64,000 bases of DNA from Physcomitrium patens (lineage: Eukaryota > Streptophyta > Bryopsida > Funariales > Funariaceae): the NCBI RefSeq assembly GCF_000002425.4, contig NC_037269.1, positions 14,481,309 to 14,545,308 on the forward strand, written 5' to 3'. Shown piece by piece: positions 1 to 64,000 of this stretch (within the stretch, counting starts at the first letter, position 1; the number at the start of each line of letters is the position of its first letter). Made by a program: the position numbers and the translations under genes. The notes below the pieces were generated by a model that was not told where the DNA came from, searched no databases, and worked only from the letters and a program-made list of their open reading frames with translations.

Positions 1-555
1 TCCTTAGCTAATGAGTTGTTGACTAAAATCCTTTCTAAAGCATTGATAGAGTACTTGGAACTAGACATGTGATTTTAAAGTAGATACACTCATGGTAACA
101 AATTTAATCTAATATGCCTTTAGCATATATTGCATCTCTTTATATCATTGACTTCTAAAGTTCAATATACTTTGCAATACCTTATTAGATAAATCTTTGT
201 TTTGTCAAATATTTGCCTTATTGTATAAGTTCTTTGTCTTGATTATTTTTTGGAGATTTAATAAGGACATTACCTTATATTAATTAAAGAAAGACAAGAA
301 CAAGTACACAGTTAGGAGACTTAGAAATATTATTGTTATTTTTTCTCCACATCTTAATTGCTAAATTAAGTAATATCCATGATTAATCCATTGGTTGTTT
401 TTAAAAAATAATAAAGACATAGACATCCATGACATTGGTGTGCCAATAAAGAGAACATTAAAAAAAATCTTAGTAAAAAAAATATTACAAAATTAATAAA
501 AATAAGTAATTTACATAATTAAAATTATCAAACAAACCTTATAATACATAACTGG
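1..555. other. AT-rich spacer, no gene seen
   Basis: I see no extended reading frame, no repeat shared with the rest of the window and no RNA gene. It may be the worn 3' part of whatever element the ORF remnant at 556-900 came from, but nothing in it shows this. Confidence 0.4.
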
Positions 556-900
556 TTAATCTTTATATTTGTCTTCCTTCTTAACATAAAACTTAAAGAG
601 ATGCATATCTCCTAGTCTACTAAGCTTATTTGCACCATCATATTGGTAGTTCAAAAGAAACTTCTCAAAATCAGCAATCTCTTATATAAGCTTGAAAATA
701 AATGAAGTCATTTTTTTGGAGTCTATAAAAGCCTTCATTAAATCCATGTGAACATAAGTGATCTTCAACTTCAATAGCTTAGATAGATAGTTGAAGTACA
801 TGTCTATATTATTGTTAGTGTAGCAAACTATTAAGAATTTAGTTGTCACTTCTTTAAAGTTTTTATAATTCATAGCAACAAATACAAAGCGATGATATAG
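556..900 (-). pseudogene. unrecognised degenerate ORF
   Basis: On the minus strand an ATG at 871-873 opens 63 codons. After a single TAA (682-684) the same frame stays open for about 40 more codons, to a stop at 556-558. The product is Lys/Phe-rich and contains phrases such as TYVHMDLMKAFIDSKKM and FEKFLLNYQYDGANKLSRL, which read like real protein rather than random AT-rich translation. An in-frame stop lies a few codons upstream of the ATG. I do not recognise the family; a transposase or other mobile-element protein is a guess. A chance ORF remains possible. Confidence 0.25.
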
Positions 901-3900
901 AAATTATTATTATCTTTGGCAAAGTTGTCAAGTTGAAATAATATCTATTTTAGCAAGAAACAACTAGTCTTTTAAGAAGCAACTAATGAACCTTAGTACT
1001 AGAGGTTGTATGAATAGAAGTTGCACATATAGAAGAGTGTGTTAAAGAAATTTTTTTGTAGGGATATTATAACAAATTATATTAAACCTTTCATGAGTGG
1101 TTTTTCTAAAACTCTTAGAACTTAGTAGATAAATGTAGTAAAATTTAAATTCCAAACTAGAATATTATGGAATAGTAAACTTAGGCATTAGTACTACATC
1201 TATGCATGAGCATATTTGTCATTGAGATGATAATTTGTCCAAGTCTAGACATTGTGATTGTATTCTATTATATTTGTAGAATTGTAGATTTTTTATAATC
1301 CATCTTGTTATAAATAATATATAAAAGCTTTATTAGCAATAGAAATAAAAATAAATATTTTGATAATTGACATGTCTCTTTTTGTTCTTGATTAGAGTGG
1401 CCTATTTTTTAAGTATATCTTATAAATAGAGTATGTTTTAAATTTTTAGCACAATACCTTAAAGTATGTCTTATTTATAAGAAGTAATTTGAGTGCCATA
1501 GTCATTATCTTGTATCTACTAATTAGTACATGACATGCTACATAATACACATGAATGTCAAAGTTTTGGTGGCTTTTGAATATGGATCAATAGTGAACGA
1601 CATGGAAGAGTGAAAAATCTCATTGATTAAGAAGTTGAGCTAGTATAGTATTGCCATATAGCTATAGTGCCAATTGTGAAGAATTGCAAGTGTTATAATG
1701 AGAGCCTTCATTTAAGTGTTCCAAATTGGTTTTAAGTACAACTTGGAGATTAGATCTTAGAATAGTATTATAATAGGGACATCATGACCTAGTCTTGTGG
1801 TGGCAATGAGTTGTAATGTTGTCGTAGTACTAAATATTATATTACTTAGTATCACCATAATAGCTATTTTAAAGTAGTATATTTAATTTTACCTTTTCTT
1901 TTTTTTTAAAGAGAGGCAAACTCAACTTGCCTTTAATCTTAATTGGGCCTAAGATCATCGTGATGAAAAATTTGCTCCTTTATTACTACTTCTACCATCA
2001 GTTTGACTTTATCTTTTACTTTGTCTTTTCTTTGCATTGTAAAAAACCTTCTTTTTAGTCTTTTTAATAGACTTTAGGTGGATATTGGAATTCAAAAACT
2101 GGCATACCTAAAATATTTTAGGTACAAAAATTGTAAAAATAAAGATATAATTGGAGAAGAAAATTTAGCTAAGGTGGATAGTTATAATAGATGCATCTTT
2201 TTTAATCAATTTAAAAATAAAAAAATCAACAAATCAAGTTAGAGACAAGGAAGAAAATGAACCACAAATTTTAATTTTTTTTTCTGTACTTTACAAAATC
2301 AATCAACAAGAAAAGAAACTTATGCATCTTTTGGAAATTTTAATCTCACAATTGACACATTTAAAATTACCTTTTTATTAGAATTATTGACAATGGTATA
2401 TTTATTGATTTTACTTATTCATATATATTTAATTTTTATCTTTGTCTTATATTACTTTAATTTTCTATATTTATTTTATTTTATTATAATATTCTTTATA
2501 ATATATTTATAATTCAAGCTCTTATCTCTAATATAAAATTTAATAGATAATCTAATCTATTCATATTATGTATAAATTCTATTTTTTTAAATACTTCTAA
2601 AATATTTAATATTTATTAATTTCTTATTATTTTTAAAGTTTTGTTTCATATTTTTAATATAATGCTTGTGCATCCTTTTCATCTTATTAAGTTTTTAAAT
2701 TTATTATATGTGATCTTGTATCAAATTAATAAATATAATAGATGATATATTAATTAAATAAAAAATTAAAATTTAAACCATTATAATCTTTCTTTAAAAT
2801 CGTATGTAACAAAAATCTTTGAAGTCTTGAAAATCTAAAAAAATCTTTGTTTAATTTTTTTTTGGCTTTTTTTCAAATTATTATAATTTATTTTATGATT
2901 TGAATAAATAATTAAAAATTGACAAATCCACTTCTGTCTTTGCTTCTTATTCTTATATAGGCAAAACTATCATCGAAAACCTTTGTATCTATTTGTGTAT
3001 AACTTTCTAAATACAATTGGATATATAGATATATCTAATATAAAGAATTATTTTATAAATAATACTTCAAATCGATACTTTAATATTTGAAAAAGTTCTA
3101 TATAAATTTATCTTTGAATTTATTTTATAATTTTATCATCTATCTATATTTAATAATATAGACTATTTTCTTTATTATGTATCTAATTATGCTAAGATAT
3201 TGCCTAAGTAGGTTATATAGAAGATGGACTATTTTATTTTTCACCCTTAAAAATTTATATATATTTTTTGGTCTTTAGTTATTCAAAATAATATTAGTGT
3301 TTTACATAGTTTCTTTATTCAATTTAGATCTTTAAAATTGAGTTATTCTTGAATAAAGACTTAGGTCCAAAATTGCTCCAAAATTTTATTGGATTGAATT
3401 TAGGTAAATTTAGATATATACTAAATACTATTGTTACTATAAATTGGATTTCTATAAGGTAGATAGAATAGATAGAACTTAGGTAAGTGATTATTCAACG
3501 ATGGTTTTGAAATTGGTCATTATCTAGTTAAAGATAATATGTGGCTAATGACTATAGCCATAACTTTAATATAATCTTAAAAGCTTGGTTAGGTTTATTC
3601 AAAGTTTTGGAATAATAATAGAAGCCAAATGTGGATAAAAAATGAAACAAAAATAATTGATAAACAAATTTATATCAAGAAAAAAAAAATTAATATTAAT
3701 TAATAATTATTAAATATAAAATTTATTACATATTCATTTCTTAAGTTTTTTTTTGTTTATTAGAGTTCTATTTGTATTGTACAATATATGGTATCAATCA
3801 AAAGAAGTAATAGATATAAATTTGGTCATTTTTTATGAATTAGTATCAACCAAATAATAATCAAAGACCAAAATAATTTTGGAATAGTCATTATAAAAAT

Positions 3901-4820
3901 AAGAAATTAGAATCAACTTGAGATGCATCTAAATATTGAAAGTTGATTCAAGAGAACTACCACTAAAAAATTAAGAGAATAGATTGGAAAAACAAGAGAT
4001 GGAAATTTTAAAGGTGTATCTTAGATTTGGAATTAAAATTACTTCAAAAAAAGATCAAAAAGTCTAAAAAAACTTTAAAAGTTATTTTAAAAGATCAAAT
4101 TTAGGAATTCAGGTGATAAGAGAATAATAACAACTTTGAGAGAAGACTTGATAAATATTGGATGTTGGTTGTTATTAGATTTTTTTTGAAGTTGTTGATT
4201 TCTTTTATGATTTGCACAAATAATTTAAAATTGAATTGCACTCTTTTTATCTTGGCTTTCAATCCTTATCTAAGCAATTTCATCATTCATAATTTTTTTT
4301 TCTATTTTCATGGTAGTAATATATGATTATTCAAATATAATAGGATATGTAGATATATCTTGTATAAAAAAATATTAATAAATTTTATCTTCTATCATAA
4401 TATTTGGATAAACTCTTTAAAAGCCCCTCTTTAAATCATTTTTTGATCTTATCATCTATCCATGTTAAGTAAAAATATACTTTTTTTTTTATATAATTCT
4501 ATTAATATCAAATTGATTTCAAAACATTGATAAATTAATAAAATAATTTATTCTTCTCATTTTTTAAATTTTATTATAGTTCCTATAATAGCCATTCTTT
4601 AATAACTTTGAAAATAATGACTAGAAGCTTAAACTAAATCTTCTTTTTTATAAATCTAACTTGTAAAAAATCTCCAAAAAACTTATACTTTACAATCTTT
4701 AGAATTTTATTAATTTTGAATTCAATATTCCTACCTACATTGTATTCTTTTAATATCTTTGGCAAATCTATAGCAGCATGAATATCTAATTATAATTCAT
4801 AAGCAAGAGTTTTTTTATTT
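901..4820. other. AT-rich intergenic DNA
   Basis: About 3.9 kb of A/T-dominated sequence with homopolymer runs. I found no coding region, no LTR match to the gypsy families further right, and no clear tandem array. Very old transposon debris is likely, but I cannot identify any. Confidence 0.4.
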
Positions 4821-6960
4821 TTATTTTTATTTTTTTTACACGCACACATATGTATATATATATTTTGTAGAAAAATTCTCTATTGTCTCTTCATGCATAG
4901 AATATATATTTTTTTTTTCTTTCTTCGCTCTTATGATTATTTTTGATAGCTCTTTATTATTTTCATCTATTTTTTTCTTCTATTAATACTTTATTATGAC
5001 TCCTTGAAACATGTGCACGAATTATAATCCATCCATTGAATCATCCCACCTAATAATTTATCAAATATTATTGCCAAAATAGTTTTAATAAATTTTTAGT
5101 AAATTATTTTTTTTAGAATAATTCATTGCACTTGACCACAAAGACTTAGATTTTTTATTTTTTTGACACTCTTAATGATTAAACTTTTTCTTCAAGTTTT
5201 GCAAATTTTATTTAAAGATCTCTCATTTTATCTACGATTTTATCAATATCTATTTATTCTTTCTTTGATATAGCTCTTGAAGATTGAATCATAGATGTAG
5301 GTTGTATAATAGGTATTTTTATCTTAAATTCTTGCATTAGTCTTTAAATACCAATTTTATTTTTTTGTTTTAATAAAAAAAATCCTCTTACATCTTCTAC
5401 TTCTTTTCAATTTGTTGTTAGTCTTTCATTTATTTTTTACATTCAAGCATAATTTCTAAATTTTCTTACAATTTTCTATCAAAAACTTGAAAACAAAAAT
5501 CTCTTTGTTTATTTCTAATAATTTTTAATTTTTTTTAAAATGAGAATATTTCCTTTTAAACTCTCTTAATAATTTTGTTGCTTAGATATCTTTTTTAGAT
5601 CTTTTAATCTATCTAAAAAAACAACTTCTTTGTAATTCAATCACTATCTTTTAAAAAATATTCATCTTTTAATATTTAAGATAATTTCCTCCATAAACCT
5701 CAAAAATGTCCTATAATGGATTTGATGTGGTTTTTTTATCTCTAAGGAAGTAGCAAGTTTAAATAATTGAACCATCTCCTACTTAAAAGCATGCTTCAAT
5801 TTTATTTCATTTATATAAGACCTTAAATATTTTACATTATCATTCATTTTAAATTAATCAATCTTATCAAGGAATATATATAAGGCTTTATTTGTTAAGT
5901 TTTTTTAACAATCCTTACTTTAGTACTGTTACATTAATAAAACAAATGCCTTAAACATGCTTACAAAGTTAGAATCAAAATACTTATATTATTCCATTAT
6001 AATTTATCTATTTTTAGCTCTACTTGTAACTCTACTTGAAGTATCACCTATAGCTCTACATTTAGCTTTTTTGTATTTTTTCTTCATAATTCAAACAAAC
6101 AAAGAAAATCAAACAACTTTTATTTCAAGCTTTTCTTGTCATATTTATCAAATATATTGTATTAAGAGAAATTTAGCTTAAGAATGCACATGGCATTTTA
6201 TTGTAGAAATATTTGATCTGAACTTGAAGGTGGATTTATAATCCAAAAAATATGCATAAGATGTTTAAAAATATCTTGGTAATCTTAGAAAAACCAGAAA
6301 AAAACTTAAAAAATAATCCTAATTAAATATTTAAAAAATGACAAGAAATACAAAAGAAATTTTATTAGAAATCCTAAAAAAATCTTAAATAAAAATTTTA
6401 AACCACACAATATTCTAAAAAACTCTTAAAAAATCCTATAAAATAAACAAAAATCTTAAATAAATTCAAAAGAATCCTCCAAAAAATCCTAGTCAACTTT
6501 TAAATATATATTATAGTAGTTTTAAACCTTAATAAATTTTATATTAACAATTTATCTTGACTCAAATTATGTACGTATCTCAATTTACTAGATAAATCAA
6601 ACATCTAAAATTTTAAGATAATTTAACTTACAATTTAAGAGAAATGACTTATAATCCTCTTTAGTATTGGTTGTCTTTCTATTCAAAATCTCAATCTAAA
6701 TCTTCTAACTTAAATATCTCTTTCTTAAATTATTAATTTTTTAAAAAAAATATTGTATAAATATAAAAAATTTAGCCAACTATTAGTATGTAGAAGAAAA
6801 TTTTCAATCCATATTAAGATGACTCAAAATCTAAGAAATCCACATTAACCTTCAAAACCTAATTTTTAAGACAAGAATTCACTTCAACCATAATAACTTT
6901 TGATTTAATTTTTAAATTGAATCCATATTCATAATCAATTCTTAATAAGAATTTTTCAGT
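4821..6960. other. AT-rich intergenic DNA with TCCTAAAAAA-like words
   Basis: No supported gene; small ORFs here, such as a Leu/Phe-rich one near 5957-6181, have AT-driven composition and no recognisable motif. Between about 6280 and 6500 the short word AATCCTAAAAA recurs several times. This resembles the complement of the GGATTT/TTAGG-rich stretch inside the element at 18195-19848, so a decayed relative is possible. The right end runs into a gypsy LTR tail at about 6961. Confidence 0.35.
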
Positions 6961-7385
6961 ATGAGAAGAATATACTCAAGATTTCTTTTTTTGAGATTCA
7001 TATCTTTGACAATTTAACAAAAGTGCTAACTTATTGTTTTTATCTTGTTTTAGAAGTGAATGGATTATCCTACTTTTATTATTGTTTCTTGAAGGTTCTA
7101 GACTATCTACCTTTAAATAAAAAATCTTATTTTGTAATACTAATCTTTTTTTCTAAAGAGAGTGAATTACCTCTCTTTGTAGAAATTTTCATTTGATATT
7201 AGAGGTTGCAGATTACTCTCTTCTAATTTAAATTTTTGAATTTGTTTGAATTTTCTATAGAAAAAAAGATTATAGATGCTACTCTCAGTGGAAGTAAAAA
7301 TAGATTTGTAATTATTGCAGATCTTCATGAGGTTGTTAATATTATAAGAGGAAAAATCTCACATATTTCCAATGTGAATCAAGGA
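6961..7385 (+). mobile_element. gypsy 5' fragment: LTR tail, leader and gag start
   Basis: Plus-strand fragment of the same gypsy lineage as the copies further right. About 50 nt of LTR end remains (ending TTTGACA at 7011), then the leader, then the start of gag reading IIDATLSGSKNRFVIIADLHE, in line with the gag N-terminus of the copy at 20347-20652. The ATG of the other copies is ATA here. The leader keeps three stem-loops (7052-7077, 7155-7178, 7199-7226). At about 7385 the sequence switches abruptly into the opposite-strand copy, giving a head-to-head inverted junction. Not functional. Confidence 0.7.
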
Positions 7386-7390
7386 AGTTC

Positions 7391-7903
7391 TCAATCACTT
7401 TCTCCAAATGTGGCCATAAACTCTTCTAGAAATGAATTCAAATCATAAAAGAGTCGCAAATCTTTTTCCATTAAATGTGCAAACCAAGAGAGAACACTTC
7501 CTAATAGAAGTGTGCCTTTGAATCCAACTTGAGTAAATCCATCAGAATATCGGAAAGGGTGCAATCTTAGATAGAGCTTGATTTGTTGGAAAAATCCTTG
7601 AAATTTTGATCTTGTTCCATCAAACTTCTCAAGCATACTAATCCTTGTCCCAATCATACTTGTGGAAGCAAAACTCCCTGGATTTGGTTGCGAGGTTGAT
7701 CTACTTACTTCCTTCAATTCTACAACTTCTTACTATAGACTCTTAACTTTTTCCATAGGCATAGGCATAGTACTTCTATGATTCACATTAGAAATGTATG
7801 AGATTTCTACTCTAAAAGTATTGACAAGCTCATGAAAATCTGCCATAGTTGCAAATCTATTCTCACTTCCGCTAGGTATAGTATCCATAATCTTTCCTTC
7901 CAT
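7391..7903 (-). pseudogene. gag, N-terminal part, truncated
   Basis: The gag start is ATG GAA GGA AAG at 7903 reading leftwards, matching the MEGKIVDAT start of the copy at 20652. Two adjacent stops (TAG TAA) near 7727-7732 replace what look like Gln codons. From 7717 down to 7391 the frame is open through GTRSKFQGFFQQI and a retrotransposon-gag region (VLSWFAHLMEKDL, LEEFMATFGESD). At the codon after KF this copy has CAA where five other copies have TGA. Gag forms the virus-like particle; this remnant cannot. Confidence 0.65.
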
Positions 7904-8144
7904 AAGCAACTTAAATAAATCTAAAACATTAATTTAGAGGAGGGTAATCTGCAATCTCTAATAAAAATTTCTACAAAGAGAGATAATCCATTTTCTTTAA
8001 AAAAAGATCAATGTTAGAAAATAAGATTTTTTTTTGTTTAAAAGGTGGATAGTCCGTAACCTTCAAAATACAATAATAGAAGTGGAATAATTCACTCACT
8101 TCTAAAATAAGATAAAAAATACTATATCAGTACTCTTATCAAAC

Positions 8145-8692
8145 TCTTAGGGACATGAAACTCGAAGAAAGAGAATCCTTGATACACTCTTGTATCACTA
8201 AAGAGAACTAGAAAGTTACTTAAAAGATAATATAATATTAATTAGAATGGCTTTGTCAAAAACAAGAAGACTAGAAAGTCTTGAAACAAGACTAAGGACT
8301 AAAATGGTATTGATAAGAGTAAAGAAGGCTTCATTCTTGCCTCCATATATACTCTTAACTAGGAGCTATGTGACAATGTTCTATAGGACCTCTAAAACAT
8401 GTTGACTATGCTAGCCACATGTCTTAACTTGCAAGGCAAGTTATCTATGTATGCGCCACATGGTTAGCTTGTTCTACAAGCTATTATGCAAAGTTAACTT
8501 GTTCTACTAGCTATCAACATGTGGTTAATTTGTTAGCCAAGTTTCTAACCTTCAAACACATCTAAAGTAAAAACTGTATCTATATAGCTTCTAAGAAGCC
8601 TCTTTAGAAGAATTTATGAAATTAATCTATATTTACCTACTTCTACCTAATCATATAAGTAATTATTGAAGTAAATATACATGCCCGTAACA
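8145..8692 (-). repeat. gypsy LTR with 11-nt PBS partner
   Basis: Read on the minus strand it starts TGTTACGGGCATG and ends ATGTCCCTAAGA. TATA lies at 8351-8343. The 11-mer starting 31 nt after the first T of the TATA (8320-8310, sense ACTCTTATCAA) is exactly complementary to the site just outside the LTR (8142-8132, sense TTGATAAGAGT), two bases from the LTR end. Compared with the copy at 20892-21409 both partners carry the matching change (G:C to A:T), so pairing is kept. Confidence 0.75.
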
Positions 8693-11600
8693 TGTGCTTC
8701 TTATAAGGATTTTGTAAAGCAAAGTCTTTAAAAAAATTTGATTTTTGACTTTTAATGTATTAGATTTTTTTTTAGAAATGAAGTTGTTTTTTTAAAAATT
8801 CTATTTTTAAACTTTTAAGATTTTATCTTTCTAATTTTATTATTAATTTTTTTTAATATCTTTTATTTTATTTTATTATATATTTAAATTCTTATTACTT
8901 TTTATAAAAGATAATATTATTTCTTATTGATACTTCTTTAACTATTATTTATATTTTTAAGGTAATCTATTGTTATATATTTAAAATAAGTTCTTTAATA
9001 TTATAATACTTACTTTTCTCTTTCATTTAATAGTAATATTATAATACACCACCAAATCTTATTAATTGATTGATCCGTCTAGATCAAGAAAACGAGCCTA
9101 TTGGATTTGTTGGCTTTGATGGAAAGATAGAAGAACTATGGTCTAATAGCATTGATAAATATAAATAGATGTGTTGCCTGGATCTAGACAAAGTTGCACA
9201 TCTTTTATAAGAATAAAAAGTGAAGTATTCAAGGAGATTAATATGTATATTTTTAGCATTAGTAATCTTAAAAAAAATTATTTAGATTTAAAACTTATTT
9301 ATTGTAGTATTCTTAGGACAAGATATTGGAGAAAGACATGGTGACATTTAGTTTGATTTCATATTGCTACTTGTGATGAAGTTTGCAAGACCTTAATTTG
9401 GTCCTACTGTTGTCTTTTTTTGTTGTTGGAATGAGTTGTAGAATTATTTTAGTTTCATATCATTATAAAACCTATTTATATCCTTTAGAGAAAAAAATAT
9501 ATCAATTATGCCTCTATTCTTAGATAATGAATCTCTTTAGGACTTTCTACTTTAAAATTATTGGTGCTAAGTTTGCACAATATCAAAAATTAATAGAATA
9601 TTAGAATGATTCTAGGAAGATTTAGCATAGTATTTTATTTAAAAAACAAATATTACAATATGATGTATTCTTGTATATTAAAATTTATTATATCAATTGA
9701 GTCTCAAGATTATAAACATCAAAAGAATGAATAAGAGAAGCATTCTTTATATACCTTAGTACTTAATTAAGAAATTTAAAGATTCTTTTTAAAATCAATA
9801 TATTCATATTTTTTTTTATAATTTCTTTGATAATTTTATTGATATTAGAACCATGATCAAATAATATTATAATTAATTTTTAAAAATAATTTGATTTTAA
9901 TAATTTTTTTTATTATTCTTCGTCTATTGATTTTAAACATAATAACAAGAACCTCAAATTACATCCTCCTTTCTAATAGATTCTATCATTTACTTAAGAA
10001 TAATTTTATATTTTTATCTTATCTAATTATTTTTATGTTTAAGAGAGAATGTTCGACTATTAATTCGTGTATATTCCACTTCACCTAATAAAAAAATATA
10101 TAGTCTTTTATCTAAAGAAGCTTCTTTATTTTGAAAATCCAAAAGTTATTTCCAATTCTCATAATGCCTCTTTTTCCAATATTGTCAAGCACCTTGGACA
10201 GAAAAACTTCTTTGTTATACCTTATAAGAAATTCCATGTTAAACTTTGATCCTCTATGTGAAGGTCAAAGTTCCTTCCTTTGTTATGATACATTTTTCTT
10301 GAAAATGTTGTGTAAATTTTGTCTTTTTATCATCTCTAAAGAAACTTGCCAAGCATTCTCAAAATATCCATGATATTGCAATATAGATGGCACTTTTTTA
10401 AATAGACGTCCTATAAAAAAATATATATACATAAAGAATCAATAGAGAGTTGCATTATTTTGAAAACAATAATATTATTGTTAATATTTTCCTGGACATT
10501 CTTCTATTCATTTATCTATTATGTAAGTTTAGCTCAATGCCACAATATAATAACCATGCTTTCACACTTAGACATTTGCATTTAGTAGCTAATGTTTTTA
10601 ATATAACCGCTACAAAATTATTATTTTTTAGTGATATGGTGATATATCATATGTTGGCAGTGAGGTGGCACATCTTTTATGGAATTTCATTACAAAGTTA
10701 TAAATCCACATTTTCTTAACTCTTCATTCAATTATTTAATAGTATAGGTGAATTACTTGTAGTCTATGATTATTTGTTTTAGCTAAAATATTTTGTAGAT
10801 AGCTATAATGCTAAAATATAATTTGTTATATTTTTTTAAGCTAATTTAGTCTATTGCTACCAAATAATGTATTAAAATGTGCTTATTCATTTTATGTGTG
10901 GCTCTCTAAATTGTAGCCAATCATTAGTACTACTTTTGTGTCAATATTGAGCACTTCCTAATTTCAACTTAATATATTCTTCATAGATAAAATATATTTC
11001 ATTATTCCATCATTTTTTTTCCATCATTTTTTTTCTAGAAAGAAAGTCTATTTAATTCTTAATAATGCTTCTCAATCCATCTATGAGTAGCACACAATGA
11101 CATCAATGTCCATTTTTTAAGTTTACAACTTTGTTTGTTTGTTTTTTTTTTTTTTTTTTATTAATTTTAATATTCTTTTCATGTATAAAATGTTTTTTTT
11201 GAGATTCATACTTGCCTCTTATGAGTTTATAAACTCAATGTATATTGTTTTTAATCCCATCTACAGGCAGCCTTTTTTTTACTTGACGCTCATTTTTTAA
11301 TCTCTTCATATAAATCAAAATTTTGTAAAGTACAATTTTCTTCTTGTGAATTCTTTTGTTTAGTACACATCTTTTGATTATGGCTATTGGCAGCTTGCCA
11401 TGACTTAGATGCTTCATGATTATTTTTGAAATTATTTTGTCTGCAATTATCTAAATATCAATTACATGTATTGTGTTTGACTTTGTTATTTTTTCTTCAC
11501 AATTGTCTTGATTGCACAATCTAATTTGAATTTAATTTGGATTCAAGACTGATTTGACATATACAATTTATTTTATAGCACATATATTCATATAAAACAT

Positions 11601-13114
11601 ATATATTTTTTAAATCTCTAAGTTTCAAAGACAGAATTCTATAATAAATGTCAAATTAAATACATGTAGTTGTATACATTTTGTGATATTTGTTGTCTTC
11701 TCTAACTATCAAGATAGCTCTTATTACATAAATAAATAATATTTTTATATCTAATAATATATGAATAGATTTATAAATATAAAGTACCTTGAGAAATTAT
11801 GTTATATTATATTGTAAAGATATTTATTCATTTATTACATATATAAGAACTACAAAATAAATTCTATAGACCATATTAAATATAATATGTGTTGCAAAAC
11901 AAAAAATTATAATTTTTATGATTATTATTATTATTTTTTTATATTGCAGTTAATATATAGCAAGGTATGGTCAATCTTCTTATTGACATTAACTGTGCAA
12001 TGTGCTCACTTTAAAAGGATGAATTTATTTTTCATAGACTACAAGAGTGCCCTCAAGCTTAGAATCTGGTATTGATGTGCCTTAATATTATATAAATTAA
12101 CTTTTCATCCTAAGAAATAGAGACCTTGGAATACTTTCTTGTAGAAAAAAACTACATTTTTTGGCATCTAAACTAATGAAAAATAATTCCCACAAAATGT
12201 AGAAAAAAAATTTTGTGGCAATTATTTTTCATTAGTTTAGATGGTTTTGTAAGATTTGATTATTCCTAAAAAGTCTTTACTTGAAGACCATTTGAATTCA
12301 ATGAAACAAACTTGTATTTAAAAATGAAGTAGGAAGTAATCTCCATATTAGAATTCTATTCTATCAAGGTCTTATAGACTATATAAAAAGAAAAAGAAAA
12401 AAATAAATAAATATTTGGAACTCAAGGCCATACTTCTCAAAGATGGAATAAATTGTGGATGGATGGCAAAACATATGTTAGGTTTCAAAGAGCATGAAGT
12501 TATTAAGTAGAACTATAAAATATCACAATGTGATTTGACACTACATATTAGTGGTATAATTTGAAAAGTAAAAAGTACTTTATATAATATCTTTACTTCT
12601 ATTCTCTTGAATATAAGAAGATATGATGTCTTTTGTAATCTTCTATTTAATCAATGAACTAATTAAATTCTATAATTATATCAAAATAAATAAATAAAAT
12701 CATATTTTATATTGAAATTTTTTCTATCGTTTTAAAATATTTTTTTACCTTGAAAATTATTTAAATTTGACAAATAAGATGATCAATGACTTCTATATTA
12801 CATATCTCTTTTATAATTTTTTTTTAAATTATCTAAAAATAATATTATATATGTAATCTTTAATTATAAAATATAAACAAAAAACCTAGTGTTTCTTATT
12901 AAAAATATACAATAACAAAAATGATTCCCACAATCAATACTATGAAAGTATTTCTTGAAAAAAAATAATATAATAAGAACATAACTACATATTAAATGTA
13001 AAATAAAGTTATTTTGAAGTATAATCTAATAAAAAATATATATTATAAATTAAAATAAAAATTATTTATTTAAAAAAAAATTTATATTCAAATTTATGTG
13101 ATCTTTCTTCTTTG
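8693..13114. other. AT-rich spacer
   Basis: No supported gene in 4.4 kb. Short ORFs near 9891-10719 and 11235-11417 have AT-driven composition and no recognisable motifs. The one clear structure is the hairpin at 12165-12243. A (T)n run lies near 11141-11159. Decayed transposons are likely but not identifiable by eye. Confidence 0.4.
12165..12243. repeat. near-perfect 33-bp inverted repeat (hairpin)
   Basis: Left arm 12165-12197 and right arm 12211-12243 are reverse complements at 32 of 33 positions, separated by a 13-nt A-rich spacer. The arms begin CATCTAAACTAATG. No coding sequence, LTR or obvious target duplication surrounds them. It could be a tiny fold-back transposon or MITE, a small-RNA hairpin, or a recent palindromic duplication. 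Confidence 0.85.
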
Positions 13115-13147
13115 TATATATATATATATATATATATACATATATAT

Positions 13148-13185
<38 letters not shown>

Positions 13186-13260
13186 GTAAATATATTCTAT
13201 TAAAAAGTTATTTATATATATATATATATACGTAAATATATTCTATTAAAAAGTTATTTA
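13115..13260. repeat. (TA)n microsatellite and short tandem duplication
   Basis: A long TA/CATA tract runs from about 13115 to 13184. A unit of about 40 nt ending in CTATTAAAAAGTTATTTA is then repeated twice (about 13180-13217 and 13218-13260), probably by slippage or unequal exchange. Confidence 0.85.
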
Positions 13261-13545
13261 AATTATTATATTTTAACATAATCTTTGGTTATAATTTGAT
13301 ATTTTATTCTAAATAATAATAATAATAATAAAATTATAATTCTATTTTTATTTTATTTTTTAAATATTTCTATTCTAATATCTTAAAAAATAGTAATGTT
13401 ATTTAGGATATCTATGCTACATATATTGTAATCAAAATATATATTTTTAAAAAATTAACTTTATTTTTATTACTTAAAATAATACATTAAGTTTAAAAAA
13501 TAAATTTGAATAAATTTATTGTTAAATATTTAGAATTAAGGTTTT

Positions 13546-14093
13546 TATCAAAGACATGAATCTCAAAATAAAAAAATCCTTGATACACTCTTGTGTCATT
13601 GAAGAGAACTTGAAAGTTACTCAAAAGGTAATGATATATTAACTAGAATGGCTTTGCCAAAAATAAAAAAACTAGAAAGACTTGAAATAAGACTAAGGAC
13701 TAGAACGGTGTTAACAAGACTGAAGAAGGCTCTATTCTTGTCTCCATATATACTCTTAATTAGGGGCTATGTGACAATGTCCTATAGGTCCTCCAAAACA
13801 TGTTGACTTTGCTAGCTACATGTCTTAACTTGCAAGGCAAGTTATCTATGTATGTACCACATAGTTAGCTTATTCCACAAGCTACTATATGGAATAAACT
13901 TGGTCTACAAGCTACCAACATGTGATTAACTTGTTAGCCAAGTTTCTGACCTACAAACACATCTAAAGTCAAAATTGCATCTATGAAGCTTCTAGGAAGC
14001 CACATTAAAAGACTTTATGAAATTAATCTATATTTACATACTTGTACCTAATCATTTAAATAATTATTGAAGTAAATGTATATATCCATGATA
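13546..14093 (-). repeat. 3' LTR of the minus-strand gypsy copy
   Basis: 548 bp; in sense it starts TATCATGGATAT (TG decayed to TA) and ends GTCTTTGATA. It is directly preceded in sense by the purine tract AAGAAGGGGG at 14108-14099, the expected plus-strand priming site. It shares the TATA box and the TAGCTTG/CAAGCTA-type U3 words with the other LTRs. Confidence 0.75.
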
Positions 14094-14134
14094 TTAAACC
14101 CCCTTCTTGGCATGAGTTCTACAAAGAGTAGTTT

Positions 14135-14510
14135 TTATATGTTTAGGAAGTCTAAGATGCAACAAATTATATTTGCCACATATTCTAATCTTTGTTCTTT
14201 TTGAAGATGGTTGATAGGCCCTCTTAGCCATCGATAGTATCCCATATCAAGGCGAGAAGACCACCTTGTTATTTGGTCATTGTTGAAGCCTTTGTAACTT
14301 CCTTCAAATAAAATATTTGGAACATCATCTCGAGTTGTTCCTACCTCTAATAAAATCATCAAACAAGGGGAGTCTCTTCCAAGGTTGTGATACCAAACAC
14401 ATTATATCTTGCCATCTATTCGAGGAAAGACATATTGTTCTTTAAGATCTTCATCTTGATTCCATCATCTTGAAGGTTGTGACAATCATAATATTGCATC
14501 TATGAAGCTC
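14135..14510 (-). pseudogene. third ORF of the gypsy element, decayed
   Basis: Between pol and the 3' LTR. The last 75 codons (14362 to 14135) are open and read MILLEVGTTRDDVPNILFEG, then GYYRWLRGPINHLQKEQ and a final DFLNI. They align along their length with the intact third ORF at 39636-40058. Upstream, toward 14510, the frame matches HVLPRIDG but contains a stop. The function of this ORF is unknown to me. Confidence 0.7.
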
Positions 14511-14519
14511 CAACTTTTT

Positions 14520-17500
14520 TTGCTGCATTTGTAAGATTCTTTGATGGCTCCCATATGCATTCACTAATATCATATCTACACCAATGAATAAGATATTCTA
14601 ACCTATTTTGACACTACCTTGAGTCTAAGTCTTCTTCCTTTTCAAACTCTTGATTATTATCTACTTCTATAGGAGGAGGTGGCATTTGCCTTCTTCCCAA
14701 AATATTCACTGTTTTAAACAGCTCAAGAAGAAAGACGTGAAATATAGAGTGGATCTTCATAGATTTTGATAGATATAATTGATAAGCAATAGGATTGATT
14801 TATTCACAAATAGAAAAAAGTCTCAGCCTACAATAGTCCAACTTATCACAAGAACAAGTAATCTTGATATTGCGACAAAGTAACCATACCTTGTCACCTA
14901 TGTTGAATTATGGTTGTTCCTTGCGATACGCATCTACGTTGGTCTTTTGCCATCATTGAGCTTCTTTTAATTGTATCTTTATTGTTGCATGTAGCTCTGA
15001 CAAATCATTTGCTAAATCTTCCATCGCAAGATTATCAGCTTTTGAAAAGTCAAAAATATCAAGTTGTAGATGATAACCATAATTAATAAAGAAAGGTGTG
15101 TGTTGAGTAGAAAAATGTATTAAATTATTATATGCAAACTCTGCCAATGGCAAAAGAGTTGTTCAATCATCTCAATGATAGTTAATAGTACACCTCAAAT
15201 ACTATTCCAAAATATGATTCATTCATTCAGTTTGCCATCAATTTGAGGATGAAAATCCAAAAAAAGCTTTATATCTACTTTTAGAATCTTGATACAAATT
15301 GAGTTTCCCTATCCAATATAATATGCTTTGGCAATCCATAATAGCAATAGATATTGTCAATAAAAAGGTTAATTGTTTCTTCACTTGAAATAGATTTTAT
15401 ATATGGTAGAAAATGTGCTATTTTGATGAAGTGATCTACAATTACAAATATGGAATCATGTGAATCTGAGATTAGGAGATCCATAATAAAATCCATAGAA
15501 ATAAAAGACCATGATTGTTCAGGAATAGATAACAATTGAAAAAATCCATAAGGTCTTTGGCAAGGAGTTTTGGATCTTAAACAAGTATTACATGATTGTA
15601 TAAAGTCTTTTATTACCTTCCATGTTTGGAGCCACCAAAAATCTCTTGATATAAGCTCTAAAGTCTTGTTGTATCCAAAATATTCTACTACTGAAAAGAC
15701 ATGACATACTTGAAGAACATGTAAATGTGTTTCTCTTTCTAAAACATATAGGCATCCATTGAAATAAAGAAGATTGTTCTTGAACTTGAACTTTGAAATA
15801 TCATAAGACTTAAAAGAAAATTCTTGATATCATGAATAAGAGGATCAGAGGACATATATAATTGAATTTGCTTGATAAGGATTGAATCAACAATCAATAT
15901 TAATTTTATTGCTTGAAGATGAAAATGCTCGGTCTTCAGGAAATTTTTTCTTTGTTGATCAAAAGATGCATCTCTTTCTTTTGGTGTAAGATAAGAATGT
16001 CTAGAAAGGGCATTTGATAGACTTTATTTTTTTTTGGATTGATAACTAATCTTGAAATTGAAGCTTGATAAAGACATGCTCCAATGGATTTGATGACACT
16101 TCAAAATATGTGTTGATATGAAGTACTTGAGGTTCTTATGATCTGTATATACAATAAGAGGACTTGAAACGCCTTCTACATAATGACGCCATTCTTGAAA
16201 TGAATCCACAATAGCAAAGAGCACTTTGTCATGGATCTCATAATTAATTTTGGGTGCTAAAAATTTCGTGGAATGAAAAGCTACTATGTGGAGTTTATCA
16301 TTTATTTCCATTTGTGACAACACGGCACTCATAGCAAAGTCTAACACGTTTGTTTCTATAAAAAATTCCTTAAAAAAGTCAATACTATACAAGATTGGTG
16401 CAGAAGTAAATTCTTTCTTAAAGCATCAAATGATACTTTTATTTTTTTATTCTACTTAAGTTCGTCTTTACAAGTTAAACGTATAAGTGGAGCTAAAATT
16501 TGAAAAAAAATTCTTGATGAAGATTCGATAGTAATTAGCAAAGCCTAAAAAGCATTGCATATTTCGAACTGTTCTTAAAATCTTCTAATTTATGATAATT
16601 TGGACCTTCTTGGGATCCATCATAAGGCTTTCATTGGAAATGATGTATCTTAAAAAGTCAACTTGAGTAGTGTAGAATACATACTTTTCTAACTTGGCAT
16701 ATAATCATGTATCTTAAAGTTTCTATAGTACACGATAAATATAAAGTACATATTCTTCTATATTTTTAGAATAGATTAAAATATCATCTAAATAGCAAGC
16801 AACAAAATCATCTAGAAACTCACAAAATATATCATTCATAAGATGTTGAAAAGCGATCAATGCATTCATGAGTCCAAAAGGCATGACATTATATTCAAAA
16901 TATCGATACCCAGTTTGAAAAGCAGTCTTTTATTTATCTCCTTCTTTGATATAAACTAAGTTGTATGCTCTTTGTAGATTTATTTTGATATAGATCTTTG
17001 CTTAATTGAGTTAGTCAAGAAGTCTTGAAATCAAAGGCAAAGGATACCTATTCTTCATGGTGATCTTATTGAATCCTTGATAATTCACACACATCCACAA
17101 AGATCTGTCTTTCTTCTTCACAAATAAGATGGAAGTTTTGGCTGGGGATTTAGAATGGCGTATGAAGTTCTTTGCCAAGTTTTTATCAATGTATTCTTTT
17201 AATGTAACCAACTCATTCTACGATAAGCTGTAGATTGGTCCGAATAGTGGTTAAAGTCCTTCTTATAAATCAATTGAACAATCATAAGGTCAATGCTCTA
17301 GAAGAATATCTACATTCTTTATTTCAAAAATGTCTTGGAATTCTTAATATTGACTAAGAATACTACTTGACTTTTTTTGACCATTGGAAATTGGCATATC
17401 ATATATAGAAAAAGATCATCTTTTTCATCATGCAGCATGCACAAAAGCTCTTGCACCTTTCAATAAAGGTTTGGAAGTACTAGACTTTTATATTTCTACT

Positions 17501-17940
17501 TTGCTAATTCAATCTTGGATTATACTACTAAAAAAATTAAGATTATGAAAAATCCAATCTATATGAGGATTATATTTTTTTAGCCATGATAATCCTAAAA
17601 TAACTAGAGTGGAGGAAGATCTTATTATATTAAATACTACTATTCTTTTATGATCTTTAATTGTTACATCTAAAGAAATAGTCTTATGAGTAACATTTTC
17701 AGAAGACAACAAACAACTATTTATGACTTCTATATGTACGGATTTAGTTTTTTTGATTAAAGAGATTTTTTGATTTTTGACAAAATCTCCTACTATAAAA
17801 CAGGCTGAGGCTCCTAAATCTATTAAGACAAGGACTTTGTGATTTTTAGGTCCTAAATACATATCTAATGTAAAACAAGATGAGGGGACTGAGGAGAGAA
17901 TAAGACCTTTACTAGATGTTTTACATGATTCTAGCCGCAT
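14520..17940 (-). pseudogene. pol (PR-RT-RNaseH-IN-chromodomain), decayed
   Basis: Open blocks in order from 17940 leftwards. Protease 17940-17509: catalytic triplet changed to DLG in VLIDLGASACF. RT near 17211-17011 ([21 protein letters not shown]), with a YLDD motif further on near 16790. RNase H 16392-16024 (VLDFAMSAVLSQM, YTDHKNL). Integrase core 15535-15281 (SMDFIMDL, RETQF) and 15153-14953 (PLAEFAYNNLIH). A chromodomain trace lies around 14530-14680. Stops and frameshifts separate every block. The pol start is an ATG at 17940, one base back in frame from the gag stop. Confidence 0.75.
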
Positions 17941-17945
17941 GGTTC

Positions 17946-18194
17946 CTAATGTAGTTGGAGAAACTTGTTTTTTGATACATTATCTTCTTTGGTAATTGTG
18001 CTCCTCAATTTATAATTGTGTTGCTTCTTTAGACAATGTTGAGTACTGTGCTTGGCTTCTCTAGAATATAAACACAAACCCTCTTGGCAACGTCGAGTCT
18101 TTTCTTGTTCTATGAGAGTTTTAAAACATATCGTATCAATTTGCATTGATTCCGACCTTGATGAATACTATTCAAAAAACTTTGAAGCTTCCGC
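17946..18194 (-). pseudogene. gag C-terminus with damaged zinc knuckle
   Basis: Sense reading includes MQIDTICFKTL and LCLYSREAKHSTQHC, a CX2CX4HX4C knuckle in which the second Cys has become Ser. It ends LQLH and TAG at 17946-17948, and pol resumes in the -1 frame (ATG at 17940). The upstream part of gag continues beyond the inserted element, at 19849-20652. Confidence 0.65.
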
Positions 18195-19848
18195 TGTCAT
18201 GATGTGACATGGATAACAAGTGAAAGGGTAAAAAAAATATCATGTTTTGAGGATCTCACTTCAAAAATATTGTAGCAAATTATCTTGGAAAAATAGATAT
18301 TAGTCAAAGGGTAGAAAAATTAAAGGTGCTAATACTGCCTTTTTACAAATTATGCTTCTATTTACTTTGTAAGGCCATAAATAAGACAAAACAAGGTAGA
18401 TTAGAAAAATAAAGGATGTAGGCATATGTAGGGAGGATTTAGGAGTGCAAAGTAGTAAAAATTACCTCAAGAAGACGAAAGTTGATACCCGAATTGGACC
18501 GGTTATGAACTTAGGTCGAAATCAGACCCCAAGGCACAAAACCATGCTCTGACGGCGACTCAAGGACTCTTTGGCAGATTGGAGAGTGGGATTTGATAGA
18601 AGATTAGATAGGATTTCTATAGGCATTGATTTTGGGTGATTTGGAGTTGATATGACTTTGTAAGAGCTTTGCAAAGTCAAGGATTGTTTCGGAAGACTTG
18701 GGTTTTAAAAAATAAAATAGGGTTTACATTTTGGATGATTTCAAGAGTTTTGTAATAGATCTACCGGTGAAATTTTGTAGGTTTATGGTTATAGTTGTGT
18801 TTAATATGTATTATGAATTTGAGATTGATCTAACGGTTGAATTGAGGAATATTGAGGTTTAAGTGGGTCAAGATCTCAGAAAGTAGAATTTTAAGTTCAA
18901 TAGGAATTTTTGAGATTTCTTGCAATCTATTGGTTGGATTGGAGTGAAACTTATGTGAGAGGATATTAAACTTGTTTTTCTATGTGTATGAGGATTTTGA
19001 GATCAATCGAATAGTACAAAAGAGAGATATTGGCTCTAGAAGATTGGCATCAAGATTGGAGAAGGAGGCCGGCCAATATCCGAGCATATTTTTGAAGATA
19101 TCGTCAATTTGGTAACTCCGATCCTTATCAATTTTTTTGTACTTGTTTTTAACTTATTTGTTTTAGAAGTATGAAAAATTTGAGTTAAGATCAACGGTTT
19201 ATTCATTAGTTATTGAAGTTTAAATCTGTTATAGGAATTATTAGGATTTGGTTTAGGATTTGTTTAGGATTTGATTTGGGATTTAGGATTTGGATTAGGG
19301 TTTGATTTAGGATTTAGGGTTTCATTAGGATTTTATTTAGGGTTTATGGTTTGGATTAGGATTTGGTTTAGGGTTTAGAATTTGGATAGGATTTGATTTA
19401 GGGTTTAGGATTTGGATTAGGATTTGGTTAGGGTTTGATTTAGGGTTTAGGATTTGGTTTAGGGTTTGATTTGGATTTGGTTTAGGATTTGGTTGGAGTT
19501 TGATTTAGGATTTAGGATTTTATTAGGATTTAAGATTCAATTAGTTTTGGCCTAAAGTTTGAATGAAGTTCAATAGGATTTTAACTAGAATTAAATTAAG
19601 ATTGAATTGAGATGTATTTGAATGACATTTGTGCTCTTTCTAATGTTTCTTTAAAAATTCCTATTGTTTATTTGAAATTTCTTTGAGGTTTTTTTAAATT
19701 TGATTAAACTTGCTTAGTATTATTATAATCTAATTAAAGCATTGTTAGTATTCTATTAGAATTAGGATTTTGTTATTGCAATTTCCATTCTTCCTTCTAC
19801 AGCCAGGTGCCCGGAGCATTCTCATGCAAGACTTCACGTATTACGATG
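18195..19848 (+). mobile_element. 1.65-kb TG-ended element inserted in gag
   Basis: Begins TGTCATGATGTGACATG and ends CACGTATTACGATG, flanked by CCGC (18191-18194 and 19849-19852), a 4-bp target duplication. The start matches the fold-back element at 42673 (TGTCGTGTTGTAACACG) at most of 17 positions. The last 50 nt or so match the fold-back's end (TTCTACA, GCCC, TTCTC, GCAAGA, CACGTA). No protein coding seen. A solo LTR or a non-autonomous LTR/TIR element are both possible. Its right third is a degenerate TTTAGGG/GGATTT tract. Confidence 0.65.
19240..19535 (+). repeat. degenerate telomere-like TTTAGGG/TTTAGGA repeat tract
   Basis: About 300 nt of irregular 7-13-nt units built from GGATTT, GGTTTAGG and TTTAGGG words on the plus strand, lying inside the TG-ended element. 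The heptamer TTTAGGG is the common plant telomere repeat, but perfect tandem units are rare here, so simple expansion of a local motif is as likely as a telomeric origin. Confidence 0.6.
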
Positions 19849-20652
19849 CCGCCATTAATTGACTTGTTCATCTCCTGCCAAGTCTTTATTCTTAATGCCT
19901 TTTAAATAATTGATTGTTACATGCAATGGCTCAAGCAATAAATTGTTCCAAAAATACTATTTTTGATATTATTAATAACCAATATTTGACACTATCCTTT
20001 AATCTATATCAAAATTTATTGATGAGTGCTTTGTCATTCCAATCCACATTGCAAGTAAGGTTTTAGAATTCAACAATATATGTGGTAGCTGATCATGATC
20101 CTTGTCGTAAAGATAAAAGTTTGGTCTGTGCTACTCATTCTCGATTACTTTCTTTGAATGTTATCGTCAACACTTTTAGAAATGAATTCAAATCATAAAG
20201 GAGTCGCAAATCTTTTTCCATTAAAGGTGCAAACCAAGAAAAAACACTTCATGATAGAAGTGCACCTATGAATCCAACTTAAGTAAATCCATTAGGATAT
20301 TGAAAAAGTACAATCATAGGTAAAGTGCGACTTGTTGCAAAAATCCTCAAAATTTTGATCTTGTTTGATCATTCTTATAAATAATACTAATCTTTATCCT
20401 TGTCATATTTGTAGAATCAAAATTCCGTGGATTTGGTTGTGAGGTTGATTTACTTGCTTCTTTCAATTGTACAACTTTTTGCTGCAGACTCTCAACTTCT
20501 TCCATAGGTGTAGGTATAGTACCTCCATGATTCACCTTAGAAATACGTGAAATTTTCACTCTAAGAGTATTGATAAGCTCATGAAGATCTACAATAGTTG
20601 CAAATCTATTCTCACTTCTGCTAGATGTAGCGTCCACAATCTTTCCTTCCAT
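19849..20652 (-). pseudogene. gag N-terminal half, decayed
   Basis: Sense start ATG at 20652 (MEGKIVDATSSRSENRFATI), continuing through a coiled-coil-like VESLQQKVVQLKEASK to NDQTRSKF. There a TGA (20349-20347) sits at the position where several other copies also have TGA. Beyond it the frame is broken but recognisable down to 19850, where the sequence matches the gag of the copy at 46700. Together with 17946-18194 this is the whole gag, split by the inserted element. Confidence 0.65.
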
Positions 20653-20878
20653 AGGGAACTCAAACAAATCCAAAACGTTAAATTAGAGGAGGGTAATCCA
20701 CAATTTCTAATAAAATTTTTGACAAAGAGAGATAATCCACTTTTTTTAAGAAAAGATCAATGTTAGAAAATAAGATTTTTTTTGTTTAAAAGGTAGGTAG
20801 TCCAAAATCTTCAAAACACAACAATAGAAGTGGAATAATCTACTCACTTCTAAAATAAGATAAAAAATAGTTGCTAGC

Positions 20879-20889
20879 ACTCTTGTCAA
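20879..20889 (-). promoter_or_regulatory. self-complementary primer-binding site
   Basis: Sense TTGACAAGAGT, two bases after the LTR end (20892). It is exactly complementary to sense ACTCTTGTCAA at 21067-21057 inside the same LTR, which begins 31 nt after the first T of the TATA (21098). Confidence 0.7.
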
Positions 20890-20891
20890 AC

Positions 20892-21409
20892 TATCAAGGA
20901 CATGAATCTTGAAGAAAGAGACTCCTCGATACACTCTTGTATCACTGAAGAGAACTAGAAAGTCACTTAAAAGGTAATATAATATTAACTATAATGGCTT
21001 TACAAAAAACAAGAAGACTAGAAAGTCTTGAAACAAGAGTAAGGACTAGAACGGTGTTGACAAGAGTGAAGAAGGCTTCATTCTTACCTCCATATATACT
21101 CTTAACTAGGAACTAGATGGTGATGTCCTATATGACCTTCAAAACATGTTGACTTTGCTGGCCACATGTCTTAACTTGCAAGGCAAGTTATCTATATATG
21201 TGCCACATGGTTAGCTTGTTCCACAAGCTACCAACATGTAGTTAACTTATTAGCCAAGTTTTTGACCTACAAATACATGTAAAGTCAAAACCGCATCTAT
21301 AAAACTTCTAGGAAGCTTCATTATAAGACTTTATGAAATTAATCTATATTTATCTACTTGTACTTAATTATATAAGTAATTATTGAAGTAAATGTTTGTA
21401 TCCATAATA
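20892..21409 (-). repeat. 5' LTR of the minus-strand gypsy copy
   Basis: 518 bp, sense start TATTATGGATAC, sense end GTCCTTGATA. TATA at 21098-21090 is followed by the 11-mer complementary to the primer-binding site. It is homologous over its length with the LTR at 13546-14093. Confidence 0.75.
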
Positions 21410-21633
21410 GGTAATCACTTTCTTTTATTCATATATATAATTCTTTTATAATCTTTGATTTTTTTTGTTAATACTATGTATTCTTTTTTTCCATCTAATT
21501 AATTAATTTTGATTAGGTGTAAAAAAATGATATATATAAAAATGTGTTGTATGTATGTATACATCTATAGTTGCATGGTTTGATTTCTTGTAGTACTTTA
21601 AGCTTTTTATAGTCATGTATTGACTTATAGTTC

Positions 21634-21664
<31 letters not shown>

Positions 21665-22499
21665 CATATTATTTCTCTCTTACATCAAGTGATATTTCAT
21701 TATTTTTTATAAATTTTTTGTTATGTACTTAAATAATTTAGTCAACTAAAATTAGATTATATTTTATTGACATTTTATTAATTTTATATTTTTAAACTTA
21801 ATATATTTTACATGGTTATAATTGTTAGATATTAGAATATGAACATTTCAACATTATAAAAAAATTAAATATTTATAATTATAAATTTAAAAAAATTATA
21901 ATTTACAAATATCACATTATATTACAAAAGTATTTTAGATTATTTACAAAGAGCCAATAGTAATATTCTAGTTAAAAATTAATTTGGTAAATTCACATAC
22001 ACAAAATTTATATAATATAATAATATTATTTTCTTAAACATTTATTAAAGAAATTTTTATGATCTATGAATTATCTGAAACAATTAAAGTTAGTGTAAAT
22101 GTTTTGTATATATATATATATATATATATTTGTAATATATTATTTACTTAATAAATCAAAAAAATATTGAAATTGTATTAAATAAAATGTACAAGCTTAC
22201 ACTCTAAAGTTGTTGAAAGTTGTGCAAGAATCAAATCTGAACAAAATATTTTTCTTATTGATAAATAAATATCCAAATGAAATCTAAACAACATAATTAC
22301 AATATTACCTAATCTTTATATTAAAGTTGTTAAAAAAAAAATACTACCCAATAGAATAGTAGAAGTTTGTAAAAGAGGAAATCACCCTTGGAAAAAAAAA
22401 TGATTAGAGGATGTAACAAGTAAAGTGAGCATGACATGTTTGGAAGAACCAAAAAATGCAACATTTTCCAAAGAAAGAAAGAAAGAAATCATCCCTTAA
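21410..22499. other. AT-rich spacer with (TA)n tracts
   Basis: No gene seen. TA microsatellites lie at about 21632-21661 and 22108-22131. A GAAA tandem (AAAGAAAGAAAGAAA) lies near 22470. Confidence 0.5.
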
Positions 22500-23223
22500 A
22501 AAGTCTTTAAAACTTTTTTCTCTATAAAAACCACTGCCGTAGCCTACTCGTGACCACTATTAAATACTAAAGTTCAGAAAATCAAAAAGAGTCTAACATA
22601 GGCATCACTAAAAAAAAGATTAAGTAGCATGTGTTTTCACTTTCAGTGCCACCCCTTTATTGTCTTCATCTCATCTATAGTAAAAGATAAAGCTAAGTTA
22701 TGCGAAGCTTCCTCGAAGCACCCGAGTTATCTCCAGTTGACTCGGGCGAAGTGGAAATAGTTTAGAAAACAAATGGCAGGAATAGTGAGTAAGCACCAAT
22801 AAGATTATCACCCAATTTTAGGGTTTAGTGGGGTTGCATAGCTACTCGTGGCCACCGCGGGTCGGAAACGAGCGGCACGAGCAAGTGGGTGGTGGTGGAG
22901 TCGCAGCGAGAGAGAGAGACCAGTCTCGGGCAACTTCGCCGCGTCTGGCGTTCAATGACTTCCTTCATGCTCTCACTCTCGCTCTTACTCTCCTGCTAGT
23001 GGCGAGCTCGTGGTCGCGACGCTTGCTTTCTGCACATTTAGCTCGGTCGGGGCACGTAGCTCGCAGCGGAGAAGCTAGAGAGGTTTGGATCGTTCCTGGT
23101 GGAAAAGTTTCCGTTGCGTTGTATCGGCAAGAGTGTGGGTGAGGATTGTGGGGCGAGAGAAGAAAGTGTTGTTGGGGTGGGAGGGGGAGTCGCTGGTGGG
23201 ATTGAGAGCGAGGTTACATCGTC
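22500..23223 (+). promoter_or_regulatory. presumed promoter and 5' leader of the VAMP gene
   Basis: CTCTATAAAAACC at about 22520-22532 is a good TATA-box candidate. Composition changes from AT-rich to GC-rich and CpG-rich by 22690-22830. The ATG is about 700 nt downstream, so the leader is long or contains an intron. A strong donor-like GTGAGT (22785-22790) and a pyrimidine-rich acceptor-like site ending TTTAG (about 23041) could bound a 5'-UTR intron. This is inference; no splice site can be proven here. Confidence 0.4.
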
Positions 23224-23940
23224 ATGGGGGACGCGAGACTTATCTATAGTTTTGTGGCGAGGGGGACCACTGTTCTGGCGGAGCATGCGATCTACGCCGG
23301 GAACTTCAGCCAGATTGCGGTGCAGTGCCTTCTGAAGTTGCCGGCCGGGACTAGCAAGCAGACGTACGTGATGGATCGTCACACGTTCAACTTTTTCGTT
23401 GAGAACGGGTTCACGTTTCTGGTCGTGGCCGAGGAGGCGCTCGGCCGCTTGATTCCGTTCGCGTTCTTGGAGCGCGTTAAGGATGACTTTAAGCATCATT
23501 ACCAAGGAGGGAGGGCCGACCTCGCTGTGTCGCACAGCCTCGACGCTGAGTTCGGGCCCAAGCTGAAGGAGCACATGGATTTTTGCATGGAGAATCCGGA
23601 GGAGATTAAGAAGATCTCGCGAATCAAGTCTCAGGTTGCGGAGGTGAAAGGGATTATGATGGAGAATATTGACAAGGTGCTGGACCGCAGCGACAAGATA
23701 GACCTTCTGGTGGACAGGACGACCCACCTTCAATCAAGCGCTGCCGAATACCAACGTGCAGGGGTCAGGATTCGGCGTAGATTGTGGTGGCAACACTTTA
23801 GGCTCAAGTTACTTGTCCTGCTCCTGATTGTCGTTGTGGCCTTCATCATATACCTCTCAATCTGCCGAGGTTTCATATGCCACAATCCAGCAGTTCCCGG
23901 CACTCCGCCTGCGCCCGGCACTCCACCTGGTCCATTGTAA
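23224..23940 (+). CDS. VAMP72-type R-SNARE (longin, SNARE motif, TM anchor)
   Basis: A 238-residue protein encoded without interruption. Residues 1-110 are a longin domain (starts MGDARLIYSFVARGTTVLAE; later AFLERVKDDF), which in this family regulates folding and localisation. Residues about 130-190 are the R-SNARE coiled coil, with VKGIMMENIDKVLDRSDKI; R155 sits at the zero layer. Residues 195-214 are a single hydrophobic tail anchor, with basic residues just before it (RIRRRLWWQHFRLK). VAMP72 proteins are green-lineage vesicle SNAREs that pair with plasma-membrane Q-SNAREs in secretion and cell-plate formation. Two oddities: the gene is intronless, whereas plant VAMP7-type genes usually have several exons, and after the anchor a Pro-rich tail (residues 219-238, two GTPP repeats) extends the usual short luminal end. 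Strongly GC-rich and CpG-rich against the AT-rich surroundings. It could be an expressed retrocopy, but the reading frame is intact. Confidence 0.93.
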   Translation: MGDARLIYSFVARGTTVLAEHAIYAGNFSQIAVQCLLKLPAGTSKQTYVMDRHTFNFFVENGFTFLVVAEEALGRLIPFAFLERVKDDFKHHYQGGRADLAVSHSLDAEFGPKLKEHMDFCMENPEEIKKISRIKSQVAEVKGIMMENIDKVLDRSDKIDLLVDRTTHLQSSAAEYQRAGVRIRRRLWWQHFRLKLLVLLLIVVVAFIIYLSICRGFICHNPAVPGTPPAPGTPPGPL

Positions 23941-24660
23941 ACTTTTAGTTAGGGGTAGTACTCTACCGAACTGGTTCTTTCACTCAACATTTTACGAAGT
24001 GTTACTTGCTCTGCTAGAAGCTTATGATACCGATCTTAACCTTGCAAGGATGTGTGAAACTGTAGAACTCTCTAAGAGTTTGCAGCTTAGTTTGGTATTC
24101 GATCACCCCAATTCATAGCCTCTTCTACAATCAGACGCCCATGGTAGCTAATAGAAAATTCCCCTCAGCTTCTCGCGAAAAAAACCAATCCTCGGAATAA
24201 CTAGGACCGATCAAGATCAGCTGATTAGGGGCAGAACGATACAATCCGGTGTCGGCAGTTGTCAGTTCTCTTCAGCGACGTGGTCAGAAGTTGGTTGCAG
24301 CAGCAGCAGCCCTCGACATTGAATCCTTGGAGAAACAAATTGAGCGAAACAGTTTTAGGGTTAAAACAGATGCTCCGGCGGTGTAGAGTAGGGCTGGCGT
24401 TGAATCTGTCGATGCATCGAGCGATTCGAATCTTTGAAACAGTTCAACTGCAATTCACACTTCCGATGTTCTCGGCCGGAGGATTCTAGATGCTGGCATC
24501 GACGCCAAATGGACTGGATCTGGATCTGGACCTTTTAATGAATACATGTCTGTTTTATCTGCACAAAGTGGGTATTTTCTTCCACGATGGATCTCGTGTT
24601 GTATGGCTGGTTGTGCAACTTGGATTGCATGTTTGATTGTAGAGTTGTGGAGGTTGAACT
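23941..24660 (+). other. 3' flank of the VAMP gene (probable 3' UTR)
   Basis: GC content stays raised for about 600-700 nt after the stop, then falls to background near 24660, so the transcript probably ends in this stretch. No canonical AATAAA was found; near-matches such as AATGAA (about 24538) exist. Short ORFs here (24259-24489, for example) show no motif and are probably not coding. Confidence 0.4.
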
Positions 24661-24889
24661 GATCAGAGAAAAACCACTAAAAATTGTTGAATTGTTCAAT
24701 TGATGTTATGCTATTTGCATTATTTTCCTTTCTTTTCTTTGTCTTTTTGAAAATATGGTATGCTAAATTTTATATTTCCTTTTCTATTTCAACATTCATT
24801 GAGTGCTTACTGATTTATCAGTACTTCGATTTATTTGGTACATGTGGTCACCAACATAATTTCAAAAATTCATATAATAGACTACAAAA
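24661..24889. other. spacer
   Basis: Return to AT-rich DNA between the VAMP island and a copia remnant. Nothing identified. Confidence 0.4.
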
Positions 24890-25720
24890 ATTTTGTGTGC
24901 ATCAGTACATTGTATTCTGTATTATTTAGAAATTATGGAATACTTTACTGAGCTACCAACCAAAACACTAGCTATCACCTTAATAAGCAACTTATTAAGA
25001 TTAAATTCTAAGTGGTGGTACCTAATCAAGGATTTGTTAATCTTTGAAACTCCTATTATGTTATTTCTCAAAAGGCTTTCAATCTTAATACCATTATCAA
25101 CTTATAGTGTCTATTCTTTATTATTGTTTTTATAAGCACATCATGAAGTATTTCTTTAATAATATAATATTTTATACATATAAAACCATCTTCAATCTTT
25201 TCTCTTATAAAATAATATTGAATATCAATGTGCTTGGTCTTTGAATAATACTTTGAATTCTTGGCAAATATAAGTCATTCTTATTTAACACTTATAATTA
25301 GAGTTGATTACAATTCTACAAGTTTGATGTCTTCTAAAAATTGTCTAATCCAAATTGCTTCTATTGTTTAATAACTTACTACTATATATTCAATTTTTGT
25401 AATTGATCTTACAATAGTTGATTGACTATTGCAATTCTATGAAATAACTCCCATTCCATGATGAATACAGATCTCATTATAGATTATTTATGATTTGCAT
25501 CTATAGCCTAATCTGCATTATTGTAATCTTGCAACTAATGTTCTTACCAACAAGGCACAATTTAAAGTCCTTTGTGTCTTTTAAGTACTTCATGATCATC
25601 AAAATTGTTATCTAATGCAAAAGTCTAACCTTAAATATGTATTGGCTTATAACACTTATATTAAAAATAAGATCTATTCTTGTGGCTACTATTGCATATA
25701 TAAGTAAGCTCATTCTTGTC
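24890..25720 (-). pseudogene. Ty1/copia pol remnant (RNase H end)
   Basis: On the minus strand, across several frames, phrases typical of the copia C-terminus appear in order: an LDxTIFRRHQT-like piece matching the usual WLRQFLEDI region (about 25350-25320), then KDQAHxDIQYYFIREKIEDG (about 25240-25180), which corresponds to the TKHIDIQYHFIRE block of copia RNase H, then a KEILHDVLIKT-like end corresponding to the ADILTK block. Multiple stops and frameshifts; no LTR recognised. Confidence 0.5.
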
Positions 25721-26179
25721 TTGTATAGAACACTTTGCATGTCACCTTGAACTAGTGCAAACTCTTCATTTGCAAAAAAATTATTTTTTCTTTTTCTTTT
25801 TAGTTACTTCATGATTAAGTTTTATTATAACAAACATCTATCATAAATTCCTTTATCTTAATGGATTCCAAGATCATGATGAGATAATTTTAAGATTTTA
25901 AGAAACTCATAAACAAAATCATAACAACATTCCTATTATTTAAGTATTTATATACAACTACAAGTTAGTTTGTAAGTGCCTTCATTTTTTTGATGTGTGT
26001 TATGAGGTCTCTACCTTCTTATATCTTACAAGTAAAGAACCTCTTTTTTATATAGATGATATTGAATAATTTCTTAGTCTCATAGATGTTACAAAAAAGG
26101 CTAAGTCTACAAGTGCATCCAAAATTGTTATATGCATATATAATTTTGTATATGATGCTTATATGTATTACGGACACAC
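25721..26179. other. probable continuation of the copia remnant
   Basis: No frame could be followed with confidence. The sequence is a little less AT-biased than true spacer and lies upstream (in sense) of the recognisable RNase H part, so it is likely degraded copia RT. Confidence 0.3.
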
Positions 26180-26517
26180 GATCACGGATATACATATTTA
26201 TTCTAATAATTATCTATATGATTAAGTAGAAGTAGATAAAAATAGATAAAAATAGATTGATATCATAATATATTCTAAAAAAGCTTTCTAGAAGCTTCAT
26301 AGACACGATTTTGACTTTATACGTGTTTATAGTTGACTTTTAGGTTAGAAACTTGGTCAATAAGTTAGCAAGGTGTCATATATATGGATAGCTTGTAGAA
26401 TAAGCTAACTATGTCAGTTATGCATAGAAAACTTGCCTTGCAAATTAAGTTATGTAGCTTGTAAAATCAATACATATTACAAGTTTTATAGAACATCGCC
26501 TTGTAGTTCCTAGGTCG

Positions 26518-26560
<43 letters not shown>

Positions 26561-26649
26561 GCAAGAATAAAGCTTTCTTCACTCTTTCCAAGTCCTTTCT
26601 TATTCTAGTCTAGATTCAAGAGTCTTTAATTTTCTTATCTTTTGCCAAA

Positions 26650-26686
<37 letters not shown>

Positions 26687-26785
26687 ATTTTTTTAATATA
26701 CATGTTTCTTTACTTCAATTATGTTATACTACTTTGAAAAAATTCTCACTTAATTATTTCTTTCATTGAATTCTTATCCTTAATA
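26180..26785 (+). repeat. gypsy 5' LTR, expanded by simple repeats
   Basis: Starts near GATCACGGATATAC (decayed TGTCACGG) and ends CTTAATA. At about 606 bp it is longer than its relatives because the TATA region has grown into a (TA)n tract (about 26518-26558) and U5 carries a T run of about 38 nt (about 26649-26686). Start is plus or minus a few bases. Confidence 0.65.
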
Positions 26786-26787
26786 GA

Positions 26788-26798
26788 TTGATAAGAAT
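26788..26798 (+). promoter_or_regulatory. decayed self-type primer-binding site
   Basis: TTGATAAGAAT, two bases after the LTR end. Its reverse complement matches ACTCTTTCCAA in the same LTR (downstream of the TA-expanded TATA) at only 8 of 11 positions, as expected for an old copy. Confidence 0.5.
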
Positions 26799-27002
26799 AT
26801 ACTTACAATATCAAAGTTTTGTCTTTTCTTAATTAAAAGTAGATTATTCATTTTTCTTGATAAGACATAAGCGTATTAGAAGTTGCAGATTACCCTCTTT
26901 TAAACTGATATTATTCTTAGTATTTTTTTTGTTCTTAAGTCCTCTCTTATATTTGTCTTGAGAAATATTAGATATATTATTTTTTTAAAGTATTATCATC
27001 AT

Positions 27003-30000
27003 AAAATATCTTGAAATAAAAAGTGTAATGGCACAAATCCAAAAGAAATGGAGAAAATTAATACTTGGAATGTATTAATTCAATTTTCTACCATAAAGAA
27101 TAACAAAAATAGCAAGGAGCAAAAATATAGAGATGATTGGATATTTGCACCAAATCATGTTCCTTCTCCTATAGTAGAATATCTTTCAAATATTAGAAAA
27201 CTAAAAATTGTAATACCTAAGAAGTTTGTTGGCACAAGATCCAAGTTTTGAAGATTTATTAATCAAATATAACTTAAGATGGAACTTTAATTCCAAATCT
27301 ATACAATTTCAAGATTAAAAATTACATTCATTAATATACTTCTTTGAAGTTTAGTATTATCATAGTTTTTATCTTTTTTTGAATGATGAAATCCAATATT
27401 AGATAATTTGAAGGCTTTTGTGGCAAAATTTTGATCCATGTATAGAAAAAATAATAAAATTTATATTACAACCAACAAGATCTATATTTTGTAACAAGAT
27501 AATCAATTAATAATGTTATATATTTCATAATTTTAATAACTTGCAATTGATATCAAATGAAATAATGTTGCTTTCATTAGCCAATTTTTCTATGGATTAT
27601 AATATGAGGTAAAAAAATTGATGCTCAATTTATTTGATCTTCAAACATTGAATTAAACAATTGATTTTGTTATGAAGTGTAACAATTAAATTTTTGAATT
27701 TCAATTTGAGAGTTGCACAAGTCATCTTTAACATTATTATAATTCAATGGCAACACCAAGGTTTCTTCAACACATACATTTGAAAGTAGAAGATATGCAA
27801 ATTCATGCAATATATTTTAAACTTCTTATTGAGAAAGAAAAGACTTGTCATTGTGAAGGAGGATTGTACTTATATTATTAAGAACCTAAGTACATTAGTC
27901 AACTTTGTCCAAAGAAGCGATGCAACCATAAAATGAGGAGTATGGCTATTAAAGAAGATAGTATGTCAAAAAACAAGTTTGTCTAGCTACAATAGAGACC
28001 AAGTATTTGGAACCTTATACAACACCTAATAAAGGTCATATTCTCTTCTCAAAACACTCTTTATGTTTTAAAATAAATATTATTTTAAGACCTAAATATC
28101 ACAAAGCCTTTATTTTATTAGTTTCATGAGTCTCAGTATGTTTTTTAGATAAAAAATTTGTTAAAATATATAATATATCTTTAATGAAGAAAACTAAATT
28201 TGTTCATATAAAAACCATAGATAGTCATCTATTCTCTTCAAGAAGTATTACTCATAAAAATACTTCCTATAGAAGTAACAAATAATAGTCAAAGTAGCCT
28301 TGTAGTATTTAATATGATTAAAATTTCTTTTAATCCAATGATTTTATATTTATCATGGTTAAAAAAATATAATCTTAAAATAGATTGAATTTCTTATAAT
28401 CTTGATTTTTTTTAAATATTACTAAAAGTGTAATTAATCAAATAAAAAGTCATAAGTCTAGTACAACTAAATCTATATTTGTAGGTACAAGAGCTTTCTT
28501 TCAACCTACAAAAATAGGATTATCTTATGTCATTTTTGTTGCACTTATTTTTAATAGTAGAAAGACTTAAAATAACATTTTAAGCCAATATTAAGATTTT
28601 AAAGTTATATTTGAAAAAAAAATGTAAATACTCTTCTAAAACATCATTCCTATGATTATTAAATTGACCTTCAAGAAGTAGGTCAACTATCATTTGGACC
28701 AATCTACAATTTAATACAAAAAAAATTGGCTAAACTCAAGGAGTGTATTAAAAAATGTAGCCAAGAACTTTATATGCTATTCAAAATTTCTACCAAGAGC
28801 TGTAATTTTATTTATGATGAAAAGAAATAAATCATTTTTGATGTATATTGATTATTGAGGACTCAATAAAATCACTATCAAAAACATGTATCTACTACTT
28901 TTGATATCTAGACTTCTTTATTAGTTGAATCAAATTAAGATCTATATAAAAATAGATCTATGAGGAACATATAATCTTGTATGTATAAAAAAAAAGATAA
29001 ATGAATGATTGCATTTTGAATTAGGTATGGACATTTCAAATACAACGTCATGACTTTTGGACTTATAAATGCACTTGCAGCTTTTTAACATCTAATAAAT
29101 AATATCTTTTGAGAGTTTTTAGATGACTTTATTGTTTGTTATCTAGATGTTATCTTAATCTATTTTAAGAATATAGAAGAATATAAACTTTATATTCATT
29201 ATATATTACAAAAACTAAGAGATGTGAGATTCTATACCAAGATAAAAAAGTATGTATTTTACACTATTTAAGTTGACTTCTTAAAATATAATATTTCAAA
29301 TGATGGACTTATGATGGATTCTAAGAAAATTCAAACTATTATAGATTGAAAGATTTCAAAAATAATAAGAAATGTCTAATATTTTTTGTAATTTATCAAC
29401 TATTATAAAATCTTCATTAAAGATTTCTTTCAAATTGTAGCTACACTTATGTGTTTGATTTATAAAGACAAATTTTAATAAAATCAAGAAATAGAAGTAA
29501 CATTTGAAGCTTTTAAGATGGCCTTTATTTTTACACCAATCTTGTATTGAGTTGACTTTTTTAAGCCATTCTTTATGAAAACAGATGCATCGAACTTTGC
29601 TTTGGATGTTATAATGTCATAAACGAAAATAGATGATAAATTATACTTGATAGCTTTTCATTCGAGAAAATTTTAAGTAGCCAAAATCAACTACAAGATT
29701 CATAATAAAGAACTTTTTGCAATGATAGATTCATTTCAAGAATGGCGCCACTATTTAGAATATGCTTTTAATCCAATCATTGTTTATATAAACCACAAGA
29801 ATCTTAAATATCTTATATCAAGTCATATTTTGAATCATTGCAAAGTCTATTAGAGTATGTTTTGATAAAGTTTTGATTTCAAGATCACTTATCAATTCGA
29901 AAAATAATAAGATTTATCAGAATGTCTTTTTTAGACATTTTTATTTTATATATAAAAAAGAGATATATCTTTTGATCATTAAAGAATAATTCTCTTGAAG

Positions 30001-30612
30001 CTAGAGTATTTCTATCTTCAAGCAATAAAATCACTATAGACTATTAATTCAACTTTTGTCAAATAAATTCAATCAAGTATGTCTTCTAATCTTCTTGTTC
30101 AAGATATCAAGAATTCTTCTATTAAATCTCATGATGCTTCTAAGTTTAAGTTCAAAAGCAACCTACTCTATTTTTAAGGATGTTTATATATTCCAGAAGA
30201 AAAAGTATATTCATATATTCCTTAAGTACATCATGACTTTCTAATCGAGAGATATTTTAGATATAATAAGGCTTTATAGCTTATATCTAGAGATTTTTAG
30301 AGGCTATAAATATGAAAGAGAGTAAAAGACTTTGTCAAATCATATAATATTTTTTCAAGGTCAAAAATTCCTCATCATCAACCTTATGGATTTTTGTAAT
30401 CAATGTCTATATCCAAAAAACTATGATATTTTATTTCTATAGATTTTATTATGGATCATCTAGTCTCAAGTTTATATGATTTTATATTTATAATAATAGA
30501 TTATTTGATCAAAATAACATATTTTGTACTATGTATAAAATCTATTATAGGAAAAAAATAGCTAAGTTTTTTCTAAAAAATTTCTATTACTTTCATGGAT
30601 TATTCAAGGATA
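27003..30612 (+). pseudogene. gag-pol remnant of the old gypsy copy
   Basis: Recognisable blocks in order: gag start with AQIQKKWRK; TRSKF followed by TGA (27249-27251), shared with other copies; a degenerate zinc knuckle near 27871; protease region near 28080-28300; RT near 28800-29320, with CYLDVILIYF in place of YLDD; RNase H near 29560-29900 (ALDVIMS, YINHKNL); zinc-binding and core integrase up to 30612. Dozens of stops and frameshifts. Confidence 0.7.
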
Positions 30613-30887
30613 TGTCACAAATATACATATATAGTTTAATAAATACCTATATGATTACATAGAAGTAAGTAAAAGTAAATAAAAATAGATTAATTTCATA
30701 ATATCTTCTAGAAAAGCTTTTTAGAAGCTTTATAGATATTACTTTGACTTTACATATAATTATAGTTGATTATTAGATTAGAAACTTGATCAAAAAGTTA
30801 ATCACATATTGATAGCATGCAAAACAAGATAACTATGTGCAGCATATATAAAAAAACTTGCCTTGCAAGTTAAGATACATGTCTTAC
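30613..30887 (+). repeat. left half of a split gypsy LTR
   Basis: Starts TGTCACAAATATAC, directly abutting a broken integrase frame of the older copy. It runs to CTTAC at 30883-30887, where the outer element was inserted. The other half resumes at 45816. The joined length is about 547 bp, as expected for this LTR family. Confidence 0.8.
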
Positions 30888-31261
30888 TGTTAGGGACATA
30901 ATCCTTAGAACCTTCTAGAGACAAGTTTCTAGAACCTTCTAGAAGCAAGTCTCTAGAACCTTCTAAAAGCTTCTTAGTTGATAGAAGATGTTAGGGACAT
31001 AGTCCTTAAAACCTTCTAGAGATAAGTCTCTGGAACCTTCTAGAAGCTTCTTAGTTGGTAGAAGTTGCTTGAGAAGCTTCCTAAATAGGAATATATATTA
31101 GAATCAAGGCTGAAGAGCTCTTCAGTCTCGACAACACATCTCTTGGAGCTATAGCTCACCTCTCTGGTGTTGTTCTTGTATTCATCTGATTAATCTAGTT
31201 CTTGCCAGTTCTTCTTGAATTTCTTGTTAGATCTCGAGTCTGTATTTCTGTGTCCGTGACA
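30888..31261 (+). repeat. 5' LTR of the outer element
   Basis: TGTTAGGGACAT to TGTCCGTGACA, 374 bp. The left part is made of tandem CTTCTAGA-type words (AACCTTCTAGA, AAGCTTC) repeated about every 20-30 nt, a likely enhancer-type repeat array in U3. The 3' LTR has one extra block of these, explaining its greater length. Confidence 0.85.
31092..31134 (+). promoter_or_regulatory. TATA box, palindrome and predicted transcript start of the outer LTR
   Basis: TATATAT at 31092-31098. A 20-nt palindrome (31108-31127, one G.T pair) follows. AGTCTCGACAA begins at 31124, 32 nt after the first T of TATA, and pairs over 11 positions (one G.U) with the site at 31264-31274. Confidence 0.65.
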
Positions 31262-31263
31262 GT

Positions 31264-31274
31264 TTGTTGAGACT
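31264..31274 (+). promoter_or_regulatory. self-complementary primer-binding site, outer element
   Basis: TTGTTGAGACT, two bases after the LTR end. It does not start TGG and fits no tRNA 3' end that I recognise. It complements AGTCTCGACAA in the LTR. The sequence differs from the inner element's site, but spacing and complementarity are the same. Confidence 0.65.
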
Positions 31275-31541
31275 TCACTCACTTCAGATATCAGAGTTAG
31301 TTTCTTCCTCGTTAGAGTGCGGATTATCCCTCTGCTTGGAAGCGTACTAGCATTTTAGAGGTTGCGGATTACCCTCCTCCAAACTGATATTTCTTTTGTT
31401 ACAATATTGGAGTCTTATTCTTCTTAGAGAGAGTGGATTATCCCTTTTCTTGAAGCTCTTAAGGCATTTTAGAGGTTGTAGAGTACCCTCCTCTAAACCA
31501 ATATTGTCTTCTTGTAGAGTCATTTCTATCCTTCTCTTAGA
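31275..31541 (+). promoter_or_regulatory. leader with repeated GGATTAYC hairpins
   Basis: Stem-loops at 31314-31333 (4-bp stem), 31354-31383 (8 bp, one mismatch) and 31468-31497 (8-bp perfect stem TTTAGAGG/CCTCTAAA), plus a weaker one at 31429-31448. Loops contain GCGGATTATCC, GCGGATTACCC and TGGATTAT; the loop at 31476-31489 has drifted. A packaging or dimerisation signal is an inference from position. Confidence 0.5.
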
Positions 31542-32555
31542 ATGGCCGGAGGCCAAGACATTAATATGACGGAAAGTTTGGAGTCCAAGTTGGATGCTAT
31601 CATGAATGCCCTCGCTACGTTATTACAAAGAACTGCAGAGATTAAAGGAGTTCTGGCAAGGCTTCATAATGATAGAGCATTTGGGATGGCATAATGTAGG
31701 TTGCACCAGCCTCAAACTTCTGCACTTGGAGAAGCAACTTTGCCTCAGGTTCGACAAGAACCACTGGTTCTACAACATAAGGAGCCCCGACTTAGCCTTC
31801 CGGACAAGTTCGATAGTACGCGTTCCAAGTTTTGAGGATTCGTGAATCAAATCAGGTTGATAACAGTTTTACAGCCTGAACGCTATCCAACGGAGGAGTC
31901 ACGTGTTAGGCTTATTGGAACCTTACTTACAGAACAAGCTCTATCATAGTTTGATCTTTTGTTTGAGAAACGATCATCCATACTAAACAACTTTGAAACC
32001 TTTTTGGAGGCGTTTGCAGAAGCATTTGGTAAACAAGACAAGGTTCGATGGGCTACAACAAAGATCCGGTCACTACAACAAGGCATGCGCTCTACATCAG
32101 TCTATGCATCGGACTTCAGGCAATTAACATGCGACATCAATTGGGACGAAGAAGCGTTGATGAGTCAATTCTATTAGGATTTAAGGGATGATGTGAAGGA
32201 TTTGCTGTTAACTCTTCTTGATCCACAAACGCTCAACGAAGCTATTAGCGAAGCTATGAAGTGCGATAATCGTCTATTTCAACGTCGCCAAGATCAACGT
32301 TCAAGACAACATATGGTTTGCCTTGTCCCAACTATGGCAAGCAGCATGAATATACATTCAGAGGTAGAAGACATGCAAATTGATGCGATATGTATCAAAT
32401 CTCTTACTCTAGAAGAAAAAAAACGACGTATGGAGGAAGGTCTATGCTTGTATTGCAATGAAGAAGGCCACAAAGTTGGAAACTGCCCCAAGAAGCAAAA
32501 TCGACGTATTGTCAAGATTAGGGGCACGTTTGTTCAGGAAAACGAGGATGCCTAG
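31542..32555 (+). pseudogene. gag of the outer element, decayed
   Basis: ATG at 31542 (MAGGQDINMTESLE) runs 50 codons to TAA at 31692-31694. After a frame change the capsid part resumes. A TGA at 31833-31835 follows SKF, as in other copies, then FVNQIRLITVLQPERYP and later TLLDPQTLNEAISEA. The zinc knuckle CLYCNEEGHKVGNC (about 32447-32488) has all CCHC residues, the only intact knuckle in the window. The frame ends at TAG 32553-32555, and pol follows in the -1 frame. Confidence 0.75.
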
Positions 32556-34280
32556 CTACAATAGGAACCGTGCAGCTGGATAGTGAAATATCGCAACAAC
32601 AACCAGGTTCCTTTCTTTCTGCTCAACCTGCCCTTTGCTTTACAATCTCTTTGCTTATTGGCCCTCAGAAATTGAGAACCTTAGCATTATTAGATTCAAG
32701 AGTATCTGCTTGTTTCTTAGATAAAGAATTTGCGAAGTGTCATAAGATCCCTTTAGTACAAAAATCCAAACCTGTTCACGTTGAAGTCATAGATGGACAA
32801 CCTTTATTATCTGGTAGTGTCACCCATGAATCAAAACCTATAAAAGTGACGTTTAAGGGCCATAGTAATCATATTATTTTCAATATTATTAGAATCCCAT
32901 CAAATCCTGTTATTCTTGGTCTTTTCTGGTTGGAAAAGCATAATCCATCCATAGATTGGAGGTTGCAAAAGATGACCTTTCGCACAAAACCATCCAAGAA
33001 CAAGCCTAGTAGAAAACTCCAAATAGAGAAATCTTTATTCGTTGGAGCAAGAGCGTTTATAAGATCATCCAAAGAAGGTACACCATTTGTCATTTATGCA
33101 CCTCCAACTACTGAGGAGAAGATCTTGATAACAAGTATACCTGAGCAATATAAGGATTTTAAAGACATGTTTCAAAAGAAGAATGCCAACATGCTACCGA
33201 AACACCGACCATATGATTGCGCCATAGACTTACAGGCAGAAGTAGAACTACTTTTTGGCCCAATCTACAATCTATTGCAGACGGAGTTGGCAGAGTTGCA
33301 GAAGTACATCACGAGAATCTAGCCAAGAACTTCATCCGTCATTCAAAATCGTCAATTGGCGCACCCATCTTATTTGTGAAGAAGAAAGATGGCTCGTTGT
33401 GGATGTGTGTGGACTATCGAGGCCTCAACAAGGTATCAAAGAAGAATCGTTATCCATTACCTTTGATTTTTGGTCTCTTAGAACAACTTGGACGTGCAAG
33501 GATCTTTATAAAAATTGATCTAAGGGGAGCTTACAACCTCGTATGAATCAAGGAAGGAGATGAGTGGAAGACAGCGTTCTATACAAGGTATGGCCATTTT
33601 GAGTATAATGTCATGCCATTTGGTCTTACCAATGCTCCAATGGTCTTTCAACATATGATCAATGATATTTTCCGAGAGCACCTTGACGATTTTGTTGTCA
33701 TCTATTTGGATGATATTCTGATCTTCTCCAAAAATGAGGAAGAGTATGAAAAGCACGTTCGTTTGGTCTTAAAGAAAATACGCGAGCGAGGACTATATGT
33801 CAAGTTCGAGAAGTATTTATTTCACCAAATAGAGATGGAGTTTTTGGGATTCGTTGCGACTACGGAAGGCCTAAAGATGGACCCCAAGAAGGTGGAAGCA
33901 ATCGTATCCTGGGAGTTTTTGAAGACAGTTAGAGACGTACAATGCTTTCTTGATTTTGCCAACTTCTATCGGATCTTCATCAAGAATTATTCTCAAGTTG
34001 TTGCTCCTCTGACTCGGTTGACATGCAAGGATAAGCTGAAATGGGGACTTCTAGCGGAGAAGGCGTTTCAAGACCTGAAGATCGCATTTACTATGGCTCC
34101 AATCTTGGTATATCCAAACTTTACAAAGGCCTTTTATTTAGAAACTGATGCTTCGGATTTTGCTTTGGGAGCTGTACTTTCACAAATGGGAGAAGACAAG
34201 AAGCTCCATCCGGTTGCATTCTATTCTCGAAAGTTCTCTGCTGTTGAAATCAATTATGAGATCCACGATAACGAACTTCT
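32556..34280 (+). pseudogene. pol of the outer element, 5' part (PR-RT-RNase H start)
   Basis: The protease keeps ALLDS but the catalytic Gly is Arg (DSR), so it is probably dead. A frameshift near 33311 moves the frame before [14 protein letters not shown] continues with [17 protein letters not shown], a TGA at 33544-33546 (LV*IKEG; one CpG change from CGA) and an intact YLDD in VVIYLDDILIFSK (about 33697-33735). RNase H begins LETDASDFALGAVLS (about 34138) and stops at 34280 where the inner element is inserted. The frame is continuous into 40657. Confidence 0.8.
34276..34280 (+). repeat. 5-bp target duplication CTTCT, left copy
   Basis: CTTCT at 34276-34280 and again at 40652-40656, exactly flanking the TG...CA ends of the inner element. 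Proof of a simple insertion. Confidence 0.9.
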
Positions 34281-34832
34281 TGTCACGGCCATAATCATGT
34301 AAGCTAATAATTACATATAGAAATAGGTAGAAGTAAGTAAAAGTAGATAAAAGTAAGTTAATTCTATAATATTTAATATAGAAGCTTCCTAGAAACTTCC
34401 TAGACGCTGCTTTGACTTCATAGGTGTCTTAAATTGGCTTTTTGGATTAGAAACGTGGTCAACAAGTTGGCCATGTGCCACACATGTTGTTAGCTTGAAG
34501 ATCAAGCTAACTATGTGGCCCACACGTAGAAAAACTTGCCTTGTAAGTCAAGGCATGTGTCCTATAAAGTCAACACATATTGGAGGTCCTATAGAACGTC
34601 GCCACCTAGCCCCTAATTAGATAGTATATATAGAGACAAGAGTGAAGGCTTCTTCACTCTTGTCAACTCCTTTCTTGCTTCTAGTCCAGGTTCAAGAGTC
34701 TTTAGTTTCTTGTCTTGTAGCAATAGCCATTCCAGTTTCCTTTTAATATACCTACTTGTTTATATTTTGACTTATTATATCGAGATAGCATTTTTGTGTA
34801 TATTTTCCCTCATCAAGTCTTTGTCTTTGACA
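34281..34832 (+). repeat. 5' LTR of the inner element
   Basis: TGTCACGGCCAT to TCTTTGACA. U3 holds a 9-bp stem, GTTAGCTTG/CAAGCTAAC (34489-34511, loop AAGAT); similar inverted pairs with other loop sequences recur in related LTRs. TATATATA at 34625-34632. U5 is T/C-rich. Confidence 0.92.
34625..34666 (+). promoter_or_regulatory. TATA box, 12-bp inverted repeat and predicted transcript start
   Basis: TATATATA 34625-34632. A perfect 12-bp inverted repeat spans 34635-34646 and 34653-34664 (arm GACAAGAGTGAA, spacer GGCTTC). The predicted start, A34656 in a C/A context, is 31 nt after the first T of the TATA. The first 11 nt from there (ACTCTTGTCAA, 34656-34666) are exactly complementary to the PBS at 34835-34845. 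The start position is inferred from TATA spacing, not measured. Confidence 0.7.
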
Positions 34833-34834
34833 GA

Positions 34835-34845
34835 TTGACAAGAGT
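34835..34845 (+). promoter_or_regulatory. self-complementary primer-binding site, inner element
   Basis: TTGACAAGAGT, two bases (GA) after the LTR. It pairs exactly with the predicted first 11 nt of the transcript and pairing stops at both ends. In Tf1/sushi-type elements the first 11 nt of the mRNA fold back on the PBS and, after cleavage by RNase H, prime cDNA synthesis. Confidence 0.7.
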
Positions 34846-35044
34846 ACACTCACAATATCAGAGCTTTATTTTTTCTTGAGTAAGAGTGGATTACCTCTTT
34901 CTCTTGACAAGACATAAGCGTATTAGAAGTTTGCGGATTACCCACTTCTAAACTGATATTGTTCTTAGTATCTTCTTTGTTATCAAGTCTTTCTTTTCTT
35001 TTGTCTTGAGCAATATCAAACAAATTTTTCTTCTTAGTGTCATT
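34846..35044 (+). promoter_or_regulatory. leader with two hairpins carrying the GGATTAC loop
   Basis: Stem-loop 34882-34899: AAGAG/CTCTT around TGGATTAC. Stem-loop 34923-34951: perfect 8-bp TTAGAAGT/ACTTCTAA around TTGCGGATTACCC. Compared with the outer element's TTTAGAGG/CCTCTAAA stem the paired positions change together. No upstream ATG of note precedes the gag start at 35045. Confidence 0.55.
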
Positions 35045-36082
35045 ATGGCAGAGCTTGTTGAAATGAAGAGTGCAATGGCACAAATGCAAGAGCAAATGAG
35101 GGAGTTAATGCTTGCGATGCATCAACTCAATTCACAAACACAGGAAAGAACAAGAATAGTAGAAAGTGGAGATATTGAGATGATCGGAGTTGCTTCAATA
35201 TCTACAACAAATCACGTTCCTTCTCCAATTGTACAACACCCTATAAGCACTAGAGAACCAAGAATTGCCTTACCTGAGAAATTTGATGGTACGAGATCAA
35301 AGTTTTGAGGGTTCATCAATCAAGTACAATTGGCAATTGAACTTCAACCGCAAAGCTATCCAACTCCAGGATCACAAGTCAGGTTTATTGGCACTCTACT
35401 TTCTGGTTTTGCATTATCGTGGTTTTCGTCTTTTCTTGAACAACGAAATCCAATATTGGACAATTTGGAAGCTTTTTTGGTGGAGTTTCGATCTATGTAT
35501 GGTGAACACGATGCAACTTGTGTTGCAACAAATAAGATCCGAATTCTGTGACAAGAAAATCGCTCAGTAACAGTATATGCTTCACAATTTCGACAACTTG
35601 CAATTAACATCAAGTGGGATGATGCTGCACTCATCAGTCAATTTCTTTATGGATTGCAATACGAAGTAAAGAAATTGATGCTCATCTTACCTGATCCTCA
35701 AACTTTGAGTCAAGCAATCGATTTTGTGGTAAAATGTGATAATCGACTTTTCGAATTTCGATCCAAAAATCATTCATGGGAACCTCAACGTTATTACTCA
35801 ATGACAACATCAACATCTTTGCCAAACGTATATTTAGAAGTAGAAGACATGCAAATTGACGCGGTACATTTTAAACCCGTAACTGAGCAAGAAAAGATTC
35901 GTCGTCGTCAAGAAGGATTATGTTTATATTGCGGAGAATCTAAGGACACTGCTCAACAATGTTCAAAGAAACGACGCAACTATAAAATGAGGGGTACGAC
36001 GATCAAAGAAGACAACATGTCGAAAAACGGATTCGTCCAGCTAAATTGGGACCGTGCAGCTGGAACCTTGTACAATTCCTAA
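35045..36082 (+). pseudogene. gag of the inner element with two in-frame TGA
   Basis: ATG at 35045 (MAELVEMKSAMAQMQEQMRE, coiled-coil-like N-terminus). The frame runs 345 codons to TAA 36080-36082, interrupted by TGA at 35306-35308 (after TRSKF) and 35549-35551 (after TNKIRIL); both positions are stops in other copies too. Retrotransposon-gag signatures: LSGFALSWFSSFLEQ, YASQFRQLA, LPDPQTLSQAIDF. The zinc knuckle CLYCGESKDTAQQC has Asp where His is expected. A one-base deletion in CAGCTAAATT (about 36039-36048, against CAGCTACAATAG in relatives) removes the usual gag stop and extends the frame into the pol overlap. Confidence 0.85.
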
Positions 36083-39000
36083 TGAAGGTCTTATCCTCTC
36101 CTCAGAACCCTCTCCTTGTTTTATAATAGACTTATATTTAGGACCTAAGAATTACAAAGCCTCTGCTTTATTAGATTCGGGAGCCTCAGCATGTTTTTTA
36201 GATGAACAATTTGTTAAAAGTCGTAAAATACCTTTTGTACAGAAACCTAAACCAGTACATGTAGAAGTCATAGATGGTCGTCCCTTGTCTTCTGGAGATG
36301 TCACTCATGAAACTCATCCTATAAAAGTAACGATAGACGGTCAGGATAGCTACATAGCTTTTAACATAATTAAATCCCCGTCCAATCCAATTATTTTAGG
36401 TTTATCCTGGCTAGAAAAATATAACCCTCGAATAGATTGGAATTCGCATAAACTTGACTTTTCCCAAAGCGTTATTAATAGTTCTACCAACCAAGTAAAA
36501 AATTATAAGTCTAGTATAATAAAACCCGTACTGATAGGTGTAAAAGCATTTATACACTCAGCAAAAGAAGGATCAACTTTTGCTATTTATGCTGCACCTA
36601 TTTCTGAAAACGTAAAGACTTCAATTGGCATTCCAAGTCAATATCACGAGTATCAAGACGTTTTTGAGAAAAAGAATGCAGATATTCTTCCTGAGCATCG
36701 CCCATATGATTGTTCAATCGACCTCAAGGAAGGAACTCAGCCACCATTTGGACCAATTTATAGTTTATCGCAAGATGAGACGGCTGAACTCAAGACATAT
36801 ATTGACGAGAATTTAGCAAAGAATTTCATACGCCATTCAAAATCTCCAGCAGGAGCTCCAATTCTATTCGTAAAGAAAAAAGATGGATCTTTACGAATGT
36901 GTGTTGATTATCGAGGACTCAACAAGATCACAATCAAGAACAGGTATCCATTACCTTTGATATCAGGACTCCTTGACCAGTTGAATCAAGCTAAGATCTA
37001 TACAAAAATAGATCTAAGAGGAGCATATAATCTAGTACAGATCAAAGAAGGAGATGAATGGAAGACTGCGTTTCGAACCAGGTATGGACATTTCGAATAT
37101 AATGTCATGTCCTTTGGACTCACGAATGCACCAGCTGCTTTTCAACATCTCATGAATGATGTATTTCGTGAATTCTTAGACAATTTTGTCGTCTGCTATC
37201 TAGACGATATCCTGATCTATTCTAAGAACGTCGAAGAACATGAAATATATGTTCGTCAAGTATTACAAAAACTTAGAGATGCAGGATTGTACGCCAAGAT
37301 GGAAAAGTGTGTATTTTACACTACTCAAGTTGACTTTTTAGGATACATCATTTCAAATGATGGTCTCATGATGGATTCTAAGAAAGTCCAAACAATCATG
37401 GATTGGAAGATTCCAAGGACAGTAAGAGATGTCCAATGTTTCTTGGGATTTGCCAATTACTATCGGATCTTCATCAAAGATTTTTCACGAGTTGCAGCTC
37501 CACTTACACGCTTGACTAGTAAAGATAAATTCCAATGGAATCATGAAGCGGAAGCAGCATTTGAAGCCTTGAAGACATCGTTTGTCTCTGCACCAGTCTT
37601 ATATCGTGTTGACTTTTCCAAGGCATTTTTATGGAAACAGATGCATCAGATTTTGCCTTGGGTGCAGTTTTATCACAAATGGGAACAGATGACAAACTTC
37701 ATCCGATAGCTTTTCATTCAAGAAAATTCTCAGCAGCTGAGATCAATTATGAGATCCACGATAAAGAACTTCTTGCGATCGTGGATTCCTTTCAAGGATG
37801 GCGTCATTATCTACAAGGCGCTTCTAGTCCAGTCACTGTGTATACAGATCACAAGAACCTCGAATATTTCATGTCAGCACGCGTATTGAATCGTTGTCAA
37901 GCTCGTTGGAGTATGTCTTTGTCAAGATTCGAGTTCATTATCACTTATCGGCTAGGAAAACAACAAGGTTTGTCTGATGCATTATGTAGACGTTCTTATT
38001 TTGCACCAAAAGAAGGAGATGCAGCTTTTGAGCAACAAAGAACGGTCCTCTTGAAACCGGAGCAATTTCATCTCCGAGCAATGAAATCAACATTGACTGT
38101 TGATTCATTTTTTCTCAAGCAAATCCAGTCTAGTATGTCCTTAGACCCTCTTGTTTATGATATCGAGAATAATTCTTCCAAGTCTTATGATCCTTCTAAG
38201 TTCGAATTCAAGAATAATCTATTATATTTTGAAGGACACCTATATGTTCTAGAAGGAGAAGCACGTTTACGTGTTCTTCAAGCACGTCATGACTTTCCAG
38301 TAGCAGGGCACTTTGGATATAATAAGACTTTGGAACTCATATCAAGAGATTTTTGGTGGCCACAAATGTGGAAGTCAGTCAAAGACTTTGTACAATCATG
38401 TGATATTTGTTCAAGATCAAAAATTCCTCGTCATCGACCTTACGGACTTTTTCAGCCATTACCTATATCAGAACAACCATGGTCTTCTGTTTCTATGGAT
38501 TTCATCACAGATCTTCCAAGCTCAAGATCTTATGATTCTATATTTGTGATAGTAGATCGTTTCACCAAGATGGCACATTTTGTGCCATGTACAAAATCTA
38601 TCACAGGTGAAGAAACAGCTAAGCTTTTCATTGATAATATCTATCGCTATCATGGATTACCTAAAGATATCATATCAGATAGGGGAACTCAATTTGTATC
38701 AAGATTTTGGAGGACCCTTTTCAAGATTTTAAAAGTGGACATAAAGCTATCTTTGGCTTTCCATCCTCAAACTGATGGACAAACAGAGCGCGTAAACCAA
38801 GTCTTGGAGCAATATTTAAGGTGTACTATCAACTACCAACAAGATGATTGGACAACCCTTCTGCCATTGGCAGAGTTTGCTTATAATAATACGGTACATT
38901 CTTCCACGCAACAAACACCTTTCTTTGGCAATTATGGCTATCATCTACGACTTGATACTTTTGATTTTTCAAAAGTTGATAATCCTGCAGCAGAAGATAT

Positions 39001-39541
39001 GGCAAATCGGTTGTCAAAGTTATATGCAATAATGAAGATGCAATTGAAGGAAGCTCATGAACGACAAAAGATAAACGTAGATCTATATCGTAAAGAGCAA
39101 CCACAAATCAACGTGGGTGATAAGGTATGGCTACTTCGTCGCAATATCAAGACTACTCGACCTTGTGACAAGTTGGACTATCGTAGGCTTGGCCCCTTTT
39201 CTGTTTCTGAACAGATCAATTCAGTTGCATATCGGTTACATTTATCGGAGTCAATGAAGATCCATCCTGTATTCCACGTGTCTCTTCTTGAACCATATAA
39301 GACAATGGATATACAAGGAAGAAGACAAATGCCACCGCCTCCTATAGAAGTAGATAATAATGAAGAATTTGAGGTGGAAGAGATATTAGACTCAAGGCGG
39401 CGTCGAAATAAGCTGGAATATCTTGTTTATTGGCACGGATATGATATTAGTGAATGCACATGGGAGCCATCCAGGAATCTAGGAAATGCATCAGCTAAAG
39501 TCAAAGTTTTTCATCAACGACATCCATCAAAACCAAGATGA
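36045..39541 (+). pseudogene. pol polyprotein (PR-RT-RNaseH-IN-chromodomain), one frameshift
   Basis: Protease with catalytic DSGA (D at 36174-36176). RT about 36750-37330 with [10 protein letters not shown] (YLDD at 37197-37208). RNase H about 37600-37970 with TDASD, HDKELL and YTDHKNL acidic residues. Integrase: zinc-binding HH-CC region about 38275-38425 (SCDICSRSK), then a D,D-35-E core (MDFITDLP; D at 38678; E at 38786). A GPF/Y-type module follows ([24 protein letters not shown]), then a C-terminal chromodomain about 39360-39520 (EVEEILDSRRRRNKLEYLVY). The frame breaks once, at the T run 37626-37630, which is one base short relative to sister copies. A stop (TAA 36042-36044) precedes the open pol frame, so expression must come by frameshift from gag. 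There is no separate initiator ATG at its start. Confidence 0.92.
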
Positions 39542-39635
39542 AAATCTCTCTTATAAAAGAGACAAGATTGAGGCAAGATAACATTCAATTTTCTATCCTT
39601 GTTTGTAACTTCTTTGCATTTGTGATGCTAATTAG

Positions 39636-40058
39636 ATGGAGAGCCAACAACCAGCGGATTTAACTCAAGAACCTTTGTTTGCTGACCTGTCGGACAAGAC
39701 ATTACGATTGTCTCAACCTTCAAGACGACGTAATCGAGATGAAGAACTTCAAGAACGACATGTTCTTCCTCGAATAGATGGTGAGATACAACGCGTTTGG
39801 TATCACGATTTGGGAAGGGACTCTCGATGTTTGGTGATTTTGCTAGAGGTAGGAACAACTCCTGATGGTGTTCCGAATATTCTATTCGAAGGAAGTTACG
39901 AAGGCCTCAACAATGATCAAATAATTGGGTGGTCTTCCCGCCCTGGTATGGGACACTACCGATGGTTGAGAGGCCCTATCAATCATCTTCGAAGAGAACA
40001 GAGTTCAGAGTATGTGGCGAATACAATTGGTCCCATCATAGATTTCCTCAACATATGA
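39636..40058 (+). CDS. third ORF between pol and 3' LTR, unknown function
   Basis: 140 residues from ATG 39636, fully open, 94 nt after the pol stop. Residues 1-45 are polar and Arg/Glu-rich (RLSQPSRRRNRDEELQERH). Residues 46-100 read like a compact beta-rich fold (VLPRIDGEIQRVWYHDLG, LVILLEVGTTPDGVPNILF). Residues 105-140 carry the best conserved part, MGHYRWLRGPINHLRREQ, and end FLNI. No signal peptide, transmembrane segment, zinc finger or nucleic-acid-binding motif that I know. It occupies the position of env-like or accessory ORFs in other gypsy elements, but without a membrane anchor it does not look like an envelope. Homologues lie in the outer element (42550-42672 + 45108-45338), in the copies ending at 14135 and 62152, and as a trace near 50400-50480. 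A structural accessory or nucleic-acid-binding role is only a guess. Confidence 0.8.
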   Translation: MESQQPADLTQEPLFADLSDKTLRLSQPSRRRNRDEELQERHVLPRIDGEIQRVWYHDLGRDSRCLVILLEVGTTPDGVPNILFEGSYEGLNNDQIIGWSSRPGMGHYRWLRGPINHLRREQSSEYVANTIGPIIDFLNI

Positions 40059-40085
40059 TGACCGCTCCTCGTGGAACTCATCTCT

Positions 40086-40096
40086 AGAAGGGGGGG
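40086..40096 (+). promoter_or_regulatory. polypurine tract of the inner element
   Basis: AGAAGGGGGGG, three bases before the 3' LTR. Plus-strand priming site. The same position in relatives reads GAAGGGGGAG (62181) and, on the minus strand, AAGAAGGGGG (14108-14099). Confidence 0.85.
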
Positions 40097-40099
40097 TAA

Positions 40100-40651
40100 T
40101 GTCACGGCCATAATCATGTAAGCTAATAATTACATATAGAAATAGGTAGAAGTAAGTAAAAGTAGATAAAAGTAAGTTAATTCTATAATATTTAATATAG
40201 AAGCTTCCTAGAAACTTCCTAGACGCTGATTTGACTTCATAGGTGTCTTTAATTGACTTTTTGGATTAGAAACGTGGTCAACAAGTTGGCCATGTGCCAC
40301 ACATGTTGTTAGCTTGAAGATCAAGCTAACTATGTGGCCCACACGTAGAAAAACTTGCCTTGTAAGTCAAGGCATGTGTCCTACAAAGTCAACACATATT
40401 GGAGGTCCTATAGAACGTCGCCACGTAGCCCCTAGTTAGATAGTATATATAGAGACAAGAGTGAAGGCTTCTTCACTCTTGTCAACTCCTTTCTTGCTTC
40501 TAGTCCAGGTTCAAGAGTCTTTAGTTTCTTGTCTTGTGGCAATAGCCATTCCAGTTTCCTTTTAATATACCTACTTATTTATATTTTGACTTATTATATC
40601 GAGATAGCCTTTTTGTGTATATTTTCTCTCATCGAGTCTTTGTCCTTGACA
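40100..40651 (+). repeat. 3' LTR of the inner element
   Basis: 552 bp, identical in length to the 5' LTR. About a dozen substitutions separate them by my reading (about 98% identity). It is followed by CTTCT (40652-40656), the second copy of the target duplication. Confidence 0.92.
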
Positions 40652-40656
40652 CTTCT

Positions 40657-42411
40657 TGCTATAGTGGATTCTTTCCAAGAATGGCGTCACTTTCTTTAAG
40701 GAGCTGTACATCCAGTGACCGTATACACAGATCACAAGAATTTGGGGTATTTCATGTCGGCTCGAGTTCTAAATCGACGTCAAGCTTGATGGAATATGTT
40801 GCTATCTAGGTTCGATTTTGTTATCACTTATCGACTTGGAAAGCAATAAGGACTATCTAATGCCTTATTGAGGAGATCGTATCTTATACCAAAGGCTGGA
40901 GAGACAGCGTTTGATCAACAATATACGACATTGTTGAAGCCAGAGCAATTTCAACTTTACGCTACTATTGTGCCAATTGATGTTGACTTCCTGAATCAGG
41001 TACATGCCATGACCATTGAAGATTCAGTAGCCATTGATATTAAGAAGCATGCCAATGACGACAAGTTCAAGGTGGAGGAAGATCTTTTATACTTTGAGGA
41101 GCGGTTATATATCCCAAAAGGATTAGCACGACTTCAAGTTCTTCAATCTCGCCACGATTTTCCAGCTGCAGGATATTTTGGATTCAACAAGACCTTGGAG
41201 CTTATTTCTCGAGATTTTTGGTGGTCCCAAATGTGGAAGGATGTGAAAGATTTTGTCCTCTCCTGCAACATCTGTTCAAGATCCAAGAATCCTCGGCATC
41301 GCCCTTGTGGACTCTTACAGCCATTGCCGATTTCACGTCGACCATGGTCTTCAATTTCCATGGACTTCATCACGGACCTGCCATCATTGAACTCATTTGA
41401 CAGCATCTTTGTCGTGGTAGATCGGCTTATAGAGATGGCGCACTTTGTCCTTTGCAAGAAGACATCGTCTAGTGAAGTCACAGCAAGGCTCTTTCTCGAT
41501 TATGTGTATCGATATCATAGACTACCAGATGATATCATATCTAATCGAGGAATCCAATTTGTATCAAAGTTTTGGAGATCTCTTTTTGAGATACTGAAGG
41601 TGAATATCAAGCTTTCTTACGCTTTTCATCCTCAAACTAATGGCCAAACGGAATGGGTGAACTAAGTCTTGGAACAATACTTATGATGCAGCATCAACTA
41701 TCAGCAAGATGATTGGACCACATATCTGTCGCTAGCCGAGTTTGCATATAACAACATCCTCTATGGGTCGACTCAATACACACTATTCTTTTTCAACTAT
41801 GGGTATCATCCGAAGCTTGATTTATTGAGTCCATCAACAAATAACAATCCAGCAGCTGAAGGATTTGTGAAACAACTATCAGAGCTTCAAAATACATTGA
41901 AGCTCCAATTACAATCCGCTCAAGAATCCTACAAGGCATCTACAAATAGATTTCGGAATTAAGCACCTACTTTCAAAATTGGAGATAAAGCATGGCTTCT
42001 TCGATGGAATATCAAGACCAAGCAACCATGTGATAAGTTGGACTAACGAAGATTGGGACCATTTATCATCCAGAAGCAAATCAATCCAGTGGCGTACCGT
42101 TTGGAATTACCGGCTTCAATGAAGGTACATCCAGTCTTTCATGTTTCTTTGTTGGAGCCTTATTGAGAGTCGTCTTTTCCTAGAAGAGTGCAATGTCCAC
42201 CACCTAGTATTGAGATCGAGAACCATCAGAAATACGAGGTTGAAAAGGTACTGGATTCACGGCGAAGGTGGGATAAGTTGGAGTATCTTGTTCATTGGTT
42301 CGGCTACGACATTAATAAGCGAACGTGGATGCTAGTTGAAAATCTCGCCAATGCACCGTAAAAGGTACAGGAGTTTCATCAACAACATCCTCATAAACCT
42401 AAGCCGGTTTG
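40657..42411 (+). pseudogene. pol of the outer element, 3' part (RNase H-IN-chromodomain)
   Basis: Continues the frame interrupted at 34280 (LLAIVDSFQEWRHF). Then stops in RNase H, an open integrase stretch 40868-41665 (zinc-binding SCNICSRSK; core SMDFITDLPS), a TAA at 41663-41665 in the QTEWVN region, further stops, and a chromodomain at about 42205-42395 (YEVEKVLDSRRRWDKLEYLV). One stop falls near the domain end. Broken by roughly half a dozen stops. Confidence 0.8.
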
Positions 42412-42549
42412 ACGATAGCTTCTTTCTGAAGCTTGCTCACCCAAGAATATAAGAAAAAGAGAGAGCACTACCAAAATTCGTAGTTGATGTAGTTATTTTC
42501 TCCAAGATAAAATAGAATTTTTTCAGTAGCCATAGTTTGGTCTTCTGAT
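42412..42549 (+). other. spacer between pol and third ORF of the outer element
   Basis: About 140 nt, purine-rich in the middle. The inner element has a 94-nt spacer in the same place. No splice or promoter signal is obvious. Confidence 0.5.
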
Positions 42550-42672
42550 ATGGATAGCCAAGAGATAGATACTATGCCAGTCAGATTATCTCAACCAACT
42601 AGCTCACGAAAGCAACCCTGAGATGAAGAACCGCCTACACCACAACGACGATGGAGGATACCGAGTAATCGA
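42550..42672 (+). pseudogene. third ORF of the outer element, N-terminal part
   Basis: ATG at 42550, MDSQEIDTMPVRLSQPTSSR, in line with RLSQPSRRR of the inner element. A TGA at 42619-42621 stands where the inner element has CGA. The frame runs to 42672, where the fold-back element is inserted. Removing the insertion and one copy of TCGA leaves the frame continuous into 45108, so this really is one ORF. Confidence 0.7.
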
Positions 42673-45103
42673 TGTCGTGTTGTAACACGAGTATACCGTG
42701 AAAATATAAAGAAAGGGGACCTTTATTAATATTCAGTTACCTCGAATATTAGGAGCAACGACCAATTCCAGTGCAAATACTGAGAGGCCAGGTTCAGTCA
42801 CCCCGTTACAGTCAGCAGGGGCATACTGAAATGCTCCATTCGATTCCAATAACGAGAGTCAGCAGGAAGGGAAAGGACCAATTCAACGACAGGTGAGCCT
42901 GGTTCGAAGAGCCAATTGGATCCAATTTCAAGACATCCAATTCGGATCCTCTTACCCAATATGAGACCTGACTTGGTTGAGCAATCCAATGCGGACCAAT
43001 TACGGGAACATCCAGGTCTTACTACGGGCCTCTTAGCCAATATGAGACCTGAATTGGTCGGGCGACTCAATGTGGTCCTGATTACGAGGTTTCGATTCTG
43101 TTTCAGGCTGTCCTGTTCTTTGTGCTGTTTTGAGATCATCCTTTCGGTAAAAGGATCTCTTAAAAGTAAAAACGAAGGAAAAAGCTCTAACGGCAGTGTC
43201 GTATTACGTGCTTTCCTGCTCGAGAACGTGTCGGGCGTCTAGTTGTAGAAGGTAGTATGGAGATTTGCTAAAATTCAAGCAGTCTATCGGTTTTCGACTG
43301 TTGGAATATAAACAACCACAAAAATATACTGTAAATCTTTATGGATGTCCTTCGATTGCTCACCGAAATCCTTTTTGCCCTAGCCGGTAGGTCTCCAGAT
43401 GTTACAGAGAACCCCGAACAACCCAAACTGCTAATCTTCGATACCGCTTTATACTCACGATCTTATACCCACTGACTGTCTCGTTAGATTAATCCAATAA
43501 ATTACATTCACTCCGCATACTCAATCCCATAGATACCCTTTTAATTCTTCATCACAGACGTAACTCGATTTTACAAAACAGTCAAGAGTAATCACACCCA
43601 CTTGATTAAAATCCCGATTCACCAGTACAATACTTTGACTATTCAGCAACGATTACCTCAGTCTTTCCAAATCCTATGAAGAAAAAAAACCTCCAATTCT
43701 CTGTCTTTTCTTCCCTGAAGCATAAAGCTCGCTCTCTGACCCTTCTCAAAACCTTCTTCTCTCCCCTTTTTCAAACCCTAGCCTCTGAATTTCTTCAATC
43801 TTCCGTCTTGGATCCGGAATTGGCTCCCGCCGTCAGAGCTTTCTCCTCCATTTTTACCTTTAAGAGATCTTTTTATCGAAAGGACGTTCTCGAAACAGCA
43901 CAAAGGACGGAACAGCCTGAAATGAAATCGGAACCCCCGTAATCGGGACCACATTGAGTCGTCCGACCAATTCACGTCTCATATTGGGTAAGAGGCCCGT
44001 AGTAAGACCTGGATGTTCCCATAATTTGACCGCATTGGATTGCCCGACCAATTTAGGTCTTATATTGGGTAAGATGCCCGTAGTAACCTGGATGTTCCCG
44101 TAATTGGACCGCATTGGGTTGCCCGACCAATTCAGGTCTCATATTGGATAAGACCTGGATTGGATGTCTTGAAATTGGATCCAATTGGCTCTTCGAACTA
44201 AGCTCAGCCATCATTGAGTTGGTCCTTCCCCTCCATACTGACTCTCGTTATTGGAATCGAACGGAGCATTTTAGTATACCCCGACTGACTGTAACGGGGT
44301 GACTGAACCTGGCCTCTCAGTATTTGTACTGGAATTGGTCATTGCTCCCAATATTCGAGGTTACTGAATATTAATAAAAGTCCCCTTTCTTTATATTTTT
44401 ACGGTATACTCGTGTTACAACACGACAGCAGAGCCAATTTCGAATCCAAGATGGAAGATTGAGGAAATTTAGAGAGTAGGATTTGAGAGAGGGGAGAATT
44501 AGGGTTAAAGAGGAGGATAGGTTAAGAAATGAGGGGAGAGAATAGGTTTTGGAAGAAGGATCGGAGAGCTAGCTTCATGCTTCGGGAAGGGGAAAAAAGA
44601 CAAAGAATTGGATTTTTTCTTCATAGGTTTTTGAGAAGACTGAGGCAATCGTTGCTGAAGTCAGTGTTGTACTGGTGAATCGGGATTTTAATGAAGTGGG
44701 TGTGATTACTCTTGACTGTTTTGTGAAATCAAAGTTACGTTTGTAATTGAAGGATTAAAAGGGTGTCTATAGGATTGAGTATGCGGAGTGAATGAAAATT
44801 TTTGGGTTAATCTAACAAGACAGTCAGTGGATACAAGATCGTGAGTATAAAGCGGTATCGAAGAGTAGCAGTTTGGATTGTTCGGGGTTCTCTGTAACGT
44901 CTAGAGACCTACTGGCTGGGACAAAAAAGAACTTCGGCGAGTAGTCGAAGGACATCCTTATAGATTTACGATATATTCTTGTAGTTGTTTATATTCTAAC
45001 AATCAAAAACTGATAAACTGCTTGAATATTAGCAAATTTCTATATTACCTTCTACAACGAGATGCCCTACGTGTTCTCGAGCAAGAAAGCACGTAATATG
45101 ACA
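42673..45103. mobile_element. fold-back: TG-ended element with an inverted copy of itself inside
   Basis: Starts TGTCGTGTTGTAACACG, ends CACGTAATATGACA, flanked by TCGA (42669-42672 and 45104-45107). Reading it as A (42673-43196), B (43197-43832), A' (43833-44427) and B' (44432-45103), A' is the reverse complement of A and B' that of B. So the whole is one unit (A plus B', about 1.2 kb) split by a reversed unit (43197-44427) inserted with its own 4-bp duplication, GCAG. No coding region: the ORFs seen in it are on mirrored strands without motifs. Related to the element at 18195-19848. Confidence 0.85.
43197..44427 (-). mobile_element. inverted second unit inside the fold-back
   Basis: 1231 bp; on the plus strand it begins TGTCGTATTACGTG and ends TTACAACACGACA, the reverse complements of the family's end and start. 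It is flanked by GCAG at 43193-43196 and 44428-44431. This third 4-bp duplication in the family (TCGA, GCAG, CCGC) supports a defined integration mechanism. Confidence 0.85.
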
Positions 45104-45107
45104 TCGA

Positions 45108-45338
45108 TCACTAGTAATTGTATTTGAGTCCGAGCCTACTTACGATGGTCAGCCAAAAGGCGTGTTTGTAGGACAATTTCACAATGAGGACATGGAAGTT
45201 CATGCTTGGTCAGAAGTTGAAGGAGTAGGCCACTACTGTTGGCTTCAAGGACTGATGAACCACTTGCCTTGTGAACAACAGTTGGAGTTCATAGCAGACA
45301 TTATGCGACAGATCTTCATTTTCTTGCGTTGGTACTGA
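45108..45338 (+). pseudogene. third ORF of the outer element, C-terminal part
   Basis: 76 open codons from SLVIVFESEPTYDG to WLQGLMNHLPCEQQLEF, stop TGA 45336-45338. It shares with the inner element the pattern GHYxWLxGxxNHLxxEQ and the spacing to the C-terminal FL, although DNA identity is low. Interrupted by the fold-back after the first 41 codons. Confidence 0.75.
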
Positions 45339-45374
45339 TTAAGAACAACATTGCTTCTCAAAGACCTCGAAGCT

Positions 45375-45385
45375 AAAGGAGGGGG
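45375..45385 (+). promoter_or_regulatory. polypurine tract of the outer element
   Basis: AAAGGAGGGGG, three bases before the 3' LTR at 45389; same layout as in the inner element. Confidence 0.8.
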
Positions 45386-45388
45386 TGA

Positions 45389-45810
45389 TGTTAGGGACAT
45401 AATCTTTAGAACCTTCTAGAAATAAGTTTCTAGAACTTTCTAGAGACAAGTTTCTAGAATCTTCTAGAAGCAAGTCTCTAGAACCTTCTAAAAGCTTCTT
45501 AGTTGATAGAAGATGTTAGGGACATAGTCCTTAGAACCTTCTAGAGATAAGTTTCTAGAACCTTCTAGAAGCAAGTCTCTGGAACCTTCTAGAAGCTTCC
45601 TAGTTGGTAGAAGTTGCTTGAGAAGCTTCCTAAATAAGAATATATATTGGAATCGAGGCTGAAGACTTCTTTAGTCTTGAGAACACATCTCTTGGAGCTA
45701 TAGCTCACCTCTCTGGTATTGTTCTTGTATTCATCTAATTAATCTAGTTCTTCCCAGTTCTTCTTGAACTTCTTGTTAGATCTCGAGTCTGTATTTCTGT
45801 TTCCGTGATA
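45389..45810 (+). repeat. 3' LTR of the outer element
   Basis: 422 bp, TGTTAGGGACAT to TTCCGTGATA (CA decayed to TA), followed by the target duplication CTTAC (45811-45815). It has one more CTTCTAGA-type block than the 5' LTR. Confidence 0.85.
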
Positions 45811-45815
45811 CTTAC

Positions 45816-46087
45816 AAAGTCTACACATTTTGGAGATCCTATAAGACATCTCTACATAGCTTTTACTTAAGAGTATATATGGAAGTAATACTAAAGCCTT
45901 TTTTATTCTTGTCGAAGCTTACTAATCTTTAGTCTTATTTTAAGACTTTCTTGTCTTTTTGTCTTCTTATCTTTAGTAATAACTATTTTAATTGAATACT
46001 ATATCATCTTTGGGTGACTTTTTAATTCTTTACAATAGTACAAAAGTGTGTTGAGGATTTCTTTCTTTAAGATACATGTCCTTGATA
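45816..46087 (+). repeat. right half of the split gypsy LTR
   Basis: Continues the LTR begun at 30613: its TATA (TATATATGG, about 45876) and U5 end GTCCTTGATA are in the expected order. The transcript-start 11-mer has decayed to ATTCTTGTCGA (9 of 11 against the PBS). Confidence 0.8.
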
Positions 46088-49043
46088 GTTTGACAAGAGT
46101 ATTAACTTATTATTTTTGTCTTGTTTTAGAAGTAAGTAGATTATTCTACTTCTATTGTTATATTTTGAACGTTACATACCATCCACTTTTAAAGAAATAA
46201 ACTTATTTTTTAATACTAATTTTTATTTTTATTTTTAAAGAGAGTAGATTATCTTTCTTTATGAAAATTTTCATTAGATATTAGAGGTTGTAAATTATCG
46301 TCTTCTAATTTAATTTTTTGAATTTGTTTGAATTATTTATGGAAAGAAATATTTTTGATGCTATTCACAACAAAAGTGAAGATAGATTTGCAACTATAAT
46401 TACATACTTACAGTTGTAAATTTTTTTCTTGCTTTATACCTTCAATGGAAAAGGATTTGCAATTCTTTTATGATTTGAATTCATTCTTAGAAGTGTTTAT
46501 GGCCACATTCAAAGAAAGTAATAAAAAAAGAGTAGAATAAACCAAGCTCTTATCTTTATGGCAAAGATCATGGTGAGCCACCATATATGCTATTTAATTC
46601 CAAAACCTTACTTGTGATGTGGATTGGAATGATAAAGCCTTTATCAATCAATTTTAATATGAGTTGAAGGATAATGTTAAAGATTGGTTATTGACAATGT
46701 CCGAGACAAAGTCTTTGGAACAATTTATTTCTCAAGCCATTGCATGTAATAATTGATTATTTAAAAGACATCAAGAACAAAGACTTGATTGGAGAGGAAC
46801 AAGTCAAATAATGACAATAGCTTCCAATTTTTAAAAAACTTATTCATCAAAGTCAAAACCATTGCAAATTAATATGGTACTTTTTAAATCTTTCACAAAA
46901 CAGGAAAAGACTTAATAACGTTAAGAAGGCTTATGCTTATATTATAGAGAAGCTAAATATATTGCTCAATATTATCCAAAGAAACAATACAACTATAAAA
47001 TGAGAAGTATGATTGCTAAAGAAGATAATGTATCAAAAAACGAGTTTTTTTAATTATAATACAAACCATGTGACTGAAATCTTGCATAATTTCTAATAAA
47101 GGTCATATTTTCTTCTCAAATCTCTCATTTTATTTTATAATAGAAATTCATTTAGGATCAAAAAATCACAAAGTCTTAGCTTTGTTAGATTTAGGAGCTT
47201 CAACTTATTTTATAAACAAAGATTTTATCAAAAAATAAGAGATATTGTTAGTCAAGAAAACTAAATCCATACATATAGAAGTCATAGATGGTCATTTTCT
47301 ATCTTTGAGAGATATTATGCATGAAATTATTCCTTTAGATACATCAATTAAAGATCATAATAGTATAGCAATATTTAATGTAATAAGATCTCCATCTAAT
47401 TCAATTTTTTTGAATTATCTTGGTTAAAAAAGTATAATCATCAAATAGATTGGATTTTTTGTAATTTTAATTTTTTTTAGTAGTTTAATCTAGAATTCTA
47501 TTTTTCAAGTAGAAATATATAAGTCTGGTACATCCAAACCCTTACAGGTAGTTGCGAGAGCTTTCATGCATGCTACAAAAGAAAGGTCATTTTTTGCTAT
47601 ATATGCCATGCCTATTTTTGATGGTGGGAAGATGTCAAGTAGTATTCTTAGCCAATATTAAGATTTTAAAGATATTTTTGAAAAACGAAATGCAAATATT
47701 TTTCCAAAGCATCATCCTTATAATTATTCCATCAATATTTTTAAAAGAACTTAACCATCATTTAGATCAATCTATAGCCTACTACAAAATGAGTTGGCTA
47801 CACTCAAATAAGTAAGTATGCATTAATGAAGGAGATGAATAGAAAACTACATTTTGAACTACTTATGGACATTTTGAATATAATATCATGTCTTTTAGAC
47901 TCAAAAATGCACTAGCTACTTTTTAACACCTAATGAATGATGACTTTTGTGAGTTTCTTGATGATTTTATTATCTGTTATTTAGATGACATCTTAATCTA
48001 CTCTATGAATATAAAAGAGCATAAAATTCATGATTGTCATGTATTACAAAAATTTAGAGATGCGAGATTATATGCCAAGTTAAAAAATTGTGTTTCCTAT
48101 ATTACTCAAGTTGACTTTCCATGATATATTATTTTCAATAAAGGGCTAATGATGGATCTAATGAAGTTCCAAACTATTATAGATTAGAAGATTCTAAGAA
48201 TATTAAGAAATGTATAATATTTTTTGGACTTTGCTAATTACTATCGGATCTTCATCAAGAATTTTTTTCAAGTTGTAGCTTTATTTGTACATTTGATTTG
48301 TAAAGACAAATTTGATTATAATAAAGAAGCCAAAGTATTATTTGATACTTTAAAAAAAATTACTTTTACACCAATATTATATTGTGTTGACTTCTCTAAG
48401 GAATTTTTCATAGAAATTTTTGCATCATATTTTGCCTTAGATGTAATATTGTCACAAATGGAAGCAAATGACAAATTCTATTTAGTATCTTTCTACTCCA
48501 TAAAGTTTTTAGAAGCCAAGATTAATTATAAAATCCACAATAAAGAACTCCTTGTAATTGTATATTCATTTTAAGAATGGAGACATTATTTAGAAAGTGC
48601 CTTGAATCTAGTTTTGTATATACAAATCACAAGAATCTCAAGTACTTGATATCAACATATATTTTGAATTTTTGCCAAATTTGTTGAAGGATGTTTTTAT
48701 CAAGATCACTTATTGATCCAAAAAATAACAAGGTTTATAAAACGCTCTTTCAAAATGTTCTTATTTTGCACCAAATGAAGAAAATGCATGTTTTGATCAA
48801 CAAAGAACAACTCTCTTGAAGGCAAAGTATTTTCACCTTTAAGCAATAACATCAACATTGCTTGTTGAATCAATCTTTATTAAGTAAATTCAATCAAGTA
48901 TATCCTTTGATCTTCTTATCTATAATATTAAGAATAATTCTTTCAAATCTCATATTATTTTTAAATTCAAAATCAAGAACAACCTATCCTATTTTGAGGG
49001 ACAATTATACATTCTAAAAGGTGACGCACAATTACGTTGTTGT
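46088..49043 (+). mobile_element. internal part of the gypsy copy whose 5' LTR is split
   Basis: PBS TTGACAAGAGT at 46090-46100, again two bases after the LTR. A leader hairpin with a perfect 7-bp stem lies at 46128-46153. Then gag and pol remnants, ending abruptly at about 49043 in the zinc-binding region of integrase (LYILKGDAQLR). No 3' LTR of its own is identifiable. Belongs to the subfamily of the 13546-21409 copy. Confidence 0.7.
46338..49043 (+). pseudogene. gag-pol remnant, heavily decayed
   Basis: Gag start MERNIFDAI, followed by an internal deletion that removes the TRSKF region. A degraded knuckle lies near 46930. Protease with LLDLGASTYF (near 47180), RT with [10 protein letters not shown] (about 47977), RNase H 48224-48574 (DFANYYRIFIKN, then ALDVILSQM) and integrase N-terminus. 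Many stops. Confidence 0.65.
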
Positions 49044-49819
49044 ATTATGATACTATTATATGATAAAAATATGACTAAAAATGATTTTTTAATTAATGCT
49101 CTATTACATTAATTCAAAAAGAACTCAAAATATTTTAATAAGGCTTTTATGAAAGCCTCTTAGCCTATTTTCTTGGCTTAATAGTAAATAGATAAAAGTT
49201 AGTTAGTATTTTTATCTTTTAGGATATAGAAACTTTTTTACTGCCTTAAAAGGCCATAAATTATTAAAATCAAGGTAAAAGACATAAATAGTTGATATGG
49301 TTGATACTAGGATGAAGTTGAAGATAGGATTGGGTTAAAAAATCCTTAAGATAGATTAGATTAATACTCAGAGGTCAACCGTTTATGAGACAGGGTCGAA
49401 ATCATACCTCTCGTCACTAAAATGACTACTTAGGGTAAATTAAGGATTTATTTAAAGATCAGAGATTAGGGTTTGAGAGTTATTTTGAAGCTCTTTTTAT
49501 AAGGCAATAAGAATTGTTTAAATAGGGAATTTAAAGACTTGGTAATTGTTATTCAAAGTCAAAGTTTGTATTGGTGATTTGGATTTTATATGATATAATT
49601 GGGACTAGCAATTTTGGCCAGTTCGTGCAATTGGTATAACATCTACACTTCAAAATTTGATACTATTTGGATTATTAGGTGTGTTAAGTGTATACAATTT
49701 TTTTTAATAATCTAACAGTGTAGTTCAGAGATATCTCGTTTTTAGCACAAGAAGATTTCAGAAATTGAGAATTTGGGATTCTGTAGGATTTCTGTGATAT
49801 TTGAAGTTCTATAAGTTAG
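49044..49819 (+). repeat. fragment related to the TG-ended 1.65-kb element
   Basis: Shares with 18195-19848, in the same order, AAGGCCATAAAT, a GGTCGAAATCA word, and GGGTTT/GGATTT-rich parts. Its start near 49043 (TGTATTATGATAC) may be a worn version of TGTCATGATGTGAC. It is cut on the right by the LTR at 49820. Confidence 0.5.
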
Positions 49820-50380
49820 TGATAAGGACAAGAACTCGATGAAAAAACAATCCAGACAAGTGAGCCTTCACTCAAAGAAAGATAACAAAATATAAATAAA
49901 TAAGTATGTATATTGAAAGAGAAACTAGAATGGCTATTGCCAAAAGACAAGAAAACTAGAGACCCTTGAAACTAGACTAGAAGCAAGAAAGGAGTTGACA
50001 AGAGTGAAGAAGGCTTTACTCTTGTCTCTATATATACTATCTAGCTAGGGGCTACGTGGCGACGTTTTATAGGACCTCCAATATGTGTTGACTTTGTAGG
50101 ACATATGCCTTGACTTATAAGGCAAGTTTTTCTATGTGTAGGCCATATTGTTAGCTTGATCTTCAAGCTAACAACATGTGTGGCACATGGCCAACTTGTT
50201 GACCACGTTTATAATCCGAAAAGTCAATTAAAGACACCTATAAAGTTAAAGCAGCATCTATGAAGCTTCTAAGAAGCTTCTATATTAAATACTATAGAAT
50301 TAACTTACTTTTACTTACTTTTACTTACTTCTACCTATTTATATATGCAATTATCAGCTTACATGAGTATGTCTGTGATA
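49820..50380 (-). repeat. gypsy LTR (probable solo LTR), minus strand
   Basis: 561 bp; sense start TATCACAGACATACTC, sense end TGTCCTTATCA. It resembles the LTRs of the inner element closely, with the TATA and TSS palindrome conserved. Flanks are GTTAG (49815-49819) and ATTAG (50381-50385), a 4-of-5 match that fits a worn target duplication. No PPT precedes it in sense, so it is not simply the 3' LTR of the neighbouring copy. Confidence 0.6.
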
Positions 50381-50600
50381 ATTAGAGCAAAAAGATCACT
50401 CTATTATTTATTCATTACTGGGCCTTTGTAACTCCTTTTAAATAAAATATTTTAAATATTATTGCGGATGGTTTCTACCTCCAATAATAGCACCAAGTAT
50501 TAAGCATCTCTTTTAAGGTTAAGATATCAAACATGTATTGACATAAAATACTCAAGATTCTTGTGATCTATATTTATAGTTATTAGACTTGAAGTACCTT

Positions 50601-53033
50601 TTAGATAATTATGTCATTTCTAAAATAAATCCACAATTGCAAGAAGTTCTTATTGTGGATCTTGTAGTTGATTTTGATTGCTGAAATGTTTTTAGAATAA
50701 AAAGCTATAAGATGGAATTTATCATCTATTTCCATTTGTGACAATACGACTCTTAAAGAAAAATTTGATGCATTTGTTTCTATAAAGAATGCCTTAAAAA
50801 ATTCAACATAATACAAAAATATTATAGAAATAAAAGTTTTCTCTAAAGCTTCAAAATATTTCTCAATTTTTTTATTCTACTTAAGTTTATCTTTATATGT
50901 AAGATATGTAAGGAGAGCTATCACTTGAAAAAAATTCTAAATGAAGATCTACTAATAGTTGACAAAACTTAAATAATATTAGACATCTTTTATTATTTAT
51001 AAGGCCTTTTAATCCTTAATAGCTTAGACTTTCTTAGGATTTATTATAAGGCCATTATTCGAAATGATATATCCTAAGAAATTAACTTGAGTAGTATAAG
51101 ATACGCACTTTTTTATCTTGGCATATAGTCTCGCATCTTTATGTTTTTGTAATACATGACAAATATAAAGTTCATGCTCTTTTATATTCTTAGAATAGAT
51201 TAAAATTTCATCTAAATAATAGATGATAAAATCATCAAAAATTCTCAAAAAACATCATTTATTAGATGTTATAAGGTAATTGGTATATTTGTGAGTTTAA
51301 AAGACATGTCATTATATTCAAAGTGTTTATACCTAGTTCAAAATATAGTCTTTTATTCATCTCATTCTTTGATTTGTATCATGTTATTTGTTTCTTAAAA
51401 ATCTATTTTTGTAAATATTTTTGCTTAATTGAGCTGATCAAAAAGTTTTGAAATCAAATCCAAAAGATATCTATTCTTAATAGTAATCTTGTTGAGTCCT
51501 TGATAGTCTACATATGTCTACAATGATCTATTTTTCTTCTTTACAAATAAAATAGAAGCATTTGTTCAAGATTTAGAATAGCATATGAAGTTCTTATCCA
51601 AGTTTTTATTAATGTATTTCTTGAGTGTAGTCAATTTATATTATGATAAGCTATACATTGGTCAAAATGGTATGTAAGCTGCTTTTTAAAGATCAATTGA
51701 AGAATCATACAAATAATTCTTTGGAAAAATATTTGCATTCTTCTTTTTAAAAGTATCTTCATAATCTTCATATTGACTTGGAATTTTGATTATAGTCTTT
51801 TTACCATCAAATATAGGTGTGGTATATATAAGATAAGATGACCATTGTTTTATAACATGCATGAAAGCTTTTGTACCTACTATTAAAATTTTAATTATAT
51901 TAGACTTAAGAATTTTTACTTGACCAATAAAATCTTGAATTAAACTACAAGAAAAATCAAGGTTACAAGAAATCCAAGCTATTTGAGGATTATATTTTTT
52001 TAGCCTTGATAATTCTAAAATGATAAGATAGATGGAAGATCTAATTACATTAAATATTACTAAGCTTTTATAACCATTAGTTGTTACATCTAAGAAAATA
52101 GTTTCATAGATAATATTTCCAAAAGATAATAAACAACCATCTATTACTTCTACTTGCATGGGTTTGATTTTCTTAACTAAAGATATTTCTTATTTTTTGA
52201 ATTTTTTTTTTCTATGAACAAATTAAGGCTCTTGAATCTAACAAGGCAAAGACTTTTTGATTTTTTGATCTTAAATAAATTTCAACTACAAAGTAAGGTG
52301 AAGGATTTGAAGAAAAAATAAAATCTTTATCAGGTGTTGTAGAAGATTCTAGCCACATGATCTCTATTGTAGCTAAAAAAAATTAGCTTTTTAATACATT
52401 GTTCTTTTTGGCAACAATACTGTTCATTTTGTAGTTGCGTTGCTTTTTTGAACAATATTGAATAGTATGTTTAGATTCTCTAAAATATAAGTATAAACCT
52501 TCTTCATGATGTTGAGACTTCTTTTTTTTTAATATGAAGTTTGAATTGTAATGTATCAATTTGCATCAAACCAAAGTTTTGAAAGACATGAAGATCAAAA
52601 CTTTATTTTGATCTAGATGAATAAGCTTTTGTGAACTTAAAAATTGTTGCCATGACTTGACTTCTTCTTCCCAAATCAAATTTTTACTCTTAATGTCTTT
52701 CAAAAAGTTAACTATTGTATACAATGGCAAGAGCAATAAATTATTATAATAAGTCAGTTTTTAACATTGTCAATAATAAATATTTGATATTATCTTTTGA
52801 TCCATATCAAAATTGATTGATAAAGGCTTTGTCATTTCAATCCATGTTGTAAGTAAGGTTTTGGAATTTAGCAATATATATGGTAGCTAAATGAGACCGT
52901 TGTTATAAAAATATGAGTTTCATCTCTGCTACTCTTTTTCAATTATTTTTTCTAAATGTGGCCTTAAAGACTTCTAGGAATGAAATCAAATGATACAATA
53001 GTTAAGAATCTTTTTCCATCAAAGGTGAAAATC

Positions 53034-53064
<31 letters not shown>

Positions 53065-53500
53065 GTGAGATAAAAAAATACCTATGAATCCTACTTGAAT
53101 AAATCCATGAAAGTATTGAAAGAAATGCAATCTCAAATAGAGCTTTTGTTATAAAAATCCTCAAAATTTTGATATTGTTCAATCAAATTTTTTTGGATAC
53201 TTATCTTTATTTCTTTTATATTTGTAGTAGCAAGATTCATGGAATTCAATTGTGAACTTCATCTACTTGCTTCTTTTAATTGTACAACTTCTTGGCATAG
53301 ACTTTCAATTTTATTGTTGAATTCTTTCATAGGCATAGGAATATAACTTCCATGATTGATTTTATAGATATGTAAAATTTCTATCTTAAGAATATAGATA
53401 AGTTTATGAAGATCTGCAATGATTACAAATCTATTTTCACTTCTATTTAGAAGAGCAAATTTTTAATTTTTTCTTCTATAAATAACTCAAACAAACCTAA
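50601..53500 (-). pseudogene. gag-PR-RT-RNase H remnant
   Basis: Sense order: gag start near 53490; TGA at 53163-53161 at the shared position after the KF codons; knuckle remnant near 52500; protease 52159 onward, catalytic site lost; RT with YYLDEILIYSKN (YLDD changed to YLDE, about 51230-51195); RNase H 50816-50601 (ASNFSLRVVLSQM). An A run of about 28 nt at 53034-53061 on the plus strand interrupts gag as a T run in sense. Confidence 0.65.
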
Positions 53501-53722
53501 AATTTAAATTAAAGGACGGTAATCTATAACTTCTAATATCAAATGAAAAATTCTTTAAAGAAAAATAATCAACTTTCTTTAAAAAAAATATTAGTGTTAG
53601 AAAACTAAATATTAATTCAAAAGTAGATAGTCTGCAACCTTTGAAATAAAACAATAAAAATGAGATAAACTACTCACTTCCAAAAACAAAATAAGAACAA
53701 TGAGTTAATACTCTTGCTAAAA

Positions 53723-54252
53723 TGTCAAAGATATGAATTTTAAAGAATTAAAAGATTAATACACTCTTGTGTTACATAAAAAGAATATGATATCTCTCAA
53801 TAGTGGTATAACATTAAATTAAAATGGAAATTGTCAAAATTAAAAATACTACAAAGTCTTAAGACAAGACTAAGAACTAGAATAGTATTGATAAGAGAGA
53901 AGAAGGCTTTATTCTTATCTTTATATATACTATCTAACTAGAAGCCATGTGAAAATGTTCTATAGGACCTCCAATACATATTCAACTTATAAGACATATT
54001 TCTAACTTACAAGTTAATTTTTTTTATATATGCGCTATATAATCAGCTTGTCTTACAAACTACTAGCATGAGCAACATATGGCTAATTTGTTGGCTAAGT
54101 TTCTAATATATCAATTAATGACAAACATGTTTAAAATCAAATATGCATATATAAAGCTTCTAAGAAGCTTTGTCACAAGATAATTTCAAATCTACCTACA
54201 TTTAATTCCTACCTAATACTACTTATATAGATAAATATATATGTCCATGATA
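53723..54252 (-). repeat. 5' LTR of the minus-strand copy
   Basis: 530 bp; sense TATCATGGACATAT to ATATCTTTGACA. Downstream in sense, the site two bases away reads TTAGCAAGAGT, a worn version of the shared primer-binding site. Confidence 0.7.
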
Positions 54253-54606
54253 AGATGAAGTCATGACCTACTGAATTATTTTTGAGTTTGCATCTATATA
54301 TTGATCAATATTAAGATATTTTACTATTTCAATTAAAAGATCAAAATTTCATATTATGAATTCTTTATTTTTATTCCATAGAGCTCAATGTCTTTAGTCT
54401 CTTTGCACAATATTTACAAAATTAATGTTCTTTGGATTATAACATTATAAATATTTTTTTTGAATAGATTTATTTTCTTTTTGTGTTGAACGTAGTTTTC
54501 ATATTTAATTTCTTTAAATATACCTAATTTTCTATTTATACCAAAAAAAATTATTTTAATTTTATATGAATGTAAAATTCTAAGTTTTATTGTTGATATT
54601 TTATTT
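54253..54606. other. AT-rich spacer
   Basis: Nothing identified. Confidence 0.4.
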
Positions 54607-54873
54607 TTAGATAATGAAGCTACAACTCCACATCATGACTTTTTTGCTCGTTATTTTTCCATTTTGTGGTGAGGTTCTAAAATTTTTTTTTTTGTTATTA
54701 TCAAGGAGAATCAGGTCTTTACTAAGAATGATTTTTTTAGTTTTAGAATTAAAAAATTTATATTCCTCTACTAATTTTGAATATTCAATAAAAATCTCTT
54801 TTTTTACTTTAGTGTGAAGCTTTTTATACTTTTTTTTGGTACATGGTATCAAATAAGTCATTGAAAATGGCAA
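54607..54873 (-). pseudogene. Ty1/copia pol fragment (post-integrase region)
   Basis: 88 open codons. IPCTKKKYKKLHTKVKKEIF, then IEYSKLVEEYKFFNSKTKKI and ILSKDLILLD, match the copia block following the integrase core (usual form: KLDxKSKKGIFLGYS...KGYRxxxPxTxKIxxSRDVxF). Cut at both ends; no LTR seen. Confidence 0.6.
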
Positions 54874-56441
54874 GTATATAAAAGAAATAGTTTTATATTA
54901 AAAAAATACTTCTTATGATGTTGTATCATTAAGCCTTGCAAGTTACAATCAATTGTAGATCCATATTAAAAATCTTATTGTAAATGCTCAATATTGGCAT
55001 TTTAATTTTGTATTGTTAAGAAGCATTTGTATTTCTTTAAAGATGGCATATATCATGTACTCAACCATTATGACAATCTTGTATATGTAGGTTATTGTCA
55101 CCATATATTAAATGCCTTTAGTTTTAAAATATGTGCAAAAATTCTAATTAAGGAATTTTGTACAATAATTTGTGAAGAAGGTATTAACCTTCTTTGTTTG
55201 TTTTTTTATTTTATTTTATTTTCTTTTATTTTCTTTTAGTTTTTTTCTGTATGTTACATTGAATTGATGTTTTATTTACAAGAAAGTCAAACTGATATAC
55301 TTGGAATGCTTGTTGATCAATAGAGCTAGTCATTTCATGTGCCAAAGCTTTTTGTATCAAAATATGTATGTTATTGAGTTTTTTGCAAATTAAATTGTTT
55401 CCAAATGAGAGAATTTAGTCAACATCAATTCTATATAGATTGAACTTGCAACTCCTCTTACATAAAGTTGTTGTTGATAAGATGTTGTTACATGCTTTTA
55501 AAATCCAATGCACATTTTTTATAACCATACTAATATTTTTTTTACAGACGTCTAGAACTTTAAAATATCTTTTGTTTAATGCCCAAGATTGGCTAATATC
55601 TCTAATATAACCTTGTAATAAGATAGACAAAATGCTATCAAAATTCAAGATCTGATTCTTATTGTCTTAAATGTGTACATTAGTACTTGTTTGAGGTACA
55701 ACTTCTTCTTGAGTTGCCTCTCAATTTTATTTTTAGATAGAATGGAGGTCATAGAATTGTTTCTATTTCCTCTTTGTATATCTTTTTTGAAGAATATAAA
55801 TTGCATTTCATCTTTAATGAACTTGTAATATTTTTTGAATCCTAGAGATTAGACTAAACAATCCTATAACTTTGATAGTACATTTATTACTTAAAACAAC
55901 ATATTTTTTTTTAATTCATCTCTTTTTATGTCTTGATGTATTAATCTTTGAAGTCAAAAATTTGCTTAAAATAAGACTTGGGACCAATAAAGGCAAAGTT
56001 GGTGGTATCACTTTAAATGGAATTAATTATTACTTTGTCTTTTACAAAGCCAAAGTGACTCCTACATGGGGTTTTTTAAATCTAATGCTTACAATCAGTT
56101 AGTGTACAATCAATATTGGATTTTTGAACATTGTACCACCTTCTCTATATATCACAACAACTCCAACTATGGTACACAACAACTAGCAGCATACTTGATA
56201 TTTATATATATATTTTAATATAGTATATTTTTTATATATGATATTTTTATCTATAAATATAATATTGTATTTGTCACAAGTCTAGAAATTAAACATATAC
56301 TTTTAATTTTGATACTATAAATGAAAAGACTTGAAGTTTTTTTTTTAATTTAGTAATTTTTAAGTAAATCATGGAAACAATGAACTTAAAAATTGATTCC
56401 AATTTTTAGTTTTTATCTTTATATTATTTATACTTATTTTA

Positions 56442-56481
<40 letters not shown>

Positions 56482-56862
56482 AGATTTTTAAGTACTTTTA
56501 TTTAGCTTATAAATTTTATTCCTAAAAATTATAATTAAAAAAAATTATTAATTTTTTTTAATTTCAATGCTAAACATCACAATAAATAAAAATAACAATA
56601 ATATATTTTTTATTTTAGTTTTTTAGATTTTTTTAAAATCAAAAGTTATTAAATTTATGAGTTAAATGAAGATTATTTATTTTACTCATTTTTATAATAA
56701 TAAATTATATTACAATTGATATTATAAATTATCATTATATTTCATGGTTCTAATGTAATATTTTTAAAATAAAAATTAATGTCTTAAAATTAATTTATAT
56801 ATATAATTTCTAAAAAATATATTTAATTCTTTTTACAAAATAAAAATTAATGTCTTAAAATT

Positions 56863-56933
<71 letters not shown>

Positions 56934-57239
56934 TCTAAAAAATATATTTAGTTCTTTTTACAAAATAAAAGTAATTAGATAGTATTAAGCTTTTAGCAAA
57001 TAGGTTTTGATTCAAGATACTTTGTTAAAAGCCTTACATTATATAAGTCAATTATTTATTATAATAATTTTTTTTGTTTTAAATATTTAAGTACCAATAT
57101 TTGATATGATTATTATGATTTTTATAGTTATGATCATTTTGATCTAGGAATGATGATTAAATTTATTTTGATATTAGATATATTAATTTAAAAAAAGATA
57201 AAAATATAATTTATTAATAAGATTTTAATTATATATCAC
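54874..57239. other. AT-rich spacer with (TA)n tracts
   Basis: A 77-codon minus-strand ORF (55648-55415, NFDSILSILLQGYIRDISQ) reads like old protein, but I do not recognise it. A short repeated stretch, AAAATTAATGTCTTAAAATTA, flanks TA arrays near 56765-56800 and 56838-56865. TA microsatellites lie at about 56441-56479 and 56866-56929. Confidence 0.4.
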
Positions 57240-57429
57240 TATCATGGACATACACATGTAAGCCAATAATTACATGTATAAATAGGTAGAAGTAAGTAAA
57301 AATAAGTAAAAATAAGTTAATTCTATAATATTTATTATGGTAGCTTCCTAGAAGCTTCATAGATGCTGCTTTGACTTTATAGGTGTCTTTAATTGACTTT
57401 TTGGATTAGAAACGTGGTCAACAAGTTGG
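57240..57429 (+). repeat. 5' LTR fragment
   Basis: First 190 nt of the LTR, from TATCATGGACATAC (TG decayed to TA) to CAACAAGTTGG. The deletion junction lies within GTTGGACTTC. Confidence 0.75.
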
Positions 57430-57430
57430 A

Positions 57431-58170
57431 CTTCAACTCCAAAACTATCTAACTCTAGGATCGTAAGTTAGATTCATTGGTATGTTTCTTTCAAGTTCAG
57501 TATTATCATGGTTTTCATCTTTTTTTTTACTAACAAGATCCAATATTGGATAATCTAGAAGCTTTTTTGGTGAAGTTTTGATCCATGTATGGAGAACATG
57601 ATGCAATTCGTGTTGCAACTAATAAGATCCATATTTTGTGACAAGGCAATCGATCAGTAACATTGTATGCTTCACAATTTCGACAACTTACCAGTGATAT
57701 CAAGTGGGATGATGCTGCACTTATTAGCCAATTTCTCTACAGATTACAATATGAGGTAAAAAAACTAATGCTCAACTTACATGATCCTCAAACATTGAGT
57801 CAAGCAATTGACTTTGCTGCAAAGTGCGACAGTTGTCTTTTTAAATTTTGATATGACATACGTACAAGTGGACCTCAACATTACTATAATTGAATGGCAA
57901 CACCAACATCTCTTCAACACATACATTCAGAAGTAGAAGATATGCAAATTGATGTGGTACATTTCAAACCTCTTCTTCAGTAAGAAAAGAGTCATCATCG
58001 TCATGAAAGATTGTGCTTATATTCTGGAGAACCTAAGTACACTGCTCAACATTACTCAAAAAAATGACACAACCATAAAATTAAGAGTATGGCTATCAAA
58101 GAAGATAGCATATCGGATAACAAATTTGTCCAGCTATAATAGGGACCGTGCGGTTGGAACCTTGTACAAT
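57431..58170 (+). pseudogene. gag, C-terminal two thirds, decayed
   Basis: TGA after the KIHIL codons (about 57640), at the same place as in the inner element. YASQFRQLTSDIKWDDAALIS, then HDPQTLSQAIDFAAKCD. The knuckle is changed at several ligands (CLYSGEPKYTAQHY). The gag stop region reads CAGCTATAATAGGG, close to the family form. Confidence 0.7.
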
Positions 58171-61100
58171 ACCTAGTGAAGGTCCTATCCTCTCCTCAGA
58201 ACCCTCTCCATGTTTTACAATAAATATTATTCTAGGACCTAAACATCACAAAGCCTCTACCTTGCTAGATTCAGGAGCCTCAACATGTTCCTTACATGAA
58301 GAATTTGTTAAAAGACATAGCATATTTTTAGTGAAGAAAACTAAACTTGTTCATATAGAAGTCATAGATGGTCGTCTGTTGTCTTCAAGAGATGTTACTC
58401 ATTAAACACTTCCTATAGAAGTAGCAACTAATGATCATAATAGCTTTGTAATATTTAATATCATTAGATCTCTTTTTAATCTAGTCATTTTAGGTTTATC
58501 ATGGCTAAAAAAATATAATCCTAAAATAGATTGGACTTCTCATAGTCTTGATTTTTCTAAAAGTATAACTAACAGCGTAATTAATCAAGTGAAAAGTCAT
58601 AAGTTTAGTACAATTAAACTTGTATTTGTAGATGCAAGAGCTTCCTTGCATGTTGCAAAAAAAAGATCACCTTGTGTCATTTATGCCACATCTATTCTAT
58701 TGGTGGAAAGACTTCAAGTGGCATTTTAAGCCAATATCAAGATTTTCAAGATGTATTTGAGAAGAAGGATGCGAATACTCTTCCGGAACATTGTTGCTAT
58801 GACTGCTCAATTGACCTTCAAGAAAGAGCACAACTGCCATTTGGACCAATCTACAATTTATCTCAAAATGACTTGGCTGAATTCAAGGAGTATATTGTAG
58901 AGAATTTAGCCAAGAACTTCATACACCATTCCAAATCTCCAACAGGAGCTCTAATTTTATTTGTGAAGAAAAAAGATGGATCATTGCTGATGTGTGTCGA
59001 TTATAGAGGACTCAATAAAATCATTATCAAAAACAGGTACCCGCTATCTTTGATATCTGGACTCCTTGATTAGTTGAATCAAGCTAAGATCTATACAAAA
59101 GTAGATCTACGAGGAGCATAAAATTTGGTACGCATCAAAGAAGGAGATGAATGGAAGACTGCATTTCAAACAAGGTATGGACATTTTGAATACAATGTCA
59201 TGCCTTTTGGACTTACAAATGCAGCAACAACATTCCAATATCTAATAAATAATTTCTTTTGGAAGTTTTTAGATGATTTTGTTGTTTGTTACCTAAATGA
59301 CATCTTAATCTATTCTAAGAACATAAAAGAACATGAATTTCATGTTTGTCATGTATTACAAAAACTAAGAGATACGAGACTCTATGCCAAGATAGAAAAG
59401 TGTGTATTTTACACTACTTAAGTTGACTTCTTAGGATACATCATTTCAAATGATGGATTTATGATGGATCCTAAGAAAGTTCAAGCTATTATGGATTGAA
59501 AGATCCCGAAAACAATAAGAGATGTCCAATGCTTTTTGGAATTTACCAACTACTATCGGATCTTCATCAAAGACTTTTTTCAAGTTGCAGCTCCACTTAC
59601 ACGTTTAACTTGTAAAGACAAACTTCAATGGAATCAAGAAGTAGAAGTAGCATTTGAAGCTTTGAAGATAGCCTTTGTTTTTGCACCAATCTTATATCAC
59701 GTCGATTTTCTAAGCTATTTTTTTATAGAAACAGAAGTATCAAACTTTGCTTTGGGTGTCGTATTATCACAAGTGGGAATAGATGATAAACTTCATCCAA
59801 TAGCTTTTCATTCCAAAAATTTTTCAGCATTCGACATCAACTACAAGATCTACGACAAAGAACTTCCTACAATTGTGGATTCATTTCAAGAATGGCACGA
59901 TTATCTAGAAAGTGCTTCTAGACTAGTCACCGTGTATATGGGTCACAAGAATCTTAAATATTTTATGTTAGCACATATTTTGAATCATCGCCAAGCCTGT
60001 TGGAGTATGTCTTTGTCATGATTCGAATTCAAGATCACTTATCGACTAGGAAAACAACAAGGTTTTTCAGATGCACTCTTTAGATGATCTTATCTTATAC
60101 CAAAGGAAGAAGATGTTACTTTCGATCAACAATGGACAATTTTCTTGAAGCCATAGTATCTTCGTCTTCAAGCAATGAAATCAATACTAACTGTTGATTC
60201 AACTTTCATTGAGCAAGTTCAGTCAAATATGTCTTCTGATCCTCTTATTTGTGATATTAAGAGAAACCCTTTATAGTCTCATGATACTTCCAAGTTTGAA
60301 TTCAAGAACAATCTACTATATTTCAAGGGACGCCTATATGTTTTAGAAGGTGAAGCTCGATTACGTATTCTTCAAGCTCGTCATGACTTTTCAGCATCAA
60401 GACATTTTGGAAACAATAAAACTTTGGAACTAATATTGAGGGATTTTTGGTGCCCCCAAATGTAGAAGGCAGTCAAAGTTTTTGTATAATCTTGTGATAT
60501 TTGTTCAAGATCAAAAACTCCTTGTCATTGACCTTACAAACTTCTTCAGCCATTATCCATTTCAGAACAACCATGGTCTTCTATTTCTATGGATTTCATC
60601 ATGGATCTTTCAATCTCACATTTTTATGATTCTATATTTGTGATAGTAGATAGTTTTATCAAAATGGCACATTTTTTACCATGTACAAAATCTATCACAC
60701 GTGAAGAAACAACTAAGTTCTTTCTTGACAATATCTATCGCTATCATGGATTATCTAAGGATATTATATCAGATAGGAAAACTCAATTTATATCAAGATT
60801 TTAGCAGACTCTTTTCAAGATTCTAAAAGTGGATATAAAACTATCTTTGGCATGCCATCCTCAAACTAATGGACAAATAAAGTGTATTAATCAAGTTTTA
60901 GAATAGTATTTAAGATGTACCATCAACTACCAAGAAGTTGATTGGACAACTCTTTTGCCATTGATAGAGTTTGCTTACAATAACATGGTACATTCTTCTA
61001 CAAAACAAACACCTTTCTTTACCAATTATAGTTATCATCCACGACTTAATACTTTTGACTTTTCAAAAGTTGATAATCTTGTTGCGAAAGATTTGGCAAT

Positions 61101-61635
61101 TCATTTGTCATAGCTACATGCAACGATGAAGGCGTAGTTAAAAGAAGCTCAAGAACAACAAAAGGTCAATGCAGATGTCTATCGAAAGGAACAACCACCA
61201 TTATTCATGGGTGGTAAGGTATGGTTACTTCATCGCAATATCAAGACCACTCATCTTTGTAACAAGTTGGACTATCGAAAGCTTAGACCATTCTCTATTT
61301 CTACACAAATCAATCTAGTTGCATATCGTTTATACCTACCAGAGTCAATGAAAATCCATCTAGTATTCTATATGTCTCTTCTTAAACCATACAAGACATT
61401 GGATATACCAAGAAGAAGATAAGTTCCATCTCTTCCTATAGAAATGGACAATAATAAAGAATTTGAAGTAGAAGAAGTCTTAGATTCAAGGCGGTGTCAA
61501 AATAAATTGGAATATCTTATCTATTGGCATGGATATGATATTAGTGAACACACATGGGAGAAAGTAAAGAATTTTGCAAGTGCAGCAAAGGCGGAGGAGT
61601 CTTTTCATCGACGACATCCATCAAAATCAAGATGA
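58148..61635 (+). pseudogene. pol (PR-RT-RNaseH-IN-chromodomain), decayed
   Basis: Protease 58148-58405 with intact DSGAS. RT 58672-59073 and 59125-59421, with [10 protein letters not shown] (YLDD changed to YLND). RNase H 59536-60021. Integrase core 60589-60804 (MDFIMDLS, SDRKTQF) and GPF/Y-type region 61207-61422. Chromodomain 61444-61635 (EFEVEEVLDSRRCQNKLEYLI), open to its normal end SKSR. About fifteen stops and frameshifts. Confidence 0.8.
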
Positions 61636-61729
61636 AAACCTTCCTTATAAAAGAAACAAGATCTAAACAAGATAACATTCTACTTCCAATTCTTGTATGT
61701 AGATTCTTTGTAGTTGTGACGCTGAGGAG

Positions 61730-62152
61730 ATAGAGAACCAACTACCAGTGGATTCGACTCAAGAGCCTCTATTTGCTGACTTGCCGGATAAGACATTATG
61801 ATTGTCACAACCTTCAAGACAATGTAATCGAGATGAAGATCTTCAAGAACAACATGTTCTTCCTCGAATAGATGGTGAGACATAATGCGTTTGGTATCAC
61901 GACCTTAAAAGGAACTCCCAATATTTGGTGATTATACTAGAGGTAGAAAGAACTCTTGACGGTGTTCCAAATGTTTTATTCGAAGGAAGTTATGAAGGCC
62001 TCAACAACAATCAAATAACTAGATGGTCTTCCCGCCCTCGTATGGGACACTACCAATGGTTGAGAGGCCCTATCAATCATCTTCGAAGAAAACAAAGATC
62101 AGAGTATGTGACGAATACAATTCGTTGCATCATAGATTTTCTCAATATATGA
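61730..62152 (+). pseudogene. third ORF of this copy, three lesions
   Basis: The start codon is ATA instead of ATG. Two stops (TGA in the RLSQP region near 61799, TAA near 61884) precede an open 75-codon C-terminal part (61925-62152) with MGHYQWLRGPINHLRRKQ and final FLNI. The rest aligns residue by residue with 39636-40058. Confidence 0.75.
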
Positions 62153-62194
62153 TGACCGCTCTTCGTGGAACTCATCCCTAGAAGGGGGAGGTAA

Positions 62195-62643
62195 TGTCAT
62201 GGACATATGCATGTAAGCTAGTAATTACATGTAAAAATAAGTAGAAGTAAGTAAAAGTAGGTAAAAATAAGTTAATTCTATAATATTTATTATGGAAGCT
62301 TCCTAGAAGCTTTATAGATGCTGCTTTGACTTTATAGGTGTCTTTAATTGACTTTTTGGATTAGAAACGTGGTCAATAAGTTGGCCATGTGCTACACATG
62401 TTGTTAGCTTGAAGACCCTAGTTAGATAGTATATATAGAAACAAGAGTGAAGGCTTCTTCATTCTTATCAACTCTTTTCTTGCTTCCAGTCTAGTTTCAA
62501 GGGTCTCCAATTTTCTTGGCTTTTGGCAATAGCCATTCCAGTTTCTTTCTTAATATACATATCAAGTTATTTCTATTTTGTCATCTTTCTTTGAGAGAGG
62601 TCTTCCTTGTTTATTTGTCTTTATCAAGTTTTTGTCTTTGACA
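62195..62643 (+). repeat. 3' LTR with internal deletion
   Basis: TGTCATGGACATAT to TCTTTGACA, 449 bp. The stretch from the U3 hairpin right arm to just before TATA is missing (junction AGCTTGAAG/ACCCTAG). TATA and TSS palindrome remain. Confidence 0.8.
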
Positions 62644-63192
62644 GTTATAAACATATATTTATTGTAATTATTACTTACATGATATGAATAGGTAGAAGTA
62701 GGTAAAAGTAGATTAATTTCATAATATCTTCTAGAGAAGCTTCCTTGAAGCTCGATAGACATTGCTTTGACTTTACATGTATTTATACTTGATTGGTAGG
62801 TTAGAAACTTGGTCAACAAGTTAACCACGTCCCACACATGTTGGTAGCTTGTGGAAAAAGCTAACTATGTGGTGCCTATATAAAAAACTTGCCTTGCAAG
62901 TTAAGATATGTGTTGTGCAAAGTCAACACATTTTTGGAGGTCCTATAGAATGTTGCTATGTAGCTCCTGGATAGATAGTATATATAGAGGCAAGAGTGAA
63001 GCCTTCTTCACTCTTGTCAATTCTTTTCTTGATTCTAGTCTAGTTTCAAGGGTCTCTAGTTTTCTTGTCTTTTGGCAATAACCATTCCAGTTTCTTTCTT
63101 AATATACATATTTAGTTATTTCTATTTTGTCATCTTTCTTTGAGAAAAGTCTCACTTGTTTATTTGTTTTTATCAAGTTCTTATCCTTGACA
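62639..63192 (+). repeat. second, divergent gypsy LTR abutting the first
   Basis: 554 bp, starting TGACAGTTATAAACAT and ending CTTATCCTTGACA, overlapping the end of the previous LTR by TGACA. It has a TATA at about 62980 and the TSS palindrome (CAAGAGTGAA/TTCACTCTTG). No internal element sequence follows, so it is a solo LTR or the relic of an LTR-LTR exchange. Confidence 0.65.
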
Positions 63193-63236
63193 TTATAATA
63201 TAAAGTAATATATTATTTTTTTATACATGGAATATA

Positions 63237-63280
<44 letters not shown>

Positions 63281-63541
63281 TTAATTGAAAAAATATAAAA
63301 ACTTTGATAATAATTAAATATTATTAATTGATAATATTTATTGCTTATATAGATGTATAGATTATATATAATATTGCTATTGTCACCAAAGTTTTGTTAT
63401 TGCCACTATCACTTTTTATTTATTACATGCTACCTTTGTTTAAAACCTCTCAAATATATATATATATATATATATATATCTCTTGGAATTAAAAAAAATC
63501 TAAAAATATATTTTGATTGAATGACAAATTGTGGTGACATT

Positions 63542-63585
<44 letters not shown>

Positions 63586-64000
63586 GTTTTTGTAACATCT
63601 ATTTCAAAATTTAGCATTGATATGCTGATTATATGCTGATTATATCTGAATTTACTAAAAAAAAAATACTAAGCGAAGAATAAGAAGCCTCAAATAATTA
63701 GTTAATAATGCATACTTTGAGGTTTTAATTTGTATAAAAATGTAATGTAGGTGTTAAATGGAAACCAATATTTAGATTAAAAAGTCCATTAAATTAAGAA
63801 ATTTCATAAACATAACCAGTACAATATATAAAAGTCATGAAAGAAATTATTACTTGGGCATTAGTGATTATGCAAATATACTAATTTACTATTTTTTTAT
63901 TTTTTTATTTTTTGTGGGGTTTAGTCCATTTCGAGCTAGCATCCGAATTAGTTCAGCAGCGAGATGATCTTAGTGCCATCTCCATACAATATGCAATGGA
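63193..64000. other. AT-rich end of window with (TA)n tracts
   Basis: TA microsatellites at about 63229-63281, 63451-63480 and 63550-63573, the last followed by (CA)n. A slightly less AT-rich stretch from 63920 (GTGGGGTTTAGTCC) runs off the window. No gene seen. Confidence 0.5.

Follow-up and report, generated by a model that had tools for sequence, protein, structure and literature searches.

In the moss Physcomitrium patens, a chromovirus LTR retrotransposon that is likely Tcn1-like and likely a member of RLG1 is probably self-primed: its sequence predicts that, as in Tf1, reverse transcription is primed by the 5'-most 11 bases of the element's RNA. This reading rests on a TATA box, an 11-mer spaced 31 nt from it, a primer binding site (PBS) that starts two bases past the LTR, the lack of a TGG there, and a second family (B) whose primer and PBS differ from those of the first (A) yet match each other. 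What is new is a hairpin at the predicted U3/R border, which changes along with the primer from A to B and for which folding models suggest a role. Unless a locus is named, coordinates refer to the window, the whole 64,000-nucleotide stretch of P. patens DNA that was analysed.

Layout of the inner element and its primer/PBS match

The inner, A-type element occupies 34281-40651 on the forward strand, as delimited by its LTR pair and by the TSD CTTCT at 34276-34280 and 40652-40656. Its 5' LTR (34281-34832, forward strand) reads TGTCACGG...TTTGACA, with TG...CA ends, and is 97.8% identical to the 3' LTR (40100-40651, forward strand), ahead of which lies the polypurine tract AGAAGGGGGGG (40086-40096, forward strand). 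The pol region (36054-39541) is split between two overlapping ORFs in different reading frames of the forward strand, the first (36054-37709) matching aspartic protease and reverse transcriptase, and the second (37631-39541) with RNase H, integrase, a Tf2-1-like SH3 domain and a chromodomain (about 39368-39520); two other ORFs, at 35654-36082 and 39636-40058, matched no Pfam family. The chromodomain region matches PF00385 and PF24626 and retains F, W and Y at the positions that we take to be those of the aromatic cage. These domains, in a moss genome, bear out the label of plant chromovirus that an earlier annotation made from the letters alone (hereafter, the sequence-only reading) had given the element. 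Among 120 listed of 6333 pol relatives, four carry a eukaryote name, all of them fungi (Absidia, Ustilago, Tremellales and Podosphaera; 43-47% identity), and one further relative carries the name of a bacterial MAG. Despite the fungal look of pol, a fungal host is rejected: the plastid contig of the genome (C101) encodes a ChlB that matches that of P. patens at 100% identity across 510 aa, while no other of the 120 proteins listed exceeds 97%, and angiosperms lack chlB. Contig C100, with group II introns, tRNAs and frames resembling cox1, appears mitochondrial. The ends of the LTRs (TGTCACG at the 5' end, CCTTGACA at the end of the 3' LTR) fit the sushi-type motif TGTYANR ... CNTNACA as given in the accessible text of its source (PMC3601003).

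The element sits in a nest of related elements (26180-46130), where it splits the pol frame of an element that is older and apparently B-type. The 5' LTR of this B-type relative, apparently interrupted downstream by the inner element, lies at 30613-31261 (forward strand), and a piece of its 3' LTR runs to about 45808 and abuts a C-type LTR and PBS (45813-46100); a decayed relative in the nest starts at 26182. The U3 of the B LTRs (30888-31071 and 45389-45596) holds repeat units rich in CTTCTAGAA (TGTTAGGGACATAATCC...), whose arrangement differs between the two LTRs. Downstream of the inner element, at 42673-44930, are five inverted-repeat pairs with arms of 68-276 nt that are 90-96% complementary and about 0.8-1.2 kb between arms.

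The putative self-primer, ACTCTTGTCAA at 34656-34666 (forward strand), is the predicted RNA 5' end, an assignment drawn from the sequence match, null LTRs and the scan described below. It begins 31 nt from the start of the TATA box TATATATA (34625-34632, forward strand) and is exactly complementary to the PBS TTGACAAGAGT (34835-34845, forward strand), which starts two bases beyond the LTR end at 34832, following the spacer GA at 34833-34834. The sequence-only reading had claimed this 11-nt complement, its distance from the TATA box, the position of the PBS and the absence of a TGG tRNA site among the first bases past the 5' LTR; all of these, coordinates included, proved correct. By analogy with Tf1, transcription would initiate at 34656, the RNA 5' end would fold back onto the PBS, RNase H would cut following base 11, and the freed 3' end would prime minus-strand DNA; the primer may also serve to remake the PBS in each new copy.

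Computed folds agree with the pairing of the primer. When the leader of the inner element is folded from 34656, the MFE and centroid structures both pair the full 11-mer to the PBS, and in six of the eight leaders folded the free MFE equals that of a fold forced to hold the primer:PBS pairing. Of a Tf1-like pretzel, the central duplex is predicted for the inner element and in the free MFE of those six leaders; the side duplexes vary and are not clearly seen. Taken whole, the inner element's leader does not fold more stably than its shuffles (z -0.75; 49/200 shuffles as good).

Pairing across families A, B and C

Additional copies were collected with a filtered scan for a TATA box and 11 pairs, allowing a TATA-to-primer distance of 28-35 nt, across 244 kb made up of the window and 18 loci, L001-L007 of which had been chosen for exact matches. 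The filtered scan replaced a looser one for self-priming signals, which had returned 348 real versus 305 control matches, those listed being mostly AT repeats. The 18 rows of the filtered scan comprise 15 distinct element copies, two one-base shifts (L001 and L003) and one likely chance match (L007, minus strand). Two primer types appear among them: A and C copies carry ACTCTTGTCAA with TTGACAAGAGT, and B copies carry AGTCTCGACAA with TTGTCGAGACT. The distance from TATA box to primer is 31-32 nt in 15/15 copies, whereas that from primer to PBS varies from 137 to 188 nt. Elsewhere in the genome, 4.5 kb of the small contig C60 (locus L019, 3016-7465) hold snRNA genes for U1 (two), U4 and U5 (one each), together with a tRNA gene.

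The match could in principle have arisen by chance complementarity in AT-rich LTRs, and the reversed control of the filtered scan also yields 8 matches; the A or B primer, however, occurs in none of these control matches and in 15 real element copies. Under a Markov-1 null, in which a complement of 11 nt or longer had to start 0-7 nt past the LTR and the TATA distance was not yet required, such a complement to the inner (A) LTR arose in 44/20,000 and 32/20,000 LTRs (two runs), and 22/20,000 null LTRs had an 11-nt complement in the B family. A chance match is expected in about 1 in 600-900 per family and is seen in two families. Genome-wide (470 Mb), TTGACAAGAGT occurs 10,188 + 10,291 = 20,479 times versus 64 + 59 = 123 for the reversed pattern. 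With these numbers, we regard chance as a highly improbable explanation.

Set against A, the B family is changed at positions 2, 6 and 8 of the primer and, together with these, at positions 10, 6 and 4 of the PBS, and pairing is kept. The B copy in L005 joins primer AGTCTCGACAA to PBS TTGTCGAGACT by 11 Watson-Crick pairs, and the B-type relative in the window has AGTCTCGACAA at 31124-31134 and the PBS TTGTTGAGACT at 31264-31274 (both forward strand), which form 10 Watson-Crick pairs and one G.U. The window also has C-type copies. The one at the end of the nest has the primer ATTCTTGTCGA (45905-45915, forward strand) and the PBS TTGACAAGAGT (46090-46100, forward strand), with 9 Watson-Crick pairs and two G.U; two lie on the minus strand, one with its primer at 21057-21067 and PBS at 20879-20889, the other with primer ACTCTTATCAA at 8310-8320 and PBS TTGATAAGAGT at 8132-8142. 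A decayed primer, ACTCTTTCCAA (26581-26591, forward strand), is likewise followed by a decayed PBS, TTGATAAGAAT (26788-26798).

A tRNA, or an internal fragment of one, might instead prime these elements, the LTR match being incidental. Plant copia elements include users of half-tRNA primers, and such known cases lend this alternative some weight. According to the accessible text of Neumann et al. 2019, moreover, tRNA-Met is the primer of most plant chromoviruses (PMC6317226). Against it, TGG is absent from the first bases past the LTR in the A, B and C types alike, and tRNA priming would not explain why the B PBS changes together with the B LTR. The sequence-only reading had named a tRNA that matches the region after the LTR over more than 11 nt as contrary to its proposal; among the six tRNAs in the examined loci (five of them organellar), the longest post-LTR complements are 9 nt, from 19 nt in, and 6 nt, from 11 nt in, and neither spans the PBS. 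We therefore consider tRNA priming unlikely, and take self-priming as the best reading of the sequence.

How sharply the pairing ends depends on the type. In A copies the next pair outside the 11-mer at either end forms in 2/11, although 11/11 have single pairs further out, at offsets -3 and +12; in B copies the next pair is formed in 0/2 on both sides. In C copies an extra pair forms on the primer's 5' side in 3/3 and on the other side in 1/3, so C copies can pair over 12 positions. The claim that pairing covers exactly 11 nt and stops at both ends, made for the inner element, holds there. Full pairing within the 11-mer is itself partly a product of selection, because copies were found through that match; the A and B copies came from searches that required a primer/PBS match.

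To what extent the pairing is maintained was judged from a C sample of 38 diverged copies, drawn from 39 new matches (40 of 6934 candidates were scored). No covariation was found in these 38 copies: 389/417 cells are paired, versus a mean of 387.9 when the PBSs are re-dealt among copies, and 1856/5000 re-dealings are as good or better. All 11 pairs are kept in 15/38 copies counting G.U and in 6/38 if all must be Watson-Crick. The majority fraction is 0.906 for the primer and 0.921 for the PBS versus 0.881-0.919 for the flanks, so that neither is clearly more conserved. This pattern fits neutral decay of dead copies. The double change in the minus-strand copy at 8132/8310 was considered as covariation and rejected, since the same single changes occur freely in the 38 C copies, which show none (TTGATAAGAGT in 10/38 PBSs, ACTCTTATCAA in 3/38 primers). 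With no covariation in C, the case for maintenance rests on the single A/B split, with two B copies.

A hairpin over the predicted U3/R border

The primer lies within a 13-bp inverted repeat that the sequence-only reading overlooked. In the 5' LTR of the inner element, a perfect hairpin spans 34635-34664 (forward strand), with arms at 34635-34647 and 34652-34664 and the loop GCTT at 34648-34651. Its 3' arm consists of the four bases before the primer and the primer's first nine, so that 9/11 primer bases are covered. A perfect 13-bp stem with a loop of 3-8 nt arose in 0/5000 Markov LTRs. Each of the 13 stem pairs is present in 10 or 11 of the 11 A copies, and a fourteenth pair in 0/11. Of the two B copies, one lacks two stem pairs; one stem pair is lost in 3/3 C copies, and others are lost in some. 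The U3 arm of B, for which five B LTR matches were also drawn on, changes along with the B primer: in L005, GTCGAGGTTGAAG and CTTCAGTCTCGAC pair throughout, with two G.U. Because of this joint change, the 11-mer can be said to match the U3 arm on one side and the PBS on the other.

The two pairings compete in the folding models. The stem is predicted at -19.8 kcal/mol versus -14.4 kcal/mol for the primer:PBS duplex, of which the program counted 10/11 pairs. In the inner element, mean P(primer:PBS) is 0.89-0.95 for RNAs that start between -15 and 0 relative to the primer, 0.03 at -19 and 0.00 from -24; starts downstream lose the pairing from +4 (0.15). We extended this start-shift folding to 16 copies (11 A, 2 B and 3 C). 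For RNAs starting at the primer, 9/11 A copies give a P(primer:PBS) of 0.76 or more, the exceptions being one in L005 (0.36) and one in L013 (0.06); with 24 extra upstream nt it falls to 0.00-0.01 in 11/11. The two B copies give 0.95 and 0.03 at the correct start and at most 0.01 at -24; the zero of the window copy at -24 is uninformative, since its value is already 0.03 in silico at the correct start. The three C copies, whose stems are decayed, show no such dependence (0.88-0.94 at 0, 0.92-0.97 at -24), although further upstream one reaches 0.17 at -40 and another 0.32 at -80. Tolerance of upstream starts also differs among A copies, several of which lose pairing by -5 or -12 (at -5, one in L004 is at 0.01 and one in L006 at 0.16); the 15-nt tolerance is therefore the inner element's own and not general. 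When the 24 upstream bases are shuffled (10 shuffles per copy), the A copies recover to a mean of 0.50 (range 0.02-0.94) and the inner element to 0.81. Since shuffling restores pairing only partly, much of the loss at -24, though not the whole, can be put down to the stem.

We tentatively propose, from these models, that the hairpin may act as a start-site lock, burying the self-primer unless the 5' end of the RNA falls on the true start or a short way before it. An RNA starting at the primer would lack the 5' arm, leaving the primer free for the PBS; in one starting 24 nt or more upstream, the hairpin would form, the primer would be buried and the PBS would stay unpaired. The R copy in the 3' LTR (40475-40485, forward strand) lies within the same 13-bp hairpin (40454-40483) and folds into it with P 0.985, so it too would be buried. 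Priming would then be reserved for RNAs that start correctly and closed to read-through transcripts and to the R copy of the 3' LTR; the 11-mer would be held to both the PBS and the U3 arm, with the PBS remade from the primer each cycle. Such a lock, if real, would give a self-primed element a means of distinguishing its proper genomic RNA from read-through transcripts, a problem that does not arise for tRNA-primed elements.

There is also a fair prospect, somewhat short of even, that the hairpin works in the DNA, as a motif of the promoter or initiator, or in the 3' LTR as a signal for processing the 3' end, and is no lock in the RNA. In A and B copies, and in decayed form in C, it comes immediately downstream of the TATA box, a dimeric factor could bind U3/R palindromes, and the shuffled upstream bases bring primer pairing back only partly; an RNA and a DNA role are moreover indistinguishable by folding alone. 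Against this, the stem spans 9/11 primer bases and B's U3 arm tracks B's different primer, where one would expect the sequence of a promoter site to be conserved.

Relation to known self-primed elements

Yeast Tf1 gave the first demonstration of self-priming, which was later implicated in elements from fungi to vertebrates (PMC4600332). The accessible descriptions of Tf1 have the first 11 RNA bases serving as the primer, cut between bases 11 and 12 (PMC7175516), within a leader folded as a pretzel of three duplexes (PMC10085805). The moss element shares with the Tf1/sushi group of fungi and vertebrates the 11 first bases of the (here predicted) RNA that complement an LTR-adjacent PBS, an integrase with a chromodomain, and TG...CA LTRs with ends of the TGTYA/CNTNACA type (PMC7175516, PMC10085805, PMC3601003). 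It differs in that its RNA start and RNase H cut are predictions, in pretzel side duplexes that vary among the folded leaders, and in its 13-bp U3/R hairpin, which is not in the Tf1/sushi descriptions found. More widely, we found no start-site hairpin or palindrome in self-primed elements in the literature searched (including PMC5445492, and few subscription papers, all in their accessible portions), and one may be described elsewhere.

Within plants, the accessible text of Neumann et al. 2019 already predicts self-priming for most moss and club-moss elements of the Tcn1 clade (PMC6317226). The statement of the sequence-only reading that no such case was known in plants is thereby overturned, while Tf1/sushi-like self-priming in a plant chromovirus is still the best reading; self-priming, well supported by sequence in this element, had been predicted before for its likely clade and is hence not new in plants. 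The same paper predicts self-priming for the TAR elements Houba and Osr-1 (PMC6317226), which resemble the moss element as plant LTR elements predicted to self-prime and differ from it in being Ty1/copia elements, not chromoviruses.

The element likely belongs to the Tcn1 clade, known from mosses, club-mosses and basidiomycetes (PpatensLTR1, SM-Tcn1, Tcn1), with which it shares a moss host, an aromatic-cage chromodomain and predicted self-priming (PMC6317226, PMC2864245). Self-priming has also been proposed for the fungal Tcn1 (PMC7175516), and Novikova et al. 2010 placed P. patens elements in the Tcn1 branch (PMC2864245). For SM-Tcn1, the accessible part of that study reports no primer, neither a tRNA nor self-priming (PMC2864245); in contrast, the primer and PBS of the moss element are both exact, and the 11-mer is present some 20,000 times in the genome. 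In P. patens the dominant Ty3/gypsy family is RLG1, described as carrying a chromodomain, with 5092 complete copies and expression in protonema (PMC7466625). As an extremely abundant gypsy element of that moss, likewise with a chromodomain, the present element is likely RLG1, an identification made from abundance and domains against the published description of that family. In this model moss the 11-mer is found about 20,000 times; if the element is RLG1, its expression in ordinary protonema tissue would make start sites and strong-stop DNA directly measurable.
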